This document shows, piece by piece, positions 1-64,000 of a DNA stretch of 64,000 nt (position 1 is the first letter of the stretch; each line of letters starts with the position of its first letter). The notes below the pieces were generated by a model, which saw only the letters and a list, made by a program, of their open reading frames with translations, was not told the DNA's origin and searched no databases. Source of the stretch: Aminobacter aminovorans (GTDB lineage Bacteria; Pseudomonadota; Alphaproteobacteria; Rhizobiales; Rhizobiaceae); contig NZ_UFSM01000001.1 in the NCBI RefSeq assembly GCF_900445235.1, positions 2,681,501 through 2,745,500 on the forward strand, written 5' to 3'. A program made the translations under genes and the position numbers.

Positions 1-387
1 TACGGCGTTGGCACCGCAGCCGCCACCTTTACGGTTTCGTTGACCGCCAAGCGCGATTTCGGGCTTGAGCCGGACAAGCTGCTGCTGATCGAAAACGAGG
101 ATTACAAAGGTCGACCGGTCACGGTCTATGACGCCTATTTCGATCCCGACACGCGGGCGCTGCTGCATGTTGAACCGATGGTCTACGGCTTCTGCGACAC
201 CGTCGACCACGTTACCGACGGTGGCGAGGTCAAGATTGTCGCAAACGTCATCGACGGCAGGCTCGACAATCACCGGGATGGCTATCGCTCTGCCAGCCAC
301 GAAGACCAGCAGCTGGTTTCACCAGGCGACAAGTTTTTCGAGTTCGCCAGCCGCTTGAAGTCCGAATACTTCGACATCAAGCTCTGA
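1..387 (+). CDS. Phage distal tail protein, C-terminal part (5' end outside window)
   Basis: The frame is open from the first base and ends in TGA at 385-387, so about 128 C-terminal residues are visible and the start lies upstream. I do not recognise a named family with certainty. Position fits a distal tail component: it sits directly before a DUF6950-type small tail protein and a long host-specificity protein, the usual siphophage order L-K-I-J. The C-terminus has a conserved-looking stretch (YRSASHEDQ, then PGDKFFEFASRL) of the kind seen in tail hub proteins of alphaproteobacterial phages. The gap to the next gene is only 13 nt, so they are probably co-transcribed as late genes. An in-frame TTG at 40 is inside the coding region and is unlikely to be the real start. 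Confidence 0.6.
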   Translation, partial: YGVGTAAATFTVSLTAKRDFGLEPDKLLLIENEDYKGRPVTVYDAYFDPDTRALLHVEPMVYGFCDTVDHVTDGGEVKIVANVIDGRLDNHRDGYRSASHEDQQLVSPGDKFFEFASRLKSEYFDIKL

Positions 388-400
388 AGGCATTCCCATC

Positions 401-817
401 ATGCTGAAACTGACACGTCTCCCTGACTGGGAGCGCCGCCTTGCGCATGTCGTCGAGCAGCACCTGGACAAGCTTGGCGAATGGGGTGTGGCTGATTGCC
501 TGCTAACAGTCTCTGATGCTGTCGAGGCGGTCACCGGCGTCGATCCCGCGGCGAAGATCCGCGGTGCTTACTCGAGCGAGCTCGGCGCCGCAAAGCTGAT
601 GCGCCGGCGCAAGTGCGCCGATGTCGAGGCGGTGCTCGCCAAGCTGTTCCCGCCTGTCGGCCGGCTGATGGCGCAGCGTGGCGATGTTGGCGTGGTCGAG
701 CGCGACGGCGTGCTGGCCGCCGGCTTCGTCACCGAACGCGGCCTGGCTGTGAAGGTCGAGACCGGGCTCGCCTTCTATCCCCAGACTGAAATCAAATCCG
801 CTTTCAAGGTCGGCTGA
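401..817 (+). CDS. DUF6950-like phage tail protein (possible NlpC/P60-type peptidase)
   Basis: 138 residues. The sequence begins with a WERRL helix followed by EWGVADCLLTVSDAVEAVTG, where the Asp-Cys pair sits where NlpC/P60-like and DUF6950 tail proteins carry their catalytic cysteine. A later GDVGVVERDG segment resembles the strand that usually precedes the histidine, but I cannot identify a clear catalytic His, so activity is uncertain. In lambda-like phages the protein at this position (gpK) combines assembly and peptidoglycan-cleaving roles at the tail tip. The gene lies 13 nt after the previous tail gene and 3 nt before the host-specificity gene. Family assignment rests on length, the DC motif and gene order. 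Confidence 0.6.
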   Translation: MLKLTRLPDWERRLAHVVEQHLDKLGEWGVADCLLTVSDAVEAVTGVDPAAKIRGAYSSELGAAKLMRRRKCADVEAVLAKLFPPVGRLMAQRGDVGVVERDGVLAAGFVTERGLAVKVETGLAFYPQTEIKSAFKVG

Positions 818-820
818 CCC

Positions 821-3295
821 ATGGGCTTTCTCGCTCCGATCTTCGCCTCTATTGGCGGAGCGATAACCGGCGCCTTCAGTTGGCTCGGCGGCTCGACGAT
901 CCTTGCCGGCGTTGCACGCCTCGGGCTTGGCGTTGCGCTCAAGTATGCGTTGGGCGCCATCTTCCAGCCGAAGCAGCAGGCGCAGGCCGTCCAGCTGCAA
1001 ACCTCCTATGGCGAGGACATGCCGCGCACGGTGGTGCTCGGCAAGGCCGGCACGGCGGGGCATCACATCTACCGCAACGCCTATGGCGAGGGGAACCGGC
1101 GCATACAGGACCTCTATGTCCTGTCGCACTTCCGCATCACCGGCGTGTCGCGAATTCGGGTTGAAGGCGAATGGCGCGTGACCGGTGGGGCTGAGAACCC
1201 GCATCCCGGCTTCCGTGTGCAAGGTGTCGACGGCGAGATATGGCAGAAGGTCCACCTTGGCACGATGGTGCAGGCTGCGGATGCCGGCCTGATCGCCAAT
1301 GCCAATCCGCCGACACGCTGGACAGCCGACCATCGCGGCGCTGGCGTTGCCTATGCCGTCGTCACGCAGGTGCTGGACCGCGAGAAGCTGCAACAGCCGA
1401 TCGCGGCGTTCTTCGAGGTCGAAGGCGCGCCGCTGTACGACTGGCGCAAGGATACGAGCGTCGGCGGCGATGGTTCGCACCGCTGGAATGATCAGTCGAC
1501 CTGGGAGTTTTCAGAGAACCCGGTGCTGATGATGTACGCGCTGGAGCGCGGCTTCTACAACGGCACGGAATTGATGGTCGGCAAGGGTGTGCCTGCCTCG
1601 CGCCTGCCGCTTGGGCCTTGGACTGTTGCCGCCAACATCTGCGACGAGTTCGTGGGCGGTGGCCGGCGCTACAAGGCAGGGCTGATCGCTGCCGCCGGCA
1701 ATGGCGTCACGCACGATGCCAACTTGCAGCCGCTGCTCGAGGCGTGCGCTGCAACATGGGTCGAGGATGCATCTGGCGAGTATCCGCTGGTCGGTGCCGA
1801 ACAGGCTGTCGTTGCGACCTTCACCGACGACGACCTGATGATCGACGAGCCGTTCCGGTTCTCGAAGTATCGCACGCGGTCGGAACTGGTGAACACGGTT
1901 GCCGGTACCTGGCGTGATCCTGCCAGCTTCTATGAGACAGTGCCATTCGCGACCCGCATTGACCTCGTTGCACTTGCCGAGGATCGCGAGCGACTGGCCG
2001 CGTCGATCCCGTATGGCGCGGTGAACGACGCCAAGGTTGCCGACCGCCTGGCCGACATCGCGATCAAGGCCAGCCGCTATCAGGCCAACGGCGCAATCTG
2101 CCTGCATCCGAAGTTCCTCGATCGCATGCCGCCCGGTCGTTGGGTGAGGTGGAACTCGGCCAAGCATGGTGACCGTAAATTCCAGATCGGGCAGAAGCGC
2201 CTCGGTCCGCTCGGCCAGCAGGGCGCGCGGAACATCTACCTCGAGCTCCAGGAAGTCGGTGCGGGCATCTTCGACCCGACTGAGTATACGACGACACCGA
2301 CGCTGCCGACCGCGCCCGGGGAGGGGCAGTATGCGTCGGTTGCGGCGAACTTCATTGCCGCCGGGGTGCAGACCATCGTTGCCGGCTCGCCCGAGCGCAA
2401 ACCCGGCCTCCGCTTCACCTGGAATGCCTTCGACGACATCACTGTCGTTGCTGTCGAGATCGAGTATCGGCCGGTCGGTGCTGCCGACAGCATCATCAAG
2501 CGTGCCGACGTGCCGTTGCAGGTACTGGTTACGGGTGACGGCGTGTTGGCCGACGCGGATTATGAATATCGCCATCGGCTGGTCACGGCACCGGTTCGCA
2601 CCACGTTCTGGACGGATTGGTCCGTTGTCAGCACGCCGGCGGCTGCACTGCCTTCCGTGTCGGTCGGGCTGGAGCAGGTCAAGACTGACATCTATCAGCT
2701 GTTCCGCACGCTGAGCCTTGGCCTCGACGATGCCTATGCCCGACTGGAGCAGATCGCGCTCGCCGCGTCCGATGCTGCCGGCGTCGTCACCGAACAGCAT
2801 GCGGTCGCGGTTCGCTTCCGTGACGCCACCGCTGTTGCCATGTCTAGCCTTACGGCCTCGGTGGAAGAGGTCAATGGTCAGTTGGTCGCGTTCGCTGAAT
2901 CACTGGATGCGGTCGAGACATCCGTCGGCGATCTATCGGCTGGGGGCTTGTGGCGCATGACGGCCCAGGCGGGCGCGGGCGATGTGGTAGCCCAGATTGT
3001 CATGCAGGTTCGGGCGACAACCGGCTCGGCCTGGGTGTCTGCGGCAACGATCTGGGAAGCCGGCTTCGTTGGCGGCAATCCCGCCATGCCCTTTTCCCGC
3101 TTCGTGGTGAAGGCTGATCAGTTCGTGGTGACGGACGGCACCAACGAGGGCCAGCCTCTGGTGTTCGAAAGCGGCGAGCTAAAGCTTCAGGTGGCGCGCA
3201 TCGCCTTGGCTATTTTCGAGGAGCTTCGCTCGGCCAACGGCAAGCTAGTTCTCAAGGGCGCGGGTAGCGATGCCAGCATCGAGATTTTCGCATGA
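821..3295 (+). CDS. Phage tail tip / host specificity protein (gpJ-like)
   Basis: 824 residues. This large protein follows the K-like gene and precedes the tail fibre genes, which is the place of lambda gpJ, the central tail-tip protein that contacts the host. The first 60 residues are hydrophobic and glycine-rich (ASIGGAITGAFSWLGG and a second run to about residue 48), typical of alphaproteobacterial tail-tip proteins. The middle is rich in short beta-like segments. Around residues 620-700 there is a helical, probably coiled-coil region (VEEVNGQLVAFAESLDAVET), and the end (GKLVLKGAGSDASIEIFA) looks like a trimeric fibre stalk. The stop overlaps the next start as ATGA at 3292-3295, indicating translational coupling. 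Confidence 0.75.
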   Translation: MGFLAPIFASIGGAITGAFSWLGGSTILAGVARLGLGVALKYALGAIFQPKQQAQAVQLQTSYGEDMPRTVVLGKAGTAGHHIYRNAYGEGNRRIQDLYVLSHFRITGVSRIRVEGEWRVTGGAENPHPGFRVQGVDGEIWQKVHLGTMVQAADAGLIANANPPTRWTADHRGAGVAYAVVTQVLDREKLQQPIAAFFEVEGAPLYDWRKDTSVGGDGSHRWNDQSTWEFSENPVLMMYALERGFYNGTELMVGKGVPASRLPLGPWTVAANICDEFVGGGRRYKAGLIAAAGNGVTHDANLQPLLEACAATWVEDASGEYPLVGAEQAVVATFTDDDLMIDEPFRFSKYRTRSELVNTVAGTWRDPASFYETVPFATRIDLVALAEDRERLAASIPYGAVNDAKVADRLADIAIKASRYQANGAICLHPKFLDRMPPGRWVRWNSAKHGDRKFQIGQKRLGPLGQQGARNIYLELQEVGAGIFDPTEYTTTPTLPTAPGEGQYASVAANFIAAGVQTIVAGSPERKPGLRFTWNAFDDITVVAVEIEYRPVGAADSIIKRADVPLQVLVTGDGVLADADYEYRHRLVTAPVRTTFWTDWSVVSTPAAALPSVSVGLEQVKTDIYQLFRTLSLGLDDAYARLEQIALAASDAAGVVTEQHAVAVRFRDATAVAMSSLTASVEEVNGQLVAFAESLDAVETSVGDLSAGGLWRMTAQAGAGDVVAQIVMQVRATTGSAWVSAATIWEAGFVGGNPAMPFSRFVVKADQFVVTDGTNEGQPLVFESGELKLQVARIALAIFEELRSANGKLVLKGAGSDASIEIFA

Positions 3296-4914
3296 CGCGC
3301 TGGTTCATGGGGTGGATTGACGGCGTGGGCCCGGTGCTGAGGGTCATGAAGAACGATACCGATGATCCACGCACGACGCCGTCAACGGACTGGCAGAAGT
3401 TCATCTTTGACAACACTCGCGCTCACAAGCTCGGCTACATCTACGACATCAGGGAGATCAACTACAGCCTGACGAAATGGCCCAGGCCGGCGGCGGATAA
3501 CTCTACCGCCATCTATTACGAGCCGCCGGGCACCAACAACAGCACGGCGCTGGAGAAGATCTGGACTGTCCGCGACAACGGGTCCGTCACCGACGCCGGC
3601 CAGAACCACGTGATTTTCCCGGAGAAGCTGGGTTTCGCCTATACGCCAATCATCGAGGGTCGGGCGCAGACGGTGGCCGACAGTCGGTTCTTTGGCGCGA
3701 CCAATTCCTACACACCCTCCGACATAGGTGGGGGTGGCGAAACCGGTTACGTGCAAGGCAGAATGGCGTTTACAGCCCAGTTTCGGGACTCGTCACTCGT
3801 TGCCACCTTCGGTGTCGAAACCCTGAGCAGGCGTGCGTATAGCCTCTATGGGTTTGGGGGCATCACCGGCGAGTATGTGAATGCTAGGCCGCTATCGCAG
3901 AACGGCGTCTATCGCGATTTGTTCGCTGTCCTGGAACTGCCTGCTGGCAATGAGGCAATGCCCTCCTTTGCCGGCACGCCGATCGAGGGGCAGAAGGTGC
4001 TGCAGATCAACCCAACGACCGTGCGCATGGCCTATCCCGGTCATGACGTTGCCGAAAGCGCGCACGAAGCCTTCGTCTTCAACGAGAGCCGCATTCCGGC
4101 GAAGCTGATCGGCGCCGGCGAGGTGCAGGTGAACTCCGGCGCCAACGTCAAGGTGCTCACCAAGCGACCTACTACCCTCGGCACATACATGGATTATATG
4201 GTCCGCCGCACCAGCGACGCCATGCACCATCCGGCTTACCTGCCCTCGGGCACTGCCAAGACGCTCAAGGTTCAGATGGAATACGTCATCGAGACGGACG
4301 GCGTCAGGATCTACAACACCGGCAATCCCGACATCGTCGTTCGCTACATGATCCTGGCCGACGACGATTCCGCGCCGACTTCGGGCGGTTCGAAAATCCT
4401 TCACAAGGACAATGACGGCACCGTCGACCTCATCCAGACTAAGCGGCCGGGCTCGTCAGACAGCGCGCCGGGGCTGAACGACATCATTCTCGATACCCGT
4501 CTGCCCTATGTGCCGATTGTCGACGAGGGCTGGCTTGCGGCCGGCGCTTTCACCGAGACGACTGACAGCCTGATCCTCGGCACCGCCAAGAAGACGATCA
4601 ACTTCACGAATGATGGCTTTTTGCCGTTCGTGAAGTACATGGCGACATGGTCGGACGGCTCGATATCCGCCCCGGTCAACCGCATCCTGCGATCGTTCAA
4701 CCTCGACCAAACCCCGAAGTGGGATAATGAGGTCGCCGGTTGCACGACCAACTGCCGCGTGAGCAGCAACAAGCTCGAGTTCTATCATGCCAGCGGGCGG
4801 CCGTGGCGGACTGAGGTCAAGTCTGGCGCCTTTGGCACATATGCTGACCCTATCTACGGCCCAAGCCTCGTAGGCATCCGCTGGTATCTCTTCGCCATCC
4901 CCCTCAGCCTCTAA
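3292..4914 (+). CDS. Phage tail structural protein of unknown function
   Basis: 540 residues, coupled to the host-specificity gene by a 4-nt ATGA overlap. I recognise no catalytic motif. The protein is rich in aromatic residues and beta-type segments with no predicted membrane span. The N-terminal third contains a glycine-rich turn (SDIGGGGETGYVQG), and there are two cysteines close together near the C-terminus (AGCTTNCRVSSNK). Its position between gpJ and the fibre gene, and its length, suggest a distal tail or baseplate-decorating protein, perhaps one that contacts the receptor. Strain-variable receptor-binding proteins often occupy this slot, so sequence divergence from relatives would not be surprising. 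Confidence 0.6.
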   Translation: MTRWFMGWIDGVGPVLRVMKNDTDDPRTTPSTDWQKFIFDNTRAHKLGYIYDIREINYSLTKWPRPAADNSTAIYYEPPGTNNSTALEKIWTVRDNGSVTDAGQNHVIFPEKLGFAYTPIIEGRAQTVADSRFFGATNSYTPSDIGGGGETGYVQGRMAFTAQFRDSSLVATFGVETLSRRAYSLYGFGGITGEYVNARPLSQNGVYRDLFAVLELPAGNEAMPSFAGTPIEGQKVLQINPTTVRMAYPGHDVAESAHEAFVFNESRIPAKLIGAGEVQVNSGANVKVLTKRPTTLGTYMDYMVRRTSDAMHHPAYLPSGTAKTLKVQMEYVIETDGVRIYNTGNPDIVVRYMILADDDSAPTSGGSKILHKDNDGTVDLIQTKRPGSSDSAPGLNDIILDTRLPYVPIVDEGWLAAGAFTETTDSLILGTAKKTINFTNDGFLPFVKYMATWSDGSISAPVNRILRSFNLDQTPKWDNEVAGCTTNCRVSSNKLEFYHASGRPWRTEVKSGAFGTYADPIYGPSLVGIRWYLFAIPLSL

Positions 4915-4923
4915 GGGCAGATC

Positions 4924-6705
4924 ATGACATCTCTGGTTTATTCGACCGGCACGGTTTCCGTGTCGAACGCCTCGGCTGTTGTCACAGGCACGGGCACGGC
5001 CTGGGCGCTGGCGCTGGTCACCGGCGGCATGTTCAGCTTCGCCGGCATGTCTGTGCCGATCCTGAGCGTCGAAAGCGACACGTCGCTGACGCTGGCCTAT
5101 GCATGGCCGGGCACAACGGCCAGCGGCGCCTATGCCATCGCCCGCGAAACATCCGAGGCGGTGCGCGCTGCCTGGATCAATGACCGGCTGGCACGGCTGA
5201 TGACAAAGCCGTGGGGCACAGGTGTCGTTCCCGACGGGCGGGGCACGCTGGCCGAGCGCGATGCGCTGAACCCGATGCCGACGGACAAATATTGCTGGCT
5301 GCGCGAAGAGCCCGGTTTCGACCCGACGCTCTACTTCAAGACGCCGTCGGGCTGGATCGGGCCGTATTCGCTGGTGGGTGAGCAGGGGCCGCCCGGCGTG
5401 GGCGAGGGCGGCTATGGGTTGCCGGCAGGGGGTACGACCGGGCAGGTTCCCGTTAAATCCAGCGGCGTGGATGGTGCCGTTGCTTGGGGCACAATCGACC
5501 AGGCGAGCGTAGACACGCAGTCAACGCTGGCTACGACGCGCGGCGATGCGGCGTATGCGATCCTCGCCACGGATCGTGCAGTTCTTCTTACGGCAGCACT
5601 TACTGCAGGCCGCATCTGGTCTCTGCCGGCGGCGAGCGCCTACAAGGCCGGGCGACGGCTTGTCGTGCGAGATGCCGTTGGCGGGGTCTCGTCGACCAAC
5701 ACGCTGACCATTCAACGGGCCGGAACCGACACGATCGACGGCGCGACGACCCTTGTGCTCGATACACCTTGGGAAGGCGCTGAGCTCGTTTCCAATGGAG
5801 CCGACGCCTGGTCCGTCATGGCGGTCAGCGCCGGTAACACCAAGGCACGTCGGCGCCGCAGCCTGGGCCTCGATGACACGACCGCCGCGCCGACTGTCGG
5901 CGACGCCTTCAAGTGGAATGGCACACTGTGGGTGCCGGCGAAGTCCCGCGAGGCGCTGACCGCCAATCGGACCTACTTTGTCCGCACTGACGGCTCGAAC
6001 AGCAATGATGGCCGCACCAACACCGCCGGCGGAGCCTTCCTGACCAAACAGAAGGCTTATGAAACGCTGCTAACATTGGATCTCAATGGGTTTGACGTTA
6101 CCGTTGCGGTGGCCGATGGCAGCTATACGGCGGGCATCCTGATATCCAAGAACTGGGTTGGTGGCACTGTTATATTCTCAGGGTCGACTTCGGCCATTGT
6201 GAGTATCGCGGGCAACCACGCCATCTTGACGACGGTGCCGCTGTCGAATGTCCTGTCGATTTCCGGGCTAAAGCTGCAAACTTCAGGTGCGGGGGACTGC
6301 ATTCGCAACTCCGCCGGCGGGAAGGTCACCTTTTCCGGCACTGAGTTTGGCTCCTGTGCCGCAGCGCAGATAAACGCAGATGCAGTCGGTGCGCTAGTCG
6401 AGTGCACTGGGAATTATTCGATCTCTGGCGGGGCTGTGAACCATGCACAGGCCCGATATGGCGGCATGTTCAGGTGCACTGCACGCACGGTAACGCTAAC
6501 AGGTACGCCAGCGTTTTCCGGTGCTTTCGTTCGTGCTGATCAAATTGGCAACGCACTGGTCAACGGCAACACCTACTCGGGCTCCGCGACCGGCAAACGC
6601 TACGACGCGGTCCTGAACGGCGTCATTCAGACTGGTGGAGCCGGGGCGAGTGCACTGCCAGGTGACGTTGCAGGAACCACGGCAACAGGAGGTCAGTATC
6701 AATGA
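4924..6705 (+). CDS. Phage tail fibre protein with collagen-like hinge and beta-helix-like C-terminus
   Basis: 593 residues. The N-terminal 110 residues (TVSVSNASAVVTGTGTAW followed by a GMFSFAG segment) look like a virion-anchoring domain of tail fibres. At about residues 148-165 there is a short collagen-like stretch (GEQGPPGVGEGG) that would act as a flexible trimeric hinge. From about residue 310 the sequence contains FVRTDGSNSNDGRTNTAGGAF, a common opening of right-handed parallel beta-helix fibre or depolymerase domains, then many short repeats rich in Gly, Ser, Thr and Asn. It overlaps the next gene by ATGA at 6702-6705. No catalytic residues can be named, so depolymerase activity is only a possibility. 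Confidence 0.75.
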   Translation: MTSLVYSTGTVSVSNASAVVTGTGTAWALALVTGGMFSFAGMSVPILSVESDTSLTLAYAWPGTTASGAYAIARETSEAVRAAWINDRLARLMTKPWGTGVVPDGRGTLAERDALNPMPTDKYCWLREEPGFDPTLYFKTPSGWIGPYSLVGEQGPPGVGEGGYGLPAGGTTGQVPVKSSGVDGAVAWGTIDQASVDTQSTLATTRGDAAYAILATDRAVLLTAALTAGRIWSLPAASAYKAGRRLVVRDAVGGVSSTNTLTIQRAGTDTIDGATTLVLDTPWEGAELVSNGADAWSVMAVSAGNTKARRRRSLGLDDTTAAPTVGDAFKWNGTLWVPAKSREALTANRTYFVRTDGSNSNDGRTNTAGGAFLTKQKAYETLLTLDLNGFDVTVAVADGSYTAGILISKNWVGGTVIFSGSTSAIVSIAGNHAILTTVPLSNVLSISGLKLQTSGAGDCIRNSAGGKVTFSGTEFGSCAAAQINADAVGALVECTGNYSISGGAVNHAQARYGGMFRCTARTVTLTGTPAFSGAFVRADQIGNALVNGNTYSGSATGKRYDAVLNGVIQTGGAGASALPGDVAGTTATGGQYQ

Positions 6706-7148
6706 TCGATCCAATTGATATGTGGGTCTTTAAGCCGGAAAATTGGTTCTGGATTGTCAGCGGCGACGAAAGCCGCTTCTGGTCGAGTGCAGCCGGCGAC
6801 TACGTGCCGACACTTCCCGACGGGGCTGGCATCACGCGCATTGCATCCGAACAAGAACTTGCCGCCGTGCTGGCGGTTCATGCGCTGCAGGGGCCTGTGG
6901 ATCTGGTGCCCGATCGCGTCTCGCCGGCTCAGGCTGAGATTGCCCTTCATCGGCATGACGACGGCGTTCTGCTCGGCCAGGTCAATGCGCTGATCGACAG
7001 CTACCCGTATGAGCCGGTTCGTATCTGGTGGCGCAAGGCGACATTCATCTCGCGTGACCATCCATATCTGGCGGCGCTGGCCATCGAGCTTGGCCTGTCA
7101 GACGAAACGGTCGACGGGCTGTTCGTAGCCGCGGGAAAGATCAGTTAG
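6702..7148 (+). CDS. Hypothetical phage protein, possible fibre chaperone
   Basis: 148 residues, start coupled to the tail fibre stop (ATGA). I do not recognise the family. The N-terminus is tryptophan-rich (MWVFKPENWFWIVSGDESRFWSS) and the middle is predicted helical. Two-gene fibre cassettes commonly encode a fibre and then a small chaperone for its folding, and the tight coupling makes that role plausible. A structural cap protein is an alternative. It is the last gene of the tail transcription unit; the following acyltransferase begins after a 46-nt gap with lower GC content. Confidence 0.5.
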   Translation: MIDPIDMWVFKPENWFWIVSGDESRFWSSAAGDYVPTLPDGAGITRIASEQELAAVLAVHALQGPVDLVPDRVSPAQAEIALHRHDDGVLLGQVNALIDSYPYEPVRIWWRKATFISRDHPYLAALAIELGLSDETVDGLFVAAGKIS

Positions 7149-7194
7149 ACCAGATCGGGTTGTCGGTGCTCGGGGGCTATGTCAATAGTGACCA

Positions 7195-8316
7195 ATGATC
7201 GGATCAAGTAACAGAATCTTCGGGTTAGACGTCTTGCGTGGCTTCGCTGCGGTTGCCGTCGCAGTTTATCACTGTATCGCCCTGTTGAGTCTGCATGCAT
7301 GGGACGATCTCCCGGCGTTCACGAAGTACTTGTACATCGCCGTGCCCCTGTTCTTCGCAATCAGTGCCTTTTCTCTTTGCGTAGGGTACGATGGCCGTCT
7401 CGAAGGAGCGGCTGCCATCCGGCGGTTCTACACCAGGCGCTTTCTTCGTATTGCGCCTCTCTTTTACCTAATGATGGTGCTGTCTGTAGCTCGGCGTGCT
7501 TACGTCGGTTGGGGAGAACCCACGGTTCCCGACGTCTTTCTCAATCTCACCTTCCTGTTTCCTTTTGTCCCAGGCAAGCATGAAAGTCTTGTTCCGGCGG
7601 GGTGGTCGCTGGGCATCGAGATGCTGTTCTACATCTTGTTCCCAGTAGTGCTGGTCTTTGTGAGCAGTTTGAAGAGGGCGTTCGTCGCGATGGTCTTGGC
7701 GACGGCTGTGTCGTTCATCTCCAGCTATTGGCTGTTTGTGATGGATTGGTCGCCAACTTTTTTCTGGATGGCGCTGCCGGTGCAATTCGCGTTCTTCATC
7801 GGTGGGATGCTGCTCTACACCGCTTACCGTCGAATAGCGGGAGCCTCGGTTGAGCTTCAAACAGGGCTGGCGGTCGCAATACTTGGGGCCACTATAGTTG
7901 GCCTGTATTTGGGCGGCGCTTTCGGCATCTTCGAGTACCGATATAATGGCTGGGCAGTTGGCAGCTCAATCGTTGGTTTTGCCCTGCTTCCGTTGGTGCT
8001 CGGTTTTGCGCTGTACCCCGTTCCCTTCCTCGTAAACCGAGCAACGATCTATTTGGGCAAGGTTAGTTACGGGGTCTACCTCATCCATCCATTCATTATT
8101 CGTATCGTCGGCGAGCCTCTGCAACAGGCGCTTAGCGCCGCAGGGTGGAATGCATGGCAGGCGTCACCTGTCATCATTTTCGTGGTCCTGATCGTCACAA
8201 TTCTGCTGGCTGGATTGAGCTTCCGTTGGTTGGAGGCGCCGTTCATGGCTCTAGCCAGTCGGAGGCGCAAGGCAGACCTGGTACGCGAAGTGACCGATGC
8301 TAGCCCTGCGCAGTAG
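7195..8316 (+). CDS. Acyltransferase 3 (OafA/YrhL-type) membrane O-acyltransferase, phage cargo
   Basis: 373 residues with about ten hydrophobic segments. The N-terminal signature FGLDVLRGFAAVAVAVYHC contains the family's Arg and the catalytic His of acyltransferase 3 proteins, which transfer acetyl or other acyl groups to cell-surface sugars from the inner membrane. The C-terminus (YGVYLIHPFIIR, then SFRWLEAPF) is also typical. The gene lies between the tail fibre genes and the lysis genes and has visibly lower GC and more mixed codon use than its neighbours, so it is probably a moron acquired by the phage. In other phages such enzymes modify O-antigen and block superinfection; that role here is inferred from family and location. 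Confidence 0.85.
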   Translation: MIGSSNRIFGLDVLRGFAAVAVAVYHCIALLSLHAWDDLPAFTKYLYIAVPLFFAISAFSLCVGYDGRLEGAAAIRRFYTRRFLRIAPLFYLMMVLSVARRAYVGWGEPTVPDVFLNLTFLFPFVPGKHESLVPAGWSLGIEMLFYILFPVVLVFVSSLKRAFVAMVLATAVSFISSYWLFVMDWSPTFFWMALPVQFAFFIGGMLLYTAYRRIAGASVELQTGLAVAILGATIVGLYLGGAFGIFEYRYNGWAVGSSIVGFALLPLVLGFALYPVPFLVNRATIYLGKVSYGVYLIHPFIIRIVGEPLQQALSAAGWNAWQASPVIIFVVLIVTILLAGLSFRWLEAPFMALASRRRKADLVREVTDASPAQ

Positions 8317-8836
8317 CATTGTGGCGAATGGACCATTCCGCCGCAGCGGCTTCCCAATTGCCCCTTGCTCCGATCCATTCCCAGAAGCGGGCGAAATCCT
8401 CGCCACCGGTCTCTAAGCGAACGTGCATTGAATTGGTCTTGTCCCGAAGGAACGCTTGAATGTTGCTGGTGACCGTGTCGATCATGTCGCGAGCAACCGA
8501 GAGTTCGTCGGCATTGCCCGCTTCCATCAGGATCGCATTGCGGTAGCCTTTCATGATGCCGTGTGCACTTCTCGATACAAAGCTCTGCGCAACCGCCTCG
8601 GGATCGCGGGTCAGATGCACGTAGTGCGCACTGTCGCCTAACTGCGCATCAAGCCGCCCCAGTAGCCATGACAGCCGATTGTCGGCCTCGATATGCCGAG
8701 TCGGGTACGCAAGCCGTTCTTCGCCGACTAACCGCGACCTGGTTTCATGGCCAGACGTGAAATTGTCGATATGGGCACAGGCGCGTGCAAAGGTAGTTGA
8801 GCCGCAGCGCCCAGTGCAAAGCACAAAAATATTCAT
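8300..8836 (-). CDS. Sulfotransferase-like P-loop protein, phage cargo
   Basis: 178 residues from the chosen ATG at 8836, preceded by AGGGAG at good spacing; a GTG at 8857 would add seven residues with poorer support. The N-terminus MNIFVLCTGRCGSTTFARA is the 5'-phosphosulfate-binding loop of PAPS-dependent sulfotransferases. A histidine-containing segment VHLTRDPEAVAQSFVSR resembles the 3'-phosphate-binding region, and the C-terminus FARFWEWIGARG also occurs in this family. At under 180 residues it is short for a sulfotransferase. It is convergent with the acyltransferase and overlaps its 3' end by 17 bp. Together they suggest a phage-borne surface-glycan modification pair. Confidence 0.75.
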   Translation of the reverse strand: MNIFVLCTGRCGSTTFARACAHIDNFTSGHETRSRLVGEERLAYPTRHIEADNRLSWLLGRLDAQLGDSAHYVHLTRDPEAVAQSFVSRSAHGIMKGYRNAILMEAGNADELSVARDMIDTVTSNIQAFLRDKTNSMHVRLETGGEDFARFWEWIGARGNWEAAAAEWSIRHNATAQG

Positions 8837-9029
8837 GCGTTCGATCTCCCTCAGCACTCCCTAGCTGCGAGGTCGCTTTGTTTCAACCGCTGGCCGACCT
8901 CGTCCCGCAAAGGACCTCAAACTCACGTCGATATCAACTGACGCATCTCGTCGGCTGAAGTCGTTCGCCTCCCTCAACCACATTCTTGCCAACTCAAATC
9001 TGCCCAGACAGGCCGAAAGGACACTAGCC

Positions 9030-9881
9030 ATGGTCGCAAAGAACCAGAAGCAGGCACTGGCCAAGGTGCTTGTGCACGAGGGTGGTTATGTAAACCACCC
9101 GAAGGACCCCGGCGGCGCCACAAATCAGGGGGTCATCCAGCGGACCTATGATGCGTATCGAAAGGGCAAGAAGTTGCCCATTCGGTCCGTCAAGCAGATG
9201 ACCCCGGTGGAGCGGGATGACATTTACGACCGGCAGTATTGGGACGCGGTCAAGGCGGATCAACTGCCGGCCGGCGTCGACTACGTGGTGTTCGACGGGG
9301 CCGTGAACTCGGGTCCGCAGCAATCCATCAAGTGGCTGCAGCGTGCGCTTCAGCCGGCCTATACGGGCCAGGTCGACGGGGTGATGGGCCTTGCAACACT
9401 CGCCGCTCTCAATGCCACCAACAACCATGACGCCCTTGTCGATCGCATCTGCGACCGCCGGCTGGCATTCCTCAAGGCGCTGCGGACCTGGCGCACATTC
9501 GGCAGAGGCTGGAAGGCAAGGATCGATGGTGTCCGATCCGTCGGCAAGGCATGGGCGAACGGGTCGGACGCGCAAACGTTCGGCTTCGTCGAGGGCGGGC
9601 AGGCAAAGGGTACGATCGAGGACGCGCGGAAAGCGCCCGGCAAAGGCCTCAGTGACGCGGCAACCGGCGGCGGCGTCGGCGCTGGCGGCATCGCCGGCGC
9701 GGTCCAGGGCCTGCAGGAACAGCTCACGCCGTTCTCGGCGGCTGGCGACTGGATCACGAACGTTGTCGTCATCCTTGCCGTTACCGGCGCGGTCCTGACC
9801 ATCGGTGGCCTTGCCTATCGCTGGTATGCCAAGCGGCGCGAAGCCGAGATCAACGACGCGCTCGACCTGGTGACGTCATGA
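9030..9881 (+). CDS. Endolysin: glycoside hydrolase family 108 muramidase with C-terminal membrane segment
   Basis: 283 residues. The start of the domain, VLVHEGGYVNHPKDPGGATN, contains the family glutamate (E17) of GH108 N-acetylmuramidases, and a C-terminal peptidoglycan-binding-3 type region follows (residues about 80-170, GAVNSGPQQSIKWLQRAL). From about residue 236 there is a transmembrane span (NVVVILAVTGAVLTIGGLAY) followed by a basic tail, so the enzyme may be anchored in the inner membrane. A good ribosome site (AAAGGA) precedes ATG 9030. The stop overlaps the next start by ATGA at 9878-9881. It degrades host peptidoglycan at lysis. No signal peptide is evident, so release would depend on a holin or the C-terminal span. 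Confidence 0.88.
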   Translation: MVAKNQKQALAKVLVHEGGYVNHPKDPGGATNQGVIQRTYDAYRKGKKLPIRSVKQMTPVERDDIYDRQYWDAVKADQLPAGVDYVVFDGAVNSGPQQSIKWLQRALQPAYTGQVDGVMGLATLAALNATNNHDALVDRICDRRLAFLKALRTWRTFGRGWKARIDGVRSVGKAWANGSDAQTFGFVEGGQAKGTIEDARKAPGKGLSDAATGGGVGAGGIAGAVQGLQEQLTPFSAAGDWITNVVVILAVTGAVLTIGGLAYRWYAKRREAEINDALDLVTS

Positions 9882-10156
9882 TCATCCCCGGCATCAATTG
9901 GCTGTCGGCTGCGGCCGGCGCGCTCGTCGCCGGCGCGATCGCCTACCAGGTGGGGAGCTGGCGCGGCGCCAGTGCCGGATATGACAAGCATGTCGCGGAA
10001 ATAGCCGCGGCATCACTCAAGGCGGAACTGGAAAGGAAGGGCGACGATGCCAAGCTTCAGGGGCTTTCTGATTTTGATCTGTGTGTGCTTGGGCTTCGCG
10101 GCAACGGGATGCCAGTCGACGCCTGCGACCAGCTGCGCGGGCTTCAGCAAGAATAA
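9878..10156 (+). CDS. Rz-like inner-membrane spanin subunit
   Basis: 92 residues, translationally coupled to the endolysin (ATGA). It has one N-terminal membrane segment (about residues 8-27, LSAAAGALVAGAIAYQVG) followed by a short, charged, helical periplasmic part (HVAEIAAASLKAELERKG). This is the plan of the i-spanin Rz. A separate lipoprotein gene starts inside it in the +1 frame, the classical embedded Rz/Rz1 arrangement. The two subunits bridge the periplasm and fuse inner and outer membranes in the last step of lysis. The helical part is shorter than in lambda Rz, so the assignment leans on gene order and the nested partner. Confidence 0.7.
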   Translation: MIIPGINWLSAAAGALVAGAIAYQVGSWRGASAGYDKHVAEIAAASLKAELERKGDDAKLQGLSDFDLCVLGLRGNGMPVDACDQLRGLQQE

Positions 10157-10262
10157 TCTGTCGCCGGCCGGCACGGTGGCCCTGATCAAGGCAGATCGGG
10201 GCGCCTTTGAACGGGTTGCGGGCAACGACCGAAATGGCCAGCGGCAGGGGTGCTGGGAATGA
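10047..10262 (+). CDS. Rz1-like outer-membrane spanin lipoprotein, nested in and extending beyond Rz
   Basis: 71 residues starting at ATG 10047 inside the Rz gene in the +1 frame, with a good ribosome site (AAGGAAGGG) just upstream. The N-terminus is a lipoprotein signal (GFLILICVCLGFAATGC) with a lipobox ending in Cys22. The mature part of about 50 residues has further cysteines, including a CW near the end. Rz1 proteins are small lipoproteins usually encoded this way, although they are often proline-rich and this one has only two prolines after the lipobox. The stop overlaps the next start as ATGA at 10259-10262, so the lysis cassette is a chain of coupled genes. Confidence 0.72.
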   Translation: MPSFRGFLILICVCLGFAATGCQSTPATSCAGFSKNNLSPAGTVALIKADRGAFERVAGNDRNGQRQGCWE

Positions 10263-10633
10263 CCTTCGATTTCACGATCAACATTGGCACGATGGTTACA
10301 CTGATCGTGGGGTTTGGGGCAGGCATTGCCGCGTGGGTCACCGCCTTGCACCGGATCGCAGGCCACGATGCTAAGCTTTCCGAAAACGCCGTGTCGCTGG
10401 CGACGGCGCATGAAGCGCATAAGCACCTTGCCGAAAGGGTGGAAACCATTCGGGCAAAGGGGGCGCAGGAGCTTGCCGATTTCAAGCTCGAGGTGGCGAA
10501 GAACTACGCCACCAATGCCGCCATCAAGGAAGTCGAAGAGCGGATCGTGGTGGCGATCGACCGGCTGGGCGATCGGCTCGACAAGATCATCGACCGACAA
10601 GACAACCCGGGCAGGGACCGGCGAAGCGCATAA
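10259..10633 (+). CDS. Small membrane protein with coiled-coil domain, lysis cassette
   Basis: 124 residues from ATG 10259, which overlaps the spanin lipoprotein stop (ATGA) and has AGGGG upstream; a GTG at 10250 is less likely. There is one N-terminal membrane segment (about residues 8-30, IGTMVTLIVGFGAGIAAWVTAL), then a long heptad-like helical region to about residue 115 (LAERVETIRAKGAQELADF, VVAIDRLGDRLDKIIDRQ). The family is not known to me. In the lysis cassette it could be a holin partner, an antiholin or another envelope-spanning lysis component. A single span makes it unlike most canonical holins. Confidence 0.65.
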   Translation: MTFDFTINIGTMVTLIVGFGAGIAAWVTALHRIAGHDAKLSENAVSLATAHEAHKHLAERVETIRAKGAQELADFKLEVAKNYATNAAIKEVEERIVVAIDRLGDRLDKIIDRQDNPGRDRRSA

Positions 10634-10752
10634 GGCTGACCGCGCTAGAAGCTTGGCAGCTCCAGAGCGAACTGGATCGCAAGCTGGTCATCAGCGGGAT
10701 CATCCTGGCAATCGTCGCCTTCATGATGGGCGGCGGCTTCAAACTGCCGTAA
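10630..10752 (+). CDS. Possible 40-residue membrane protein with ATA start
   Basis: Below usual ORF length limits. The frame ending in TAA at 10750-10752 encodes TALEAWQLQSELDRKLVIS and then a hydrophobic span (GIILAIVAFMMGG) with a short tail, which looks like a real single-span membrane protein. No ATG, GTG or TTG occurs in frame between the upstream stop at 10411 and a pair of ATGs deep inside the span. The codon in the expected place is ATA at 10630, overlapping the previous stop as ATAA, which mirrors the ATGA couplings upstream. Either ATA is used or an ATG was lost and the gene is dying. Holin-like function is speculative. Confidence 0.35.
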   Translation: MRLTALEAWQLQSELDRKLVISGIILAIVAFMMGGGFKLP

Positions 10753-10801
10753 CGGCAGAAGAATCGTGGTAGCCTGACAGCGTTCACACACTCCCATCCC
10801 T

Positions 10802-10835
10802 AGCCCCGCTGCCGAAAGGTGGTGGGGCTTTTTCT
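10802..10835 (+). terminator. Rho-independent terminator of the lysis operon
   Basis: AGCCCC at 10802-10807 pairs with GGGGCT at 10824-10829 around an inner stem (GC-rich, GAAA loop), followed by TTTTTCTT. It lies 50 nt after the last lysis ORF and would end late transcription of the prophage. The T-run is only on the plus-strand side. Confidence 0.8.
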
Positions 10836-11044
10836 TATGGCTGCAAGCTTTCGCGCAGGGCGGCGGTCAACTCGTCTTCTGTTTTCAAACCGGAGGTGGT
10901 GAAAAGGCGCAGGAGTTTTGAGGCATGGCTCTCGCGCTCTTCGTCGGTGGCACCTGAAGGCAAGGTAGCCTCATACACCCGGGCGATTAGATCCAACTCA
11001 CCTGGCGTGAATACACCGTAATCGGTGAGAACTTTTTGTAGCAT
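10835..11044 (-). CDS. Small hypothetical protein
   Basis: 69 residues, predicted all helical (VLTDYGVFTPGELDLIARVYEATL, then ESHASKLLRLFTTSG). ATG 11044 has a strong ribosome site (GAGGGAA) at proper spacing, and the gene stops exactly at the edge of the lysis terminator, so it is convergent with the lysis operon. I do not recognise a named family; small proteins of this type are frequent in rhizobial genomes and may be regulatory. No DNA-binding helix-turn-helix is obvious. Its presence inside the inferred prophage limits suggests an accessory gene expressed separately from the late operon. Confidence 0.6.
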   Translation of the reverse strand: MLQKVLTDYGVFTPGELDLIARVYEATLPSGATDEERESHASKLLRLFTTSGLKTEDELTAALRESLQP

Positions 11045-11118
11045 TCACTTTCCCTCATTTGCGAGGGCTGCTGTACGCCCGCATTCGCAGAGGCAGCCTA
11101 TCCGCGAGCGGATGAATT

Positions 11119-12003
11119 TCAAGGGGTGAGGATTTCCACCACTGTTGCATGCCGAAGCTTTTCTTCGCCGCGTAGATGCTTCGCCATGACCTTCAACACC
11201 GGTTGAACCGGCACCGCAGCCTTGTTACCGGCGCCGATGGGCGTCGCGAAGTGGCTTGTGTGCAGATATTCCAGCGCCTGCCACAGCTCGTCGCGCCTGG
11301 CCTGTGCGATAGCCGGAATGGCGCGGCCGACATAGTGAAGCGTAGTGTCGGTCTCCTCGGCCAGCAGCAGGGAGGGGGCGGCGCCGCGCTTTCGCTCATA
11401 GCCGATGACGACGAATTCGCCCGTCGTGTAGACCTTCGTCTTCTTCCAATCCGTGCTGTCGCCGCTGCGATAGATGCTGGCGCGGCGCTTCGAGACGACG
11501 CCTTCAAGGTCCAGGAGCTCGACCTCGGCAAAAAACTTCGCTCCGGATCCTTCGAAATGGTCGCTGAACTGAAGGCGCGATGACTGCCGGCGGTCGCCGA
11601 GCAGGTCGCGCAGCCGCTGCCGGCGATCGTCGCAGCGCTGCTTGCGAATGTCGTTGCCGTCGAGTCCGAGCAGGTCGAAGGCGTAGAAGACCAGGCTGGC
11701 GTTTTCCCATCTGATGGCGCTGGCAAGCTTCTTGAAATCAGAGCGGCCGGTTTGATCCTGCACCACCATCTCGCCGTCCAGAATGGCATCGCGCCTGACC
11801 AGGTCGCGCGCGTCCGAAAGCACTGTCTGGTACTTCGGCGACCAGTCGTGGCCATTGCGGGTAAAGGCGCGAGCCTTCCCGCCGCTCAGATGGATCTGCG
11901 TGCGGTAGCCGTCATATTTGATCTCATGCGTCCAGGCGTCGCCCTCAGGTGGCTTGTCGACCAGCGTCGGAATGCAGGGCGGGATGAAGACGCCGGCCGC
12001 CAT
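11119..12003 (-). CDS. ATP-dependent DNA ligase (LigD ligase-domain / LigC type)
   Basis: 294 residues. Motif I is HEIKYDGYR with K29 as the adenylated lysine. Other nucleotidyltransferase motifs are visible: GEMVVQD (motif III region), FYAFDLLGLDG (IIIa), LEGVVSKR (IV) and DWKKTKVY (V). An OB-fold occupies roughly residues 190-285. Length and motifs match the stand-alone ligase domain of LigD as found in rhizobial NHEJ ligases, without polymerase or phosphoesterase domains. No Ku gene is in the window. The start codon overlaps the stop of a 51-residue ORF as TGATG. It lies in the cargo zone of the prophage, so it may assist phage DNA circularisation or repair; that is inference. Confidence 0.9.
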   Translation of the reverse strand: MAAGVFIPPCIPTLVDKPPEGDAWTHEIKYDGYRTQIHLSGGKARAFTRNGHDWSPKYQTVLSDARDLVRRDAILDGEMVVQDQTGRSDFKKLASAIRWENASLVFYAFDLLGLDGNDIRKQRCDDRRQRLRDLLGDRRQSSRLQFSDHFEGSGAKFFAEVELLDLEGVVSKRRASIYRSGDSTDWKKTKVYTTGEFVVIGYERKRGAAPSLLLAEETDTTLHYVGRAIPAIAQARRDELWQALEYLHTSHFATPIGAGNKAAVPVQPVLKVMAKHLRGEEKLRHATVVEILTP

Positions 12004-12158
12004 CAGCGGCGAGGCCTCTTGCTGGTCTGGCCCAGCGAGACCTCTTGGGCGACCAGCAGCGCAGTCACGATCTGGTAGGACAGATTTCGCTCGTCGATAG
12101 CATCGGCCTGGCGCTTGGCCTCGGCGAGAAGCTTCATGATTTCATCGATCGTGGACAT
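12003..12158 (-). CDS. 51-residue ORF coupled to the DNA ligase
   Basis: A short frame from ATG 12158 to TGA 12003-12005. It encodes a charged helical peptide (MSTIDEIMKLLAEAKRQADA, then LSYQIVTALLVAQEV) ending in a basic tail (SKRPRR). Its stop overlaps the ligase start (TGATG), the arrangement expected of a translationally coupled upstream gene. I know no family for it. The regular spacing of hydrophobic residues suggests a short amphipathic helix that could mediate protein contact. Confidence 0.5.
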   Translation of the reverse strand: MSTIDEIMKLLAEAKRQADAIDERNLSYQIVTALLVAQEVSLGQTSKRPRR

Positions 12159-12178
12159 CGCAACCCCGCCGTCCATCA

Positions 12179-12427
12179 TCACCGCGGCATCTTACCAGCA
12201 ATGTAGATCCGGTTGTGGTGTTTGTTGCCGCACTGAGTGCAGCGAAGAAAATCGCTCGCAAAGCGCAGAAAACGGATCTGTGCGCGCCGTTCTAGCCTGG
12301 CTCGGTCGAACGGCCCCTTGTGACTGCAGCAGGCGCATCGTCCGCCCAAGACCCACCATTCGGCAATGTCGTCGAGCTTGATCTCGTAATAGGCCTTCCC
12401 GACGAGGGCCGAGCATTCCATTTCCAT
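12179..12427 (-). CDS. Small zinc-ribbon protein
   Basis: 82 residues. Two CxxC knuckles, CACC near residue 31 and CTQC near residue 63, separated by about 30 residues, form a probable zinc ribbon; the second is in the context DFLRCTQCGNKHHNRI. The first half contains YYEIKLDDIAEWWVLGG. Similar small proteins occur in rhizobial phages and genomes, and their function is unknown; nucleic-acid binding is the usual suggestion. The gene is in the same direction as the 51-residue ORF and ligase, with a 20-nt gap, so these may form one unit. Confidence 0.6.
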   Translation of the reverse strand: MEMECSALVGKAYYEIKLDDIAEWWVLGGRCACCSHKGPFDRARLERRAQIRFLRFASDFLRCTQCGNKHHNRIYIAGKMPR

Positions 12428-12511
12428 AGCGGCCTCCAGAGTGTGTGAGGTCGCCGCACGCGGAGGGATTTATTCCTGCCGGCTGGTCCGGTCAATTGAC
12501 AGAACGCGCCG

Positions 12512-12793
12512 ATGTTCATATTTCGTTCGCCCATGGCCGAGTGGACTGTTCAAAGATTGATCGATAAGCGCATGACAGTGACGGCGTACTGTCACAACTC
12601 GCGCTGCAATCACCACAAGGTGCTCGACCTGCTCGCCATACGCGACAAGCTCGGCCCGGATGCGCCGGCCATGGCCGATGATCTGACGCCAAAACTTCGC
12701 TGCGAAAAGTGCGGAGGGAAGGCAGTCGGGCTGATCTATTCCCCGCCAACGACGGACGTTAATCCCTATGCCCGGAATTCGAACGGCCACTGA
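12512..12793 (+). CDS. Small cysteine-rich protein, probable zinc binding
   Basis: 93 residues from ATG 12512; an internal ATG at 12533 (MAEWTVQRLIDKRM) is equally possible, since neither start has a clear ribosome site. Cysteines occur as a CHNSRC pair near residue 27 and a CEKCGGKA knuckle near residue 64, with adjacent histidines (NHHK), giving a likely four-ligand zinc site. The protein is divergent from the zinc-ribbon gene at 12179-12427 and convergent with the nuclease gene, with no space between the stops. Short proteins with this pattern are widespread in rhizobia and have no known function. Confidence 0.6.
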   Translation: MFIFRSPMAEWTVQRLIDKRMTVTAYCHNSRCNHHKVLDLLAIRDKLGPDAPAMADDLTPKLRCEKCGGKAVGLIYSPPTTDVNPYARNSNGH

Positions 12794-13177
12794 TCACCCG
12801 CACCAGGGTCGCTTGACCTTCGGCCTCCAGATCATCGCATGGCCCTCTGCCAGCAACACATTCTCAGCCAGCCGCCCATCCGATAGCCTGATGCGCACCA
12901 GTGGCCGGCGGGGGGAGGTCCTATCCCGCTGACCGGTGTCCTCGATCCTCAAGCCGGGATCTTGGATAAGCTCGGCCAGGCGCTTCTTCGCCTCTCTCCC
13001 AAGCATCCGCTCGCGCTCGCATTTGGCGCGGCCGATCTCGGGCGTGTCGATCCCTGTCTTGAACGGAACGCCGTCGCCGATCAGGCGCATGTTCTGGCCG
13101 TTGCAACGGATGGTGTCGCCGTCGACTGCGGTGAGGGTGGAACAGGAGAGGATGGTGGCGGCGAGGAGCCCAATCAT
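12794..13177 (-). CDS. Secreted staphylococcal-nuclease-like (thermonuclease) protein
   Basis: 127 residues. The N-terminus (MIGLLAATILSCSTL) is a short signal or lipoprotein-like segment. It is followed by TAVDGDTIRCNGQNMRLIG and GIDTPEIGRAKCERE, which carry the OB-fold strands and conserved Asp and Thr-Pro-Glu positions of SNase-family proteins, then a C-terminal LAENVLLAEGHAMIW helix. Such proteins cleave or bind nucleic acids outside the cytoplasm. It is the last gene before the inferred prophage end and so is probably prophage cargo. Catalytic competence cannot be judged by eye because the central Arg-Glu region is variable. Confidence 0.75.
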   Translation of the reverse strand: MIGLLAATILSCSTLTAVDGDTIRCNGQNMRLIGDGVPFKTGIDTPEIGRAKCERERMLGREAKKRLAELIQDPGLRIEDTGQRDRTSPRRPLVRIRLSDGRLAENVLLAEGHAMIWRPKVKRPWCG

Positions 13178-13485
13178 TTAGGCGTGCGCTGGATAATCTC
13201 AAATGCCGATTTCAAATGAGTGCTCCCCCAAATCCGAGCCTCGAAATAGCCGCCTGCGAGGTTTCTCGGTGCGGGGAGTGTCGCGAATTCGCAAATGAAA
13301 TCAAGGGCCGGTTTCCGCCCGCACTTTTGGGTAAGACGTTGAAAAATAAAGAAAGTGGCACAATTCTCGACCGCACCAGTCACTCCCAAGCGGAAATATC
13401 CGCTTCTCCGGCCAGACGCGCCGGCAGGCTAAAAAGCCGGAAGCTCCTCAATCATCAAATATATGCAGGGTGTTGGCGGCCTTTT
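13178..13485. other. Intergenic stretch containing the inferred right prophage boundary
   Basis: About 308 bases without a gene I can support. The AT content is higher than around it. It contains the tRNA 3'-end fragment at 13364-13378 and, just outside it, a perfect hairpin (AAGCGGA, loop AATA, TCCGCTT; 13388-13405) that could be the old terminator of the tRNA gene. A second short inverted repeat (GGCT, AAAA, AGCC) lies near 13427-13440. The open frames crossing this region have no family features and poor codon use. Confidence 0.5.
13364..13378 (+). other. attR-like tRNA 3'-end fragment (probably tRNA-Leu)
   Basis: TTCTCGACCGCACCA reads as the end of a T-stem, a seven-base 3' acceptor strand (CGACCGC), discriminator A and encoded CCA. 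No matching 5' acceptor (GCGGTCG) or tRNA body precedes it, so it is a displaced end and not a gene. I recall the same ending in rhizobial tRNA-Leu genes. It separates phage-type genes on the left from ordinary chromosomal genes on the right, as expected for an attR made by integration into a plus-strand tRNA whose intact copy lies to the left of the window. Confidence 0.65.
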
Positions 13486-14238
13486 TTAAGGCTCTGTCTG
13501 AACTGCTGCCGTCAGATCGGCCATCCACAAGCCGCCGTCATCATGATGTGGCGGCGCGTAGGCGCGGCCCGGCGGAATCGTTTCGAAGCGGGCGCCTGTT
13601 TCGTCGGCAAGATAGTCGTAGCCGATCGGCTGGTCGCGAAGCTGCGGATCGAGGTGATTGGAAAGATCGCGGCGCGCCGCACGCCTGACCGGGGCAATCA
13701 TCTTGAGGTGATAGAGGTTCAGGTCGCAACGGCGCTCGAGATAGCGGCCGTCGCGCGGATACCAGCATGCATGCATGCCACGATCGGGCAATTCGGCAGC
13801 GTCAAAGGCCGGGAAGAGCCGGTAGCGGACCTTCTGGCCCCAGATGCCATCGACGCGGTAGGCGTCTGCCTCGTAGAGTTCGCGCAGGTTGAAGCCCCAG
13901 GCTGTCGGCTTGCGCGGGCGCAACAGCTTGCGGATGGCGGTAGCAGCACCGCTCTCGAAGCGCTCGTCCGGATCCATCGCCAGAATCCAGTCCGCGCCGG
14001 CCGTGCGTGCGGCGCCAATGAGGGTTCGCTGGCGCTCGAACTCGCTGCTGACGATCCCCGTGGAGGCGCGATCGTCCAATGCAACCCAGCCATCGACGAT
14101 CGGATCGATGTTGGCGAGCAGGTCGGGCACCAGATGCGCATCGTAGCGGTAGCTGAAAACGGCAAGTACCGTCTGCGGGCGGCTGAAAAGACCGCGCCAG
14201 CCCCGTGGCTGCCGTTTGTTGATCTTGACGGTGATCAT
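13486..14238 (-). CDS. Glycosyltransferase family 2-like protein
   Basis: 250 residues. The N-terminal half has the GT-A pattern: a first strand (TVLAVFSYRYDAHLV), an ALDDRAS segment, and ADWILAMDPDERF, whose DPD matches the metal-binding DxD site. The C-terminal half carries RYRLFPAF and LERRCDLNLYHLKMI, typical of family 2 enzymes that recount an acceptor. The start overlaps the stop of the next upstream gene by ATGA (14235-14238), so both enzymes are made together. It probably adds a sugar to a surface polysaccharide or lipopolysaccharide; donor and acceptor cannot be told from sequence. It is the first chromosomal gene after the inferred prophage end. Confidence 0.75.
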   Translation of the reverse strand: MITVKINKRQPRGWRGLFSRPQTVLAVFSYRYDAHLVPDLLANIDPIVDGWVALDDRASTGIVSSEFERQRTLIGAARTAGADWILAMDPDERFESGAATAIRKLLRPRKPTAWGFNLRELYEADAYRVDGIWGQKVRYRLFPAFDAAELPDRGMHACWYPRDGRYLERRCDLNLYHLKMIAPVRRAARRDLSNHLDPQLRDQPIGYDYLADETGARFETIPPGRAYAPPHHDDGGLWMADLTAAVQTEP

Positions 14239-15143
14239 CGGCGCGTCTCGTGTCGGCTGAGCGGCGCGACGACCGATCTGTCCCTGTTGTCGGCAGCCAT
14301 CAGCACGCCGGCAGCCTTGGCAAACAGGCTGAGCCGCAGGATGGGCATGGCCCGCAGTGTCTGGATCAGTTCGTCGCCTGAAAGCCCCGCCATGGCCAAC
14401 TGGCGAGCAGGGCGGTGCTGGCGCAGCACGTCGCGGGCGATCTTGCGCAACGGCTTGCCGGAAAGCCGGTGCATTTCGCGGCCGTAATTGGTGCCGCGCT
14501 GATACTGGTCGACGAGCAAGCGCAAGATCCTCGTTTCGTTGAGGTGGACCGTTCTAATGTCGCCGTCCCAGGCCGGCTTGAGCTCGGCGGGCAGGCGCTG
14601 CAGGAATTCGCTGTCCTCGCCGGTCGCCATCGTCTCGTCGTAGAGGCCGTGGCCCCTGAACAGGCCGCGCTCGAAGGAGGCGCCATAGCGAATCGCCTGC
14701 TCCTCCGGCAATCCGGGCAGGCGGCGCATGAACAGACTGAGATGGGCGGCGCAAGCGACCAGATTTTGCGGCTTGCTGTTGATCACAGCACTGGCGACGA
14801 CAGGCGCCCCGGCCTTATGGCGTGCAAGGCGGCGCTCGACCCAGCCGGGTGCGGCGCGGCAATCATCGGCGAGGAAGGCGACGTAGGGCGCCCTGGTTCG
14901 TTCGATGCCGCGGTTCCTGGCGGCGCCGACATAGAGGCGCTCTTCGAACTCGACGAAGGGGACGTCGAGACCGTTGCGGCGCAGCAGGGCGCCGACATCA
15001 CCTCCGCCGGAATTGACGACGAGGATTTCGGTCGCCACCGATTGCCCGCTCAACGAGCGGACGGCACCGACGATTTCCGCCGGTGCCCGGTAGCCGATGA
15101 CGATGGTGGCAAGTTCTGGGGCAGATTCTGGCTGTGACGACAT
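14235..15143 (-). CDS. Glycosyltransferase family 2 protein
   Basis: 302 residues. The GT-A start is clear: ATIVIGYRAPAEIVGAVRSL, then ILVVNSGGGDVGALL, ERLYVGAARNRGIE and APYVAFLADDCRAAPGW, in which ADD occupies the metal-binding DxD position. A second motif, TGEDSEFLQRLP, matches the catalytic ED of family 2. The C-terminal 100 residues are helical and basic. It is the upstream member of a two-gene unit with the glycosyltransferase at 13486-14238. The role in surface glycan synthesis is inferred from family only. Confidence 0.8.
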   Translation of the reverse strand: MSSQPESAPELATIVIGYRAPAEIVGAVRSLSGQSVATEILVVNSGGGDVGALLRRNGLDVPFVEFEERLYVGAARNRGIERTRAPYVAFLADDCRAAPGWVERRLARHKAGAPVVASAVINSKPQNLVACAAHLSLFMRRLPGLPEEQAIRYGASFERGLFRGHGLYDETMATGEDSEFLQRLPAELKPAWDGDIRTVHLNETRILRLLVDQYQRGTNYGREMHRLSGKPLRKIARDVLRQHRPARQLAMAGLSGDELIQTLRAMPILRLSLFAKAAGVLMAADNRDRSVVAPLSRHETRR

Positions 15144-15241
15144 TCAGTGCGCGCATGTTATCCACGATACACTGCGATCGTCCCTTCGCAATTCAGGGAC
15201 GATAACACACATTCCGTCGCGCTCAAGTAATGCCGACTGCC

Positions 15242-17521
15242 TTACCTGCCGCGCCATGCGAGCAGGCGCATGGCGTTGGCGGTGACGAGCACGGTGGCAC
15301 CGGTGTCGGCGAGGATCGCCGGCCACAGGCCGGTGATGCCCATGATCGTGGTCACCAGGAATACCGCCTTGAGGCCGAGCGCGATGGTGATGTTCTGGGC
15401 GATGTTGCCCATAACCGACTTGGACAGCGCGATCATGTCGGGGATGTCGCTGACGCGGCCATGCAGGATCGCGGCGTCGGCCGTTTCGAGCGCGACGTCG
15501 GTGCCGCCGCCCATGGCGACGCCGAAGTCGGCCGCAGCCAGGGCAGGGGCGTCGTTGATGCCGTCACCGACCTTGGCGACGATCTGACCCTGCTTCTGCA
15601 ATTCGCGCACGATGCGCTGCTTGTCGTCTGGCATCAGGCCGGCGCGGACGTTGATGCCGAGACCCTTGCCGATGGCCTTTGCCGTCGTCTCGTTGTCGCC
15701 GGTCAGCATGACGGTGGCGATGCCATCGTCCTTGAGCCGGGCGAGGGCGGCGATCGCATCGGCGCGCGGTTCGTCGCGCATGGCAAGGATGCCCGCGACC
15801 TTGCCGTCGACCAGCAGCACCGATACCGTCTTGCCATCGGCATTGAAGGCGGCGATCCGCGCGTTTTGTTCGGCTGACAGCCCGGCCATTTCTTCGGCAG
15901 CACCAGGCGAGGCGAGGAAAACCTCCTCGCCGCCGACATTGGCTGTCACGCCCTTGCCTGCGATGGCCTTGGCGGCGTTGGCCGGTGGTATCGGCACGCC
16001 GTCGACCTTGGCGCGACCGAGGATGGCCAGCGCCAGCGGATGGCTGGAGCCAGTCTCCAAGGCCGCGGCCAGCGACAGGACTTTGGTTTCGGAATGGCCG
16101 ACGCCGATGATGTCGGTGACCTTGGGCTTGCCCTCGGTCAGCGTGCCGGTCTTGTCGAGCGCGACCATGGTGACGCGGCGCATGCCTTCAAACACGGCAC
16201 CGCCTTTGAGCAACAGGCCACGGCGGGCGCCGGCGGACAGGCCTGCGGCAATCGCTGCGGGCGTCGAGATGACCAGCGCGCAGGGGCAGCCGATCAACAG
16301 GATGGCGAGGCCCTTGTAGATCCATTCTTCCCACGAACCGCCCGCAACGAGCGGCGGCAGGATGGCGACGAGCGCGCCGACGACAAGGACGGCCGGGGTG
16401 TAGTAGCGCGAGAAGCGGTCGATGAAGCGTTCGGTCGGCGCCTTGCTCTCCTGAGCCTCCTCGACCAACTTGATGACGCGAGCAATGGTGTTGTCGGCGG
16501 CGGCTGCGGTGACACGTACCCTGAGCACCGCGTCGGTATTGATGGTGCCGGCAAAGACATCGTCGCCTGTAGTCTTCGACTTGGGCACGCTCTCCCCGGT
16601 TACAGGGGCTTCGTCGAGCGTGCTGGAGCCGTCGATGATGACACCGTCGGCGGCGACGCGGTCGCCGGGACGGACTAGCATGATCGCGCCGACTTGTAGC
16701 GCATCGGCTGCAATTTCGCGGGTCGCACCGCTTTCCTCGACCAGTGCTGTCTTGGGGACGAGGTCGGCAAGGCCGCGAATGCTGGCGCGCGCACGGCGGG
16801 CGGCGACGCCTTCGAGCAGTTCGCCGATGAGAAACAGCAGCACGACCATCGTCGCTTCTTCGGTCGCGCCGATGAACACCGCGCCGACGGCGGCAATGGT
16901 CATCAAGGTCTCGATGGAGAATGGCGTGCCCGATATGGCACCGGCATAAGCGCGGCGGGCGACAGGCACCAGGCCGACCGCAAGTGCTGCCAGGAAGGCC
17001 CAATGCCCTATCTGCGGCAAGAGCTGGCCGATTGCGTAGGCGGCGACAAGCGCTGCGCCGCAGGCGATGGTGAGCTTGGCCTTGCGCGATTTCCACCACG
17101 GGCCGTCGTCGAGGTCGAAATGATCGTGGCCGGCGCCAGCGACACTCGCCGTCGCTGCACCATGGTCGTGTCCGGAATGGTCGCCATGATCGTGGCCGGC
17201 ATGGTCGTGACTTGCATGGTGATGGCCGGCGTGATCGTGGCTGCAGTTCGGGCCGTGCTCGTGGACATGAGCCGTTGGTGCCGCGGTCCTGGCTGCGCCC
17301 ACTTCGGCAACCGAATAGCCAAGCGCCTTAACCTGTTTCGAGATGGCGGCGGAGGGGACGGCGCCCTGATGGGTGACGATCATGGTACCGGCCGACACCG
17401 AAATGCCGACCTCGGTGATGCCGGGCAGGCGGCTGACCGCGTTTTCGATCTTGGTTGCGCAAGAGGCGCAATCCATGCCGCCGACGCGGAAGCGTGTCTT
17501 GCCGTGGCTGGCGTCGTTCAT
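15242..17521 (-). CDS. zntA: Zn/Cd/Pb-translocating P1B-type ATPase
   Basis: 759 residues from ATG 17521, which has AAAGGA at good spacing; a TTG at 17536 is less likely. Domains in order: heavy-metal-associated domain with GMDCASC (residues 15-21), a histidine-rich linker with many HDHAGH-type repeats, membrane helices, an actuator domain with TGES, the ion-binding CPC in GCPCALVISTP, the phosphorylation motif DKTGTLT and the hinge GDGINDAPAL. CPC plus an N-terminal CxxC and the partner regulator fit a zinc, cadmium and lead exporter (P1B-2). It is divergent from a MerR-family regulator, and its promoter carries that regulator's dyad. It expels metal across the inner membrane using ATP. Confidence 0.92.
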   Translation of the reverse strand: MNDASHGKTRFRVGGMDCASCATKIENAVSRLPGITEVGISVSAGTMIVTHQGAVPSAAISKQVKALGYSVAEVGAARTAAPTAHVHEHGPNCSHDHAGHHHASHDHAGHDHGDHSGHDHGAATASVAGAGHDHFDLDDGPWWKSRKAKLTIACGAALVAAYAIGQLLPQIGHWAFLAALAVGLVPVARRAYAGAISGTPFSIETLMTIAAVGAVFIGATEEATMVVLLFLIGELLEGVAARRARASIRGLADLVPKTALVEESGATREIAADALQVGAIMLVRPGDRVAADGVIIDGSSTLDEAPVTGESVPKSKTTGDDVFAGTINTDAVLRVRVTAAAADNTIARVIKLVEEAQESKAPTERFIDRFSRYYTPAVLVVGALVAILPPLVAGGSWEEWIYKGLAILLIGCPCALVISTPAAIAAGLSAGARRGLLLKGGAVFEGMRRVTMVALDKTGTLTEGKPKVTDIIGVGHSETKVLSLAAALETGSSHPLALAILGRAKVDGVPIPPANAAKAIAGKGVTANVGGEEVFLASPGAAEEMAGLSAEQNARIAAFNADGKTVSVLLVDGKVAGILAMRDEPRADAIAALARLKDDGIATVMLTGDNETTAKAIGKGLGINVRAGLMPDDKQRIVRELQKQGQIVAKVGDGINDAPALAAADFGVAMGGGTDVALETADAAILHGRVSDIPDMIALSKSVMGNIAQNITIALGLKAVFLVTTIMGITGLWPAILADTGATVLVTANAMRLLAWRGR

Positions 17522-17550
17522 TTCAGATCCTTTCAATCCTATATGAAACG

Positions 17551-17581
17551 ATGCTAGAATCTCTAGCCACTAGAGGATCAA
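17551..17581 (-). promoter_or_regulatory. zntA promoter with MerR-type operator
   Basis: Read on the minus strand: -35 TTGATC (17581-17576), a 19-bp spacer and -10 TAGCAT (17556-17551). The spacer holds a perfect dyad CTCTAG-TGG-CTAGAG (17561-17575). Overlong 19-bp spacers with a centred dyad are diagnostic of MerR-family activation, and the dyad closely resembles ZntR, CadR and PbrR boxes. Confidence 0.85.
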
Positions 17582-17593
17582 GAGGATTTTTCG

Positions 17594-18016
17594 ATGAATC
17601 TGCCGATTGGCGAATTGGCGCGGCGAACCGGTGTCAAAGTGCCGACGATCCGCTTCTACGAACAGATAGGGCTGATCGCCGCGCCGCCGCGCACCGAGGG
17701 CAACCAGCGCCGCTATGGCAAGACCGAGATCGACCTGCTGAACTTCATCCGCCACGCCCGCGAACTCGGCTTCGAAGTCGATCACATCCGCGAACTGCTC
17801 GCCATGTCGCAGGAGCCGCAGGCCTCCTGCCATCAGGCCGACAGTATCGCCCAGTCGCATCTGCTCGAGGTCGACCGTCGCATCGAGAAGCTCAAGCGGC
17901 TGCGCGGCGAGCTCGCACGCATGATCGACGAGTGCGGCCATGGCCGCATCTGCGACTGCCGTATCATCGAGGTTCTGGCCGATCACGGCCACTGCGCCGC
18001 CGATCATGTGACCTGA
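17594..18016 (+). CDS. MerR-family heavy-metal regulator (ZntR/CadR/PbrR type)
   Basis: 140 residues. The N-terminus is a MerR winged helix (IGELARRTGVKVPTIRFYEQIGL), followed by the dimerisation helix and a C-terminal metal-binding loop. Cysteines at 79, 114, 120 and 122 match the metal ligands of divalent-metal sensors (the PbrR and CadR pattern of Cys in the first helix region plus a CxHGxxCxC-like loop), and extra histidines lie in the tail. It is divergent from the P-type ATPase gene and almost certainly activates it by untwisting the 19-bp-spacer promoter. AGAGGA precedes the start. Confidence 0.9.
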   Translation: MNLPIGELARRTGVKVPTIRFYEQIGLIAAPPRTEGNQRRYGKTEIDLLNFIRHARELGFEVDHIRELLAMSQEPQASCHQADSIAQSHLLEVDRRIEKLKRLRGELARMIDECGHGRICDCRIIEVLADHGHCAADHVT

Positions 18017-18142
18017 TTGAGACAGGCGCGCGCCGCCTGTTCGAAGTGCTGCGTTCGGGCCGTATTTCATTTGATATTCCGGCCCTTTGCGGGCTAGGGA
18101 TAACCCACCTCGAATCCCGAAATCCGCAAGCGGGAAGCGCCG

Positions 18143-19573
18143 ATGGAAGCCCGACACGACCATAGCCACGGCGCCGACGCCGCTGACGCTGTCCGCGCCG
18201 AAATCTATGGCGATGACGGGGTGATTCTCGCGCCGTTCCTGGCCCATATCGGGGCGGCGATCGCCGACCGCGATACGCTGACGCTGAAGCGCGACGTCTC
18301 CGTCCTGCACCAATCCGAACTTGGCGACCTGCTGGAGGCGCTGCTGCCGGAACAGCGGCTGGCGCTTGTCGAGCTGATGGGCTCGGACTTCGACTTTTCG
18401 GCGCTGACCGAGGTCGACGAGGCGATCCGCCTCGACATCGTCGACAACCTGCCCAATGAGCAGATTGCCCAGGCCGTCCAGGAACTCGATTCCGACGACG
18501 CTGTCTACATTCTCGAGGATCTCGACACCGAGGACCAGGACGAGATCCTGGCGCAGCTGCCGTTCACCGAACGCATCCGGCTGCGCCGTTCGCTCGACTA
18601 TCCCGAGGAATCGGCCGGCCGGCGCATGCAGACCGAGTTCGTCGCCGTGCCGCCTTTCTGGAGCATAGGCCAGACGATCGACTATCTGCGCGACGACAAG
18701 GACCTGCCGGACCGCTTCAGCCAGGTCTTCGTCATCGACCCGACCTTCAAGCTGCTGGGCGCTGTCGACCTCGACCAGATCCTGCGCACCAAGCGCGCCG
18801 TCAAGATCGAAGAGGTGATGCACGAGACGCGGCATGCCATTCCGGCGACGATGGACCAGGAAGAGGCGGCGCGCGAATTCGAGCAATACGATCTGCTTTC
18901 CGCTGCCGTCGTCGACGAGAACGAGCGTCTTGTCGGCGTGCTGACCATCGACGACGTCGTCGACGTCATCCAGCAGGAGGCCGAGGAAGATCTGCTGCGC
19001 ATGGGCGGTGTCGGCGACGAAGAGCTGTCCGACACGGTGGCTGCGACGTCGCGTTCACGCGTGCCCTGGCTGCTGGTCAATCTCGGCACCGCCTTCATCT
19101 CGGCATCCGTCATCAGCCAGTTCGGCGCGACGATCGAGGAAATGGTGGCACTGGCGGCGCTGATGCCGATCGTCGCCTCGCTCGGCGGCAATGCCGGCAC
19201 GCAGACGATGACGGTGACGGTGCGCGCACTCGCGACCCGCGACCTCGACATCTACAATGCCGGCCGCGTCATTCGCCGCGAGGTGATGGTCGGTCTGCTC
19301 AACGGCGCGGTCATCGCGACCATCCTCGGCCTCGTTGCCGGCCTGTGGTTCCACAATCCGGACCTCGGCTTTGTCATTGCCGCGGCGATGATCCTCAACA
19401 TGCTGGCGGCGGCACTCGGCGGGATCCTCATTCCGTTGCTGCTCGACAAATTCGGCGCCGATCCGGCGATCTCGTCATCGATCTTCACAACGATGATCAC
19501 CGATGTCATCGGTTTCCTGGCCTTCCTCAGTCTCGCCACCTGGTGGCTGCATCTCGGAGCCGCTCCGGGATAG
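18143..19573 (+). CDS. mgtE: Magnesium transporter MgtE
   Basis: 476 residues. The N-terminal superhelical domain (LLPEQRLALVELMGSDF, LDSDDAVYILEDLDTEDQDEI) is followed by two CBS domains (about residues 150-275, containing FVIDPTFKLLGAVDLDQIL and LVGVLTIDDVVDVI) and five membrane helices. The transport signature GGNAGTQTMTVTVRALA is present near residue 350. MgtE is a homodimeric Mg2+ channel gated by cytosolic Mg2+. Length fits the family. It follows the metal regulator by 126 nt but is probably a separate transcription unit; I see no magnesium riboswitch. Confidence 0.93.
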   Translation: MEARHDHSHGADAADAVRAEIYGDDGVILAPFLAHIGAAIADRDTLTLKRDVSVLHQSELGDLLEALLPEQRLALVELMGSDFDFSALTEVDEAIRLDIVDNLPNEQIAQAVQELDSDDAVYILEDLDTEDQDEILAQLPFTERIRLRRSLDYPEESAGRRMQTEFVAVPPFWSIGQTIDYLRDDKDLPDRFSQVFVIDPTFKLLGAVDLDQILRTKRAVKIEEVMHETRHAIPATMDQEEAAREFEQYDLLSAAVVDENERLVGVLTIDDVVDVIQQEAEEDLLRMGGVGDEELSDTVAATSRSRVPWLLVNLGTAFISASVISQFGATIEEMVALAALMPIVASLGGNAGTQTMTVTVRALATRDLDIYNAGRVIRREVMVGLLNGAVIATILGLVAGLWFHNPDLGFVIAAAMILNMLAAALGGILIPLLLDKFGADPAISSSIFTTMITDVIGFLAFLSLATWWLHLGAAPG

Positions 19574-19733
19574 TTGTGCTCGATTGACTTTTACGTAAAT
19601 CGCGTGCCAGACTCCGCAAGGGATCGGTGACGGTTCCTCGGCTTGCGCGGATCAGTCGCGCGGCACGATCGCCTCGGCTAGTGCCCGGCATGAATTTGAG
19701 GCGGGGCGATGGCGTCCGCCGGGTGGAGAGACG

Positions 19734-20120
19734 ATGCGGGAATATTACTCGATTACCGAACTGACCCGGGAATTCGACATTTCGACGCGCACACTGCGCT
19801 TCTACGAGGACGAGGGGCTCGTCCAGCCCGTCCGCCGTGGCCGCACCCGTCTGTTCCGACCATCCGACCGGCATCTCATTCGCCAGATCATGCGCGGCAA
19901 AAGGCTCGGCTTCTCGATCAACGAGATCCGCGAGATCATCCAGATGTACCGCGAGCCGCCCGGCGAAGTCGGTCAACTCAAGCTGATGATCAAGCGCATC
20001 GAGGAGAAGCGCGAGGACCTGCGCCAGAAGCGCCGCGACCTCGAGGAGACGCTGGCCGAGCTCGACCAGGCCGAGGAATCCTGTGTCGAGCGGCTGGTCG
20101 AACTCGGCGTCAACACCTGA
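19734..20120 (+). CDS. MerR-family transcriptional regulator (LiuR-like)
   Basis: 128 residues. A MerR winged helix begins at once (YYSITELTREFDISTRTLRFYEDEGL), and the second half is a long coiled coil (KLMIKRIEEKREDLRQKR) ending in a single Cys near residue 119. This layout resembles the LiuR type, regulators of branched-chain amino-acid and fatty-acid degradation in proteobacteria. None of those target genes is beside it here, so the regulon lies elsewhere. The lone cysteine makes a classical metal-sensing role unlikely. Confidence 0.75.
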   Translation: MREYYSITELTREFDISTRTLRFYEDEGLVQPVRRGRTRLFRPSDRHLIRQIMRGKRLGFSINEIREIIQMYREPPGEVGQLKLMIKRIEEKREDLRQKRRDLEETLAELDQAEESCVERLVELGVNT

Positions 20121-20208
20121 CGTCCGATCGGGTCACGCTCTACGGGCGGCAGCCCGGACTCGCCACCGGCATTGTGGTATGGTCGGCTACCCCTCGGGAG
20201 TGACTGCG

Positions 20209-21003
20209 ATGTCGATGCTCGGCAGGATGGTTTGCGACTGGTCGGTCGTGAGCTTCGTGCTGCTGGCATTCGCGATCACCTGGATAGCCTTCATTCCGTT
20301 CTATCAGGCCGGCGGCGAAGACATTGCCTGGTTCACCTTCGGCCCGTTTGTCGCTGCCATCGTCAGTTCAGCTTTCCTGGGCGGCTGGCCAAGGCTACGT
20401 GCCCTGCTTGCCTCGGTGGTGCAGTGGCGGGTGCCTCCGGTGTGGTACCTGGTGGCGATCGGCATGCCCGTGGCGGTGCAACTGCTGGCGATCTGGCTCA
20501 ACCCGATGTTCGGCTCCGCCCCGCCAAACTGGGCGAATGTGCCGGCTGTAACTGAAATCGCCGTCATGGTCGCGCTGCTTCTGGTGTTCAGCGGTCCGCT
20601 TGGCGAGGAGCCGGGATGGCGGGGCTTTGCACTGCCCTTGCTTCTCGGCGAGCGCGGAGCGCTGAATGCCAGTCTGGTGCTCGGGCTGATCTGGGCGGCC
20701 TGGCACCTGCCGCTGGTGCTGCTGAACGACTACAGCATTTCAAGTGCGCTCAATGTCATGGCGGCAGCGGTGGTGTTCACATGGCTGTACCAGAACTCGG
20801 CCGGAAGCGTGCTGCCGGCGATCCTGATGCATGCATCGCATCAGAACAGCGTCCGCTATCTCGGTCGCGTGTTTGAAGGCGGCGATGCGGCCCAGCATCA
20901 ATGGATCGGCTTGATCTTATGGCTGGTGTTCGCGCTGGCGATCGTCGCGGTCTATGGGACGAGCAGTTTCCGCCGAAGGCAAGCGACCACCGTCGCCGGT
21001 TAG
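20209..21003 (+). CDS. CPBP family intramembrane metalloprotease (CAAX protease type)
   Basis: 264 residues from ATG 20209, chosen because CGGGAG sits at correct spacing; longer in-frame starts run back into the MerR gene. About seven to eight membrane spans. The family motifs are clear: GEEPGWRGFALPLLL with two catalytic glutamates, GLIWAAWHLPLVL with the metal-binding His, and AILMHASHQNS with the second His. Bacterial CPBP proteins are often self-protection factors for bacteriocins or process membrane proteins. No peptide gene is adjacent, so a substrate cannot be named. Its stop overlaps the stop of the reverse-strand methyltransferase-like gene by 4 bp. Confidence 0.85.
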   Translation: MSMLGRMVCDWSVVSFVLLAFAITWIAFIPFYQAGGEDIAWFTFGPFVAAIVSSAFLGGWPRLRALLASVVQWRVPPVWYLVAIGMPVAVQLLAIWLNPMFGSAPPNWANVPAVTEIAVMVALLLVFSGPLGEEPGWRGFALPLLLGERGALNASLVLGLIWAAWHLPLVLLNDYSISSALNVMAAAVVFTWLYQNSAGSVLPAILMHASHQNSVRYLGRVFEGGDAAQHQWIGLILWLVFALAIVAVYGTSSFRRRQATTVAG

Positions 21004-21476
21004 ATCCAGCGCCGGACCTTCTTCGCATAGTCGATGTATTTCTTGCCGAAACGTGCCTGCAGGTGCTTTTCCTCCGGTACGATGGCGAGCTTTTGCGTGG
21101 CAAAGGCGGCAATGAGGGCCAGCGCCAGGAACCAGACATTTGCGGTGATCAGCCCGATGGCGATCATCAGCAGCGTGTTGGCGAAATAGATCGGGTTGCG
21201 GGTGAAGGAGAAGGCGCCCGACGTGACCAGATGCTCGGACGGCCTGTCGGGGCGGATGGTGGTCTTGGCCCGCTTCAGCGTCTGCATGGCCGAATAATAG
21301 ATCGCAACGACGCCGGCGATTGCCAGCCAGCCGGCGGCAAAAAGCAGGTCCGACAGCGGTTCGGTGATCCACGGCAAGGGATAGAGCAGTCCGAGAACCG
21401 CCGCCACCACGATCGCTGCGAGGTAGAGGATCGGCGGCCATGGCACCTTGCTGGGGGCGGCGTTTGGATTGGTCAC
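21000..21476 (-). CDS. Isoprenylcysteine carboxyl methyltransferase (ICMT)-like membrane protein
   Basis: 158 residues from GTG 21476, which has an ideal AGGAGG site and overlaps the upstream stop as GTGA. There are four or five membrane spans. The C-terminal methyltransferase signature is present: LVTSGAFSFTRNPIYFANTLL followed by PEEKHLQARFGKKYIDYAKKVRRW, which bind S-adenosylmethionine in ICMT and PEMT-type enzymes. Bacterial members methylate lipids or unknown small molecules. Translational coupling to the DUF1624 acyltransferase suggests both act on the same membrane substrate, though which is unknown. Confidence 0.75.
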   Translation of the reverse strand: MTNPNAAPSKVPWPPILYLAAIVVAAVLGLLYPLPWITEPLSDLLFAAGWLAIAGVVAIYYSAMQTLKRAKTTIRPDRPSEHLVTSGAFSFTRNPIYFANTLLMIAIGLITANVWFLALALIAAFATQKLAIVPEEKHLQARFGKKYIDYAKKVRRWI

Positions 21477-22510
21477 TGCGCTCCTCCTGGTATGGTCTGA
21501 TTTTCGGTGCTTGTCGTGCACATGGCGGCGGTCTGCCCGACATGGGCTTTCAACTCCGGGCTCTGGTCGGAGGCATAGAGCCGATCGAACGAATCATCCT
21601 TCTGCAACTCGTCGAGCATGCAGACACAGTAGCGCGAGCAGAAATCGGTGTCGCGGCTCTGCTCGCAGGAAAGCTGGCAGGATTTCAGGAAAGTGACCTC
21701 GCGGGTTTCGACAGGGGCCGGGAAGACCTGGGCGAAGAGCCAGACCAGCGAGATCATCACCGGCTGGTGGATGAGGTAGAAGGCAAGGCTGTGGCGACCG
21801 AAGAAGGAGAGGGGCCGCGACCAGGCGCCGGGCTGAAGCCGCGCCATCTTTTCGATCAGGCCTGCCCTGAGCGCAAGTCCGGCGACACCGATGCCGGCCA
21901 GCACCGCGCCGAAGAAGGGAAACAGCGGGACGAAATCGTTGGAGCGGGGGTTGGCCATTGAAAGGCCGATCCAGACCAGAGCCGGGTGATTGAACGCCTC
22001 CGAGCGCAGATAGTGGGGTGCGACGACCACCAAAGCGGCGACGATCAGCGTCAGTACCGGCGGGACGCGCAGGAAGGCGAGGCCAAGCACGCTGGCGAGC
22101 GCGATATGATGCAGGATGCCGAAGAAGATGAAGGTGTCGGGCGTGGCGAACCAGGTGGCGACGGTGATCGCCAGTGCCGCCGCTGCCACCATGGCGAGCC
22201 GCCTGAAATAGCCGGGCCAGCGGATGCCCTTGGCATGTGCCAGCACCAGGCTGACACCGACGAGGAACAGGAAGCTCGAGGCGATGCAGCGCGCGAACAG
22301 CTTCCAGTTGCCATAAGCGGTCATGCCCGGATCGGCGTAACCGAAGAATTCGAGGTCCCAGGCGAAGTGGTAGATCGCCATGGCGATCAGGGCTGCACCG
22401 CGTGCGATGTCGATGACCGATACGCGCCGAGAAGTTGCTTTGATCTGGTCGGGGTTCGGTTGCATCGTCATGTTGTTCGCTTCTGCGTTTTCGGGTGTTG
22501 CAGCGCCCAT
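21473..22510 (-). CDS. DUF1624 heparan-alpha-glucosaminide N-acetyltransferase-like membrane protein with cysteine-rich tail
   Basis: 345 residues from ATG 22510; ATG 22471 (MTMQPNPDQ) is an alternative. The core has about eight to ten spans and starts with VSVIDIARGAALIAMAIYHFAWD, the DUF1624 signature with its conserved Asp, Arg and His, and includes FGILHHIALASVLG. The last 85 residues are unusual: after the final span comes CQLSCEQSRDTDFCSRYC and another CVC, then a hydrophilic tail. The twin CX3C spacing is not part of DUF1624 as I know it. The gene is coupled to the ICMT-like gene by GTGA. It probably transfers acetyl groups across the membrane to a glycan or lipid. Confidence 0.8.
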   Translation of the reverse strand: MGAATPENAEANNMTMQPNPDQIKATSRRVSVIDIARGAALIAMAIYHFAWDLEFFGYADPGMTAYGNWKLFARCIASSFLFLVGVSLVLAHAKGIRWPGYFRRLAMVAAAALAITVATWFATPDTFIFFGILHHIALASVLGLAFLRVPPVLTLIVAALVVVAPHYLRSEAFNHPALVWIGLSMANPRSNDFVPLFPFFGAVLAGIGVAGLALRAGLIEKMARLQPGAWSRPLSFFGRHSLAFYLIHQPVMISLVWLFAQVFPAPVETREVTFLKSCQLSCEQSRDTDFCSRYCVCMLDELQKDDSFDRLYASDQSPELKAHVGQTAAMCTTSTENQTIPGGAQ

Positions 22511-22592
22511 GCAGCACTATCATGGTTGAAGCGGGGCGGAAGAGAGCAGAACTGTCTGTCGTGCACAGGGTTAAGCAATTGATGGGGCGGGC

Positions 22593-23282
22593 ATGAGCGG
22601 ACGAAAGATGTCGCTGACCGAAGAACTGGTGGCGCGTTGCCATCGCGAGGTTGCCGATACGGGCCCTGACCCCGATGCCATGCATCTCGACGACGCCGAC
22701 TATGAGGCGATGATCGACGAAACGCTTGCCGCGCGCCCCGGCAATGGACCGTTGTGGCTGTTTGCCTATGGATCGCTGATCTGGAAACCCGAGGTGGAGC
22801 ATACCGACGAAAGGGTGGCGCTGGCGCGCGGCTGGCACCGTTCTTTCTGCATCAACATGACCCGCTGGCGCGCCACAAAGGCTGAGCCCGGACTGATGAT
22901 GGGCATGGATCGCGGCGGCCAGTGCAAGGGCGTGGCGCTCAGACTGACGGACGGCGACCGCCGCGAGCAGCTCGACAAGCTGTTTCGCCGCGAGATGACG
23001 CTGAAACCCTCCACCTACAAGCCGCGCTGGCTGAATCTCGCCACCGATGAAGGTCCGTTGACCGCGCTCGCCTTCGTCATCAACCGCAAAGGCCACGCCT
23101 ATGCCGGCGCGCTGGGTGAGGACGCGGTGGCGGAGCGACTGGCGACGACATGCGGCCATTGGGGTTCGGCTGCGGACTACCTCTATAATGTGGTCAGCAA
23201 CCTCGAGCAGCGGGCGATCCACGACCGCCATCTGTGGCGGCTCCAGCACCTTGTGGCCGAGCGAATCGTGGCCCGCGGATGA
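22593..23282 (+). CDS. chaC: ChaC-type gamma-glutamylcyclotransferase
   Basis: 229 residues. The substrate-binding loop LFAYGSLIWKPE is near residue 53, and RSFCINMTRWRATKAEPGL plus MMGMDRGGQCKGVALRL follow, all characteristic of ChaC enzymes that split glutathione to 5-oxoproline and Cys-Gly. The N-terminal 45 residues are an extension common in alphaproteobacterial members. It is divergent from the DUF1624 gene with 82 bp between. Its 3' end is close to the B12 riboswitch but it belongs to a separate unit. Confidence 0.88.
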   Translation: MSGRKMSLTEELVARCHREVADTGPDPDAMHLDDADYEAMIDETLAARPGNGPLWLFAYGSLIWKPEVEHTDERVALARGWHRSFCINMTRWRATKAEPGLMMGMDRGGQCKGVALRLTDGDRREQLDKLFRREMTLKPSTYKPRWLNLATDEGPLTALAFVINRKGHAYAGALGEDAVAERLATTCGHWGSAADYLYNVVSNLEQRAIHDRHLWRLQHLVAERIVARG

Positions 23283-23360
23283 TCGCCGGAACGCCGCTTT
23301 CGAGCGCGGCGGCGTCGGAATTTGGTTTGCCGCCCAAGCCATTTGTTTCTATAGTTGCGG

Positions 23361-23540
23361 CGTCGTCGGTTCCGTTACGGAATCAAGAGGGAATGCGGTA
23401 AGGGCCATTTGAAGGTCCGAAGCCGTGGCTGCCCCCGCAACTGTATGCGGTTAGCTCTCCCCAAATGCCACTGAAGCTCGCTTCGGGAAGGCGGGGAAGG
23501 GTGCCGATCCGCAAGCCAGGAGACCTGCCGGCGACAGGCA
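23361..23540 (+). promoter_or_regulatory. Cobalamin (B12) riboswitch
   Basis: Conserved elements appear in the right order and spacing: AAGAGGGAATGCGGT, GCCGTGGCTGCCCCCGCAAC (the B12 box core), a variable arm with CGCTTCGGG, and GCAAGCCAGGAGACCTGCC at the 3' side. After it, GGCAC...GTGCC and GCCCTC...GAGGGC hairpins form a likely expression platform just before the AAAGGA ribosome site of cbtB. Cobalamin binding should reduce expression of the cobalt uptake and B12 genes downstream. Confidence 0.93.
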
Positions 23541-23581
23541 CTTATCTCTGTGCCCTCGGGTGGAGGGCGAAAGGACTTACG

Positions 23582-23758
23582 ATGAACACTGTTTCTGCTC
23601 TCGGCACCGACGTCACTTCGCAGTCGCGTAGCATGCAACTGGCGCTTGCCGCGCTGCTCGGCCTTTTCGTTGTTGGCTTCCTCGGGTTCTCGCATATGGA
23701 CGTGGTGCACAATGCTGCCCACGACTATCGCCACTCGATGGCTTTCCCCTGCCACTGA
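23582..23758 (+). CDS. cbtB: CbtB cobalt transporter subunit
   Basis: 58 residues from ATG 23582, right after the riboswitch platform. One membrane span (LALAALLGLFVVGFLGFSH) and a histidine-rich C-terminus (HMDVVHNAAHDYRHSMAFPCH) match CbtB, the small partner of CbtA. The histidines probably bind Co2+ on the periplasmic side. Longer open frames upstream would read through the riboswitch and are not credible. The gap to cbtA is 16 nt. Confidence 0.9.
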   Translation: MNTVSALGTDVTSQSRSMQLALAALLGLFVVGFLGFSHMDVVHNAAHDYRHSMAFPCH

Positions 23759-23774
23759 CCAAGGCGATCCAACA

Positions 23775-24554
23775 ATGTCGATCTTCAGAAACGTCGTGTT
23801 CATCGCGGCGATCAGCGGCCTGTTGGCCGGCGTGGTCCTCGCTGCCCTTCAAACCTATGCAACCGATCCACTAATCTTCAAGGCGGAGACATATGAGAAT
23901 GCCGGCGGCGGCCATGAGCATGCCGCTGCTGCGCCAGCGGCTGGCACCGAGGCCACAACGCCGGCAGCCGGCACCGAAGCCGCGGCACCCGCGGCGGCTC
24001 CCGCTGAAGAAGAGGCAGAGGCCTGGGCTCCCGCCGACGGCGCCGAGCGTTTTGCCTATTCGGCGCTGGCTAACATCGTCAGTGGCATCGCTTTCGCCTT
24101 GATCCTTGTCGCCGTTTCCGAATTCGCCGGTGGCATCGCCAACTGGCGCCAGGGCGTATTCTGGGGGTTCGCCGGCTTTGCGGTATTCACGCTTGCGCCG
24201 GGCCTTGGCCTGCCACCGGAACTGCCGGCCATGCCGGCGGCCGATCTGGTGTCGCGCCAAATCTGGTGGAGCTCGACGGTGGTTGCAACGGCTGTGGGTC
24301 TTGCGCTGATTGCCTTCCGGCAGTCGCTGCCGCTCGCCATCCTTGGCGTGGCGCTGATCGTTGCGCCGCACATCGTTGGTGCGCCGCAGCCGGAAAGCCA
24401 CGACTCGCCGATCCCCGCCGACCTGCACCACAGCTTCGTCGTCGCCGTCACCATCACCAACCTGGTGTTCTGGACCGTGCTTGGCGCGGCAGTCGGTATG
24501 GTGCGCAATCGCTTCATGGGTGCGACGCCAGCGCTGCAAGGCCGCCTTGCCTGA
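23775..24554 (+). CDS. cbtA: CbtA cobalt transporter, predicted
   Basis: 259 residues from ATG 23775. About five membrane spans. Conserved segments include FRNVVFIAAISGLLAGVVLA at the start, ALANIVSGIAFALILVAVSEF, and GAPQPESHDSPIPADLHHSF with the histidines expected in the family. Between spans 1 and 2 is an Ala/Pro/Glu-rich loop (residues about 42-88) starting with GGGHEHAAAA and containing imperfect PAAGTEA repeats, longer than usual. Genomic studies link CbtAB to B12 riboswitches and cobalamin genes, as here. Its end overlaps the TTG start of cobU. Confidence 0.88.
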   Translation: MSIFRNVVFIAAISGLLAGVVLAALQTYATDPLIFKAETYENAGGGHEHAAAAPAAGTEATTPAAGTEAAAPAAAPAEEEAEAWAPADGAERFAYSALANIVSGIAFALILVAVSEFAGGIANWRQGVFWGFAGFAVFTLAPGLGLPPELPAMPAADLVSRQIWWSSTVVATAVGLALIAFRQSLPLAILGVALIVAPHIVGAPQPESHDSPIPADLHHSFVVAVTITNLVFWTVLGAAVGMVRNRFMGATPALQGRLA

Positions 24555-25056
24555 GAAGCTGACTTTCCTGCTCGGTGGCGCGCGCTCCGGCAAGAGCGCG
24601 CATGCCGAGCGGCTGATCATGCAGTTTCCTGCGCCGTGGACGTATATCGCCACGGCGCAGGCCTACGACGACGAGATGCGCGAGCGCATTTCGATCCATC
24701 GCGGCCGCCGCGGCGAGGGCTGGCGAACGCTCGACGCGCCGCTGGATCTGGTCGGCGCGCTCGCCAGCCTGCCCGATGGCGCCCCTGTTCTGGTCGACTG
24801 CCTGACGCTCTGGCTTACCAATCACCTTCTGGCCGATCATGACGTCGAGGCCGAACGTGCGGCGCTCGTCGAGGTGCTGTCGCGTCCGCGCGGGCCGTGG
24901 TTCGTGGTCTCCAACGAGGTTGGGCTCGGCATCGTGCCCGACAATGCACTGGCCCGCCGTTTTCGTGATGATGCCGGCAGGCTCAATCAAAAGGTGGCGG
25001 CCGTGGCCGAAGAGGTCCTGTTTCTTGTCGCCGGCCTGCCGATGAAGGTGAAATGA
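24547..25056 (+). CDS. cobU: Adenosylcobinamide kinase / adenosylcobinamide-phosphate guanylyltransferase
   Basis: 169 residues from TTG 24547, overlapping the cbtA stop; AAGG lies upstream and no closer ATG precedes the P-loop. The P-loop is FLLGGARSGKS (residues 7-17). Further family motifs are WTYIATAQAYDDEMRERI with the guanylylated-His region HRGRRGEGW, VLVDCLTLWLTN and FVVSNEVGLGIVP. The enzyme (CobP in alphaproteobacteria) phosphorylates adenosylcobinamide and attaches GMP late in cobalamin assembly. It couples to cobO with ATGA at 25053-25056. Confidence 0.92.
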   Translation: MPEKLTFLLGGARSGKSAHAERLIMQFPAPWTYIATAQAYDDEMRERISIHRGRRGEGWRTLDAPLDLVGALASLPDGAPVLVDCLTLWLTNHLLADHDVEAERAALVEVLSRPRGPWFVVSNEVGLGIVPDNALARRFRDDAGRLNQKVAAVAEEVLFLVAGLPMKVK

Positions 25057-25673
25057 TGAAGACGATCGACGATCAGGAAGCCGAACGCCACCGCGCCAAG
25101 ATGGCCAAGCGCAAGGCGGTTCAGGATGCCGAGGTCGCCGGCAAGACCATCGTCGAGAAGGGGCTGCTGATCGTCAACACAGGTCCCGGCAAGGGCAAGT
25201 CGACCGCGGCATTCGGTCTGGCGCTGCGCATGCTGGGTTATGGCCAGCGGGTTGGCGTCGTGCAGTTCATCAAGGGCGCCTGGCATTCGGGCGAGCAGGA
25301 CGCATTCGCCGCCTTCGGCGACCGCGCCGTCTGGCACACGATGGGCGAGGGCTTTACCTGGGAGACGCAGGACATCAAGCGCGACATCGCGGCCGCCGAA
25401 GCAGCCTGGGCTAAGGCGCAGGAACTGCTGGCCGACCCGACAATTGCGCTTGTCGTCCTCGACGAGCTCAATATCGCGCTGCGCTATGACTATCTCGATC
25501 TGGAAGCGGTGGTCGCGACGCTGAAGAACCGTCGCGAGGGGCTGCATGTCGTGGTCACCGGCCGCAACGCCAAGCCGGCGCTGGTCGAGGCTGCCGACCT
25601 CGTCACCGAGATGGGCGCGACCAAGCATCACTTCTCGGCCGGCGTGAAGGCGCAGAAGGGAATCGAGTTCTAG
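25053..25673 (+). CDS. cobO: Cob(I)yrinic acid a,c-diamide adenosyltransferase
   Basis: 206 residues. The N-terminal basic helix is followed by GLLIVNTGPGKGKSTAAFGLALRML, the modified P-loop of CobO/BtuR/CobA, then GVVQFIKGAWHSGEQDAF and LVVLDELNIALRYDYLD. The C-terminal HVVVTGRNAKPALVEAADLVTEM is also characteristic. It transfers the adenosyl group of ATP to Co(I) of corrinoids. ATG overlaps the cobU stop. Transcription comes from the riboswitch promoter. Confidence 0.95.
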   Translation: MMKTIDDQEAERHRAKMAKRKAVQDAEVAGKTIVEKGLLIVNTGPGKGKSTAAFGLALRMLGYGQRVGVVQFIKGAWHSGEQDAFAAFGDRAVWHTMGEGFTWETQDIKRDIAAAEAAWAKAQELLADPTIALVVLDELNIALRYDYLDLEAVVATLKNRREGLHVVVTGRNAKPALVEAADLVTEMGATKHHFSAGVKAQKGIEF

Positions 25674-25683
25674 CGTCGCTGTG

Positions 25684-26649
25684 TCAGAGCCAGATGGCGA
25701 AGCCGATCAGGCCGATGGTGCCGACCAGGATGGCGTCGGCGGTCCAGTAGAGGCGGAGTGCCGCTCGGATATCGCGGGCATTGGCGTCACGGCGGCCGCC
25801 CGCGCCCATGAAGGCGTCCTCGACCAAAACGCCGCCATAGGCGCGAGGGCCGGCAAGAGCGAGGCCGAGCGCACCGGCCATTGCGGCCTCGGGCCAGCCG
25901 GCATTGGGTGAACGGTGTTTTTTGGCGTCGCGCCAGACGGCCTCCCAGCCGGCCTTCGGGTCGGCGCCGGGCACGAGGAAGGCGGCGAGCACGATGGCAA
26001 GTGCGGTCAGCCGCGAGGCCGGCAGGTTGATCAGATCGTCGAAACGGGCGGCGGCCCAGCCGAAGGCTTCGTGGCGACTGGTGCGGTGACCGATCATCGA
26101 ATCGGCGGTGTTTGCCGCCTTGTAGGCAGCACCTCCGGCGAAACCTGTGATGGCAAGCCAGAAGGCAGGTGCAGTGATGCCGTCGGAGAAGTTTTCGGCC
26201 AGGCTCTCGATTGCGGCACGGCTGACGCCTGCTTCGTCGAGGCGTTCGGGGTCGCGGCCGACGATCTGCGACACCGCCTTGCGGCCGGCGAGGATGCCGC
26301 CGCTGTCGAGCGCGTCGGCGACCGCCTTCACATGGCTGCCGAGGCTGCGCTGGGCGACGAGGCTGGAAGCGGCGATGGCGGTCAGGAGCATGCCGAAGGG
26401 CAGCAAACCGAACAGGCGCTCCATGGCGAAGGCGATTGTGGCGGGCACTGTGACGATGACGGCAAGCGCAACCACGCCCAGAAAACGGCGCCTGGCGTCG
26501 GTATCGGTGGCGCGGTTGAGGCTGGTGTCGAGAAAGGATATCAGCTTGCCGATCCAGATCACCGGGTGGCCGATCGCACGCACCAGCCGATCCGGGTAAC
26601 CGAGACCGAGTTCGAACAGAAGCGACAGGAAGGCGAGCGGAAAAGACAT
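25684..26649 (-). CDS. cobD: Adenosylcobinamide-phosphate synthase
   Basis: 321 residues and about six membrane spans. The family signatures GYPDRLVRAIGHPVIWIG at the start, ESLAENFSDGITAPAFWLAI, YKAANTADSMIGHRTSRHEAFG and SPNAGWPEAAMAGALG are all present. It joins aminopropanol phosphate to the corrin ring. It is on the reverse strand between cobO and cobC, 10 nt from the convergent cobO stop, and its start codon overlaps that of cobC by 2 nt on the other strand. It therefore cannot use the riboswitch promoter and must have its own promoter inside cobC. Confidence 0.93.
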   Translation of the reverse strand: MSFPLAFLSLLFELGLGYPDRLVRAIGHPVIWIGKLISFLDTSLNRATDTDARRRFLGVVALAVIVTVPATIAFAMERLFGLLPFGMLLTAIAASSLVAQRSLGSHVKAVADALDSGGILAGRKAVSQIVGRDPERLDEAGVSRAAIESLAENFSDGITAPAFWLAITGFAGGAAYKAANTADSMIGHRTSRHEAFGWAAARFDDLINLPASRLTALAIVLAAFLVPGADPKAGWEAVWRDAKKHRSPNAGWPEAAMAGALGLALAGPRAYGGVLVEDAFMGAGGRRDANARDIRAALRLYWTADAILVGTIGLIGFAIWL

Positions 26650-27706
26650 GACGCTTCTTGCAGGACGTAGGACAGGGACCGTGGACCACGGCGGCAGCCT
26701 GGAACGGGCGAGGGCGCTGTTTCCGGGAGCGCCCGAGCCGTTCGTCGACCTGTCGACCGGGATTAATCCAAACTCCTATCCGCTTTTCGAGCTGCCTGCC
26801 ACAGCCTTGTCACGCCTGCCCGAGCCCGGCCGGGCGCGCGACCTCGCAGCAGTTGCCGCCACTGCATACGGCGCGCCCACGGCCGCCCATGTGGTGCCGG
26901 CGCCGGGCACGCAGATTCTGCTGCCGCGTATCGCCTCGCTGGTGCGGCCCGGCCATGCCTTCGTGCTCGGGCCGACCTATCAGGAACACGCCCGCGCCGC
27001 TGCGATCGCCGGTCATCAGGTGGCCGAGACGCGCGATTTCGGGCAGCTTTTCGACGCCGACCTTGCCGTCGTGGTCAATCCGAACAATCCTGACGGCCGT
27101 GTCGTGCAGCGCAAGGACCTGCTTGAACTGGCCGCCGGCCTGCGCTCCCGCGGCGGGCTTCTGGTCGTCGACGAGGCGTTCATGGATGTAGGCCCGCAGG
27201 CGCAGAGCCTTGCCGGCGATGTCGAGCAGGGTGGCCTGGTGGTGCTGCGCTCCTTCGGCAAGTTCTACGGGCTGGCCGGCATCCGTCTCGGCTTCGCGCT
27301 GGCCCACCCGGATATTGCTGGCCGACTGGAGGAGGAGCTGGGGCCCTGGTCGGTGGCCGTGCCGTCGCTCGAATACGGCATCAAGGCGCTGTCGGATGCT
27401 GACTGGCAGCGTGAGATGCGGACGACGCTGGCGCATGCCGCGCATCGTCTCGACCAGGCCTTTGCCCGCGCCGGCTTGATCGTCACCGGTGGCACGTCGC
27501 TGTTCCGCCATGTCGACATTCCCGACGCCGCAGGGCTGTTCAAGGCGCTGGGGCGCGAGGGTATCCTGGTGCGCAGTTTCGCCGATCGACCGACCCAGTT
27601 GCGCTGCGGCTTGCCGGGCCACGAGGTCGAGTGGCGACGGCTTGACGTGGCCCTGGGTGATTGGGCGCAGGACCGGGAAACGGCGAGGAAGGAGGCTGTG
27701 CGGTGA
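26648..27706 (+). CDS. cobC: L-threonine-O-3-phosphate decarboxylase (CobC)
   Basis: 352 residues from ATG 26648, or 341 from GTG 26681, which has a GGACAGGG site and would avoid overlap with cobD. DHGGSLERARALFPGAPEP and FVDLSTGINPNSYP open the protein, as in all CobC/CobD decarboxylases. The aminotransferase fold I motifs follow: VVNPNNPDGRV, VVDEAFMD and the PLP lysine in RSFGKFYGLAGIRLG. It makes aminopropanol phosphate for the nucleotide loop of cobalamin. The stop overlaps the GTG of the next gene. Confidence 0.92.
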   Translation: MTLLAGRRTGTVDHGGSLERARALFPGAPEPFVDLSTGINPNSYPLFELPATALSRLPEPGRARDLAAVAATAYGAPTAAHVVPAPGTQILLPRIASLVRPGHAFVLGPTYQEHARAAAIAGHQVAETRDFGQLFDADLAVVVNPNNPDGRVVQRKDLLELAAGLRSRGGLLVVDEAFMDVGPQAQSLAGDVEQGGLVVLRSFGKFYGLAGIRLGFALAHPDIAGRLEEELGPWSVAVPSLEYGIKALSDADWQREMRTTLAHAAHRLDQAFARAGLIVTGGTSLFRHVDIPDAAGLFKALGREGILVRSFADRPTQLRCGLPGHEVEWRRLDVALGDWAQDRETARKEAVR

Positions 27707-28206
27707 TCTTTGTCTGCCCGCTTTCGAAGGTCGAAGAGACAGTCCCGCGCATCGGCGCGGATCGGCTTGTCTCGCTGCTGTCAGCCGGAACGGAAATGAC
27801 GCGGCCAGTGTCGATCCGTGCCGAGAACCACCTTTTGATGAACATGCACGACATATCGGCCGAGCAGGACGGCATGACGTTGCCCGGCGAAGCGCATGTG
27901 CGGCAGTTGCTCGACTTCGCTCGTGCCTGGGACCGCTCGCGGCCATTGGCGATCAATTGCTGGGCTGGTGTGAGCCGGTCGACGGCGTCGGCCTACATTA
28001 TCGCTGCGGCATTCGATCCGTCGCGCGACGAGACGGAACTTGCCCTGCTGTTGCGCAGGCTTTCACCAACGGCGACGCCCAATCCACGGCTGATTGAGGT
28101 GGCGGACCAGATCCTGGGACGCAACGGGCGCATGGTGAGGGCGATCGCCGCTATCGGCCGCGGTGCCGACTGTTTCGAGGGCGTGCCGTTCGGGCTGGAG
28201 GTTTAG
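27703..28206 (+). CDS. Tyrosine/dual-specificity phosphatase-like protein coupled to cobC
   Basis: 167 residues from GTG 27703, overlapping the cobC stop (GTGA). The signature CWAGVSRS is the CX5R loop of cysteine-dependent phosphatases, and an upstream MHDI segment may supply the general-acid Asp. The C-terminus is helical. Similar genes are annotated as tyrosine phosphatase family proteins in rhizobia. The tight coupling to a cobalamin gene suggests a small-molecule substrate rather than a phosphoprotein. Alpha-ribazole-5'-phosphate is one candidate because I see no CobC-type (histidine) ribazole phosphatase in this cluster, but this is inference. Confidence 0.75.
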   Translation: MIFVCPLSKVEETVPRIGADRLVSLLSAGTEMTRPVSIRAENHLLMNMHDISAEQDGMTLPGEAHVRQLLDFARAWDRSRPLAINCWAGVSRSTASAYIIAAAFDPSRDETELALLLRRLSPTATPNPRLIEVADQILGRNGRMVRAIAAIGRGADCFEGVPFGLEV

Positions 28207-28233
28207 ATCGACGCTGGTTCGGCCTGGCCGGTC

Positions 28234-28392
28234 GTGCGTGCTTCAAGGCTCGCCAGCTGGTGGTTGAACGCAACTGTGCAAAACGCAACAGTGCAGGTTG
28301 TGCGCGCTCGCATCTCAGGATGAGGCCGGTCGTGCGGCCCTTCACCCCCCGTTGAGCCGCTGTCCTCGATGGGCGAGCCTCGAAGAACGCAC
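28234..28392. repeat. 159-bp intergenic element with 21-bp imperfect terminal inverted repeats
   Basis: The arms are GTGCGTGCTTCAAGGCTCGCC (28234-28254, 21 bp with its last base) and its inverted partner at 28372-28392, matching at 19 of 21 positions. The element almost exactly fills the gap between the phosphatase stop and the creatininase stop. Inside is CTCAGGATGAGG, a short palindrome familiar from dispersed repeats of Mesorhizobium. There is no ORF. It fits a small non-autonomous repeat (RIME- or MITE-like). Confidence 0.7.
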
Positions 28393-28397
28393 CATCT

Positions 28398-29219
28398 CTA
28401 CGCCAGCCACTCCGCCAACTTCGCCTTGCGGACGTCCTGCAGCAGGCGCACGAACCCCTTGGCTTGATGCGTAGCCGTCAGCCGCCCTTTCTCGGCGGTG
28501 GCGGCGAGCGCATTGCCGACCACGCCATGCGGGTTGAGATCGCTCGCAATCCACGAGAAGCCATGTGGGCCATGTGAGCGCAGCAGGTCGAATTCGGCCT
28601 CGCTGCGCTCGAAGCTGGAGGCAAAGTCCTCGGCCCTGGCCATCTCGACCAGTTCAGGGCGGAAGTGCAGCATCAGCGACGTCTCGACATCGCCGCCATG
28701 GATGCCGAGCTGGATTTCGCGGGCAGAATAGAGGCCGTCGGGCGTGCCGAAGCGGCCCCAGCTCGAGCGCACCGACAGGGCGTCGAAGCGCACCCGCAGT
28801 TCGCGCGAGACGATGCCCATCACCTCCTCATTGCCGCCATGCGAGGTGACGAACACGAACTTGCGGATGCCCGCGCGGGCGATCGAGGCGCCGAGTTCGG
28901 TCCAGGCGTCGACCAGCATGTTGGCGGGCAGGCTGAGCGTGCCGGGTGCGTGGATGTGCTCGTCGGACTTGCCGACTGCCTGGATCGGCAGGAATCGGGC
29001 GTCGAGATCATCGGGCAGATAGGCAAAGGTCTCGGCCAGCATACCTTCCATGATGGCGAGATCGGTGGACACCGGCAGATGCGGGCCATGCTGCTCGACG
29101 GCCGCGACGGGGATGACGGCGATCGTCGCTTCCGGATCGAGACCGGTGAAATCGGCCGCCTTGAAGTCGCCCCACCAGACACGTCGCTGCTTTTTCGTCA
29201 CTGCCCGGCCTCGCCGCAT
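28398..29219 (-). CDS. Creatininase-family amidohydrolase
   Basis: 273 residues. Metal ligands are in VAAVEQHGPHLPVSTD (Glu, His, Asp) and FVTSHGGNEEVMG (His, Glu), with a GIHGGDVETSLML motif later, all as in creatininase and related mycofactocin-type hydrolases. Creatininase opens creatinine to creatine, whose breakdown yields sarcosine; family members also hydrolyse formamides and other cyclic amides, so the exact substrate is open. It is the last gene of a same-strand cluster of N-demethylating dehydrogenases, which favours a methylated-amine substrate. The gap to the next upstream gene is 52 nt. Confidence 0.85.
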   Translation of the reverse strand: MRRGRAVTKKQRRVWWGDFKAADFTGLDPEATIAVIPVAAVEQHGPHLPVSTDLAIMEGMLAETFAYLPDDLDARFLPIQAVGKSDEHIHAPGTLSLPANMLVDAWTELGASIARAGIRKFVFVTSHGGNEEVMGIVSRELRVRFDALSVRSSWGRFGTPDGLYSAREIQLGIHGGDVETSLMLHFRPELVEMARAEDFASSFERSEAEFDLLRSHGPHGFSWIASDLNPHGVVGNALAATAEKGRLTATHQAKGFVRLLQDVRKAKLAEWLA

Positions 29220-29271
29220 GAAATTCGCCTCCGACTGAATATGTCAGCACGGGCGAATTTGTAAGGGGCGG

Positions 29272-31716
29272 CTACATGCGCACGCGTTCGGCCTTGGGAT
29301 CGTACATCGGCTTCAGCGCGGCTTCGGCGGCAAAACGTTCGCCGGCGATCTCGATCTCATAGCGAGAGCCGAGCACGTCCGCCTCGGTCTCGTTGGCGCA
29401 TGGCACGTAGCCGAGACCGATGGCGCCGCCGAGATGGTGGCCATAATTGCCCGACGTGATCGTGCTGACGATCTTGCCGTCGCGGACGATGGCCTCATTG
29501 TGGAACAGCAACGGCTCCGGATTCTGCAACCGGAACTGGACCAGCCGGCGGGCAAGACCTGCGTCGCGCTTGCGCAGCACCGCATCGCGGCCGATGAATT
29601 CGCCCTTGCCCGATTTCACCGCAAAGCCGAGCCCGGCCTCCAGCACATGATCCTCGTCGGTGATGTCGTGGCCGAAATGCCGAAAAGCCTTCTCGATGCG
29701 GCAGGAATCGAGCGTGTGCAGGCCACAGAGTTTCAGCCCCATATCGGCTCCGGCTTCTTCGATTGCCTCGAATACATGCGCCGCCTGGTCGGTCGACACA
29801 TAGAGCTCCCAGCCGAGTTCGCCGACATAGGTGACGCGATGGGCACGGGCGAGGCCCATTCCGATCTCGATCTCCTGACAGCTGCCGAACGGGTTGTTTC
29901 CATTGGAGAAATCGTTGGGGCTGATCTTCTGGATCAGCTCGCGCGACTGCGGTCCCATCAGGCAGAGCACGCTTTCGGAAGCCGTCACATCGGTGATGAC
30001 GACGAACTCGTCGTTGATATGCTTGCGGAACCAGGCGAGGTCGCGCTGGAGCGTGGCGCCGGGCACGACTGCCAGGAAGGCGGTCGGCGAAAGACGGGTC
30101 ACAGTCAGATCGCTTTCGATGCCGCCGCGCTGGTTGAGCATCTGGGTGTAGACGATTTTCCCTGGCTCGACGTCGATGTCGTTGGCGCAGAGGCGTTGGA
30201 GGTAGGCCAGGGCGTCGCGACCCTCGATGCGGATCTTGCCGAAAGAGGTCATGTCGAACAGGCCGACGCCGTTGCGGACGGCGAGATGCTCGTCGCGCTG
30301 GTTGTCGAACCAGTTCTGCCGCTTCCAGGAGTATCTGTATTCGCGTTCCTGACCTTCGCGGGCAAACCAGTTGGCGCGCTCCCAGCCGGCGACTTCGCCG
30401 AACACGGCGCCGCGCGCCTTCAGGTGCTCGTGCAGCGGCGAACGCCTGATGTTCCGCGATGTCGCCATCTGGCGATAGGGGAAATGGTCGGCATAGAGCA
30501 GGCCGAGCGTCTCCGAGACGCGCTCCTTGAGATAGCGGCGGTTCTTCTGGAACGGCTGGGCGCGGCGGATATCGACCTCCCAGAGGTCGAACGGCGCCTC
30601 GCCATCATGGATCCACTGCGCCAGAGCCATGCCGGCGCCGCCTGAGGAGACGATGCCGATGGAGTTGTAGCCGGCGGCGACCCAGTAGCCACCGACTTCA
30701 GGCGCCTCGCCGAGATAATAGCGGTCGTCGGGGGTGAAGCTCTCGGGGCCGTTGAAGAAGGTGTGGATGCCAGCGGTTTCCAGCATCGGCATGCGATTGA
30801 CGCCCATTTCCAGGACCGGCGCGAAATGATCCATGTCCTCGGGCAGTTGGTCGAAACAGAAATCCTCGCGGATGCCGTCCATGCCCCAGGGTTTTGCGAC
30901 CGGCTCGAAGGCGCCGAGCATCATCTTGCCGGCGTCTTCCTTGTAGTAAGCGCACTCGTCGGGCACGCGCAGCACCGGCAGGCGGCCGAGGCCGGGAATA
31001 GCCTCCGTAACGAGGTAGAAATGCTCGCAGGCGTGCAGCGGGATGGTAACGCCGTTCTGGGCGCCCAGTTCGCGCGCCCACATGCCGGCGCAGTTGACGA
31101 CGATGTCGGTCTCGATGGTTCCCTGTTCGCCGCCTTGCGCCCATGATACGCCGGAGACGCGGCCGTCCTTGGTATGGACCTTCGACACCTTGACGTTCTC
31201 GACGATCCTGGCGCCGCGCTGCCTGGCGCCCTTGGCCAGCGCCATGGCGATGTTGGCCGGATCGCACTGTCCGTCGAGCGGCAGATGCACGGCGCCGACC
31301 ACGTCGGACACATTGAGATGCGGGTACATCTCTTTGACTTCTCTGGGCGAAATCTCGCGCACGTCGACATTGAAGGCGCGCGCCAGCGACGCCTGGCGGT
31401 AGATCTCGTGCTTGCGCTCCTCGGTCAGCGCGACGGTGATCGAGCCGACCTGGCGCATGCCGGTGGCGACACCGGTCTCTTCCTCGAGCCTGACGTAGAG
31501 GTCGGCCGAATATTTCGCCAGCCGGGTCATGTTCTGCGAGGCGCGCAACTGCCCGATCAACCCCGCCGCGTGCCATGTCGTGCCTGATGTGAGCTGCTTG
31601 CGCTCCAGAAGCACGATGTCGGTCCAGCCGAGCTTCGCCAGGTGATAGGCGACGGAGCAGCCGGACACCCCGCCGCCAATGATAACGGCGCGGGCACGGG
31701 CGGGGATTTCGGTCAT
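29272..31716 (-). CDS. FAD-dependent dimethylglycine/sarcosine dehydrogenase-like protein with GcvT domain
   Basis: 814 residues. The N-terminal DAO domain starts with AVIIGGGVSGCSVAYHLAKLG; the TSGTTWHAAG motif carries His49, which is the covalent FAD-linking histidine in dimethylglycine dehydrogenase. A middle FAO-M domain (SRNIRRSPLHEHLKARGAVF, AGWERANWF) and a C-terminal tetrahydrofolate-binding GcvT region (about residues 430-800, YVGELGWELYV, GLHTLDSCRIEKAFRHFG) follow. The enzyme should oxidise an N-methyl group and pass the one-carbon unit to tetrahydrofolate. Its ATG overlaps the stop of the aminotransferase (ATGA at 31713-31716). The substrate could be dimethylglycine, sarcosine or a related N-methyl compound. 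Confidence 0.9.
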   Translation of the reverse strand: MTEIPARARAVIIGGGVSGCSVAYHLAKLGWTDIVLLERKQLTSGTTWHAAGLIGQLRASQNMTRLAKYSADLYVRLEEETGVATGMRQVGSITVALTEERKHEIYRQASLARAFNVDVREISPREVKEMYPHLNVSDVVGAVHLPLDGQCDPANIAMALAKGARQRGARIVENVKVSKVHTKDGRVSGVSWAQGGEQGTIETDIVVNCAGMWARELGAQNGVTIPLHACEHFYLVTEAIPGLGRLPVLRVPDECAYYKEDAGKMMLGAFEPVAKPWGMDGIREDFCFDQLPEDMDHFAPVLEMGVNRMPMLETAGIHTFFNGPESFTPDDRYYLGEAPEVGGYWVAAGYNSIGIVSSGGAGMALAQWIHDGEAPFDLWEVDIRRAQPFQKNRRYLKERVSETLGLLYADHFPYRQMATSRNIRRSPLHEHLKARGAVFGEVAGWERANWFAREGQEREYRYSWKRQNWFDNQRDEHLAVRNGVGLFDMTSFGKIRIEGRDALAYLQRLCANDIDVEPGKIVYTQMLNQRGGIESDLTVTRLSPTAFLAVVPGATLQRDLAWFRKHINDEFVVITDVTASESVLCLMGPQSRELIQKISPNDFSNGNNPFGSCQEIEIGMGLARAHRVTYVGELGWELYVSTDQAAHVFEAIEEAGADMGLKLCGLHTLDSCRIEKAFRHFGHDITDEDHVLEAGLGFAVKSGKGEFIGRDAVLRKRDAGLARRLVQFRLQNPEPLLFHNEAIVRDGKIVSTITSGNYGHHLGGAIGLGYVPCANETEADVLGSRYEIEIAGERFAAEAALKPMYDPKAERVRM

Positions 31717-32894
31717 GCGGCAGACCTCTCATAGCTGTTGGCGAAACGCCTCAGGCGGCCGGCGGCTTCCCTCAGCACGTCGTCGGGCTGGCACAGGCTG
31801 ATGCGGATGTGACCGGCGGCGGCGTCGCCGAAGCTCTTGCCCGGCATGACGGCGACCTTTTCCGCCTCGAGCAGGTCCCAGGCGAATTTCTCGCAGTCGG
31901 GCTCGATGGCGCTGACGTCGAGCATGACATACATGCCGCCTTCCGAACCGCGCACGGTGACGTTGTTCAGCCCGCGCATCTGATCGACGAACAGGGAGCG
32001 GCGGCCGGAGTAGATAGCTGCGATCTTGGCGACGCCGAAGTCGTTCTCCAGCGCCTCGATCGCCGCGCGGCTGACGAAATCGGTCAGGCCGTAGGTGGTG
32101 ACGAGGTTGAGATTGATGACCAGCGAGACGAGATCGGCGGGGGCAGTGAGCCAGCCGATGCGCCAGCCGGTCATGCCGTGGCTCTTGGACATCGAGTTGA
32201 TGATGAGGGTGCGCTCGGCCATGCCGGGCAGGGCCCGCGGCGACACATGCTCGCCGCCGCCGAGTGTCCAGTAGACCTCGTCGGAGAGCAGCCAGAGGTC
32301 GCGACGAATGCAAAGCTCGGCGATACCCTCCAGGCATTTCCTGGAATAGACGGCACCGGTCGGGTTGTTCGGCGTGTTGATGAGGATCGAGCGCGTGTTG
32401 GGCTTCAGCGCCTTCTCGATCTCCGCCGCACGCGGCTGGAAGCCATCCGATGCGTGGGCCTCGACGACGGTGTAGCCGGCGCCGGCGGCGCGGAAGGTGC
32501 CGGGGTAGGTGGCGTAATAGGGCGCCACGACCACGGCGTGGTCGCCCGGATCATGCGTTGCCTGGACCGCGGCGTAGAGCGCCGCCTGGCCCCCCGGCGT
32601 GGCGATGATTTCGGAAAGTGCGGTGTCGACGCCAGTGCAGCGCGTGGAGATCCTGGCCATGGCGGCACGCAGACGCGGCAGGCCGGGCAGTTGCGTGTAG
32701 TGGTGGTAGCCGGCGCGCACAGCGTCGACGCAGGCCTCGACCGTCTCCGACGGCGTATCGAAATCGTGGTCGCCGACCGACAGCATGATGATGTCCTCGC
32801 CGGCCTGCTTGCGTGTCATGGCGGCGAAATGCACTTCCCAGCCGTCCTTGCCTGATGGGACGATGCCGGAGATGCGGGCGGATGGTTTCGGCAT
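31713..32894 (-). CDS. Class I/II PLP-dependent aminotransferase
   Basis: 393 residues from ATG 32894, chosen for its AGGAGC site; ATG 32909 would overlap the HAD gene. Fold type I motifs: GDHDFDTP, YTQLPGLPRLRAAMA, NTPNNPTGAVYS, LSDEVYWTLGG and the PLP lysine in NSMSKSHGMTGWRIGW, with a C-terminal GHIRISLCQPDD. It resembles aspartate/alanine-type aminotransferases. Packed between a HAD phosphatase (1 nt gap) and an N-demethylating dehydrogenase (4-nt overlap), it probably removes the amino group left after demethylation of the pathway's substrate. Confidence 0.88.
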   Translation of the reverse strand: MPKPSARISGIVPSGKDGWEVHFAAMTRKQAGEDIIMLSVGDHDFDTPSETVEACVDAVRAGYHHYTQLPGLPRLRAAMARISTRCTGVDTALSEIIATPGGQAALYAAVQATHDPGDHAVVVAPYYATYPGTFRAAGAGYTVVEAHASDGFQPRAAEIEKALKPNTRSILINTPNNPTGAVYSRKCLEGIAELCIRRDLWLLSDEVYWTLGGGEHVSPRALPGMAERTLIINSMSKSHGMTGWRIGWLTAPADLVSLVINLNLVTTYGLTDFVSRAAIEALENDFGVAKIAAIYSGRRSLFVDQMRGLNNVTVRGSEGGMYVMLDVSAIEPDCEKFAWDLLEAEKVAVMPGKSFGDAAAGHIRISLCQPDDVLREAAGRLRRFANSYERSAA

Positions 32895-32895
32895 C

Positions 32896-33582
32896 TCAGG
32901 CTCCTGCATCCTGCAAGGCCACCAGACGGGCGAGCGTCAGCCTGCTCGTGTCGTCGAGCCGGGGCATCAGCGCGCCATAGCCAGGAACCGAAGGATGCGG
33001 GGTGTCGCCGGCATGATTGTGGGTGGCGGTGATGACCAGCACCTGCGCGCCAGCGGCTTCCGCCGCGCGAATGCCTGCCGGCGCATCCTCGAACACCAGG
33101 CAATCCTCTGCCTTGTGGCCGAGCCGCTGAGCACCGAGCAGGAAGCAGTCGGGGGCCGGCTTGCCGTTGGCGACGTCCTCGCCGGTGACCATGATTGGTG
33201 GCACGGGCAAGCCGGCGGCCTCGAGCCTGCGGAGCGCCAGCCGGCGCGGGGCCGAGGTGACGATCGCCCAGCGTTCGACCGGCAAGGCGTTGAGGAAATG
33301 TGCTGCGCCGAGGATGGGTTCGATTCCCTCGATGTCGTCGAATTCGGCCTGCGTCAGTACCTCGACCTCCGTCATCACGTCGACGCCGGGCAGGTTCAAC
33401 CTGCGGATGGTCTCATAGGCCCGGACGCCATGGATGGTCGGAAGGAAGCTTTCCACGTCGAGGCCGTGCTTGATCGCCCAGGCCGTCCAGACGCGTTCAG
33501 TCGACGCGATCGAGCTCAGGATGGTGCCGTCCATGTCGAACATGAAGGCGCCAAAGCCTCGATCGGAAAAGGGAGGTGTCAT
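32896..33582 (-). CDS. HAD-family phosphatase
   Basis: 228 residues. Its ATG at 33582 overlaps the preceding gene's stop (TAATG). Motif I is MFDMDGTIL with nucleophile and acid-base aspartates, motif II is IVTSAPRR, and motif III is GKPAPDCFLLGAQRLG with FEDAPAGIRAAEAAGA after it. The helical cap between motifs I and II makes it a subfamily I enzyme, like phosphoglycolate and sugar phosphatases. The substrate is unknown. Its place in the operon, between two enzymes of amine oxidation, suggests it acts on a phosphorylated form of the substrate or a product. Confidence 0.85.
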   Translation of the reverse strand: MTPPFSDRGFGAFMFDMDGTILSSIASTERVWTAWAIKHGLDVESFLPTIHGVRAYETIRRLNLPGVDVMTEVEVLTQAEFDDIEGIEPILGAAHFLNALPVERWAIVTSAPRRLALRRLEAAGLPVPPIMVTGEDVANGKPAPDCFLLGAQRLGHKAEDCLVFEDAPAGIRAAEAAGAQVLVITATHNHAGDTPHPSVPGYGALMPRLDDTSRLTLARLVALQDAGA

Positions 33583-36035
33583 TAGGAGCGTAGCCTTTCG
33601 TTTTCGGGATCCCATAAGGGTCTATCCTGCTGGACCGTCGCGCTGAAGCGCTCCCCGAAAATCTCGACTTCGATGGTGACGCCCGGCACGGCCAGATCGG
33701 TTCGCAGCATGCCTAGCGCGATCGATTTGTCCACCCTGTGGCCCCATCCTCCTGACGTGGTCTCACCGACAATTGCGCCATTGTGCCAAAGCGTCGACAT
33801 GTAGGGCGCGTCACATTCGCCCGGCGTATCGATGACAAGCGTGACGAAACGCTTCTTTGTGCCCTGCTGCTTCTCATTGAGCAGCGCTGTCTTGCCGCGG
33901 AAGTCGGCCTTATCCCATTTGATGAAGCGTTCTAGCCCGCCCTGCAGGATGGTGTAGTCGGTTGAAAGGTCGCCCTTCCAGGCGCGGTAACCTTTTTCCA
34001 GCCGTAGCGCGTCGAGCGCGAACATGCCGAAGGGTTTTAGCCCGTACCTCTGGCCGGCGACCCAGATGGCGTCGAAGACAGCGGCGGTGTCGGCAACCCT
34101 GGTGTGGATTTCCCAGCCGAGCTCGCCGGCGAAGGAGACACGCACCAGTTTGGCCCAACGCCCGGCGATGGTCGTCTCCTGATGCGTCAGCCAGGGTTTG
34201 GACAGGTCCGCCTCGCAGACCTCGACCAGGATTTTTCGCGAATTCGGGCCAGCGAGGATCTGCGTCGCATACTCCTCGGTGCGGTCGATGAGCTTGAAGG
34301 TGGCGTCGACAGGCATGTGCGACTTCAGCCATTCGAAGTCGTGCCACTGGGCGACGGCGGCGGTTATCAGCGTCATCAGGTCGTCGGAATGGCGGACAAC
34401 CGACATCTCGGTGACGACGCGGCCATGATCGTCGGCGAAATAGCACAGCCCGATGCGACCGGCCTTGGGCACCGTGCCGGTGACCTGCGTCTCAAGCCAT
34501 GCGGCCGCACCCGGGCCGTCGAGGTTGAAGCGGGAGAAGCCGGGCAGGTCGAGAATGCCAGCGGCATCGCGGACGGCGAGGCATTCCTCGCGGATGCGTT
34601 TCTCCCAGGGGCCGGAACGGGCGAAGGTCCGGGTCGATGCTTCCGAGGTGTCGTCGCCGGGCTGGGCATACCAGGTGGCGCGCTCCCAGCCATTATAGGC
34701 GTTGAACTGCGCGCCGAGGGCGGCGATCCGGTCATGGACCGGCGAGAGCTTGCGGTTGCGCGCCGCCGGCCAGGCGTGGCGCGGGAAATGGATGGCGTAT
34801 TCGTGGCCGTAGACCTCTATGCCCTTGGCGACAGCGTAGTCGGGCGCTGAGGCAAACGACGTGAAACGGCGCGGGTCGCAGGACCACATGTCCCATTCGG
34901 TCTCGCCCTTGGTAACCCACTCGGCCAGCACCTTGCCGGCGCCGCCGGCCTGGGCGATGCCGAAGGTGAAGACGCAGGCCTCGAAGGCGTTGGGCACGCC
35001 GGGCATCGGGCCGATCAGCGGGTTGCCGTCGGGGGCGTAGGGGATCGGGCCGTTGATGACCTTGGATAGGCCGGCGGTCCCGAGGATCGGCACGCGGCGG
35101 ACGGCGTCGTCTAGATACCATTCCAGCCGCTCGAGATCGTCGGGGTAGAGCTGGAAGGAGAAATCCGCCGGCATCTGGTCGTCGAGCGTTGCCCAATGGG
35201 CGCGGCAGTTGCGCTCATAGGGGCCGAGATTCATGCCGTTCTTCTCCTGGCGGAGATAGTAGGAGGTGTCGACGTCGCGCAGCAGCGGCAGCTTTTGGCC
35301 TGCTTCCCGCGACCATGCAGCAAGCTCGGGGATTTCGTCGAACAGGATGTACTGGTGGCTCATCACCATCATCGGCACGTCGCGGCCGAACATCTTTCCC
35401 ACTTCGGCGGCGCGATAGCCCGCCGCATTCACCACCTTCTCGCAGCGGATCTCGCCCTTTTCGGTCGAAACGACCCATTCGTCCTTGTCGCGGCGAACCG
35501 AAAGGACAGGGCAGAAGCGGATGATCTTCGCGCCGATGTCGCGCGCCCCCTTGGCCAGCGCCTGGGTCAGCTGCGCCGGGTCGATGTCGCCGTCACTGGG
35601 ATCGTAGAGCGCGCCCTTGAGCTCATGCGTCTCGATGAAGGGATAGCGGCGCCTGATCTCGTCGAGGCCGATGACGTCGATGTCCATGCCCTGGTAGCGG
35701 CCCATGCCCTTGGCGCGCTGGAACTCCTGCATGCGCTCCCTGCTGTGGGCGAGGCGGATCGAGCCGGTGACGTGGTAGTTCATCGGGTAGTCGACCTCGG
35801 CCGCCAGCCCGCGATAAAGCTCGGTCGAATAGCGCTGCATGTTCATCAGCGACCAGGACGAGGAGAAGGTCGGCACGTTGCCGGCGGCATGCCAGGTCGA
35901 GCCGGAGGTCAGCTCGTTCTTCTCAAGCAGCACGCAATCCGTCCAGCCGGCCTTGGCGAGGTGATAGAGCGAGGAGACGCCGACCGCGCCTCCGCCGATG
36001 ATCACCACGCGTGCAAAAGAGGGGAGTTCAGCCAT
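33582..36035 (-). CDS. FAD-dependent dimethylglycine dehydrogenase-like protein with GcvT domain
   Basis: 817 residues from ATG 36035, which has AAGGAG at good spacing. The DAO domain begins with VVIIGGGAVGVSSLYHLAKAG, and TSGSTWHAAG carries His49, the likely covalent FAD site. The middle region has AARNRKLSPVHDRIAALGAQF and NGWERATWYAQPGDDT; the C-terminal GcvT part has SFAGELGWEIH and FALDALRLEKGYRAWKGDL. It is a second, clearly different paralogue of the enzyme at 29272-31716, so the two may act on successive methyl groups of the same compound. It is the first structural gene of the reverse-strand cluster and lies after the XRE regulator. Confidence 0.9.
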   Translation of the reverse strand: MAELPSFARVVIIGGGAVGVSSLYHLAKAGWTDCVLLEKNELTSGSTWHAAGNVPTFSSSWSLMNMQRYSTELYRGLAAEVDYPMNYHVTGSIRLAHSRERMQEFQRAKGMGRYQGMDIDVIGLDEIRRRYPFIETHELKGALYDPSDGDIDPAQLTQALAKGARDIGAKIIRFCPVLSVRRDKDEWVVSTEKGEIRCEKVVNAAGYRAAEVGKMFGRDVPMMVMSHQYILFDEIPELAAWSREAGQKLPLLRDVDTSYYLRQEKNGMNLGPYERNCRAHWATLDDQMPADFSFQLYPDDLERLEWYLDDAVRRVPILGTAGLSKVINGPIPYAPDGNPLIGPMPGVPNAFEACVFTFGIAQAGGAGKVLAEWVTKGETEWDMWSCDPRRFTSFASAPDYAVAKGIEVYGHEYAIHFPRHAWPAARNRKLSPVHDRIAALGAQFNAYNGWERATWYAQPGDDTSEASTRTFARSGPWEKRIREECLAVRDAAGILDLPGFSRFNLDGPGAAAWLETQVTGTVPKAGRIGLCYFADDHGRVVTEMSVVRHSDDLMTLITAAVAQWHDFEWLKSHMPVDATFKLIDRTEEYATQILAGPNSRKILVEVCEADLSKPWLTHQETTIAGRWAKLVRVSFAGELGWEIHTRVADTAAVFDAIWVAGQRYGLKPFGMFALDALRLEKGYRAWKGDLSTDYTILQGGLERFIKWDKADFRGKTALLNEKQQGTKKRFVTLVIDTPGECDAPYMSTLWHNGAIVGETTSGGWGHRVDKSIALGMLRTDLAVPGVTIEVEIFGERFSATVQQDRPLWDPENERLRS

Positions 36036-36140
36036 TGGAATCGGCTCCTTGTTGAAGCGCGCCCAGTCCGGTTTGCTGCGCAAACCACCTCTCGCCTTGC
36101 TCATGGGGGAGGATCCGCCTGCGGCGGTCCACGCGCAATT

Positions 36141-36167
36141 CCTCTCCCCCGTCGATCGGGGGAGAGG
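36141..36167. repeat. Rhizobial-type palindromic intergenic repeat
   Basis: CCTCTCCCCCG and CGGGGGAGAGG form an 11-bp perfect stem with a 5-nt loop. The flank GTGTCGAGGCGCAGCCGAGA and an upstream CATGGGGGAGGATC are recognisable parts of a dispersed repeat common in Mesorhizobium genomes. It lies between the XRE regulator stop and the dehydrogenase start and may end or stabilise transcripts. Confidence 0.7.
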
Positions 36168-36215
36168 TGTCGAGGCGCAGCCGAGACGGAGTGGGGGTCG
36201 AGCTCATGATTTCTC

Positions 36216-36812
36216 TCAGTAGACCGGCGGCGAGACCACCCAGATGACCACCGCCGGCACCGAGCCGGGGTTTCGCCACCGGAATGGCTTGTGGTCGAAG
36301 CGGAAGCTGTCGCCTTCGCCCAGGCTGTGCCAGGTGCCGTCGATCTCGATGTCGAAGCCGCCCGAGACGACGTAGCCGGCCTCTTCGGTGGGGCGCGTCA
36401 CAGGCTTCGCCATGCCGGCGCCGGGCGCGAAAATCGAGCGCAGCATTTCGAAGCTGCCACCGAGGTCGGGCGACAAGAGCTCTTCGACCAGCCCCGATTC
36501 GCTGCTGCCCAGCGATCGCCGCCGTCCGGAGCGGACAACGACGCCGCGCTCGATGTCATTGGTGGCTTCATGGCCGAAGAACAGGCTGATCGGCACGCCA
36601 AACAGTTCGGCAAAGGCGCGGAGGTCGCCGATCGAGGGCGTCGACAACCCGCGCTCGACCTGGCTGACCCAGCCGACGGAACGGCCGAGCTTCAGCGCGA
36701 TCTCCGTCAGCGTCAGCCCGCGCGACTTGCGCAGCGCGCGCAGGTCGTGGGCGAGCACATCGGTTGCGACGTTGCCGTCCTTGCGCAGCGAGGCGGTAGC
36801 GTTGGGACTCAA
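36216..36812 (-). CDS. XRE-family regulator with C-terminal cupin domain
   Basis: 198 residues from TTG 36812, chosen because GAGGG lies six bases upstream and because the palindrome TGAAATTTCA (36825-36834) would otherwise fall inside the gene; ATG 36848 has no ribosome site. The HTH is LAHDLRALRKSRGLTLTEI with LGRSVGWVSQVERG; the C-terminal cupin (residues about 120-195) has TEEAGYVVSGGFDIEI and GEGDSFRF. This class senses small metabolites and usually represses a nearby catabolic operon, here the dehydrogenase cluster downstream on the same strand. It may also control the divergent nitroreductase gene. Confidence 0.85.
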   Translation of the reverse strand: MSPNATASLRKDGNVATDVLAHDLRALRKSRGLTLTEIALKLGRSVGWVSQVERGLSTPSIGDLRAFAELFGVPISLFFGHEATNDIERGVVVRSGRRRSLGSSESGLVEELLSPDLGGSFEMLRSIFAPGAGMAKPVTRPTEEAGYVVSGGFDIEIDGTWHSLGEGDSFRFDHKPFRWRNPGSVPAVVIWVVSPPVY

Positions 36813-36824
36813 AATGCGCCCTCG

Positions 36825-36848
36825 TGAAATTTCAAAGCAGAATTTCAT
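36825..36848 (-). promoter_or_regulatory. Putative operator upstream of the XRE-cupin gene
   Basis: TGAAATTTCA (36825-36834) is a perfect 10-bp palindrome. A related half-site AATTTCA follows at 36841-36847, and more TGAAAA/TTTTCA words occur near 36863-36888. Clustering of TGAAA-type half-sites in front of a regulator gene suggests an autoregulatory operator. Confidence 0.45.
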
Positions 36849-36993
36849 GTGATGGCATTGCGGTGAAAAATTCAAGCCTATTTTCACAGTCCAGCAAGTT
36901 TCTCTTGCGAGACTCCGGGAGAGAGTGCAAAGGCTCGGTTTCGGACGGGCGGTGAGGGGCGATCCGACAATAGCCATGCCATAGGGACCGCTG

Positions 36994-37704
36994 ATGCTGG
37001 CACCGGACCAACAACCGCAGCACTACGACGAAACCGATATCGTTGACGAGGCCATCGTGTCGCGCCGCTCGGTGCGCGCATTCCTGCCGACGCCGGTCGA
37101 GGACAGCGTCATCAGAGACATACTCGACGTTGCCGCACGTGCGCCTTCCGGCACCAACATGCAGCCGTGGAAGGTCTATGTGACTTCGGGCGAGACGTTG
37201 CGCGGCATCAGCGACGCCATCCTGAATTCGGGCGTGCGTGCCGAAAAGGCCGTCTGGGACGAATACAAATATTACCCGGACCAGTTCTTCGAGCCCTATC
37301 TCGGCCGCCGCCGCGCCAACGGCTTCGGGCTCTACAGCACGCTCGGCATCGGCCGCCGCGACGTTGACCGCATGCGCGCCCAGCACGACCGCAACTTCGT
37401 CTTCTTCGACGCGCCGGTCGGCATGATCTTCACCATCGACCGCAGGCTCAACCAAGGCTCGTGGATCGACTACGGCATGTTCCTGCAGAATATCATGATC
37501 GCGGCGCGGGCGCGGGGGCTGCACACCTGCCCGCAGGCAGCGTTCGCGCCCTATCACCGCCAGATCCGGCCGGTGCTCGGCATCCCCGAGGAAGAGGTCG
37601 TGGTCTGCGGCATGGCGCTGGGCCACGAAGACACGTCGAAGCCGGAAAGCACCTTCCGCACCGATCGCGCGCCGCTCGACGAGTGGGTGCAGTTCCTGAA
37701 ATAG
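36994..37704 (+). CDS. Nitroreductase-family flavoprotein
   Basis: 236 residues. The start of the fold, VDEAIVSRRSVRAFLPTPVE, is the FMN-binding SRRSxRxF signature, followed by ARAPSGTNMQPWKVYVTSG. The C-terminal part, NIMIAARARGLHTCPQAAF and EEVVVCGMALGHED, is also typical. Such proteins reduce nitro-aromatics or quinones with NAD(P)H using FMN; a more specific role is unknown. The gene is divergent from the XRE-cupin regulator and could share its control region. It is followed by 243 bp without a supported gene. Confidence 0.88.
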   Translation: MLAPDQQPQHYDETDIVDEAIVSRRSVRAFLPTPVEDSVIRDILDVAARAPSGTNMQPWKVYVTSGETLRGISDAILNSGVRAEKAVWDEYKYYPDQFFEPYLGRRRANGFGLYSTLGIGRRDVDRMRAQHDRNFVFFDAPVGMIFTIDRRLNQGSWIDYGMFLQNIMIAARARGLHTCPQAAFAPYHRQIRPVLGIPEEEVVVCGMALGHEDTSKPESTFRTDRAPLDEWVQFLK

Positions 37705-37947
37705 CCGGGAAATGCCGGCGCTGCGCGCAGCGCCGCCATGGTCTTGCGCAGCGCCTTGGCGTCAGTTTGGCGTCGAGAAAGGAATGCGTGGTCCGATCCT
37801 TGGCTCGGGCGAACTTTGGAAAGTGCCAGTGTTCGCATTCTGGCGGATCGCCCGTGCAAAGGTCAAACCACGTCAATCCTGGTGCATTCACCTTCCCGGA
37901 AGGGGCGAGCGGCCGGCTGCACATGCCACGGGCGACATGACGCAATT

Positions 37948-38466
37948 TCAGTCGGAACTGTCAATCTGCCGGACGGCGCGATCAGGCCCGGCCGGCCTGT
38001 CCTCGGCGAGATAACGGCGCAGGCCGGCTTCGCCGCGCGGCGTGGTCCAGCGATGGTTCCAGGCGAAGGCCGGGCGCAGCAGTGGCGACAGCAGGCGTAG
38101 GATCGGCCGCTCGACGATGACTTGCCAGGTGAGCGCGACGTGGGTGCCATGGCCCGAGGGCGTCAGCACCGCACGCCAGTGCCCGTCGAAATCGCCCGAC
38201 GTTTTCACCGCCACGACCTTGCCGGGCTCAAGTTCCACCGCTTCGAGAATGAAGTTGAGCTCATAGGGCAGAAAACCCCGGGCACGCGCGCATACCCTGG
38301 CACCGACCGACGGCTTGTCATGGGAGGTCAGTTTTTCCACGTCCTTGTAGACGTCGCCCCACCACAGTGGCAGCAGCGTCGCGTCGGCGAGCACGTCCCA
38401 CACCTGTTGCGGGGATGCCTCGGGGATTTCCCAGACCTCATCGAAGCGGAACGCGTTGCTGGCCAT
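37948..38466 (-). CDS. SRPBCC-family (polyketide cyclase/START-like) protein
   Basis: 172 residues from ATG 38466; a TTG at 38499 is possible but neither start has a strong ribosome site. The sequence FDEVWEIPEASPQQVWDVLADATLLPLWW, then LNFILEAVELEPGKVVAVKTSG, fits the START-like fold: an N-terminal strand and helix, a seven-stranded sheet and a long C-terminal helix. These proteins bind hydrophobic ligands or act as coenzyme Q-binding and cyclase-like proteins. No catalytic residues can be named. It lies 68 nt downstream of the LysR gene on the same strand. Confidence 0.7.
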   Translation of the reverse strand: MASNAFRFDEVWEIPEASPQQVWDVLADATLLPLWWGDVYKDVEKLTSHDKPSVGARVCARARGFLPYELNFILEAVELEPGKVVAVKTSGDFDGHWRAVLTPSGHGTHVALTWQVIVERPILRLLSPLLRPAFAWNHRWTTPRGEAGLRRYLAEDRPAGPDRAVRQIDSSD

Positions 38467-38534
38467 GAGTGCCGATACCGGTGTGCAACCGCCATTCAAG
38501 CGACGTCGATCTTAATGCATCGGCTCCTTTTCGG

Positions 38535-39461
38535 CTATGGCAGGCGTTGTCGGCTTTCGAACAGGCCCGCAATCGTCTCGCGCAGCCATTGATGCGCGGC
38601 GTCGCCGTCGCGGCGCCTGTGCCAGATCTGCTGGAACGCGAAGGACGGTATCGCAAATGGCGGCTCGAAGGCAGCGAGGCCGCTTGCTGCCGGCACTGCC
38701 GGGTGCAGGCGGCGCGCGATGGTGAGCACCAGATCGGTTCCGGCGATCAGCCCGGGGGCGACGCCCCAATGCGGCAGCACCAGTGCGATGCGCCGTTTGT
38801 GTCCAGCGGCGGCCAATGCCACGTCGATCTCGCTTTCGACGTCGGCGCGCAGCGCAACCAGCGCATGGGGCCGTTGGAGATAGGCGGCAATGTCCATTCC
38901 AGCCGCTTTGCCCAGCAAACTGGCATCGGCCAGGCAGGCATAGTCCTCCTCGAACAGCCGCTGCCGCCGGACGGCCTTGTCGAGCGCATGGAAAACGCCG
39001 ATCGCGATGTCGACCTCGCCGTCCATGACCTGTGCCGCCATGGCTTCGCGGCCGGCCTGGCTGACCTGGAGATTGATGCCTGGCGCGCGCCGGCGCAAAA
39101 GCGGCAACAGGCGCGGCAAAACGACGGTGGCGCCATAGTCGGACATTGCGAGGCGGAAGCTGCGGCGTGCCGTGGCCGGATCGAAGCCGCTCGGGGCGAG
39201 CAGATCGTGCATGCGTTCCAGCGCCTCGGCGAGCCGCGGCGCAATCTCCAGCGCACGCATGGTCGGCTGAAGCGCGCCGCCATGCCGGACCAGCAGCGGA
39301 TCGTCGAGCAGATGGCGGAGACGGCCAAGCGCATGGCTGACCGCCGGCTGGCTCTTGTTCAGGCGGATGGCGGCACGCGAGACATGGCGCTCGGCCAGAA
39401 GCGCGTCGAGCACGACGAGGAGGTTGAGGTCGATGCCGGCGAGATTATTCATGCTGTGCAT
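38535..39461 (-). CDS. LysR-family transcriptional regulator
   Basis: 308 residues from ATG 39461 (ATG 39452 is an alternative). The HTH reads DLNLLVVLDALLAERHVSRA followed by LNKSQPAVSHALGRLRHLL. The effector domain follows, with FRLAMSDYGATVVLPRLLPLL resembling the NodD/NahR-like branch. The gene is divergent from a small DMT-type transporter across about 75 bp, the usual layout for a LysR regulator and its target. The inducer is unknown. Confidence 0.88.
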   Translation of the reverse strand: MHSMNNLAGIDLNLLVVLDALLAERHVSRAAIRLNKSQPAVSHALGRLRHLLDDPLLVRHGGALQPTMRALEIAPRLAEALERMHDLLAPSGFDPATARRSFRLAMSDYGATVVLPRLLPLLRRRAPGINLQVSQAGREAMAAQVMDGEVDIAIGVFHALDKAVRRQRLFEEDYACLADASLLGKAAGMDIAAYLQRPHALVALRADVESEIDVALAAAGHKRRIALVLPHWGVAPGLIAGTDLVLTIARRLHPAVPAASGLAAFEPPFAIPSFAFQQIWHRRRDGDAAHQWLRETIAGLFESRQRLP

Positions 39462-39534
39462 ATTGCGGCTACGAATTACGAATTTCCATCGGAATTTCGG
39501 ATGGCCTAGGCCTTGGAAAACAAGGAGACATGTC

Positions 39535-40008
39535 ATGCCGAACCTAGGTTCATCCCTGCTCGCCGCAGCGCTGGTCGCCGGCGCCGCCATCCCGTTTCAG
39601 GCCGGTGCCAACGCCATGCTCGGGCGGCTGCTCGGCCATCCGCTCTGGGCGACGATGGTCTCGCTGGCCGTCAGCGTGGCCCTGGCCGTACCAGTCATGC
39701 TGGCGTTCAAGGTCCCAGTGCCGAGCTTTGCAACCGCCGCAGCCACTGGGCCCTGGTGGATCTGGATCGGCGGCGCCGCGGGCGTGGTCTATGTCACGGC
39801 GGCGCTGCTGCTGGCGCCGAAGATGGGGGCGGCGAGCTTCGTCGTCGCCGTCATCGGCGGGCAGATGATGGCGTCGCTCGTCATCGATCATTTCGGGCTG
39901 ATGGGGTTCGTGCAGCGCCCGGCCGGTCTCGCCAGGGTTGCGGGTCTGGTGCTGATCGTCATGGGGCTCGTCGTCACCCAGTGGGCAAGTGCGGCGAAGG
40001 CAGGCTAG
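39535..40008 (+). CDS. DMT-superfamily transporter of the YdcZ/DUF606 type
   Basis: 157 residues from ATG 39535 with AAGGAG upstream. There are about five membrane spans. LAAALVAGAAIPFQAGANAMLGR at the start, GGAAGVVYVTAALLLAPKMGAA and AVIGGQMMASLVIDHFGL are DUF606 signatures. Members are small drug/metabolite-type exporters, often encoded in pairs, but only one copy is present here. Divergent transcription from the LysR gene suggests regulation by it. The next gene starts 22 nt later. Confidence 0.85.
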   Translation: MPNLGSSLLAAALVAGAAIPFQAGANAMLGRLLGHPLWATMVSLAVSVALAVPVMLAFKVPVPSFATAAATGPWWIWIGGAAGVVYVTAALLLAPKMGAASFVVAVIGGQMMASLVIDHFGLMGFVQRPAGLARVAGLVLIVMGLVVTQWASAAKAG

Positions 40009-40030
40009 GCTCGACCCAGGGAGAGAGACC

Positions 40031-40426
40031 ATGAAACAGAACGTCGTCCTGCGCGTAGCGCGGCCCACCAACGACCTCGAGGCCACCGTCCGTTTCTACC
40101 GCGACGGGCTCGGGCTCGATGAACTCGCCCGCTTCGAGAATCATGACGGTTTCGATGGCTTGATGCTCGGCAAGGCCGGCGACGCGCATCATTTCGAGTT
40201 CACCCATGCCCATGGCCATGACGCCGGCAGGGCGCCGACGCAGGACAATCTCGTCGTGTTCTATTTGCCCGACAGCGACGACTGGCAGGCGGCGGTCTCG
40301 CGGATGAAGGTGCATGGCCATCAGCCGGTGCCGTCCTTCAATCCCTACTGGGACAGGCGGGGCGTGACCTTCGAGGACGGTGATGGTTACCGCGTCGTGC
40401 TGCAGAATGCGGGCTGGGCATCATGA
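40031..40426 (+). CDS. VOC/glyoxalase-family protein
   Basis: 131 residues from ATG 40031 with a GAGAGAG site. VLRVARPTNDLEATVRFYRDGLGLDEL is the first beta-alpha-beta-beta module, and HHFEFTHAHGHDAG followed by NPYWDRRGVTFEDGDGYRVVL gives the second. A His and a Glu are in place for metal binding. It may be a dioxygenase, glyoxalase or resistance protein; the ligand cannot be inferred. It is probably co-transcribed with the DMT transporter and is convergent with soxG. Confidence 0.8.
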   Translation: MKQNVVLRVARPTNDLEATVRFYRDGLGLDELARFENHDGFDGLMLGKAGDAHHFEFTHAHGHDAGRAPTQDNLVVFYLPDSDDWQAAVSRMKVHGHQPVPSFNPYWDRRGVTFEDGDGYRVVLQNAGWAS

Positions 40427-40438
40427 CTGCCGCCTGAC

Positions 40439-41026
40439 TTATCTGACCTCGTAGCCGACGTCTTCGGATGCATGGCAAAGCATTTTCCAGAAGGAGCGGG
40501 CGAAGGAGCGGAAGACGTAGAGGTCGAAGCTGTCGGGGCCGCTGCGCTGGATCTGGGTGAAGACGTCGTGATGGGTGGTCGAGGTGCCGGAACCCTGGGG
40601 AAAGGCGGCCAGCGCAAAGTCGACGGCGAAGAGCTTGGCCAGCACCCATTCCGATTTCGGGCCGCCGATTCTGATCGCCGTGCGTCCATGCGACAGGTCG
40701 GTGATCGTGCCCATCGCTGCGGTGACCTTGCCGGCAAAGGCTGTGGCAAGTCCTTCCGAAGCGTCTGATACCAGGAACTTTCCCGGAGCGAAGCCGAAGG
40801 CGCAACAGCGCTCGGACGACGCGCCGGCGCCTGCGCCGTCGGCCAGCTTGAGGCCGGTGACCGAACCGATCGTTGCCATCAGCTTCTTTTCCTCGCCCGG
40901 CCAGGCGGCAAGCTGGACAATCGAGCCGGGTGCGATCTCGGACAAGGTTACGCCGACGCCGTCGACGAAATTGCCATGCGAGCCGGGCCGGAATACCGGT
41001 TCGAGCGGTGAAAGCTGCTCAACCAT
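40439..41026 (-). CDS. soxG: Sarcosine oxidase, gamma subunit
   Basis: 195 residues from ATG 41026. It overlaps the end of soxA by 8 nt. Recognisable parts are VEQLSPLEPVFRPGSHGNF, TDLSHGRTAIRIGGPKSEWVLAKLFAVD, FPQGSGTSTTHHDVFTQIQR and FRSFARSFWKMLCHASEDVGYEV, as in heterotetrameric sarcosine oxidases. The gamma subunit has a GcvT-like fold and stabilises the complex. It is the last gene of the soxBDAG unit. Confidence 0.9.
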   Translation of the reverse strand: MVEQLSPLEPVFRPGSHGNFVDGVGVTLSEIAPGSIVQLAAWPGEEKKLMATIGSVTGLKLADGAGAGASSERCCAFGFAPGKFLVSDASEGLATAFAGKVTAAMGTITDLSHGRTAIRIGGPKSEWVLAKLFAVDFALAAFPQGSGTSTTHHDVFTQIQRSGPDSFDLYVFRSFARSFWKMLCHASEDVGYEVR

Positions 41027-44015
41027 GCATGCGCTTCCCTTCGGGATCGAAGAAGTGGTGGCTGACGATTTCCACCGGGCCGAAGCGGTTGCGCAACGGG
41101 TCGGAGATGTGAGCACGCTTGCCATGGCGCGCTTTGCCGCCGGAGACCAGGGCAAGTGCTATGTACTTGCCGAGCGCGGGCGAGAAGCAGGCGGCGGTGA
41201 TGTGGCCGAGCGATCCGTGCGGGTTGGCGGCGTCGACCTCCTCGACGATGTGCGCGCCACCGCTGAGCGGTCGGTTGTCGAGTGAGATCAGGCCGACCAG
41301 TTCGAGCCTGCCCGAGGCGGCAAGTCCTTCGCGGTCCATCATCGCCGAGCCGATGAAGGGTTTTTTCTTGGACAGCATCCAGCCGAGATGGAGGTCGCGT
41401 GCCGAGGTGCGGCCGTCGATCTCGGCACCGGTGACGTGGCCTTTTTCGATGCGCATCGTGCCGAGGGCCTCGAGCCCGTAGGGAACCATGCCGAAAGGTT
41501 TGCCGGCCTCGATCAGCGCTTCCCAGGCATGGGTGCCGTGACCGGCACCGGAATATACCTCGAAGGCCATCTCGCCTGAAAAGGAGAGCCGGCAGATCAT
41601 CACCGGTGCGCCCGAAATCTCGCCATGGACGATGCCCATGAAGGGCAGGGCCTCGTTGTCGACCCTGGTGCCGGTGACGCAGGCAGCGAGGATGTCCCGC
41701 GCCTTTGGGCCGCCGATCGCCGCGCCGGCCCACTGATCGGTGACGGAGGTCAGGTGAACCTTGAGATCCGGCCAGACGACGTCGAGGAAATATTCGAGGT
41801 GCTGCATGACCTTGCCGGCATTGGCCGTGGTCGTGGTCATCAGGAAGTCGTGTTCGCCAAGCCGCCAGGTGGTGCCGTCGTCGAAGACGAGGCCGTCCTC
41901 GCGCAGCATCAGGCCGTAGCGCGCCTTGCCGACGGGCAAGGTCGAAAAGACGTTGGAATAGATGCGGTCGAGGAACTCTGCGGCATCCGGTCCCTGGACG
42001 GCGATCTTGCCGAGCGTCGAGACGTCGACGATGCCCGCCGTTTCGCGGGTCGCTCCCGCTTCCCTGACATAGGCCTGCTCGATCGTCTCGCCGGGGCCGC
42101 CATAGATCATCGGGCGGAACCACAGGCCGGCCGAATACATCGTCGCGCCGTTTTCCAGATGCCAGTCATGCATCGGGGTCAGCCGGTCAGGCTTGAGGTC
42201 GCCGAAACGCTCGGCGGCAAGCGCGCCGACGGAGACAGGTGCGTATGGCGGGCGGAAGCGCGTCGTGCCGACCTCGGGGATCGGCTTGCCCAGGGCTTCG
42301 GCCATGATGGCGAGGCCGGGCACGTTGGAGCCTTTGCCCTGGTCGGTGGCCATGCCGAGGGTGGTGTAGCGCTTGAGATGCTCGACCGAGACGAAACCTT
42401 CGAGGTGTGCGAGGCGGACATCGTCAGCCGTCACGTCGTGCTGGAGGTCGACGAAGGCCTTGCCCTTGGCCTTGATCTCGAAGACCGGCGCCGGGTTGGG
42501 GTCGAGCGGCGCGGGTTCGACGTGGGGCAGGGTGGCGGTTTCGAGCGCCGGCTGGCCTGCCGCCTTGCGGCCGGCGGAAAAGCCTTCGGAGATGACTTCG
42601 GCCGTCGAGAAGGTTCCGTTGAAGGCGCCGGCGCCGATCCAGCCCTTGCCGGTTTCCGGCGGCAGGAAGGCCTGCAGGTCGTCGCTCCAGACCGGCCGCG
42701 CCCCGGCCTGGCTGGCGAGGTGGATGGTCGGCGACCAGCCGCCCGAAACGACTAGGCAGTCGGCGCCGATGTCGCGCGCGTTGCCCTTGGAGACACCCGA
42801 TGCGGCGGAGAATGGGGCCAGCTTGACACCGGAGAGCTTCTTGCCGCCTTCGGTGCCGATCACCGCATGGCCGGCCAAAAGTTCGGCGCCGGCCTCTGAT
42901 GCAAGCGTGCGGCAGGCCGCGGAGACGTCGGAGCGCAGGTCGGCGATGGCGACGATCCTGGCTCCAGCCTTGGCTAGAGCCGCGGCTGCGCGATAGGCGC
43001 TGTCGTTGTTGGCCAGAACGGCGATCTTTTCGCCAGCCAGCACGCCGTACTGGTTGGCATAGCGCATCGCGGCGCTGGCCATCATCACGCCCGGCCGGTC
43101 GTTGCCGGGGAACACAAGTGGCCGTTCGAAGGCACCGGTGGCGAGCACGACGTTTCTTGCCCGGATGGTCCAGTGGCGATGGCGCGGCGCACCCTTGGCG
43201 GGCGTGTCCTTGTGGTCGCTGACACGTTCGACGGCGGCCAGCGTGTTGCCGTCATAATAGCCCCAGACGGTGGTGCGCTTGAGCAGGCGGACATTGTCAT
43301 GGGTCTTGAGTTCGCCGACGACGTCGGAGGCCCAGGTTGCGGCGGGCTCGCCGTCGATCGTCTCGCCCGACCAATTGGCCGAGCCGCCGAAGCATGGATC
43401 GAGCTCAGCCAGGATGACCTGAGCGCCCGACTGTGCAGCCTCGTGCGCGGCGGCAAGGCCGGCGGGCCCGGAGCCGACGACAAGCACGTCGCAGAAGGCG
43501 TTCATGCGCTCATAACGCGACGGATCGGGCGCGTGGCCGGCGCGGCCGAGGCCGGCGGCGCGGCGGATGATCTTTTCGCAGAGCATCCAGAACCGGGTGC
43601 CCTTGAGCGGGCCGATCACCGGTCCCATGAAGGTCTTGTAGTAGAAGCCGGCGGAGATGAACTTGCCGCCGAGCTGGTTGATGGCGCTGACGTCGTAGGC
43701 GAGCGAGGGAAAGCGGTTCTGGCTGACGGCGGTGAGGCCGTCATGGATCTCGACCATCGTGGCGGGAATGTTCGGTTCGCGGACCTCGCCGCGCAGCACC
43801 GTCACCAGCGCGTTCGGCTCATCGACGCCTGATGTCAGCACGCCGCGCGGACGGTGGTACTTGAATGAGCGGCCGAACAGCGAAACCCCATTGGCAAGCA
43901 GCGCCGAGGCCAGCGTATCGCCCTGGTGGCCGGTATAGGCGGTGCCGTCGAAGGTGAAGCGGATGGTCCGCAGCCGGTCGATGCGGCCACCCGACGGTGT
44001 GCGGCGCGGGCTCAT
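41019..44015 (-). CDS. soxA: Sarcosine oxidase, alpha subunit
   Basis: 998 residues, the expected size. The N-terminus (IRFTFDGTAYTGHQGDTLASAL) is the 2Fe-2S-ferredoxin-like domain found in alpha subunits, then a pyridine-nucleotide-disulfide type NAD site (DVLVVGSGPAGLAAAHEAAQ), and the C-terminal half is a tetrahydrofolate-binding GcvT domain (FSGEMAFEVYSGAGHG, YGLEALGTMRIEKGH). The complex oxidises sarcosine to glycine with transfer of the methyl carbon to tetrahydrofolate. The start overlaps the soxD stop by ATGA (44012-44015). Confidence 0.95.
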   Translation of the reverse strand: MSPRRTPSGGRIDRLRTIRFTFDGTAYTGHQGDTLASALLANGVSLFGRSFKYHRPRGVLTSGVDEPNALVTVLRGEVREPNIPATMVEIHDGLTAVSQNRFPSLAYDVSAINQLGGKFISAGFYYKTFMGPVIGPLKGTRFWMLCEKIIRRAAGLGRAGHAPDPSRYERMNAFCDVLVVGSGPAGLAAAHEAAQSGAQVILAELDPCFGGSANWSGETIDGEPAATWASDVVGELKTHDNVRLLKRTTVWGYYDGNTLAAVERVSDHKDTPAKGAPRHRHWTIRARNVVLATGAFERPLVFPGNDRPGVMMASAAMRYANQYGVLAGEKIAVLANNDSAYRAAAALAKAGARIVAIADLRSDVSAACRTLASEAGAELLAGHAVIGTEGGKKLSGVKLAPFSAASGVSKGNARDIGADCLVVSGGWSPTIHLASQAGARPVWSDDLQAFLPPETGKGWIGAGAFNGTFSTAEVISEGFSAGRKAAGQPALETATLPHVEPAPLDPNPAPVFEIKAKGKAFVDLQHDVTADDVRLAHLEGFVSVEHLKRYTTLGMATDQGKGSNVPGLAIMAEALGKPIPEVGTTRFRPPYAPVSVGALAAERFGDLKPDRLTPMHDWHLENGATMYSAGLWFRPMIYGGPGETIEQAYVREAGATRETAGIVDVSTLGKIAVQGPDAAEFLDRIYSNVFSTLPVGKARYGLMLREDGLVFDDGTTWRLGEHDFLMTTTTANAGKVMQHLEYFLDVVWPDLKVHLTSVTDQWAGAAIGGPKARDILAACVTGTRVDNEALPFMGIVHGEISGAPVMICRLSFSGEMAFEVYSGAGHGTHAWEALIEAGKPFGMVPYGLEALGTMRIEKGHVTGAEIDGRTSARDLHLGWMLSKKKPFIGSAMMDREGLAASGRLELVGLISLDNRPLSGGAHIVEEVDAANPHGSLGHITAACFSPALGKYIALALVSGGKARHGKRAHISDPLRNRFGPVEIVSHHFFDPEGKRMHG

Positions 44016-44311
44016 GCCTTGGCTCCGGATGTGCGGCGGCCGTGGGGCGGCGCGCCATGTTCGCGGGCAAAACGCACGCTCTTGATTTCATGGGTGAGCG
44101 TGTCGCGGACGACGGCGAGATGGGCGCGGCAGCCGCCGGCGTGTTGCCAGATCTCGTTGTGGATGCCGGCCGGGTTGAGGCGGTCATAGACATAGGCGCT
44201 CCACGCCTCGGCATCGGTCGAAGCGGGATCGGGACGGCTGCGGTTGCCGTCGCCCTGATAGGCGAATTCGGAAACGTCGCGCGGGCCGCAATAGGGGCAG
44301 GTGATCAACAT
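44012..44311 (-). CDS. soxD: Sarcosine oxidase, delta subunit
   Basis: 99 residues from ATG 44311. LITCPYCGPRDVSEFAYQGD holds the CPYC zinc ligands, with further ligands in WQHAGGCRAHL, which agrees with the zinc-binding delta subunit of heterotetrameric sarcosine oxidase. Longer open frames upstream run into soxB and are not needed. It starts 10 nt after soxB ends. Confidence 0.94.
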   Translation of the reverse strand: MLITCPYCGPRDVSEFAYQGDGNRSRPDPASTDAEAWSAYVYDRLNPAGIHNEIWQHAGGCRAHLAVVRDTLTHEIKSVRFAREHGAPPHGRRTSGAKA

Positions 44312-44321
44312 ATTCGAATCC

Positions 44322-45581
44322 CTAGTGCATTCGCGGCGTCGGACCCTGGCCCTTGTCGTCGATGACGGTGCCACGGCTGAAACGGTCGAGCGTGAAGGGC
44401 GCGTTGAACTCGTGCGGCGCGTCCTTGGCGATGGTGTGGGCAAAGCAGAAGCCGGAAGCCGGCGTTGCCTTGAAGCCGCCGTAACACCAGCCGCAATTGA
44501 GATACATGCCGGGCAAGGGGCCGGTGGTGATGATCGGCGAGCCATCCATCGACATGTCGCAGACCCCACCCCATGAGCGCAGCACGCGCACGGGTGCCAG
44601 CGAAGGGAACAGCGCCAGCATCTCGCTCATCACTTCCTCGACGATGGGCAGGCTGCCGCGCTGGGCATAGGAATTGTAGCCGTCGAGGTCACCGCCATAG
44701 ACTAGGCCGCCCTTGTCGGACTGACCGACATAGAAGTGGCCCATGCCGAAGGTCAGCACGGTGTCGAGGAACGGCTTGAGCGATTCCGAGACGAAGGCCT
44801 GGAGGACGTGGCTCTCGATCGGCATGCGGTCGATGCCGGCGAGTTGCATTACCCGCCCGGTGCTGCCGGCCACGGCAACGGCGACCTTCCTGGCACGAAT
44901 CTCGCCGCGACTTGTCGAGACGCCGATGACCCGGTCGCCGTCACGCAGGAAGCCTGTGACTTCGCAATTCTCGATGATATCGACGCCGCGGCGGTCGGCA
45001 CCCCGGGCATAACCCCAGGCAACGGCATCGTGGCGGGCAGTACCCGCGCGTTCCTGCATCAGCCCGCCATAGATCGGGAAACGTGCCCGCTGCGACATGT
45101 CGAGCCCGGGGACGCGGCGACCGATCTCGGCCGGCGTCATCAGCTCGGCGTCGACGCCGAGATGGCGCATGGCGTTGCCCTTGCGGGCGAGGTCGTCGAG
45201 CTGGCCCGGCGTGTGCGCCAGGTTGAGCACGCCGCGCTGCGAGAACATGACGTTGTAGTTGAGGTCGTGGGAAAGGTTCTCCCACATCTTCATCGAGTGT
45301 TCGTAGAAGCGTGTGTTCTGCGGCAACAGGTAGTTGGAGCGGACGGCGGTGGTGTTGCGGCCGACATTGCCGGAGCCGAGATAGCCCTTTTCCAGCACGG
45401 CAACGTTGGTGATGCCGAACTCCTTGGCGAGGTAGTAGGCGGTCGACAATCCATGGCCGCCGCCGCCGATGATGACGACGTCATACGATGCCTTGGGGCT
45501 CGGCTTGCGCCATGCCGGCTTCCAGTCGCGGTTACCGCTGAGCGCGTTCTTGAGAAGCGAAAAGGCCGAATATTCCGCCAT
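44322..45581 (-). CDS. soxB: Sarcosine oxidase, beta subunit
   Basis: 419 residues. YDVVIIGGGGHGLSTAYYLAKEFG is the FAD-binding Rossmann motif, followed by VLEKGYLGSGNVGRNTT and SNYLLPQNTRFYE, highly characteristic of SoxB. The beta subunit carries non-covalent FAD and covalently bound FMN and is the site of sarcosine oxidation; the C-terminal NCGWCYGGFKATPASG is conserved. It is the first gene of soxBDAG. A 196-bp region separates it from the divergent mscS-like gene and must contain the promoter. No glyA, folD or purU follows, unlike some sox operons. Confidence 0.95.
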   Translation of the reverse strand: MAEYSAFSLLKNALSGNRDWKPAWRKPSPKASYDVVIIGGGGHGLSTAYYLAKEFGITNVAVLEKGYLGSGNVGRNTTAVRSNYLLPQNTRFYEHSMKMWENLSHDLNYNVMFSQRGVLNLAHTPGQLDDLARKGNAMRHLGVDAELMTPAEIGRRVPGLDMSQRARFPIYGGLMQERAGTARHDAVAWGYARGADRRGVDIIENCEVTGFLRDGDRVIGVSTSRGEIRARKVAVAVAGSTGRVMQLAGIDRMPIESHVLQAFVSESLKPFLDTVLTFGMGHFYVGQSDKGGLVYGGDLDGYNSYAQRGSLPIVEEVMSEMLALFPSLAPVRVLRSWGGVCDMSMDGSPIITTGPLPGMYLNCGWCYGGFKATPASGFCFAHTIAKDAPHEFNAPFTLDRFSRGTVIDDKGQGPTPRMH

Positions 45582-45777
45582 ACTTCATGTCATCCTTCAG
45601 GCTGCGCGGGGACACTACAGGCAGCACTGCTGCGATCAAGCCAATATTCCGCCATTGTTTTTCGTCAGGCCGACTTTCCCATGGGCCAGCGCGCATCGGC
45701 TTGCCCGCCGAGATGCGCGTCTTTATCAATGGCCACGCCTTTTCATCGGCAAACTGACTACGAGTCGCTGACAAATC

Positions 45778-48267
45778 ATGTTTTTTTCCGCAGTCCGGCG
45801 CATCGCTGCCACCCTGTTCATCTTCACAGCCGTGCTTGTGGCAAACGCCGCAGCGCAGGATGCCGATCTCGGCAAGGCGCCGGCCGGCGTGGTGTCCGAC
45901 CAGCAGGAGGTCATCGCCAGCATCACCGCCAGGACGGATGCGCTGCAGAAGAAGATGGAGCAGAGCGCCGAGGACGATGCCGGTCTCGTCGACATCCGCC
46001 TGCAGCTCGAGCAGCTGTCGCGCGACCTGTTGCAAAGCGGCGTCGCTTTTCGTCCGCGCCTGACCGAAATCAACGCCCGGCTGGAACAGCTCGGCAAGCC
46101 GCCGGCCGACGGCCAACCGGCCGAGCCCGCTGTCGTGACCAGCGAGCGCGAGAAGCTGAACGCAGAGAAGACCGAGATCAATGCCGTGCTCGGCGTTGCC
46201 GAGAACCTGTCGATCCGCATTGACAAGCTGATCAGCCAGATCACCGAGATCCGCCGCAGCCTGTTCCAGAACCTGTTGACCAAGCGCTACCAGATTAATT
46301 TCGCGCTGGGCTCCGAGGTGGCCGACGCCTTCAAGACGGAGATTAACGACCTTTACCGGACGGTCTCGTCCTGGGTTCGTTTCGTCGTCAGCTTCAAGCT
46401 CAAGTCGATGCTGGCGGCCACGTTCTTCGCCCTGGGTGCGGCGGCGGTCATCATCATCGGCGGCCGGCGCATGTTCGGACGGATGTTCGAGCCTGACGGC
46501 CGGGTTGAGGAGCCATCCTATCTCAGCAGGCTGTCGGTCGCGTTCTGGTCGACCTTCATGCAGTCGGCGGCGCTCGTCGTCTTCCTTGGCGTCACCTACT
46601 ATCTGTTCGCCTATTTCGAGGTGCTGCGCGGCGACATCGGCGCCATGTTGTGGTCGCTGTTCTACGTCATCGCCATCGTGTTCTTCGTTTCGCGCCTCGG
46701 CATGGCCGTGCTGTCGCCCAGGCTGCCCAAGTGGCGGCTTATACCGGTCGAAAGCGGCGCTGCGCGCTGGCTGATGCTGCTGATCACAGCGACCGCTCTG
46801 TTTACCGGCCTCGATTACTTCCTGAGCTCGGTCTATCAGGTACTCGGCTCGCCGGTTGCGTTGACCGTCGGCGAGGCGCTGACTTCGACCGTAGTGATCG
46901 GCGTGCTGGTCATGCTGATCGGCTTGGTCAAGCCGTTCATCGATGAGGACGGACGGCCGAAGCCCTGGCCGCGTCTGTTCCGCTACATCGTGCTCACGCT
47001 GGGCGGGGTCACCATTGCCGCGGCACTGTTGGGCTATATCGGGCTTGCGCGCTTCGTGTCGCAGCAGATCGTCATTACCGGCACGATCCTCGCGACCATG
47101 TATATCGGCTTCCTGTCTTCGCAGGCGATCAACGAGGAAGACGCCTTCATCAAGACGACGGTCGGCCGTCGCATCAAGCGGATGTTCACGCTCGACGATG
47201 CGACGCTCGATCAGCTCGGCCTCGTCACCAGCATGGTCATCAATCTGATCGTGCTGATCGTCGGTGTGCCGCTGATCCTGTTTACCTGGGGATTTCAGCC
47301 CGGCGACATGATCACATGGCTGTATCGTATCGGCTCGGGCTTCCAGATCGGCAGTTTCACCTTCTCGCCCGCCGGCCTGCTTTCCGGCGTCATGGTATTT
47401 GCCATCGGCTATTTCGTGACACGCTGGTTCCAGGGCTGGCTCGACGGCTCGGTCATGGCACGTGGCAAGGTCGACGCCGGCGTGCGCAATTCCATACGCC
47501 TCGCCGTCGGCTATGCCGGCGTGGCGATAGCCGGTTTGATCGCCGTGTCTGCGGCCGGCATCGATCTTTCCAACCTGGCGCTTGTTGCCGGTGCGCTCTC
47601 CCTCGGTATCGGTTTCGGCTTGCAGAACGTCGTGTCGAACTTCGTTTCCGGCCTGATCCTGCTGGCCGAGCGTCCGTTCAAGGTCGGCGACTGGATCGTC
47701 GCGGGCGCCGTGTCGGGCACGGTCAAGAAGATCAGCGTGCGCGCCACCGAGATCGAGACCTTCCAGCGCCAGTCGGTGATCCTGCCCAATTCGGACCTGA
47801 TCAACAGCGCCGTCGGCAACTGGACCCACCGCAACAAGCTGGGCCGCGTCGACATCAAGATCGGCGTTGCCTATGATTCAGACGCCAAGCGCGCCCACGA
47901 GATCATGCTCGACATCGTGCGCTCGCATCCGATGGTGCTGAAGAACCCGGAGCCGTTCGTGCTTTTCGCCAATTTCGGCCCGGCAGCGCTGGAATTCGAA
48001 ATGCGGTTCTTCCTGGCTGATCTGCTCGGCAGCAATACTGTCCAGAACGATATCCGCTTCGGCGTGCTGGAAGCATTCGAGCGCGAAAACATCGCCATCC
48101 CGTCGACGGCGCGGGCGCATGACGTCAAGCCGGCGGAAAAGTGGCCTGCCGACGACGAACAAGTCGAGGCACAGGTGGCTGAACTCGAGGAAGCGCGCAG
48201 CAAACGCGCCGCACAAGCCGCAGCCGGCCGCAAGCCCGGCAGGCCCAGGAAGCCGGATCCGGAGTGA
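45778..48267 (+). CDS. MscS-family mechanosensitive channel with N-terminal DUF3772 domain
   Basis: 829 residues. A signal peptide (RIAATLFIFTAVLVANAAAQ) leads into a periplasmic helical DUF3772 domain with coiled coil (residues about 30-200). About ten membrane spans follow. The pore-lining MscS region, LVAGALSLGIGFGLQNVVSNFVSGLILLAERPFKVGDW, is at about residue 602, then the cytoplasmic beta and alpha/beta domains (GTVKKISVRATEIETFQ). The C-terminus is a basic tail of Ala/Lys/Arg. It is a large channel of the MscK/YbdG-like group and protects against osmotic downshift. It is divergent from soxB. Confidence 0.92.
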   Translation: MFFSAVRRIAATLFIFTAVLVANAAAQDADLGKAPAGVVSDQQEVIASITARTDALQKKMEQSAEDDAGLVDIRLQLEQLSRDLLQSGVAFRPRLTEINARLEQLGKPPADGQPAEPAVVTSEREKLNAEKTEINAVLGVAENLSIRIDKLISQITEIRRSLFQNLLTKRYQINFALGSEVADAFKTEINDLYRTVSSWVRFVVSFKLKSMLAATFFALGAAAVIIIGGRRMFGRMFEPDGRVEEPSYLSRLSVAFWSTFMQSAALVVFLGVTYYLFAYFEVLRGDIGAMLWSLFYVIAIVFFVSRLGMAVLSPRLPKWRLIPVESGAARWLMLLITATALFTGLDYFLSSVYQVLGSPVALTVGEALTSTVVIGVLVMLIGLVKPFIDEDGRPKPWPRLFRYIVLTLGGVTIAAALLGYIGLARFVSQQIVITGTILATMYIGFLSSQAINEEDAFIKTTVGRRIKRMFTLDDATLDQLGLVTSMVINLIVLIVGVPLILFTWGFQPGDMITWLYRIGSGFQIGSFTFSPAGLLSGVMVFAIGYFVTRWFQGWLDGSVMARGKVDAGVRNSIRLAVGYAGVAIAGLIAVSAAGIDLSNLALVAGALSLGIGFGLQNVVSNFVSGLILLAERPFKVGDWIVAGAVSGTVKKISVRATEIETFQRQSVILPNSDLINSAVGNWTHRNKLGRVDIKIGVAYDSDAKRAHEIMLDIVRSHPMVLKNPEPFVLFANFGPAALEFEMRFFLADLLGSNTVQNDIRFGVLEAFERENIAIPSTARAHDVKPAEKWPADDEQVEAQVAELEEARSKRAAQAAAGRKPGRPRKPDPE

Positions 48268-48404
48268 CGGCAGGGCGCGTCGGGCAATTATGGCATGAAC
48301 AAGGCATTCAGTTGCCGTTCAGCTTCAAACTCATATAAGCTCTCATGCAAACGGCGAAAATGCCTTGCTGAGATGAACAGGGACGGTGGAAACACCGAGT
48401 GCAA

Positions 48405-48671
48405 ATGAAAAGGTTTCTTGTCGCTGCAGGCGCGCTGGTCCTGGCAATGTCGGGCGCTGCGCATGCTGCAAGCGCGGTAAACCTCGACGCCGAACCGCGG
48501 ACCCTGATCGTCACGGAAGGTGGCTCCAAGACGGAGCTTTCCCTTGCCGCCGGCGAAACGGTCGAGTTCTGCTCGAGCGGCTGCTTCGTGACCTTGCCGA
48601 ATGGTGACCGCGAAGCGCTGACCGGTGATGAAACAGTAGAGATTTCGGGCGGCGCAGCCCGCATCAAGTAA
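48405..48671 (+). CDS. Small secreted protein of unknown function
   Basis: 88 residues from ATG 48405; a GTG at 48399 is the alternative. A clear signal peptide (KRFLVAAGALVLAMSGAAHA) precedes a short mature part. It contains LIVTEGGSKTELSLAAGETVEF and a CSSGCFVTLP pair of cysteines that could form a disulfide, suggesting a small beta-barrel periplasmic protein. I know similar rhizobial hypothetical proteins but no function. A terminator follows 29 nt after its stop, so it forms its own unit. Confidence 0.75.
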   Translation: MKRFLVAAGALVLAMSGAAHAASAVNLDAEPRTLIVTEGGSKTELSLAAGETVEFCSSGCFVTLPNGDREALTGDETVEISGGAARIK

Positions 48672-48700
48672 AGTCTGTCAACACGCAGGCTAATGATCGA

Positions 48701-48727
48701 AAAGGCCGGGCATCAGCCCGGCCTTTT
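48701..48727 (+). terminator. Rho-independent terminator
   Basis: AAAGGCCGGGC, loop ATCA, GCCCGGCCTTTTC form a strong perfect stem with a T-run, 29 nt after the small secreted protein gene. It insulates the following operon. Confidence 0.9.
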
Positions 48728-48888
48728 CTGCATTCTGCTAACGTCTGCTTAAGCATGACTGGCGAAATGACTGGTGCTCGTTTAGCATTCGGCCTCGACC
48801 TTAACCATCCGGAACGTGGTCGCCCGCTATAGCGGCATTGGGTCCGGAAGGTTCACGCCGTCCGGCAATGGGCAGGGCAGGCAGTTTG

Positions 48889-50325
48889 ATGGATGCGCGA
48901 TCAGACAACAAGATAGTACCTCTGGCGGTCGATCTCGACGGCACGCTGATCGCCAGCGATCTGTTGTGGGAAGGACTGTTTGCCCTTCTCAAGAAGAACC
49001 CGCTCGCCATCTTCATGGTGCCGTTCTGGTTGCTCAAGGGCGGCCCAGCGCGTCTCAAGCAGGCGATTGCCGAGGTGGTCGACATCGACCCGGCGACCTT
49101 GCCTTACCGGCCGGAAGTGCTGAGACGCCTGCGCGAAGAGCAGGCCAATGGGCGCCAGATCGTTCTGGCCACCGGCACGCCCCGCAAGTTCGCCGAAGCC
49201 ATCGCACGCCATCTCGGCCTGTTCGACGCGGTGCTCGCCAGTGACGGCGGCGAAAACCTGACCGCTGAACGCAAGCGCAGGGCGCTGGTGGCAGCCTATG
49301 GCGATGGCGGCTTCGATTATGCCGGCAACAGCCGCCACGACGTCAAAGTGTTCGATGCCGCGCGCGAGGCGATCGTGGTTGCGCCCGACCGGGCCGCCGC
49401 ACGCTGGCAGGCCAGCCATCAGTCCGAGCTGATCGAGACGCCGAAGCCCGACCTGCGCACCATCCGAAAGATGCTGCGCGTCCATCAATGGCTCAAGAAC
49501 GTGCTGATCGCCGTGCCGCTGGTGCTGGCGCACAAATATTTCAATCCCGAGATGCTTGTGCCGGCCATCCTGGCGTTCATCTCGTTCAGTGCCGCCGCCT
49601 CGGCCATCTACATCGTCAACGACTTCTTCGACCTGGCGCTGGACAGGGCGCACGCGACCAAGCGCGAACGGCCTTTCGCCAGCGGCAGGCTGTCGATCCC
49701 GTTCGGACTGGCGTCCGTGGCCGTGCTTCTGGTCATCAGCCTGGCAACGGCGGCCTTCACGACGATCGAGTTTGCCGGCGTTCTGCTGGTCTATCTCGTC
49801 GCCACCACCGCATATTCGCTTTCGGTCAAGCGGATGCTGCTGCTCGACGTGCTGACCCTGGCCGGGCTCTACACCTTGCGCATCCTGGCGGGTGCCGCAG
49901 CGACCGGGGTGGACGTGTCGTTCTGGCTGCTCGCCTTCTCGATCTTTTTCTTCCTCTCGCTGGCGCTGGTGAAGCGTTATGTCGAGCTGCGTTCGTCCAG
50001 CCTCAGCGTCGGCGAGCGTATCGCCGGTCGTGGCTATCGCATCGAGGACCAGGAGATCGTTGCCCAGGCCGGCATGGCGTCGGCGTTTTCCTCGGCGCTG
50101 GTTCTGGCGCTCTACATCGACAGCAGCGCAGTGCGCGAGCTCTACGAACATCCCTGGCTGGTCTGGCCGCTGGCCCCGATCGTGCTCTATCTCACCATGC
50201 GTATTTGGATCCTGGCGCGGCGCGATGAACTGCATGACGATCCCGTCGTCTTCATCATTCGTGACTGGCGCAGTCAGATCGTCGTTTTCGCCGGCGCGGT
50301 GCTGCTTGTGGTGGCGGGCCTGTGA
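48889..50325 (+). CDS. HAD phosphatase-UbiA prenyltransferase fusion (DPPR-synthase-like)
   Basis: 478 residues from ATG 48889. Residues 1-190 are a HAD domain: LAVDLDGTLIASD is motif I and IVLATGTPRKFAEAIA is motif II. Residues about 200-478 are a UbiA-type membrane domain with about nine spans; LRVHQWLKNVLIAVPL opens it, and the first Asp-rich motif is NDFFDLALDRAHATKRERP (NDxxDxxxDxxxxxKxxRP). That motif and the LRVHQWxKN start match the decaprenylphosphoryl-5-phosphoribose synthase branch (mycobacterial UbiA/Rv3806c; rhizobial NoeC-like). The fused phosphatase could remove the 5'-phosphate afterwards. It couples to the DprE1-like gene by GTGA. Confidence 0.88.
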   Translation: MDARSDNKIVPLAVDLDGTLIASDLLWEGLFALLKKNPLAIFMVPFWLLKGGPARLKQAIAEVVDIDPATLPYRPEVLRRLREEQANGRQIVLATGTPRKFAEAIARHLGLFDAVLASDGGENLTAERKRRALVAAYGDGGFDYAGNSRHDVKVFDAAREAIVVAPDRAAARWQASHQSELIETPKPDLRTIRKMLRVHQWLKNVLIAVPLVLAHKYFNPEMLVPAILAFISFSAAASAIYIVNDFFDLALDRAHATKRERPFASGRLSIPFGLASVAVLLVISLATAAFTTIEFAGVLLVYLVATTAYSLSVKRMLLLDVLTLAGLYTLRILAGAAATGVDVSFWLLAFSIFFFLSLALVKRYVELRSSSLSVGERIAGRGYRIEDQEIVAQAGMASAFSSALVLALYIDSSAVRELYEHPWLVWPLAPIVLYLTMRIWILARRDELHDDPVVFIIRDWRSQIVVFAGAVLLVVAGL

Positions 50326-51680
50326 GCGTGGGACCGGCCCGTTACCAGAGCTTTGGCCGTGCCAATCCGGGCGCAAGCCAGGCGATGGATATCGCCGAGG
50401 CAACGCGGCTTTTGGCCAGCGGGACGGCACGCGCCGGATCGCTGCTCGCTTATGGCAATGGCCGCAGCTATGGCGACAGCTGCCAGAACAGCGCCGGCGC
50501 CGTCGTCGACATGCGGCCGCGCAAGCGCGTCATCGCATTCAATGCCGAGACCGGCCTGATCGAAGCCGAGGCCGGCACGCTGCTGGCCGACATCATCGCC
50601 TATGCCGCCCCACACGGGTTTTTCCCGGCTGTCGTGCCGGGGACGCAGTTCGTCACGCTCGGCGGCGCCATCGCCAACGACGTGCATGGCAAGAACCACC
50701 ACCGTCGCGGCAGTTTTGGCTGCCATGTCGAACGCCTGACATTGCTGCGCTCGGACGGGCGCAGCTATGCCTGCTCGGCCGGCGAGAACGCCCGGCTGTT
50801 CTGGGCGACGATCGGCGGCATGGGGCTGACCGGCATCATCCTGTCCGCCACGATCCGGCTGATGCGGGTACCCTCGCTCGACATCGCCGAGACGGTGAAG
50901 CCTTTCGGCAGCCTGGGCGAATATTTCGATCTCGCCGACGCCGCCGACCGCGACAACGAATATGCCGTTGCCTGGATCGACCAGATGGCCGGCGGCAAGC
51001 ATGCCGGCCGCGGCTTGCTGCTTGCCGGCAACCACGCCGCCTATGGCGCGCGGACGGCCGAACGCGGCACGGCAAGACTGTCGGTGCCGTTCCAGCCGCC
51101 ATTGACCTTGCTCAACCGGCCCTTCCTGAGGCTGTTCAACGCCGCTTATGGCTGGCGGCGCGGCCGCCTCAGGGAAAGCCAGGCGAGCTACCAGAAGTTC
51201 TTCTTTCCGCTCGACGGTGTTGCCGACTGGAACCGGCTCTACGGTCCGAGCGGGCTTTACCAGCACCAGAGCGTCGTGCCTGAAGCTGCGGCGCGCGAAA
51301 CCATGCCGGCATTGCTGGCGGCGGCGCGGCGCGCCGGGCAGGGCTCGTTCCTGACCGTGCTCAAACGTTTTGGCAGCCAGCGTTCGCCAGCTTTGCTGTC
51401 CTTCGCGCGCCCGGGCTACACGCTGACGCTCGATTTTCCGAACCATGGCCGGCGCACGCTGGAACTGCTCGCCGAACTCGACCGGATCACCGTCGGCGCC
51501 GGTGGCGCGGTCAATCCCTACAAGGACGCGCGCATGTCGGCTGAGACATTCGCGGCTTCGTTCCGGGACTGGCAGCGGCTCGAGGCGATGCGCGATCCGG
51601 CATTCATGTCCGACTTCTGGGCCCGGACCGCCGGCCGCCTGGGCGGGCGCAATGGCGAGACGGCGCAGGCGGCCGAGTAG
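50322..51680 (+). CDS. DprE1-like FAD-dependent oxidase
   Basis: 452 residues from GTG 50322, overlapping the previous stop. It resembles mycobacterial DprE1 throughout: YGNGRSYGDSCQNSAGAVVD, GTQFVTLGGAIANDVHGKNHH, LFWATIGGMGLTGII, FFFPLDGVADWNRLYGPSG and NPYKDARM, the last carrying the lysine near the active site. The His in DVHGKNHH lies where other VAO-fold enzymes attach FAD; DprE1 itself holds FAD non-covalently. At the site of DprE1 Cys387 (ICVDF) this protein has TLTLDF, so a threonine replaces the cysteine. It should oxidise C2' of a polyprenylphosphoryl pentose to the keto form. It is the second gene of the five-gene operon. Confidence 0.88.
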   Translation: MSVGPARYQSFGRANPGASQAMDIAEATRLLASGTARAGSLLAYGNGRSYGDSCQNSAGAVVDMRPRKRVIAFNAETGLIEAEAGTLLADIIAYAAPHGFFPAVVPGTQFVTLGGAIANDVHGKNHHRRGSFGCHVERLTLLRSDGRSYACSAGENARLFWATIGGMGLTGIILSATIRLMRVPSLDIAETVKPFGSLGEYFDLADAADRDNEYAVAWIDQMAGGKHAGRGLLLAGNHAAYGARTAERGTARLSVPFQPPLTLLNRPFLRLFNAAYGWRRGRLRESQASYQKFFFPLDGVADWNRLYGPSGLYQHQSVVPEAAARETMPALLAAARRAGQGSFLTVLKRFGSQRSPALLSFARPGYTLTLDFPNHGRRTLELLAELDRITVGAGGAVNPYKDARMSAETFAASFRDWQRLEAMRDPAFMSDFWARTAGRLGGRNGETAQAAE

Positions 51681-51779
51681 CCGCTTGTTAGAGAAATGCG
51701 GAAAAAGTTCAAATTGCCGGGAAAGCTTCACAGAATATCAGGGGCTTTCCGATAGGTTGTGCGAAGGACGGACAAAGCA

Positions 51780-52214
51780 ATGAAATATATCCTCTTCATC
51801 CTTTTCACAGTGATGACCAATGCCGCGGCCCAGCTGATGCTGAAGCAGGGCATGATGTCTCTTGGGCCGCTTTCTTTCGAAGGCACCAATCCGCTGATCA
51901 AGATACTGCAGATCGTCTTCAGCCCATGGGTCTTCGCCGGACTGCTGACTTTCGTCATCTCTATGGCGTCGCACCTCTATGTGCTGTCCAAGGTCGAGCT
52001 CAGCTTCGCCTATCCCTTCCTCAGCCTAGCCTATGTGGCGGTGGCGGTGTTTGCCTACTTCGTCTTTCATGAAGACCTGAATGCCTGGCGCATCGCCGGC
52101 ATCGCCTTCATCTGCGTCGGCACCGTGCTGATCGCCCAGAGCGGCCGCGACCATGGCGAAGTTGTCGCCGCGGCCTCTACCGAACCCACCAAGACAAGCG
52201 AGCTTTTGCGATGA
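51780..52214 (+). CDS. Four-span SMR/EamA-like membrane protein (candidate lipid-sugar flippase)
   Basis: 144 residues from ATG 51780. Four membrane spans: MKYILFILFTVMTNAAAQLMLK, FSPWVFAGLLTFVISMASHLYVL, LSFAYPFLSLAYVAVAVFAYF and AWRIAGIAFICVGTVLIAQSG. The spacing and the QLMLKQG motif in span 1 recall ArnE/ArnF and small multidrug-resistance proteins, which flip undecaprenyl-phosphate-aminoarabinose in polymyxin resistance. Its start of translation follows the oxidase by 99 nt, and its end overlaps the SDR start (ATGA at 52211-52214). Confidence 0.78.
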   Translation: MKYILFILFTVMTNAAAQLMLKQGMMSLGPLSFEGTNPLIKILQIVFSPWVFAGLLTFVISMASHLYVLSKVELSFAYPFLSLAYVAVAVFAYFVFHEDLNAWRIAGIAFICVGTVLIAQSGRDHGEVVAAASTEPTKTSELLR

Positions 52215-53218
52215 GACACATCATTTTCGGAGGCGACGGCTTCGTCGGTCGTCATCTTGCGCCCAAACTGATCGCCGACGGCGAAGAGGTTGTCGTTGCC
52301 GACATCGTCAAGAGCGATCTGGCGCATTACCGCAACGCACGCTTTGTCCATTGCGACGTGACCGATCCCGCCGCGATCGCCGCCGTTGGCATCAAGGCCG
52401 ACGACATGGTCTACAACCTGTCGGCCAAAATGCTGTCGCCGCTGCAGGTGCGGGCCAAGCGCCACGACTTCTTTTTCCCGGTCAACTATTTCGGTACCGA
52501 GAACATCATCAAGGCGATGGACCATGCGGCAGCGCCGAGGCTGGTCCACTACACCACCGACATGATCTACGGCCACACCGTGACCCATCCGATGACCGAA
52601 GAGCATCCGGTGGCGCCGCTCGGCGAATATGGCTGGTCGAAGCAGAAGACCGAGGAACTGGCGGCCGAGTGGCGGACGCGCGGCATGAACATCTCGCTGT
52701 TCCGCCCGCGCCTGATCATCGGGCCCGGGCGTCTCGGCATTCTGGAGAAGCTGTTCAAGCTGATCGACTGGAACCTGCCGGTGCCGATGATCGGTTCGGG
52801 CAGGAATCCATACCAATTCATCTCGGTGTTCGACTGCGCCGAGGCAGCGCGGCTTGCCTGGAAGGCCGGCGTGCCGAACGAGGCCTACAATCTCGGTTCG
52901 CTCAATCCGCCGCCGGTGCGCAAGCTGCTCGGCGACCTGGTCAAGCATGCCGGTTCGAAGTCGATCCTGCTGCCGACGCCGGGCTGGGCGGTCAAGCGGA
53001 CGCTCGACCTGCTCGACCTGATGAACATGCCGATCATGGATCCCGAGCAGTATCTGATCGCCGACGAGGAGTGCGTGCTCGACGTCTCCAAGGGCGAGCG
53101 CCAGCTCGGCTGGGTGCCGCAATACCGCGACGAGGACATGCTCATCGCAGCCTACAAGGAATATCGCGCCAAAAAGGACGGCCTCGCTGCGTCGACGCAG
53201 CACGCCCCGGCTGAATAG
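52211..53218 (+). CDS. Extended SDR / NAD-dependent epimerase-like protein
   Basis: 335 residues. The Rossmann motif is RHIIFGGDGFVGRHLAPKL (GxxGxxG), with DIVKSDLA after strand 2, and the catalytic pair is EYGWSKQKTEE (YxxxK) with VHYTTDMIYG supplying the Ser/Thr position. FRPRLIIGPG and FISVFDCAEAARLAW are also typical of sugar-nucleotide SDRs. In mycobacteria the second step after DprE1 is performed by DprE2, a classical SDR; this one is an extended SDR, so it is a functional guess that it reduces, isomerises or epimerises the keto product. It is 5 nt before the aminotransferase. Confidence 0.8.
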   Translation: MRHIIFGGDGFVGRHLAPKLIADGEEVVVADIVKSDLAHYRNARFVHCDVTDPAAIAAVGIKADDMVYNLSAKMLSPLQVRAKRHDFFFPVNYFGTENIIKAMDHAAAPRLVHYTTDMIYGHTVTHPMTEEHPVAPLGEYGWSKQKTEELAAEWRTRGMNISLFRPRLIIGPGRLGILEKLFKLIDWNLPVPMIGSGRNPYQFISVFDCAEAARLAWKAGVPNEAYNLGSLNPPPVRKLLGDLVKHAGSKSILLPTPGWAVKRTLDLLDLMNMPIMDPEQYLIADEECVLDVSKGERQLGWVPQYRDEDMLIAAYKEYRAKKDGLAASTQHAPAE

Positions 53219-53223
53219 AGGAT

Positions 53224-54702
53224 ATGAACATGACGCTTGTCACCAAGCCGGATACGGCCCATTCGCATGCCGTCGCGGTTGCTCCGGCAATGACTTCGGC
53301 AAAGCTCGCCAAGCCGAACCTGATGTCGGTCGAGCAGGCCAAGGCGCTCGACGTCGCCAGGATGACCGACCTGTTCAAGGCGCATCTCAACCCCGGCCAG
53401 CTGCATTTCATGAAGCTGCTCGGCTTCCACAAGATCAAGATCGAGCGCGCCGAGGGCATGCACTACATCGATCAGAACGGCCGCAAGATCCTCGATTTCT
53501 TCGGCGGCTTCGGTTCGCTGGCGCTCGGCCACAACCATCCGCGCGTGCTCGAGGCGCGCAAGAAGTTCCAGGACGAGAAGCGCCACGAAATCGGCATCGC
53601 CTTCATGTCGCAATACGCCTCGGCGCTGGCCTACAATCTGGCGCAGATCTCGCCCGGCGATCTCGACATGGTGTTTTTCGGCTCGTCCGGTTCGGAAGCC
53701 ATGGAAGCCGCGGTCAAGCTCGCCGAGCGTGCTGCGGGTCCGGCACGTCCCAAGATCGTCTATGCCGAGAACTCGTTCCACGGAAAGACCAAGGGCGTGC
53801 TCTCGGTCACCGACGGCGCGCTCTATCGCGGTGAGTTCAAGCTCACCGAAAACACCGTGCGGGTGCCGTTCGGCGACATCGATGCCATCGAGAAGGCGTT
53901 CCGTTCCGATCCGGCCATCGGCGCCATCGTGCTCGAGACGATCCAGGGTGGCGGCGGCATCAACAAGGCGCCGGCCGCGTTCTGGCACAAGCTGCGCGCG
54001 CTGTGCGACCAGTATGGCGTGATCTGGGTCGCCGACGAGGTGCAGTGCGGCGTCGGCCGTTCGGGCCGTTTCTATGCCTTCGAGCACTATGACGTGGTGC
54101 CCGACATCACTGCGGTTGCCAAGTCGCTGGGCGGCGGCAAGGCAGCGATGGCTGCAATGATCGCACGCCGCGACGTCTACATGAAGGCCTATGGCACGCC
54201 GAAGACCGCGATGATCCATGCCATGGCGACCTTCGGCGGTATCGGCGAAGGCTGCATCACGGCCATCGAGACGCTCAACGTGCTCTATGACGAAGGCCTG
54301 ATCGAGAATTCGGCCGACACCGGCGCCTATCTCCTGGCGCGGCTGGAGGAGCTCCAGGCCAAGTACCCCAAGATCATCAAAGAGGTTCGCGGCCAGGGAC
54401 TGATGGTCGGGCTCGAGTTCCACGACTTCTCGCAGACGCTGCCGATGGTGCTGCGCCCGGTGGTCAGCGTGCTCGACGACAAGCTCAAGGGGTCGCTGTC
54501 GGGCTTCGTCGGTGCGCTGCTGCTGCGTGACTACGACGTGCTGGTGGCCTTCACCGAGTACAACCGCAATGTCGTGCGCCTGCTGCCGCCGCTGACCTGC
54601 AGCCGCGCCGATGTCGACGTGCTGATCGCAGCCCTCGACAGCCTGCTCGGCCGCGGCATCGTTTCGATCGTCAAGGACTTCGTCAAAAGCCAGGTCAAGT
54701 AA
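53224..54702 (+). CDS. Class III PLP-dependent aminotransferase
   Basis: 492 residues. Class III features: ILDFFGGFGSLALGHNHPRVL, VFFGSSGSEAMEAAVKLAERA, IVYAENSFHGKTKGVLSVT, WVADEVQCGVGRSGRFYAFEHY and the probable PLP lysine in ITAVAKSLGGGKAA. It belongs to the ornithine/4-aminobutyrate-like group but has an N-terminal extension of about 45 residues and a C-terminal helix. Within this operon it could transaminate a keto-sugar made by the oxidase; a role on an ordinary diamine is the alternative. The transcription unit ends at a strong terminator at 54726. Confidence 0.85.
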   Translation: MNMTLVTKPDTAHSHAVAVAPAMTSAKLAKPNLMSVEQAKALDVARMTDLFKAHLNPGQLHFMKLLGFHKIKIERAEGMHYIDQNGRKILDFFGGFGSLALGHNHPRVLEARKKFQDEKRHEIGIAFMSQYASALAYNLAQISPGDLDMVFFGSSGSEAMEAAVKLAERAAGPARPKIVYAENSFHGKTKGVLSVTDGALYRGEFKLTENTVRVPFGDIDAIEKAFRSDPAIGAIVLETIQGGGGINKAPAAFWHKLRALCDQYGVIWVADEVQCGVGRSGRFYAFEHYDVVPDITAVAKSLGGGKAAMAAMIARRDVYMKAYGTPKTAMIHAMATFGGIGEGCITAIETLNVLYDEGLIENSADTGAYLLARLEELQAKYPKIIKEVRGQGLMVGLEFHDFSQTLPMVLRPVVSVLDDKLKGSLSGFVGALLLRDYDVLVAFTEYNRNVVRLLPPLTCSRADVDVLIAALDSLLGRGIVSIVKDFVKSQVK

Positions 54703-54725
54703 GGGGACATCATCCCGTTGCCTCC

Positions 54726-54753
54726 AAAGCCGGGTCTCGACCCGGCTTTTTTT
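54726..54753 (+). terminator. Rho-independent terminator of the polyprenyl-sugar operon
   Basis: AAAGCCGGG, loop TCTCGA, CCCGGCTTTTTTT: a perfect stem followed by seven Ts, 24 nt after the aminotransferase stop. Confidence 0.93.
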
Positions 54754-54863
54754 GTTAGCTGGTTGCCGGAGGGCGTTGTCGCTGTCGGCGGGAGGCGGTT
54801 GTCCGGCTTCCGCAAGCGCGGCATGTTCGGATGGCGCGGCGGAGCAAAAATCGGGAGGAGCGA

Positions 54864-55343
54864 ATGGTCAAGCCGATCATGAATCTGGACGAGGTCGAGT
54901 TCGACGACATCGAGGAGAATGGCATCTACACGTCGAAGAGGGCGTCGATAAGCCGTCACATCGGCGCGCAAAACCTCGGCTACAACCTCACAGTCCTGCC
55001 GCCGGGCAAGGTTCAGTGCCCGTTCCACAACCATCGCGGCGAAGAGGAGATGTTCTTCATCCTGGAAGGTGAGGGCGAGCTACGCTTCGGCGACAAGCGC
55101 TTTCCGATCCGCCAGCACGACGTCATCGCCTGCCCAACCGGGGGAGCTGAAGTGGCCCACCAGATCATCAACACCGGCACGACGACGATGCGGTATCTGG
55201 CATTGTCGACGCTGGTCGATGCCTGCGAGTACCCGGACTCGGGCAAGGTGATGGTCGTCTCCGGCAAGCCGGGATTTCCCGGGCTCCGCAAGATGTTCCG
55301 GGCCGAGAATACGACCGACTACTACGACCGCGAGAGCAGGTAA
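54864..55343 (+). CDS. Cupin-domain protein
   Basis: 159 residues from ATG 54864, which has GGGAGGAG at correct spacing; earlier in-frame starts lack this. Cupin motif 1 is CPFHNHRGEEEMFFILEGEGE with metal-binding His, His and Glu, and motif 2 is near VAHQIINTGTTTMRYL. It is a single-domain metal cupin. It stands alone between the operon terminator and the convergent membrane glycosyltransferase. Possible roles include sugar isomerase, epimerase or ligand sensor; I cannot distinguish them. Confidence 0.8.
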   Translation: MVKPIMNLDEVEFDDIEENGIYTSKRASISRHIGAQNLGYNLTVLPPGKVQCPFHNHRGEEEMFFILEGEGELRFGDKRFPIRQHDVIACPTGGAEVAHQIINTGTTTMRYLALSTLVDACEYPDSGKVMVVSGKPGFPGLRKMFRAENTTDYYDRESR

Positions 55344-55366
55344 GCCGTTCCGTTTGCGGCTCGACG

Positions 55367-57115
55367 CTACTTGTCCAGCGCAGCGAAAAACCTGGGATGG
55401 ACGAAGGCGTCGTAGCAGGAATCGAGCTGGATACGGCGGTGCTGGGTTAGTGCGCTCTTGTACATGTCGTAGAGTGCGGCATTGGCCGTGGTCGGCGGGC
55501 AGGTAGGCAGGAGGACGAGGTCGGTGTCCGCCACCGCCGCCTCCTCGGTCGAGCCGGGGTCGGGCACGGCGCGCATCGGATCGGCGCCGATGGCGATGTG
55601 CAGCGGTGCCGAGCGGTCGAGCAGCCAGGGGAAGGGGTTGACGAAGTTCAGCGACATCAGCGTGTTGAAGTGGACGCCCTTGTCGGCTTCCAGCTTGCGG
55701 ATGGAATCGACCGCCGTGTCGACATTGCTGAGATAGGTGACCTGGAAGTCGAAATCGGAATAGAGCAGCGGCGTTGGCAACTCGCCGGCATTGGTGAGGT
55801 CGGTATAGAGCTGCCGATGCTCCGGGTAGAATTTCAGCATATGGTCGACACGGACGGCGACCTCGCTGCGCATGTTGATGGCGCCGAGCGTAGCCAGATT
55901 GCGTTGCGCGATGGGCTGGTTCTTGAGCGCGCCGATATAGGCGCGGGCCGCGCGCTCGACGACGAACAACGCCGGCGGCAATATGACGGCCGCCGCCAGT
56001 CCCAGGACCGAGAGCAGCACAATAGGCTTGGCAAGCAGCCTGGACGCCTTGAGCAGGATGGCGACGATGAGCGGCGCCAGGAAGATGAACGCCTGGCTGC
56101 CGGTGTTCTGCGTCTCGAACAGCACGCCGGCGAACAGGACAGCGAGCAGCCAAAGCCCGTTATGGTCGAGAAGCCCCGAAACCGCTGTCGCAAGCGACGT
56201 CTTGCGGTCGGCGGAAAAGCGCTCGGACAGCTTGTGCCGGTCGGACCAGAGCAGGACCAGGGCAAGCGCAGACGTCGCCAGCACGACACCGAAATTGATC
56301 GAGGTGGACTGCAGGAAGCGCGGCAACAGCGTACCGCCGTTCATCATCACCAACTTGAGGATGTCGGTGATGTAGTGGCTGACCATGCCGCTGGACAGTT
56401 CGATGACGGCAAGGACGGCGGTGAAGATGACCAGCGCCTCCAGCGCGTAGCGAAACTTCACGCGGCCGGCGAAGAACGCATAGGCGGCGATGACGCCGCC
56501 GGCCACGAAACCGGTGATCTTGAGGAAGAACAGCGCCGTCATTGTGAGCGAAATCAGCGCAACCAGCAGGTAGCGATTGCGCACGAACATCAGCGCCGCC
56601 ACCAGCACATACAGCATCTGGCAGACCTGGCGGTTATAGATGCCGAATGCGTCGGAACCGGGGAACGGATAGAATTCGCGCGTGTTGAAGGGCAGCAGCG
56701 CGAACAGCAAGAAAGGCACCAGCAGCGCAAAGGCTATGCCGCGCGAGCGCTGGCCGACATCCCACAGCACCAGCGCCATCAGCGGCGCGGTGACGGCGAG
56801 CAGCGACCAGTGCGCCACGAGTGCCGGCTGGGCGTTGGGAAACAGCGTCACCCAGCCTGCAAACAGGTAATAGCCGAGCGGGCCGACGGGGGTGAAGAAG
56901 TCGTTGATCGGCACCTGGCCGTCGAAAATGCGGTTCGCCGCATCGTAATAGATCAGCACGTCCCAATACATCGGACCGATCGGTACGGAGACCGGCAATG
57001 CCAGCAAGGTGCAAACCAGCAGAAATGCGACAGCCAAAAGAAAAAGCGGGCTTGTTGTCTTGGCCTTGAGGCGTGAACCCAGGGATGCAGCAGGCGGCGT
57101 GAAAGTGGTGTTCAT
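55367..57115 (-). CDS. GT-C fold membrane glycosyltransferase (family 39/83-like), probable polyprenyl-P-sugar user
   Basis: 582 residues from ATG 57115; a further ATG at 57163 is less likely. About 11-12 spans. After the first span the loop PMYWDVLIYYDAANRIFDGQVPINDFF carries the Asp expected as catalytic base in GT-C enzymes, followed by FTPVGPLGYYLFAGW. The C-terminal 150 residues are soluble and probably periplasmic (FYPEHRQLYTDLTNAGE, SCYDAFVHPRFF). GT-C enzymes take sugars from polyprenyl phosphate on the outer face of the membrane. The convergent operon that seems to make such a donor is only 600 bp away, so this is a candidate acceptor enzyme. The ~290-bp region upstream shares its space with the divergent dehydrogenase gene. 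Confidence 0.75.
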   Translation of the reverse strand: MNTTFTPPAASLGSRLKAKTTSPLFLLAVAFLLVCTLLALPVSVPIGPMYWDVLIYYDAANRIFDGQVPINDFFTPVGPLGYYLFAGWVTLFPNAQPALVAHWSLLAVTAPLMALVLWDVGQRSRGIAFALLVPFLLFALLPFNTREFYPFPGSDAFGIYNRQVCQMLYVLVAALMFVRNRYLLVALISLTMTALFFLKITGFVAGGVIAAYAFFAGRVKFRYALEALVIFTAVLAVIELSSGMVSHYITDILKLVMMNGGTLLPRFLQSTSINFGVVLATSALALVLLWSDRHKLSERFSADRKTSLATAVSGLLDHNGLWLLAVLFAGVLFETQNTGSQAFIFLAPLIVAILLKASRLLAKPIVLLSVLGLAAAVILPPALFVVERAARAYIGALKNQPIAQRNLATLGAINMRSEVAVRVDHMLKFYPEHRQLYTDLTNAGELPTPLLYSDFDFQVTYLSNVDTAVDSIRKLEADKGVHFNTLMSLNFVNPFPWLLDRSAPLHIAIGADPMRAVPDPGSTEEAAVADTDLVLLPTCPPTTANAALYDMYKSALTQHRRIQLDSCYDAFVHPRFFAALDK

Positions 57116-57407
57116 CTTCGGCACCTGCGGCAATCTCGATCGACACGACGTTGTTGTATTCAACTACAGGTAAATGGCGACAAAAGCGTTAAGCGGGCCG
57201 ATTTCGCCATGCTTGCGCCGTGGCCGCGGACTGTGGGCCGGGGTGACGAAGGCGCGTCGGCGGCAAGAGCAGAACCGGGCGGCGCGGCGGATCGATGCCG
57301 GCAATTTTGCCGAGGTCGCGCGGCCTTGTGGCAATGTCGCAAACAGGCTGCAATCGCTCGGCGGCGCTCTATAGTCTGCGCGCAATATCATCTCGGAGTC
57401 GTGGGTA

Positions 57408-59969
57408 ATGGCTGAGTTTCCGAAAACGGCAAAGGTCGTCATCGTTGGGTTGGGCGGCATCGTGGGCGCATCGATTGCCCATCACCTGATCGAGCGCGGC
57501 TGGACCGACATCGTCGGCATCGACAAGTCGGGCGTGCCGACCGACATCGGCTCGACGGCGCATGCCTCTGACTTCTGCTACACCACCAGCCACGACTATC
57601 TCTCGGTCTGGACCACGCAGTACTCGATCGATTTCTACGAGAAGATGGGCCACTACGCCCGCATCGGCGGCCTCGAGGTGGCGCGCGCCGGTGACGACAG
57701 CTGGATGGAGGAGATCAAGCGCAAGCTTTCCTCGGCCAAGGCGTTCGGCACCCGCGCGCATTATGTTTCGCCCTCCGAGATCAAGGCGATGTTCCCGCTG
57801 ATCGAGGAAGATCAGGTGATGGGCGGCATGTTCGATCCCGATGCGGGCCTGGTCATCCCGCGCTCGCAGACGGTCGCAGGCAAGCTTGTCGATGCCGCCG
57901 AGAAGTCCGGCAAGCTCCAGGTTTTCGGCAACACCCCGGCGACGTCGCTTATCGTCGAGGGCGGCCGCATCAAGGGCGTCGTCACCCATCGCGGCACCAT
58001 CATGGCCGACCACGTCGTCGTCTGCGCCGGCATCTGGGGCCGCCTGATCGCCGAAATGGTCGGCGAGGACCTGCCGGTCATGCCGGTCGACCACCCGCTG
58101 ACCTTCTTCGGCCCGTATAACGAGTTCGAGGGCACCGGCAAGGAAATCGGCTTCCCGCTGCTGCGCGACCAGGGCAACTCAGCCTATATGCGTGACACCG
58201 GCGACCCCAGGACTACCGAGGGCGGCCAGATCGAGTGGGGCTACTACGAGCAGACCAATCCGCGCCTCTGCCATCCGCGCGAGCTCCTGGAAAAACATGA
58301 GGCGCGCCTGTCGCCGTCGCAGCGCGATCTCGACATGGAACAGATCATGGAGCCGCTTGAGCGCGCCATGCAGCTGACGCCGATCCTTGGCGAGATCGGC
58401 TACAACGAGAGCCACTCCTTCAACGGCCTGCTGCAGGTTTCCGCTGCCGGCGGCGCCTCCTGCGGCGAAAGCCAGAAGGTGCGCGGCCTCTGGTACTGTG
58501 TCGCCATCTGGGTCAAGGACGGCCCCGGCTACGGCAAGCTGATCGCCGACTGGATGACCGACGGCCGCACCGAGATCGACCACAACTCAATCGACTATGC
58601 CCGCTTCTACCCGCACCAGCTGGAAGAGAAGTTTATCGAAGGCCGCACCTTCGAGGCGGCCCAGAAGATCTATTTCCCGGCCGTTCATACCCGCGAGCCC
58701 TATGCCACCGGCCGCAACATCAAGCGCTCGCCCTTCTACGAACGTGAAGTAGAGCTCGGCGGCTACTTCATGGAACTTGGCGGCTGGGAGCGTGCGCATG
58801 GCTACAAGGCCAATGAGCACCTGCTGGAGAAGTACGGCAACCGCGTGCCGGTGCGCGAGAACGAGTGGGACTCCAGGCACTTCTGGCGCGTCTCCAACGC
58901 CGAGCATCTGGCAATGAGCGAGGATTGCGGCATCGTCAACCTCAGCCACTTCCACATGGTCGATATAGAAGGCCCAGACCATGTCGAGCTCTTGGAATGG
59001 CTCTGCGCTGCCAAGATCGGCGGCGAGGGCAACATCGGCAAGGGCGTCTACACCCACTTCCTCGACGACGAGGGTATGGTGCGCGCCGACTTCACCGTCT
59101 TCCGCATGGCCGACCGCTGCCGGCTGGTGAACGGTGCCGACGCCGGCCCTCGCGACTTCCACTACATGAAGCGTGTCGCCGAGGATCGTGGCCTCGACGT
59201 CACCATCACCGACACCTCGGAAAAATTCATCACCATCGGCATCTGGGGTCCGAACGCCCGCGAGACGCTGAAGAAGGTGGTGGCGAACCCTGATGGTCTC
59301 GACCAGGAAAACTTCGCCTTCGCCGCGATCAAGCAGATCGAGATCGCGGGCAAGCCGGTCACCGCCTTCCGCATCTCCTATGTCGGCGAGCAGGGCTGGG
59401 AATTGCACATGAAATACGAGGATGGCCTCGCCGTCTGGGACGCGCTGCGCTCGACCGGCGTCATGGCCTTCGGCGTCGAGACCTATGCCAATTCGCGCCG
59501 CATGGAAAAGAGCCTGCGCCTGCAGAACGCCGACCTGCTCACCCAGTACAATCTCATCGAGGCCGATCTTGCCCGCCCGAAGGTCAAGGATGTCGATTTC
59601 CGCGGCAAGGCCAAACATCTTGAATACAAAGCGCGTGAGCACCAGCCGGCTATGCTGTGCACGCTGGTCATGACTGACAACACCGACAGGAATGGCGTCA
59701 AGCGTTACCCGGTCGGCACGCTGCCGGTCATGGACCCGCAGACGGGCGAAGTGCTTGTCGACGAGCTCGGTCGCCGGTCCTACACGACCTCGATCGCCTT
59801 CGGCCCGACCATCGGCAAGAATATCGCGCTGGCCTATCTGCCGCACGCCTATTGCCAGGAAGGCCGCAAGCTGAATGTCGAGTATTTCGCCGAGACCTAT
59901 CCTGTCGAGGTTGTCGGAATCGGCTACAAGCCGCTCTATGATCCGGAGAACCTCAAGCCGCGCAGCTGA
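57408..59969 (+). CDS. Divergent FAD-dependent oxidoreductase with GcvT domain (DMGDH-like)
   Basis: 853 residues. It has the same three-part layout as the two dehydrogenases at 29-36 kb but is more divergent. The FAD motif is VVIVGLGGIVGASIAHHLIERG, a variant of GGGxxG. The former TSGxTWHAAG region reads TDIGSTAHASDF, keeping a His (H52) at about the covalent FAD site. The middle domain has GRNIKRSPFYEREVELGGYF and GGWERAHGYKANEH, and the C-terminal GcvT region has ISYVGEQGWELHM and ETYANSRRMEKSLR. Several cysteines (FCYTT, ASCGESQK) are unusual. It probably demethylates a larger or different N-methyl compound. No adjacent pathway genes are present. Confidence 0.85.
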   Translation: MAEFPKTAKVVIVGLGGIVGASIAHHLIERGWTDIVGIDKSGVPTDIGSTAHASDFCYTTSHDYLSVWTTQYSIDFYEKMGHYARIGGLEVARAGDDSWMEEIKRKLSSAKAFGTRAHYVSPSEIKAMFPLIEEDQVMGGMFDPDAGLVIPRSQTVAGKLVDAAEKSGKLQVFGNTPATSLIVEGGRIKGVVTHRGTIMADHVVVCAGIWGRLIAEMVGEDLPVMPVDHPLTFFGPYNEFEGTGKEIGFPLLRDQGNSAYMRDTGDPRTTEGGQIEWGYYEQTNPRLCHPRELLEKHEARLSPSQRDLDMEQIMEPLERAMQLTPILGEIGYNESHSFNGLLQVSAAGGASCGESQKVRGLWYCVAIWVKDGPGYGKLIADWMTDGRTEIDHNSIDYARFYPHQLEEKFIEGRTFEAAQKIYFPAVHTREPYATGRNIKRSPFYEREVELGGYFMELGGWERAHGYKANEHLLEKYGNRVPVRENEWDSRHFWRVSNAEHLAMSEDCGIVNLSHFHMVDIEGPDHVELLEWLCAAKIGGEGNIGKGVYTHFLDDEGMVRADFTVFRMADRCRLVNGADAGPRDFHYMKRVAEDRGLDVTITDTSEKFITIGIWGPNARETLKKVVANPDGLDQENFAFAAIKQIEIAGKPVTAFRISYVGEQGWELHMKYEDGLAVWDALRSTGVMAFGVETYANSRRMEKSLRLQNADLLTQYNLIEADLARPKVKDVDFRGKAKHLEYKAREHQPAMLCTLVMTDNTDRNGVKRYPVGTLPVMDPQTGEVLVDELGRRSYTTSIAFGPTIGKNIALAYLPHAYCQEGRKLNVEYFAETYPVEVVGIGYKPLYDPENLKPRS

Positions 59970-60193
59970 CATGGCAGATGTTGCACGGTCGGAACATCCT
60001 GTCGACCGCTCGACACGGCTCTACCCCTGCCTGGCGCTGCTCTGATACCCTCGGCCAAACCAGCCGACCGGGGAGGGGCTTCTGGCGACCGTTCGATCAA
60101 AAAGGCGCGTTGATGCGCTGACGCTCCGCGTGGCCGGCGTTCCCGTCCGTGTCCACGCCACCTTTGCCATTCCTGTGATGCTGCCGTTCCTGC

Positions 60194-60886
60194 ATGAATG
60201 GTTCGTGCGGGCCGCAGCATGCGCTGGTGTTTACCGTCATTGTCGCGGTGCTGCTGTTTTCGGCGGTGCTGCTTCACGAACTCGGCCATCTCTGGGCCGC
60301 GCGCCGCAGCAAGATCGCCGCCGAGCGCATCGAATTCTATCTGTTCGGTGGGTTTATCTTGTTCAGACCATTCGGCCAGATTCGCGCGCCATGGGCATGG
60401 ATCTATGCTGCCGGGCCGATGGTGAACTTGGCCCTGGGGCTGTTGTTTCTGGCCGGCTATCATCTATTGGCTGCCTCCGCAGGGCCAGGTCTCAGCCTTG
60501 TCCCGCCACCGCTCGAACCTTTGCGCCTGCTGGCGTGGACCTTTGCGCTGGGCGCGCTCCTCAATCTTGCGCTCGCATGTCTCAATCTGCTGCCGGCCCT
60601 GCCTCTCGACGGGGGATTCATAGCCAGGGAGCTGTTGCAGGCAAGGCTGAGCCCGCAAGCCGCGATGCGGATCGTCGGGATTTTCGGCCTTACCCTGTCG
60701 ACACTGCGCATAGTTGCCATGCTGTGGATGGCATCGAAAGGCTTCCTGATCTGGATGCCTCCGCCCTTCGGTCCAAACTGGCGGGCGGCGCGAGGCATCC
60801 GGAAGGCCAGGCCGAGGAAGCCAGCGCCGGAAGAAGCCGCGACGTTGGAGTGGCGCGGCAAAGGCGGACGGCCAATCCGACGGTGA
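60194..60886 (+). CDS. Site-2 protease (M50) family protein, probably frameshifted at the N-terminus
   Basis: 230 residues in the open frame, with HELGH (zinc ligands) in LLFSAVLLHELGHLWAARRS and LNLLPALPLDGGFIARELL (the NxxPxxPLDGG motif), so the catalytic part is intact. About five spans. The natural N-terminus of the family, an LRVAGVPVRVHATFAIPVML strand, is found in a different frame just upstream (from about 60121), and the switch to this frame would need a one-base change near 60195-60215. No good start exists for the downstream frame. Either this is a recent pseudogene or a sequencing error, or ATG 60194 makes a short but active protein. Substrates are unknown. Confidence 0.7.
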   Translation: MNGSCGPQHALVFTVIVAVLLFSAVLLHELGHLWAARRSKIAAERIEFYLFGGFILFRPFGQIRAPWAWIYAAGPMVNLALGLLFLAGYHLLAASAGPGLSLVPPPLEPLRLLAWTFALGALLNLALACLNLLPALPLDGGFIARELLQARLSPQAAMRIVGIFGLTLSTLRIVAMLWMASKGFLIWMPPPFGPNWRAARGIRKARPRKPAPEEAATLEWRGKGGRPIRR

Positions 60887-60971
60887 CGTTGGCCTGCATC
60901 CCGCATGCCCGACGCCGATGCCAGCAAGTTGCAATGATAGCCGCACCCCCACAGCTGAGGCGCGGCTTGGC

Positions 60972-61556
60972 CTACTGCAGGGCCAATTCAACCAGCGCGA
61001 GATAGGCGCCATCGTCAGCGAGCTCCGGATTGTAGCCGCGCGCCGCGTAAAGCCCGAGCAAGGCCAGATAAAGCACCTTCGCCCTGGCGCGGGCCTTGTC
61101 TGGTTGCTGGCCGGCGGCAGCGAGTTCCCTTTCGAGATAGGCGAGGCGGGCGGTGTCGACGGCTCGCAGACGCTCCGCAACCTGGAGGTCGGTCGCAGCC
61201 CACGACTGGATCGCGGCTTCTGCGCGTGCTGAATCGATGCCGTAGACGGTTCTTGCCAAGGCATCCCGGGCGAGATGGCGCAGGCGCAATTGCGGCGTCG
61301 CCAATCCGGCCGCATTGTCTATGAGCTGCTGTGTGAAGTCGACATCCCAAAGGTCGAGGATCGCTGCTAGCAATTGCGGACGGTCCTTGAAGTGCCAGTA
61401 GAACGAGCCCTTGCTGACGCCGAGCGACTTGGCGAGGCGCTCGACCCTGACTGCCTCAACGCCGCCATCCGCCAGGGCAGCTACGGCGGCGATCAGCCAG
61501 TCTTCGCGCGTCAGGTCCCTTGTCTCGCCTTTTGTCTGCGGACCAGTCCCAGCCAT
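60972..61556 (-). CDS. TetR-family transcriptional regulator
   Basis: 194 residues from ATG 61556, preceded by AAGGGAG; an ATG three bases earlier (61559) is equivalent. HTH: LTREDWLIAAVAALADGGVEAV then VERLAKSLGVSKGSFYWHFKDR, very typical. The C-terminal ligand-binding domain is helical with WAATDLQVAERLRAVD. It is divergent from a DUF6463 membrane protein, and two copies of its probable operator lie between them. The ligand is not known. Confidence 0.9.
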   Translation of the reverse strand: MAGTGPQTKGETRDLTREDWLIAAVAALADGGVEAVRVERLAKSLGVSKGSFYWHFKDRPQLLAAILDLWDVDFTQQLIDNAAGLATPQLRLRHLARDALARTVYGIDSARAEAAIQSWAATDLQVAERLRAVDTARLAYLERELAAAGQQPDKARARAKVLYLALLGLYAARGYNPELADDGAYLALVELALQ

Positions 61557-61588
61557 CATCTCTCCCTTCTTGCGGCATCGCGCCAAAC

Positions 61589-61643
61589 CATACGCATCCG
61601 TATGGTCATTTTTGGGCGCTCGCGCTACATACGGTTGCGTATG
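61589..61643. promoter_or_regulatory. Twin TetR operators
   Basis: Two dyads with the same pattern: CATACG-CATC-CGTATG (61589-61604, extended to a 20-bp near-palindrome ACC...GGT) and CATACG-GTTG-CGTATG (61628-61643). They are 39 bp apart centre to centre, in the divergent promoter region between the regulator and the DUF6463 gene, and differ only in the 4-bp spacer. This is the expected site for TetR binding and mutual repression. Confidence 0.85.
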
Positions 61644-61690
61644 GTCATGCCTTGCGGCGCGGCCGCGGTCAATCGAAGGAGGTGGACGTC

Positions 61691-62107
61691 ATGGTCAAAT
61701 GGAGCGCCATTGCGCTGATTTCGCTCGGCATCATTCATATGCTCGTGCTCGGGGCCGAAATCCCCGCGGAACTGCCGAACTGGTTGTCGCTCAATCTCTG
61801 GACCTGGGATCACTGGGCGCCGCTCAGGGCCCAGCCGCTCGACCTGGCACTTTCCGGCGGTGTGTTCTGGCAATCCATCGGGTCGCTGGCCATCCCGCTG
61901 GTCATTCTCGGCGCCCTCATCTTCTGGCTCGATCGCCGCGGCCTGCCGATCCCCGTTTTCGTCGGTTGGGGCCTTGTCGTCTGGACCGCCGTCATGACGG
62001 CGATCATGCCGCCCAGCGGCTTGACCATCGTCTTCGTCGTTTCAGTCTTCCTTACGATCGGCCTGCAAGCTCGGTCGAGGACGTACGGCAATTCCTCGGT
62101 GGGGTAA
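61691..62107 (+). CDS. DUF6463 membrane protein
   Basis: 138 residues from ATG 61691 with a perfect AGGAGGT ribosome site. Four membrane spans: WSAIALISLGIIHMLVLGAE, VFWQSIGSLAIPLVILGALIF, VFVGWGLVVWTAVMTAIMPP and LTIVFVVSVFLTIGLQA. The family is commonly encoded beside a TetR regulator, as here, and may be involved in efflux or envelope stress, but no function is known. A terminator follows 33 nt after the stop. Confidence 0.8.
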   Translation: MVKWSAIALISLGIIHMLVLGAEIPAELPNWLSLNLWTWDHWAPLRAQPLDLALSGGVFWQSIGSLAIPLVILGALIFWLDRRGLPIPVFVGWGLVVWTAVMTAIMPPSGLTIVFVVSVFLTIGLQARSRTYGNSSVG

Positions 62108-62140
62108 CCATTTGCGGTGCGCTTCCCGACAATGTGATTG

Positions 62141-62173
62141 AAAAGCCCGGCTTTCTCGCCGGGTGTTTCTTTT
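62141..62173 (+). terminator. Rho-independent terminator after DUF6463 gene
   Basis: CCCGGC (62146-62151), loop TTTCTC, GCCGGG (62158-62163), then TGTTTCTTTT. The preceding AAAA and following Ts give weak two-way character. It rules out a GTG at 62163 as start of the next gene. Confidence 0.8.
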
Positions 62174-62204
62174 GAACGGACCGAAACTCGCTTACCCTTT
62201 GCTT

Positions 62205-63047
62205 ATGTCTGCCGTGGCCAAAGCTCTTCTCGCAGGCGGTGCTGCTTTGGCGCTGATGCTGGGTCTCGGCCTGCACGCCGATGCAGCCGAACAGGTCGAT
62301 GTCGAACTGGTGCTGGCCGTCGACGTGTCGCTCTCCATGTCGCCTGATGAACTCGAGATACAGCGCCACGGCTATGCGGCAGCGCTGACCCATGAGCGGG
62401 TGCTGGAGGCGATCGCCGAGGGAGCCTATGGCAAGATCGCGGTGACTTATGTCGAGTGGGCCGGTTCGACGTCGCAGATCGTCGTCGTGCCCTGGACGGT
62501 CATTGCCAATCGCGCCGATGCCGAACGTGTGGTGCGGCAATTGTCGGCCAAGCCGCCCAACAGCGCGCGCCGGACCTCGATCTCCAGCGCGCTCGAGTTC
62601 GGCACCGATCTTTTCGCCGAAAGCGGCTATCGCGGCCTGAAGCGGGTGATCGACATCTCGGGCGACGGACCGAACAACCAGGGGCCGCCGGTGGATCTCA
62701 TCCGCGATGCTGCGGTGGCGCAAGGCATCACCATCAACGGCCTGCCGCTAATGACCAATGGCGGCTTTGGCAATGCCTATGATGTCGAGGATCTAGACCG
62801 CTATTATGCCGACTGCGTCATCGGCGGGCCGGGCGCCTTCATGATCCCGGTGAATGAGTGGTCGCAGTTTCCGGAGGCGATCCGGCGAAAGCTGGTCATG
62901 GAACTGGCCGGACCGTCTTCGCGCCACTGGGCGGCGGAGGAAGCGGCGCACCCGCCTGTGATGCTTGCCCAGTCGGAGCCAAAATACGACTGCCTGATCG
63001 GCGAAAAGCTCTGGCGCGACCGCTCCTGGCTGTGGGACAGCCGCTAG
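62205..63047 (+). CDS. DUF1194 secreted von Willebrand A-type protein
   Basis: 280 residues from ATG 62205. A signal peptide (LAGGAALALMLGLGLHADAA) is followed by a VWA fold: VELVLAVDVSLSMSPDEL has the DxSxS MIDAS motif, RTSISSALEFGTDLFAE gives the threonine position, and DISGDGPNNQGPPVD the Asp. DUF1194 proteins are widespread in rhizobia and probably sit in the periplasm. VWA domains mediate metal-dependent contacts, but the partner is unknown. There is a single Cys pair near the end (YADC, YDC), which may form a disulfide. Confidence 0.85.
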   Translation: MSAVAKALLAGGAALALMLGLGLHADAAEQVDVELVLAVDVSLSMSPDELEIQRHGYAAALTHERVLEAIAEGAYGKIAVTYVEWAGSTSQIVVVPWTVIANRADAERVVRQLSAKPPNSARRTSISSALEFGTDLFAESGYRGLKRVIDISGDGPNNQGPPVDLIRDAAVAQGITINGLPLMTNGGFGNAYDVEDLDRYYADCVIGGPGAFMIPVNEWSQFPEAIRRKLVMELAGPSSRHWAAEEAAHPPVMLAQSEPKYDCLIGEKLWRDRSWLWDSR

Positions 63048-63145
63048 GCAACACCTTCAAACCGCGATGTCGTCGCGCGAAATGCCAAAGTTTGGCCACG
63101 CGGCTGTTTTCTCTGCGTCTTCTGGCCACGAGGACAACGAGAATC

Positions 63146-63526
63146 ATGAAACGCCTAGCACTCCTTGCCACCGTCGCATCGGCCCTGGTGGCCGGCAGCG
63201 CCAACGCCCAATATGACGACGACGTCGCCTGCGAGATGTACGAGCATAACGGCTATGGCGGCCGCGTCCTGCCGATGCGAGCCGACCAGTCGATCAGCTT
63301 CCGCGCCGGCCGGTTCTGGAACGACCGCGTTTCGTCGGTGCGGGTGGCGCCCGGCTGCACCCTTGTGGTCTACCAGCACAGCGGCATGCAGGGCGCGTCG
63401 GAAGAGTTCGACCGCAATGCCCGCTCCCTCGGCGGCTGGAACGACCAGATATCGTCGGCAGAGTGCATCTGCGACGGCTATCAGGACGACGGCGACGACG
63501 GTTCCGACCCGTACCGGCGACAGTAG
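63146..63526 (+). CDS. Secreted beta/gamma-crystallin-like protein
   Basis: 126 residues from ATG 63146. A signal peptide (RLALLATVASALVAGSANAQ) leads to a double Greek-key-like domain: CEMYEHNGYGGRVLPMRADQ and VYQHSGMQGASEEFDRNARS are paired Y/F-x-H/x-x-G-x-x-G motifs, and NDRVSSVRVAPGC and NDQISSAEC repeat the ends. Four cysteines could make two disulfides. The tail is very acidic (DGYQDDGDDGSDP), which may bind calcium. Bacterial crystallin-fold proteins of this size are found in rhizobia and have no clear role. Confidence 0.8.
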   Translation: MKRLALLATVASALVAGSANAQYDDDVACEMYEHNGYGGRVLPMRADQSISFRAGRFWNDRVSSVRVAPGCTLVVYQHSGMQGASEEFDRNARSLGGWNDQISSAECICDGYQDDGDDGSDPYRRQ

Positions 63527-63530
63527 CCGG

Positions 63531-64000
63531 TCAGGCCGCGATCAACTGCTTGCGGTCGATACGCTCCTGCTGCGGCGAACGGGCATAAAGCTCGCGGTAG
63601 CATTTTGAGAAGTGCGAGGCCGAGACGAAGCCGCAGGCGACGGCAACCTCGACGACAGGCATCGAGGACTGGATCAGCAGGTGCCGGGCGCGGTCGAGCC
63701 TGATCTCAAGATAATAGCGGGCAGGGGACCGGCCCATCTCGGTGCGGAACAGGCGTTCGATCTGGCGCCTGGACAGGCCGACATGGTCGGCGATCTCAAT
63801 CAGCGACAGCGGCTCCGACAGATTGGCCTCCATCAGCTCGATGATGGTCAGAACCTTCGAGTTCTGCACGCCGAGCCGTGCCCTGAGCGGCAGGCGCTGA
63901 CGGTCGGTCGGACTGCGGACGCGGTCGGTGAGCACCTGTTCGCAGATGCGGTTGACGAGGTTGTCGTCGAAATCGTCGCCGATCAGCTTGAGCATCATGT
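63531..64000 (-). CDS. GlxA-family AraC-type regulator (C-terminal part; runs off the window)
   Basis: 155 C-terminal residues are visible and the gene continues past base 64000. The AraC DNA-binding region is clear: VQNSKVLTIIELMEANLSEPL, then LIEIADHVGLSRRQIERLFRTE and VVEVAVACGFVSASHFSKCYRE, the two HTH motifs. The start of the visible part (VRSPTDRQRLPLRARLG) is the linker typical of GlxA/GbdR-type regulators with an N-terminal DJ-1/GATase-like domain, which should lie outside the window. GbdR and SouR of pseudomonads, in this family, control glycine betaine and sarcosine degradation, so a link to the dehydrogenases here is possible. Confidence 0.85.
   Translation of the reverse strand, partial: MMLKLIGDDFDDNLVNRICEQVLTDRVRSPTDRQRLPLRARLGVQNSKVLTIIELMEANLSEPLSLIEIADHVGLSRRQIERLFRTEMGRSPARYYLEIRLDRARHLLIQSSMPVVEVAVACGFVSASHFSKCYRELYARSPQQERIDRKQLIAA

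Follow-up and report, generated by a model that had tools for sequence, protein, structure and literature searches.

In the ArnBCDEFT pathway, which leads to undecaprenyl-phosphate-L-Ara4N, a DegT-family enzyme aminates a UDP-sugar. The five-gene locus of Aminobacter aminovorans analyzed here would share with this pathway a lipid-linked amino-pentose endpoint, an ArnE/F-like mover, and a GT-C transferase (predicted here), but its predicted amination would take place on a lipid-linked furanose and be carried out by a class III enzyme. Specifically, the aminotransferase (AT) of the locus is not an ArnB-type DegT enzyme, its sole Pfam match being PF00202 (class III).

Among known systems, the locus comes closest to the three-component pentofuranose system that Kelly et al. 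(2024, PMC11127046) describe for Citrobacter youngae O1/O2; their paper covers Ribf, Xylf, and Araf. As portrayed in the portion of that paper used here, the system has in common with our locus a HAD-UbiA fusion that makes polyprenyl-phosphate ribose, a small four-helix ArnE-like flippase, and a GT-C partner and an optional SDR epimerase (both candidates in our case). The Aminobacter locus differs in also encoding DprE1 and a class III aminotransferase, while lacking DprE2; the main text of the paper never uses the word aminotransferase. Furthermore, our GT-C candidate is encoded in the opposite orientation, and among the proteins examined in the window (i.e., the whole 64,000-nt stretch of DNA analyzed) we recognized no O-antigen cluster. 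A preliminary description of the locus had taken the mycobacterial and noeCHOP route as its model; the likeness of UbiA and DprE1 stood, but the closest known relative is the system reported in 2024. According to the excerpted text of PMC5080398, the mycobacterial decaprenylphosphoryl-arabinose and Azorhizobium noeCHOP routes share with our locus the UbiA phosphoribosyltransferase, DprE1, and conserved residues, whereas here the HAD phosphatase is fused to UbiA, the AT and an extended SDR are present, and genomes with the AT have no DprE2 match above 117 bits.

Gene content and layout of the locus

The features of the locus and its surroundings are as follows:
48889..50325, + strand: HAD-UbiA fusion (NF006088, 640.6 bits; PF01040; PF12710)
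50322..51680, + strand: DprE1-like FAD oxidase (PF01565; NF053785, 328.5 bits)
51780..52214, + strand: four-span small transporter of the ArnE/ArnF kind, SMR (ArnF model NF002816; PF00892)
52211..53218, + strand: extended SDR (PF01370)
53224..54702, + strand: class III PLP aminotransferase, AT (PF00202, 287 bits)
54726..54749, + strand: intrinsic-terminator-like stem-loop with a T run (10 pairs, 6 of them G-C)
55367..57115, − strand: membrane protein, candidate GT-C pentosyltransferase (~10 hydrophobic stretches)

All five open reading frames are present, and the order and family assignments given in the preliminary description hold against the profiles, as do the GTGA overlap of HAD-UbiA and the DprE1-like gene (50322–50325), the ATGA overlap of the SMR and SDR genes (52211–52214), and the 5-nt spacing between the SDR and AT genes (53219–53223). 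A spacing of 99 nt (51681–51779) between the DprE1-like gene and the SMR gene, whose start ATG lies at 51780, had been absent from that description. The strong terminator proposed at the end of the operon was recovered as the stem-loop and T run at 54726–54749, which is notable only for its strength, as four terminator-like sites were observed and shuffled sequences averaged 4.8. The scan for promoter- and terminator-like signals found no sigma-70-type sites.

Conservation of the gene order elsewhere, suggested earlier as a check, was evident among genome contigs: in 78 of the best 80 of 399 loci encoding AT relatives, the five genes occur in identical order, and the remaining two loci are interrupted by a contig end. 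A cupin gene (54831–55343) was rejected as part of the operon, being present in 2 of these 80 loci. Among plasmids, 16 records matched the SDR, including a Neorhizobium plasmid (82%) that carries all five genes with the order kept and an Azospirillum plasmid (45%), while a phage search with HAD-UbiA gave a single weak match.

The HAD-UbiA fusion is predicted to be a polyprenyl-phosphate phosphoribosyltransferase with a 5′-phosphate phosphatase domain; homology and residues both agree with a polyprenyl phosphoribose synthase (UbiA) accompanied by a PRP/HAD phosphatase. Its NF006088 score exceeds the cut-off of 351, its solved relative is decaprenyl-phosphate phosphoribosyltransferase (8j8j), with which it has K203, N204, N244, D245, D248, D252, R253, K258, R259, and R261 in common, and the HAD stretches DLDGT and GNSRHD lie at 15 and 146. 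For the DprE1-like oxidase, 2′-oxidation of a lipid-linked pentose is predicted. The protein falls short of the NF053785 (DprE1) cut-off of 500, but it retains residues of the DprE1 oxidase of the decaprenylphosphoryl-arabinose/noeCHOP pathway, namely equivalents of Y60, H132, K134, W230, Q334, Q336, and K418, and these seven positions are retained in 32 of 32 aligned homologs.

The SMR, with four hydrophobic stretches and a PF00892 match, resembles the small four-helix flippases related to ArnE/EmrE and is predicted to be a flippase, its ArnF (NF002816, 53.8 bits; cut-off 99) and ArnE scores both lying under the cut-offs of those models. The extended SDR carries the motifs GGDGFVG, TTDMIYG, and YGWSK and more probably acts in the manner of a C3 epimerase than as a ketoreductase. 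In one genome (G510), an SDR relative (43%) forms part of a HAD-UbiA/SMR/SDR set, and DprE1 and AT matches are both absent; this set has the same gene kinds as the pentofuranose system with an SDR, the relation to the ORF13 epimerase being judged solely by gene kinds.

The protein encoded at 55367–57115, whose start was placed at 57115 to match the 582-aa length of near homologs, is a candidate GT-C partner. It had no Pfam match, and a profile of its family found no matches among PDB sequences. A truncated label of RgtA/B-type or 4-amino-4-deoxy-L-arabinose-type glycosyltransferase appears on 3 of the 120 homologs listed, with the remainder mostly hypothetical or unnamed. Of the best 80 of 399 loci, 79 have a GT-C-like gene downstream of the AT, at most 3.5 kb away, this family being found 3′ of the AT in 11 and a different membrane-protein family in 68; no significant match emerged when the two main GT-C-like families were compared.

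Distribution of the aminotransferase and DprE2

We surveyed a sample of 160 genomes of the order, in which AT orthologs form a sharp class: six other genomes encode proteins with 68–80% identity, and the next matches reach at most 36%. HAD-UbiA, DprE1, and the SDR are present in all seven AT-ortholog genomes. Among the 24 genomes with DprE1, 7 have the AT and lack DprE2, 17 have DprE2 and lack the AT, and none has both or neither (Fisher P = 3e-6, relatedness ignored; DprE2 counts based on the best 16 candidates per genome). DprE2 adjoins DprE1 in 16 of the 17 genomes that have it. We did not find this ketoreductase here, the best match to NF005489 in the Aminobacter genome (G000) scoring 117 bits compared with at least 246 in 17 other genomes. 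The swap counts are small and phylogenetically clustered.

The possibility, raised in the preliminary description, that the AT or SDR usually occurs without the UbiA and DprE1-like genes was not borne out in 22 genomes selected by SDR matches: the AT was present in 19, all of which have DprE1 (18 on the contig of the AT), and DprE1 occurred in 20 of the 22, the other two having distant SDRs. No DprE2 match above 117 bits was found in any of the 19 AT genomes; up to 77 candidates per genome were scored and 6 of the 19 had more, so a DprE2 may have been overlooked owing to the limited number scored. In the 160-genome sample, co-occurrence of the AT with DprE1 persists across different gene orders and across six families. 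Membership of the AT in the pathway, formerly considered the weakest point, is now the best supported, owing to the mutual exclusion of the AT and DprE2.

On the DprE1 tree, the AT and DprE2 labels require three changes. One genome with DprE2 and no AT (G043) is nested in the AT clade, while the DprE1 of one AT-positive genome (G330) groups with the DprE2 type on a long branch; the evidence for a swap comprises these two exceptions, each a single genome. G043 is the only genome with an SDR ortholog that lacks the AT, and its SDR gene abuts the convergent GT-C-like gene, leaving no space for an AT between them. Its DprE2 is located on a separate contig, so that use of this enzyme in the pathway is an assumption. 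The DprE1 residues checked are identical in both types, and the residues that discriminate AT-type from DprE2-type DprE1 were rejected as a type signature, since they track lineage rather than AT presence: G043 keeps the AT-type letters, and G330 has DprE2-type letters at four of five sites (the fifth being a gap), or the usual letter of neither type.

Role of the aminotransferase

The usual substrates of class III aminotransferases are aldehydes or open-chain ketones, while amination of sugar-ring ketones is mostly carried out by the DegT family; C2′ amination by the AT would therefore be chemically unusual. The solved chains nearest to the AT are 4ppm (labelled Aminotransferase) and 4uox, putrescine aminotransferase, and the enzymes most closely related to it (PigE and the putrescine and acetylornithine aminotransferases) use aldehydes. 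K300 and D271, which we take to be the PLP-motif residues, are in place, and the model for HpnO, the hopanoid aminotransferase, was not among the 25 of 69 NCBIfam matches listed. The most likely reading is that the AT replaces DprE2 and aminates the 2′-keto-pentofuranosyl lipid; we consider amination of the DprE1 product by the AT reasonably probable. The keto intermediate had earlier been proposed to be "aminated or reduced," which we sharpen to aminated in place of reduced, with the SDR probably acting as a C3-epimerase-like enzyme and not as a reductase.

The preference of class III enzymes for aldehydes also fits a scheme in which the ketoreductase role of DprE2 falls to the SDR instead of the AT, so that lipid-linked arabinofuranose results, with the AT introducing nitrogen at another position, e.g., at a C5 aldehyde. 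All 19 AT genomes also have the SDR, and in them the DprE2 model (the only ketoreductase model searched) gave no match above 117 bits and no other ketoreductase was identified. However, G043 carries an SDR ortholog together with DprE2 and no AT, and the SDR relative in G510 lies beside HAD-UbiA and SMR genes in a genome with no DprE1 match, where a keto substrate would thus not arise; these two genomes led us to lower a plain DprE2 substitute to a rival. An AT acting elsewhere also sits poorly with the profile matches, as no second sugar oxidase was recognized among the five operon genes, and we regard this scheme as unlikely.

The good similarity of the AT to putrescine and acetylornithine aminotransferases would equally suit an enzyme that is not involved with the sugar lipid but supplies a small putrescine- or ornithine-like amine or amino donor for attachment to the glycan or lipid. 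Such a role leaves unexplained both the mutual exclusion with DprE2 and the tight linkage to UbiA, DprE1, and the SDR across rearranged loci, which makes it quite improbable. Less probable still, to the point that we rejected it, is a standard three-component system for arabinose or xylose with the AT as a linked passenger. Every other part does fit the known pentofuranose system, as set out in the portion of PMC11127046 used here, but the AT co-occurs with DprE1 through rearrangements and across six families of the 160-genome sample, and the search for the expected DprE2 did not find it in 19 of 19 AT genomes.

Predicted product and its implications

We are highly confident that the locus encodes a system for lipid-linked pentofuranose of which the AT is a member, and we consider it rather probable that the sugar lipid it produces is a polyprenyl-phosphate-linked amino-pentofuranose, flipped for use by a GT-C transferase. 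The earlier proposal of a pentose pathway from PRPP and polyprenyl phosphate with an added AT, flippase, and GT-C-like partner is supported. In this pathway, judging from homology to characterized families, DprE1 would oxidize C2′ to a ketone and the ArnE/F-like protein would flip the sugar lipid. Comparative genomics further suggests that the AT may aminate the C2′ ketone at the point where DprE2 reduces in the arabinose pathway, that the extended SDR may epimerize another carbon, probably C3, before or after oxidation and amination, and that the neighboring GT-C candidate may transfer the sugar to a surface glycan. That the sugar is aminated, which carbon bears the nitrogen, and what glycan results are our inference; the product is likely a 2-amino-2-deoxy-pentofuranose of ribo or arabino configuration, or xylo or lyxo if C3 is inverted. 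Our preferred reading of the locus is a variant form of the three-component pentofuranose system (PMC11127046, in the portion used here), with a well-supported pathway and a putative amino sugar.

Titles and abstract openings of the open-licence literature contained no lipid-linked amino-pentofuranose, and the excerpts of PMC6274867 and PMC5644692 hold nothing on amino-pentoses. The "unidentified amino sugar" of M. loti was rejected as a lead, the lipid A backbone being described in the excerpt of PMC4103559 as diamino-glucose plus galacturonic acid.

For the cell surface, the gene set probably supplies an amino-sugar building block that has not been described before. There is about an even chance that DprE1 and the class III AT act as a joint "amino-epimerase" on polyprenyl-phosphate ribofuranose, yielding a 2-amino-2-deoxy-pentofuranosyl phospholipid and with it a new donor class for rhizobial surface glycans. 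To our knowledge, the synthesis of amino sugars proceeds on nucleotides or sugar phosphates; aminating a sugar that is already lipid-bound would be a different entry point. It would also extend pentofuranose systems to a cationic sugar, possibly changing surface charge, and the exchange of AT and DprE2 at a common keto intermediate would amount to a naturally occurring switch from neutral to cationic pentofuranoses or back. Because of this exchange, harmless soil bacteria can serve to test the fate of the DprE1 product, an intermediate that the mycobacterial arabinose pathway shares.

Operon layout and conservation of the gene set

The operon comprises five same-strand genes in the order HAD-UbiA, DprE1-like oxidase, SMR protein (an ArnE/F-like candidate flippase), extended SDR and class III PLP aminotransferase (AT). 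HAD-UbiA overlaps the DprE1-like gene in GTGA and the SMR gene overlaps the SDR gene in ATGA; 99 nt separate the DprE1-like gene from the SMR gene, and 5 nt the SDR gene from the AT gene.

48889–54702, five-gene operon
50322–51680, DprE1-like oxidase gene
54726–54749, strong terminator-like stem
55367–57115 (−), 582-aa membrane protein, candidate GT-C transferase

Judged from their sequences, all five genes appear intact. Specifically, the UbiA part retains residues in common with the solved decaprenyl-phosphate phosphoribosyltransferase; acidic HAD motifs are present in the other part of the same gene. At positions that we presume to have functional roles in DprE1, equivalents of Y60, H132, K134, W230, Q334, Q336 and K418 are retained, and those of C387, N385 and Y314 are replaced by Thr, Thr and Phe, respectively. 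The SDR carries GxxGxxG and YxxxK motifs, and the predicted PLP lysine of the AT is K300.

Aminobacter supplies the closest named relatives of the AT, which marks the window as Aminobacter-like. AT relatives are encoded in 399 stretches of genome_contigs. Among the best 80 of these 399 loci, we found the SDR in 80, DprE1 and SMR in 79 each and UbiA in 78, with misses confined to two contigs ending inside the locus. The preliminary description had asked whether the exact five-gene order occurs elsewhere, and the gene order at these loci is indeed that of the window. Since they come chiefly from near kin (Aminobacter, Mesorhizobium, Pseudaminobacter and Nitratireductor), distant loci carry more weight. 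There, the genes are rearranged: the SDR-AT pair is divergent from UbiA-DprE1 (genome G038), DprE1 follows AT (G158), AT and DprE1 are convergent (G658), the order is SMR-SDR-UbiA-DprE1-AT with a short UbiA that has no HAD part (G330), or SMR-SDR-AT lies on one contig and UbiA-DprE1-PMT-like on a second (G554). UbiA was present in each of the 17 AT genomes inspected for it (the 19 AT genomes without G489 and G509).

As to the surroundings, sarcosine oxidase-type genes (soxA, soxB and DAO-GCV_T fusions; 29272–45581 and 57408–59969) flank the operon; the genes at 44322–45581 and 57408–59969 were matched in 76 and 77, respectively, of the best 80 of 399 AT loci, a few weakly. A prophage-like remnant lies at 821–9881, where tail fibre genes (phrog_5616, 604 bits) are accompanied by a GH108 endolysin and an acyltransferase (PF01757).

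Occurrence of AT and DprE2

Each protein was sought in one common set of 160 genomes of the order. AT orthologs (at least 68% identity) occurred in seven genomes, the window's own included; in 11 more (E ≤ 1e-60), all AT matches had ≤36% identity. UbiA (E ≤ 1e-40) was found in 37 genomes (the match covering the HAD part in 34), the SDR (E ≤ 1e-40) in eight and DprE1 (E ≤ 1e-30) in 24, two of which (G037 and G122) had no UbiA match at E ≤ 1e-40. DprE2, the ketoreductase of the arabinose route, was sought with NF005489, the best descriptor of DprE2-like genes adjoining DprE1; it scored at least 246 bits in 17 genomes (13 exceeding the model cut-off of 267), the next best being 126 bits. Cross-tabulation placed DprE1 in 7/7 AT genomes and 17/17 DprE2 genomes, and, within the 9 or 16 candidates scored per genome, no genome had both AT and DprE2 and none of the 24 DprE1 genomes had neither. 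DprE2 adjoins DprE1 in 16 of the 17, the exception being G043. Thus, the earlier placement of the AT in the pathway gained support (DprE1 in 7/7 AT genomes, DprE2 in 0/7), and the AT most likely belongs to the pathway, standing in for DprE2.

In a larger sample, the SDR profile matched 20 of 397 genomes of the order and 3 of 284 of the class (own genome counted in both). Among the 22 distinct SDR genomes, 19 had AT (at least 810 bits); all 19 had DprE1, on the same contig as AT in 18, and their best NF005489 match reached only 117 bits (all candidates scored in 13 genomes, 77 in each of the other six). G043 had DprE1 and DprE2 with no AT. In the genomes with distant SDRs, G510 (335 bits) and G317 (301 bits), neither DprE1 nor AT was matched, and DprE2 matches did not exceed 111 bits. 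Because these 22 genomes were picked via the SDR, they provide no independent test of AT-SDR linkage; independent in this respect are the AT searches of the 160 order genomes and of the 284 class genomes, where the AT profile (E ≤ 1e-120) matched two, own genome counted.

Our literature search, judged by titles and the start of abstracts, found no relevant report of an aminotransferase coupled with this pathway, and the word is absent from the main text of Kelly et al. (2024; PMC11127046), who describe a three-component pentofuranose system in Citrobacter youngae. Another report links noeCHOP to the decaprenyl-phosphoryl-arabinose route (PMC5080398).

Lineages of DprE1 and SDR

In a DprE1 tree of 32 rows, which covers 13 of the 17 DprE2-type genomes, G043 falls inside the AT clade (96/95), G330 joins the DprE2 type (100/99, long branch), and the AT/DprE2 label requires three changes. 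The SDR tree again places G043 inside the AT group (93/93, short of the tool's star), with G510 and G317 outside it on very long branches. These placements indicate multiple switches of the AT/DprE2 state among related DprE1s, with single-genome support for each of two. Residues 398 and 400 of DprE1, beside lysine K401, are N and Y in the AT lineage and Y and A in the DprE2 lineage; given their states in G043 and G330, they are lineage markers.

G043 (loci L087 and L193) has a UbiA-DprE1-SMR-SDR cluster without AT; its DprE2 gene sits on a separate contig, in a 20-kb stretch that holds nothing else of the pathway. This may be a case in which the aminating pathway was naturally converted, or a further candidate for making lyxofuranose. 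At five further loci (L069–L073; G019, G132, G065, G010 and G085), DprE1-DprE2 is followed by an extended SDR of a different family, 58–100% alike among the five and about 25% to the window's SDR.

SDR, candidate GT-C and proposed pathway

SDR relatives also occur without DprE1. In G510, HAD-UbiA, an ArnE-like SMR (32%) and the SDR (43%) are adjacent, and the SDR retains the RPRLIIGPGRLGIL.KLF and PVPMIGSGRN stretches. Likened by gene kind rather than by ORF13 sequence, this trio corresponds to orf15/orf14/orf13 of C. youngae O2, where deleting orf13 turns Xylf into Ribf (PMC11127046). Together, the gene kinds and this phenotype suggest that the window's SDR is a C3 epimerase. Another SDR relative (45%), on Azospirillum sp. 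B510 plasmid pAB510f (L217), neighbors several glycosyltransferases and a hypothetical membrane protein of 572 aa; neither UbiA nor DprE1 was matched in this stretch.

Within 3.5 kb downstream of AT, the best 80 of 399 loci encode a ~400-aa membrane-protein family (68/80), homologs of the window's 582-aa protein (11/80) or neither (1/80). In a more diverse set (n = 17; L081–L087, L191 and L194–L202), 12 loci hold a member of one of three candidate GT-C families, seven of the 12 defining those families; the multi-span protein encoded at L191 is unclassified, and no such membrane protein was seen at L195, L199, L200 or L202. For L200 (G554), such a gene adjoins UbiA-DprE1 on the other contig. 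PMT_2 matched the L084 family member above the cut-off and the L086 member below it, and the window's candidate had no match among PDB sequences. In G053, where neither DprE1 nor AT was matched, a HAD-UbiA gene is neighbored by a weak and incomplete match to the window's candidate (34%, 47 bits) at the margin of the retrieved stretch.

Class III aminotransferases acting on a ring ketone would be unusual, and mainly for this reason we favor amination of the DprE1 product by the AT with no more than moderate confidence. In the proposed pathway, which is the simplest reading, UbiA and HAD would convert PRPP to polyprenyl-P-ribose, DprE1 would oxidize this to the 2′-ketone and the AT would form the 2′-amine; the SDR would invert C3 before or after these steps, the SMR protein would flip the lipid-linked sugar and the candidate GT-C would transfer the sugar to a glycan.
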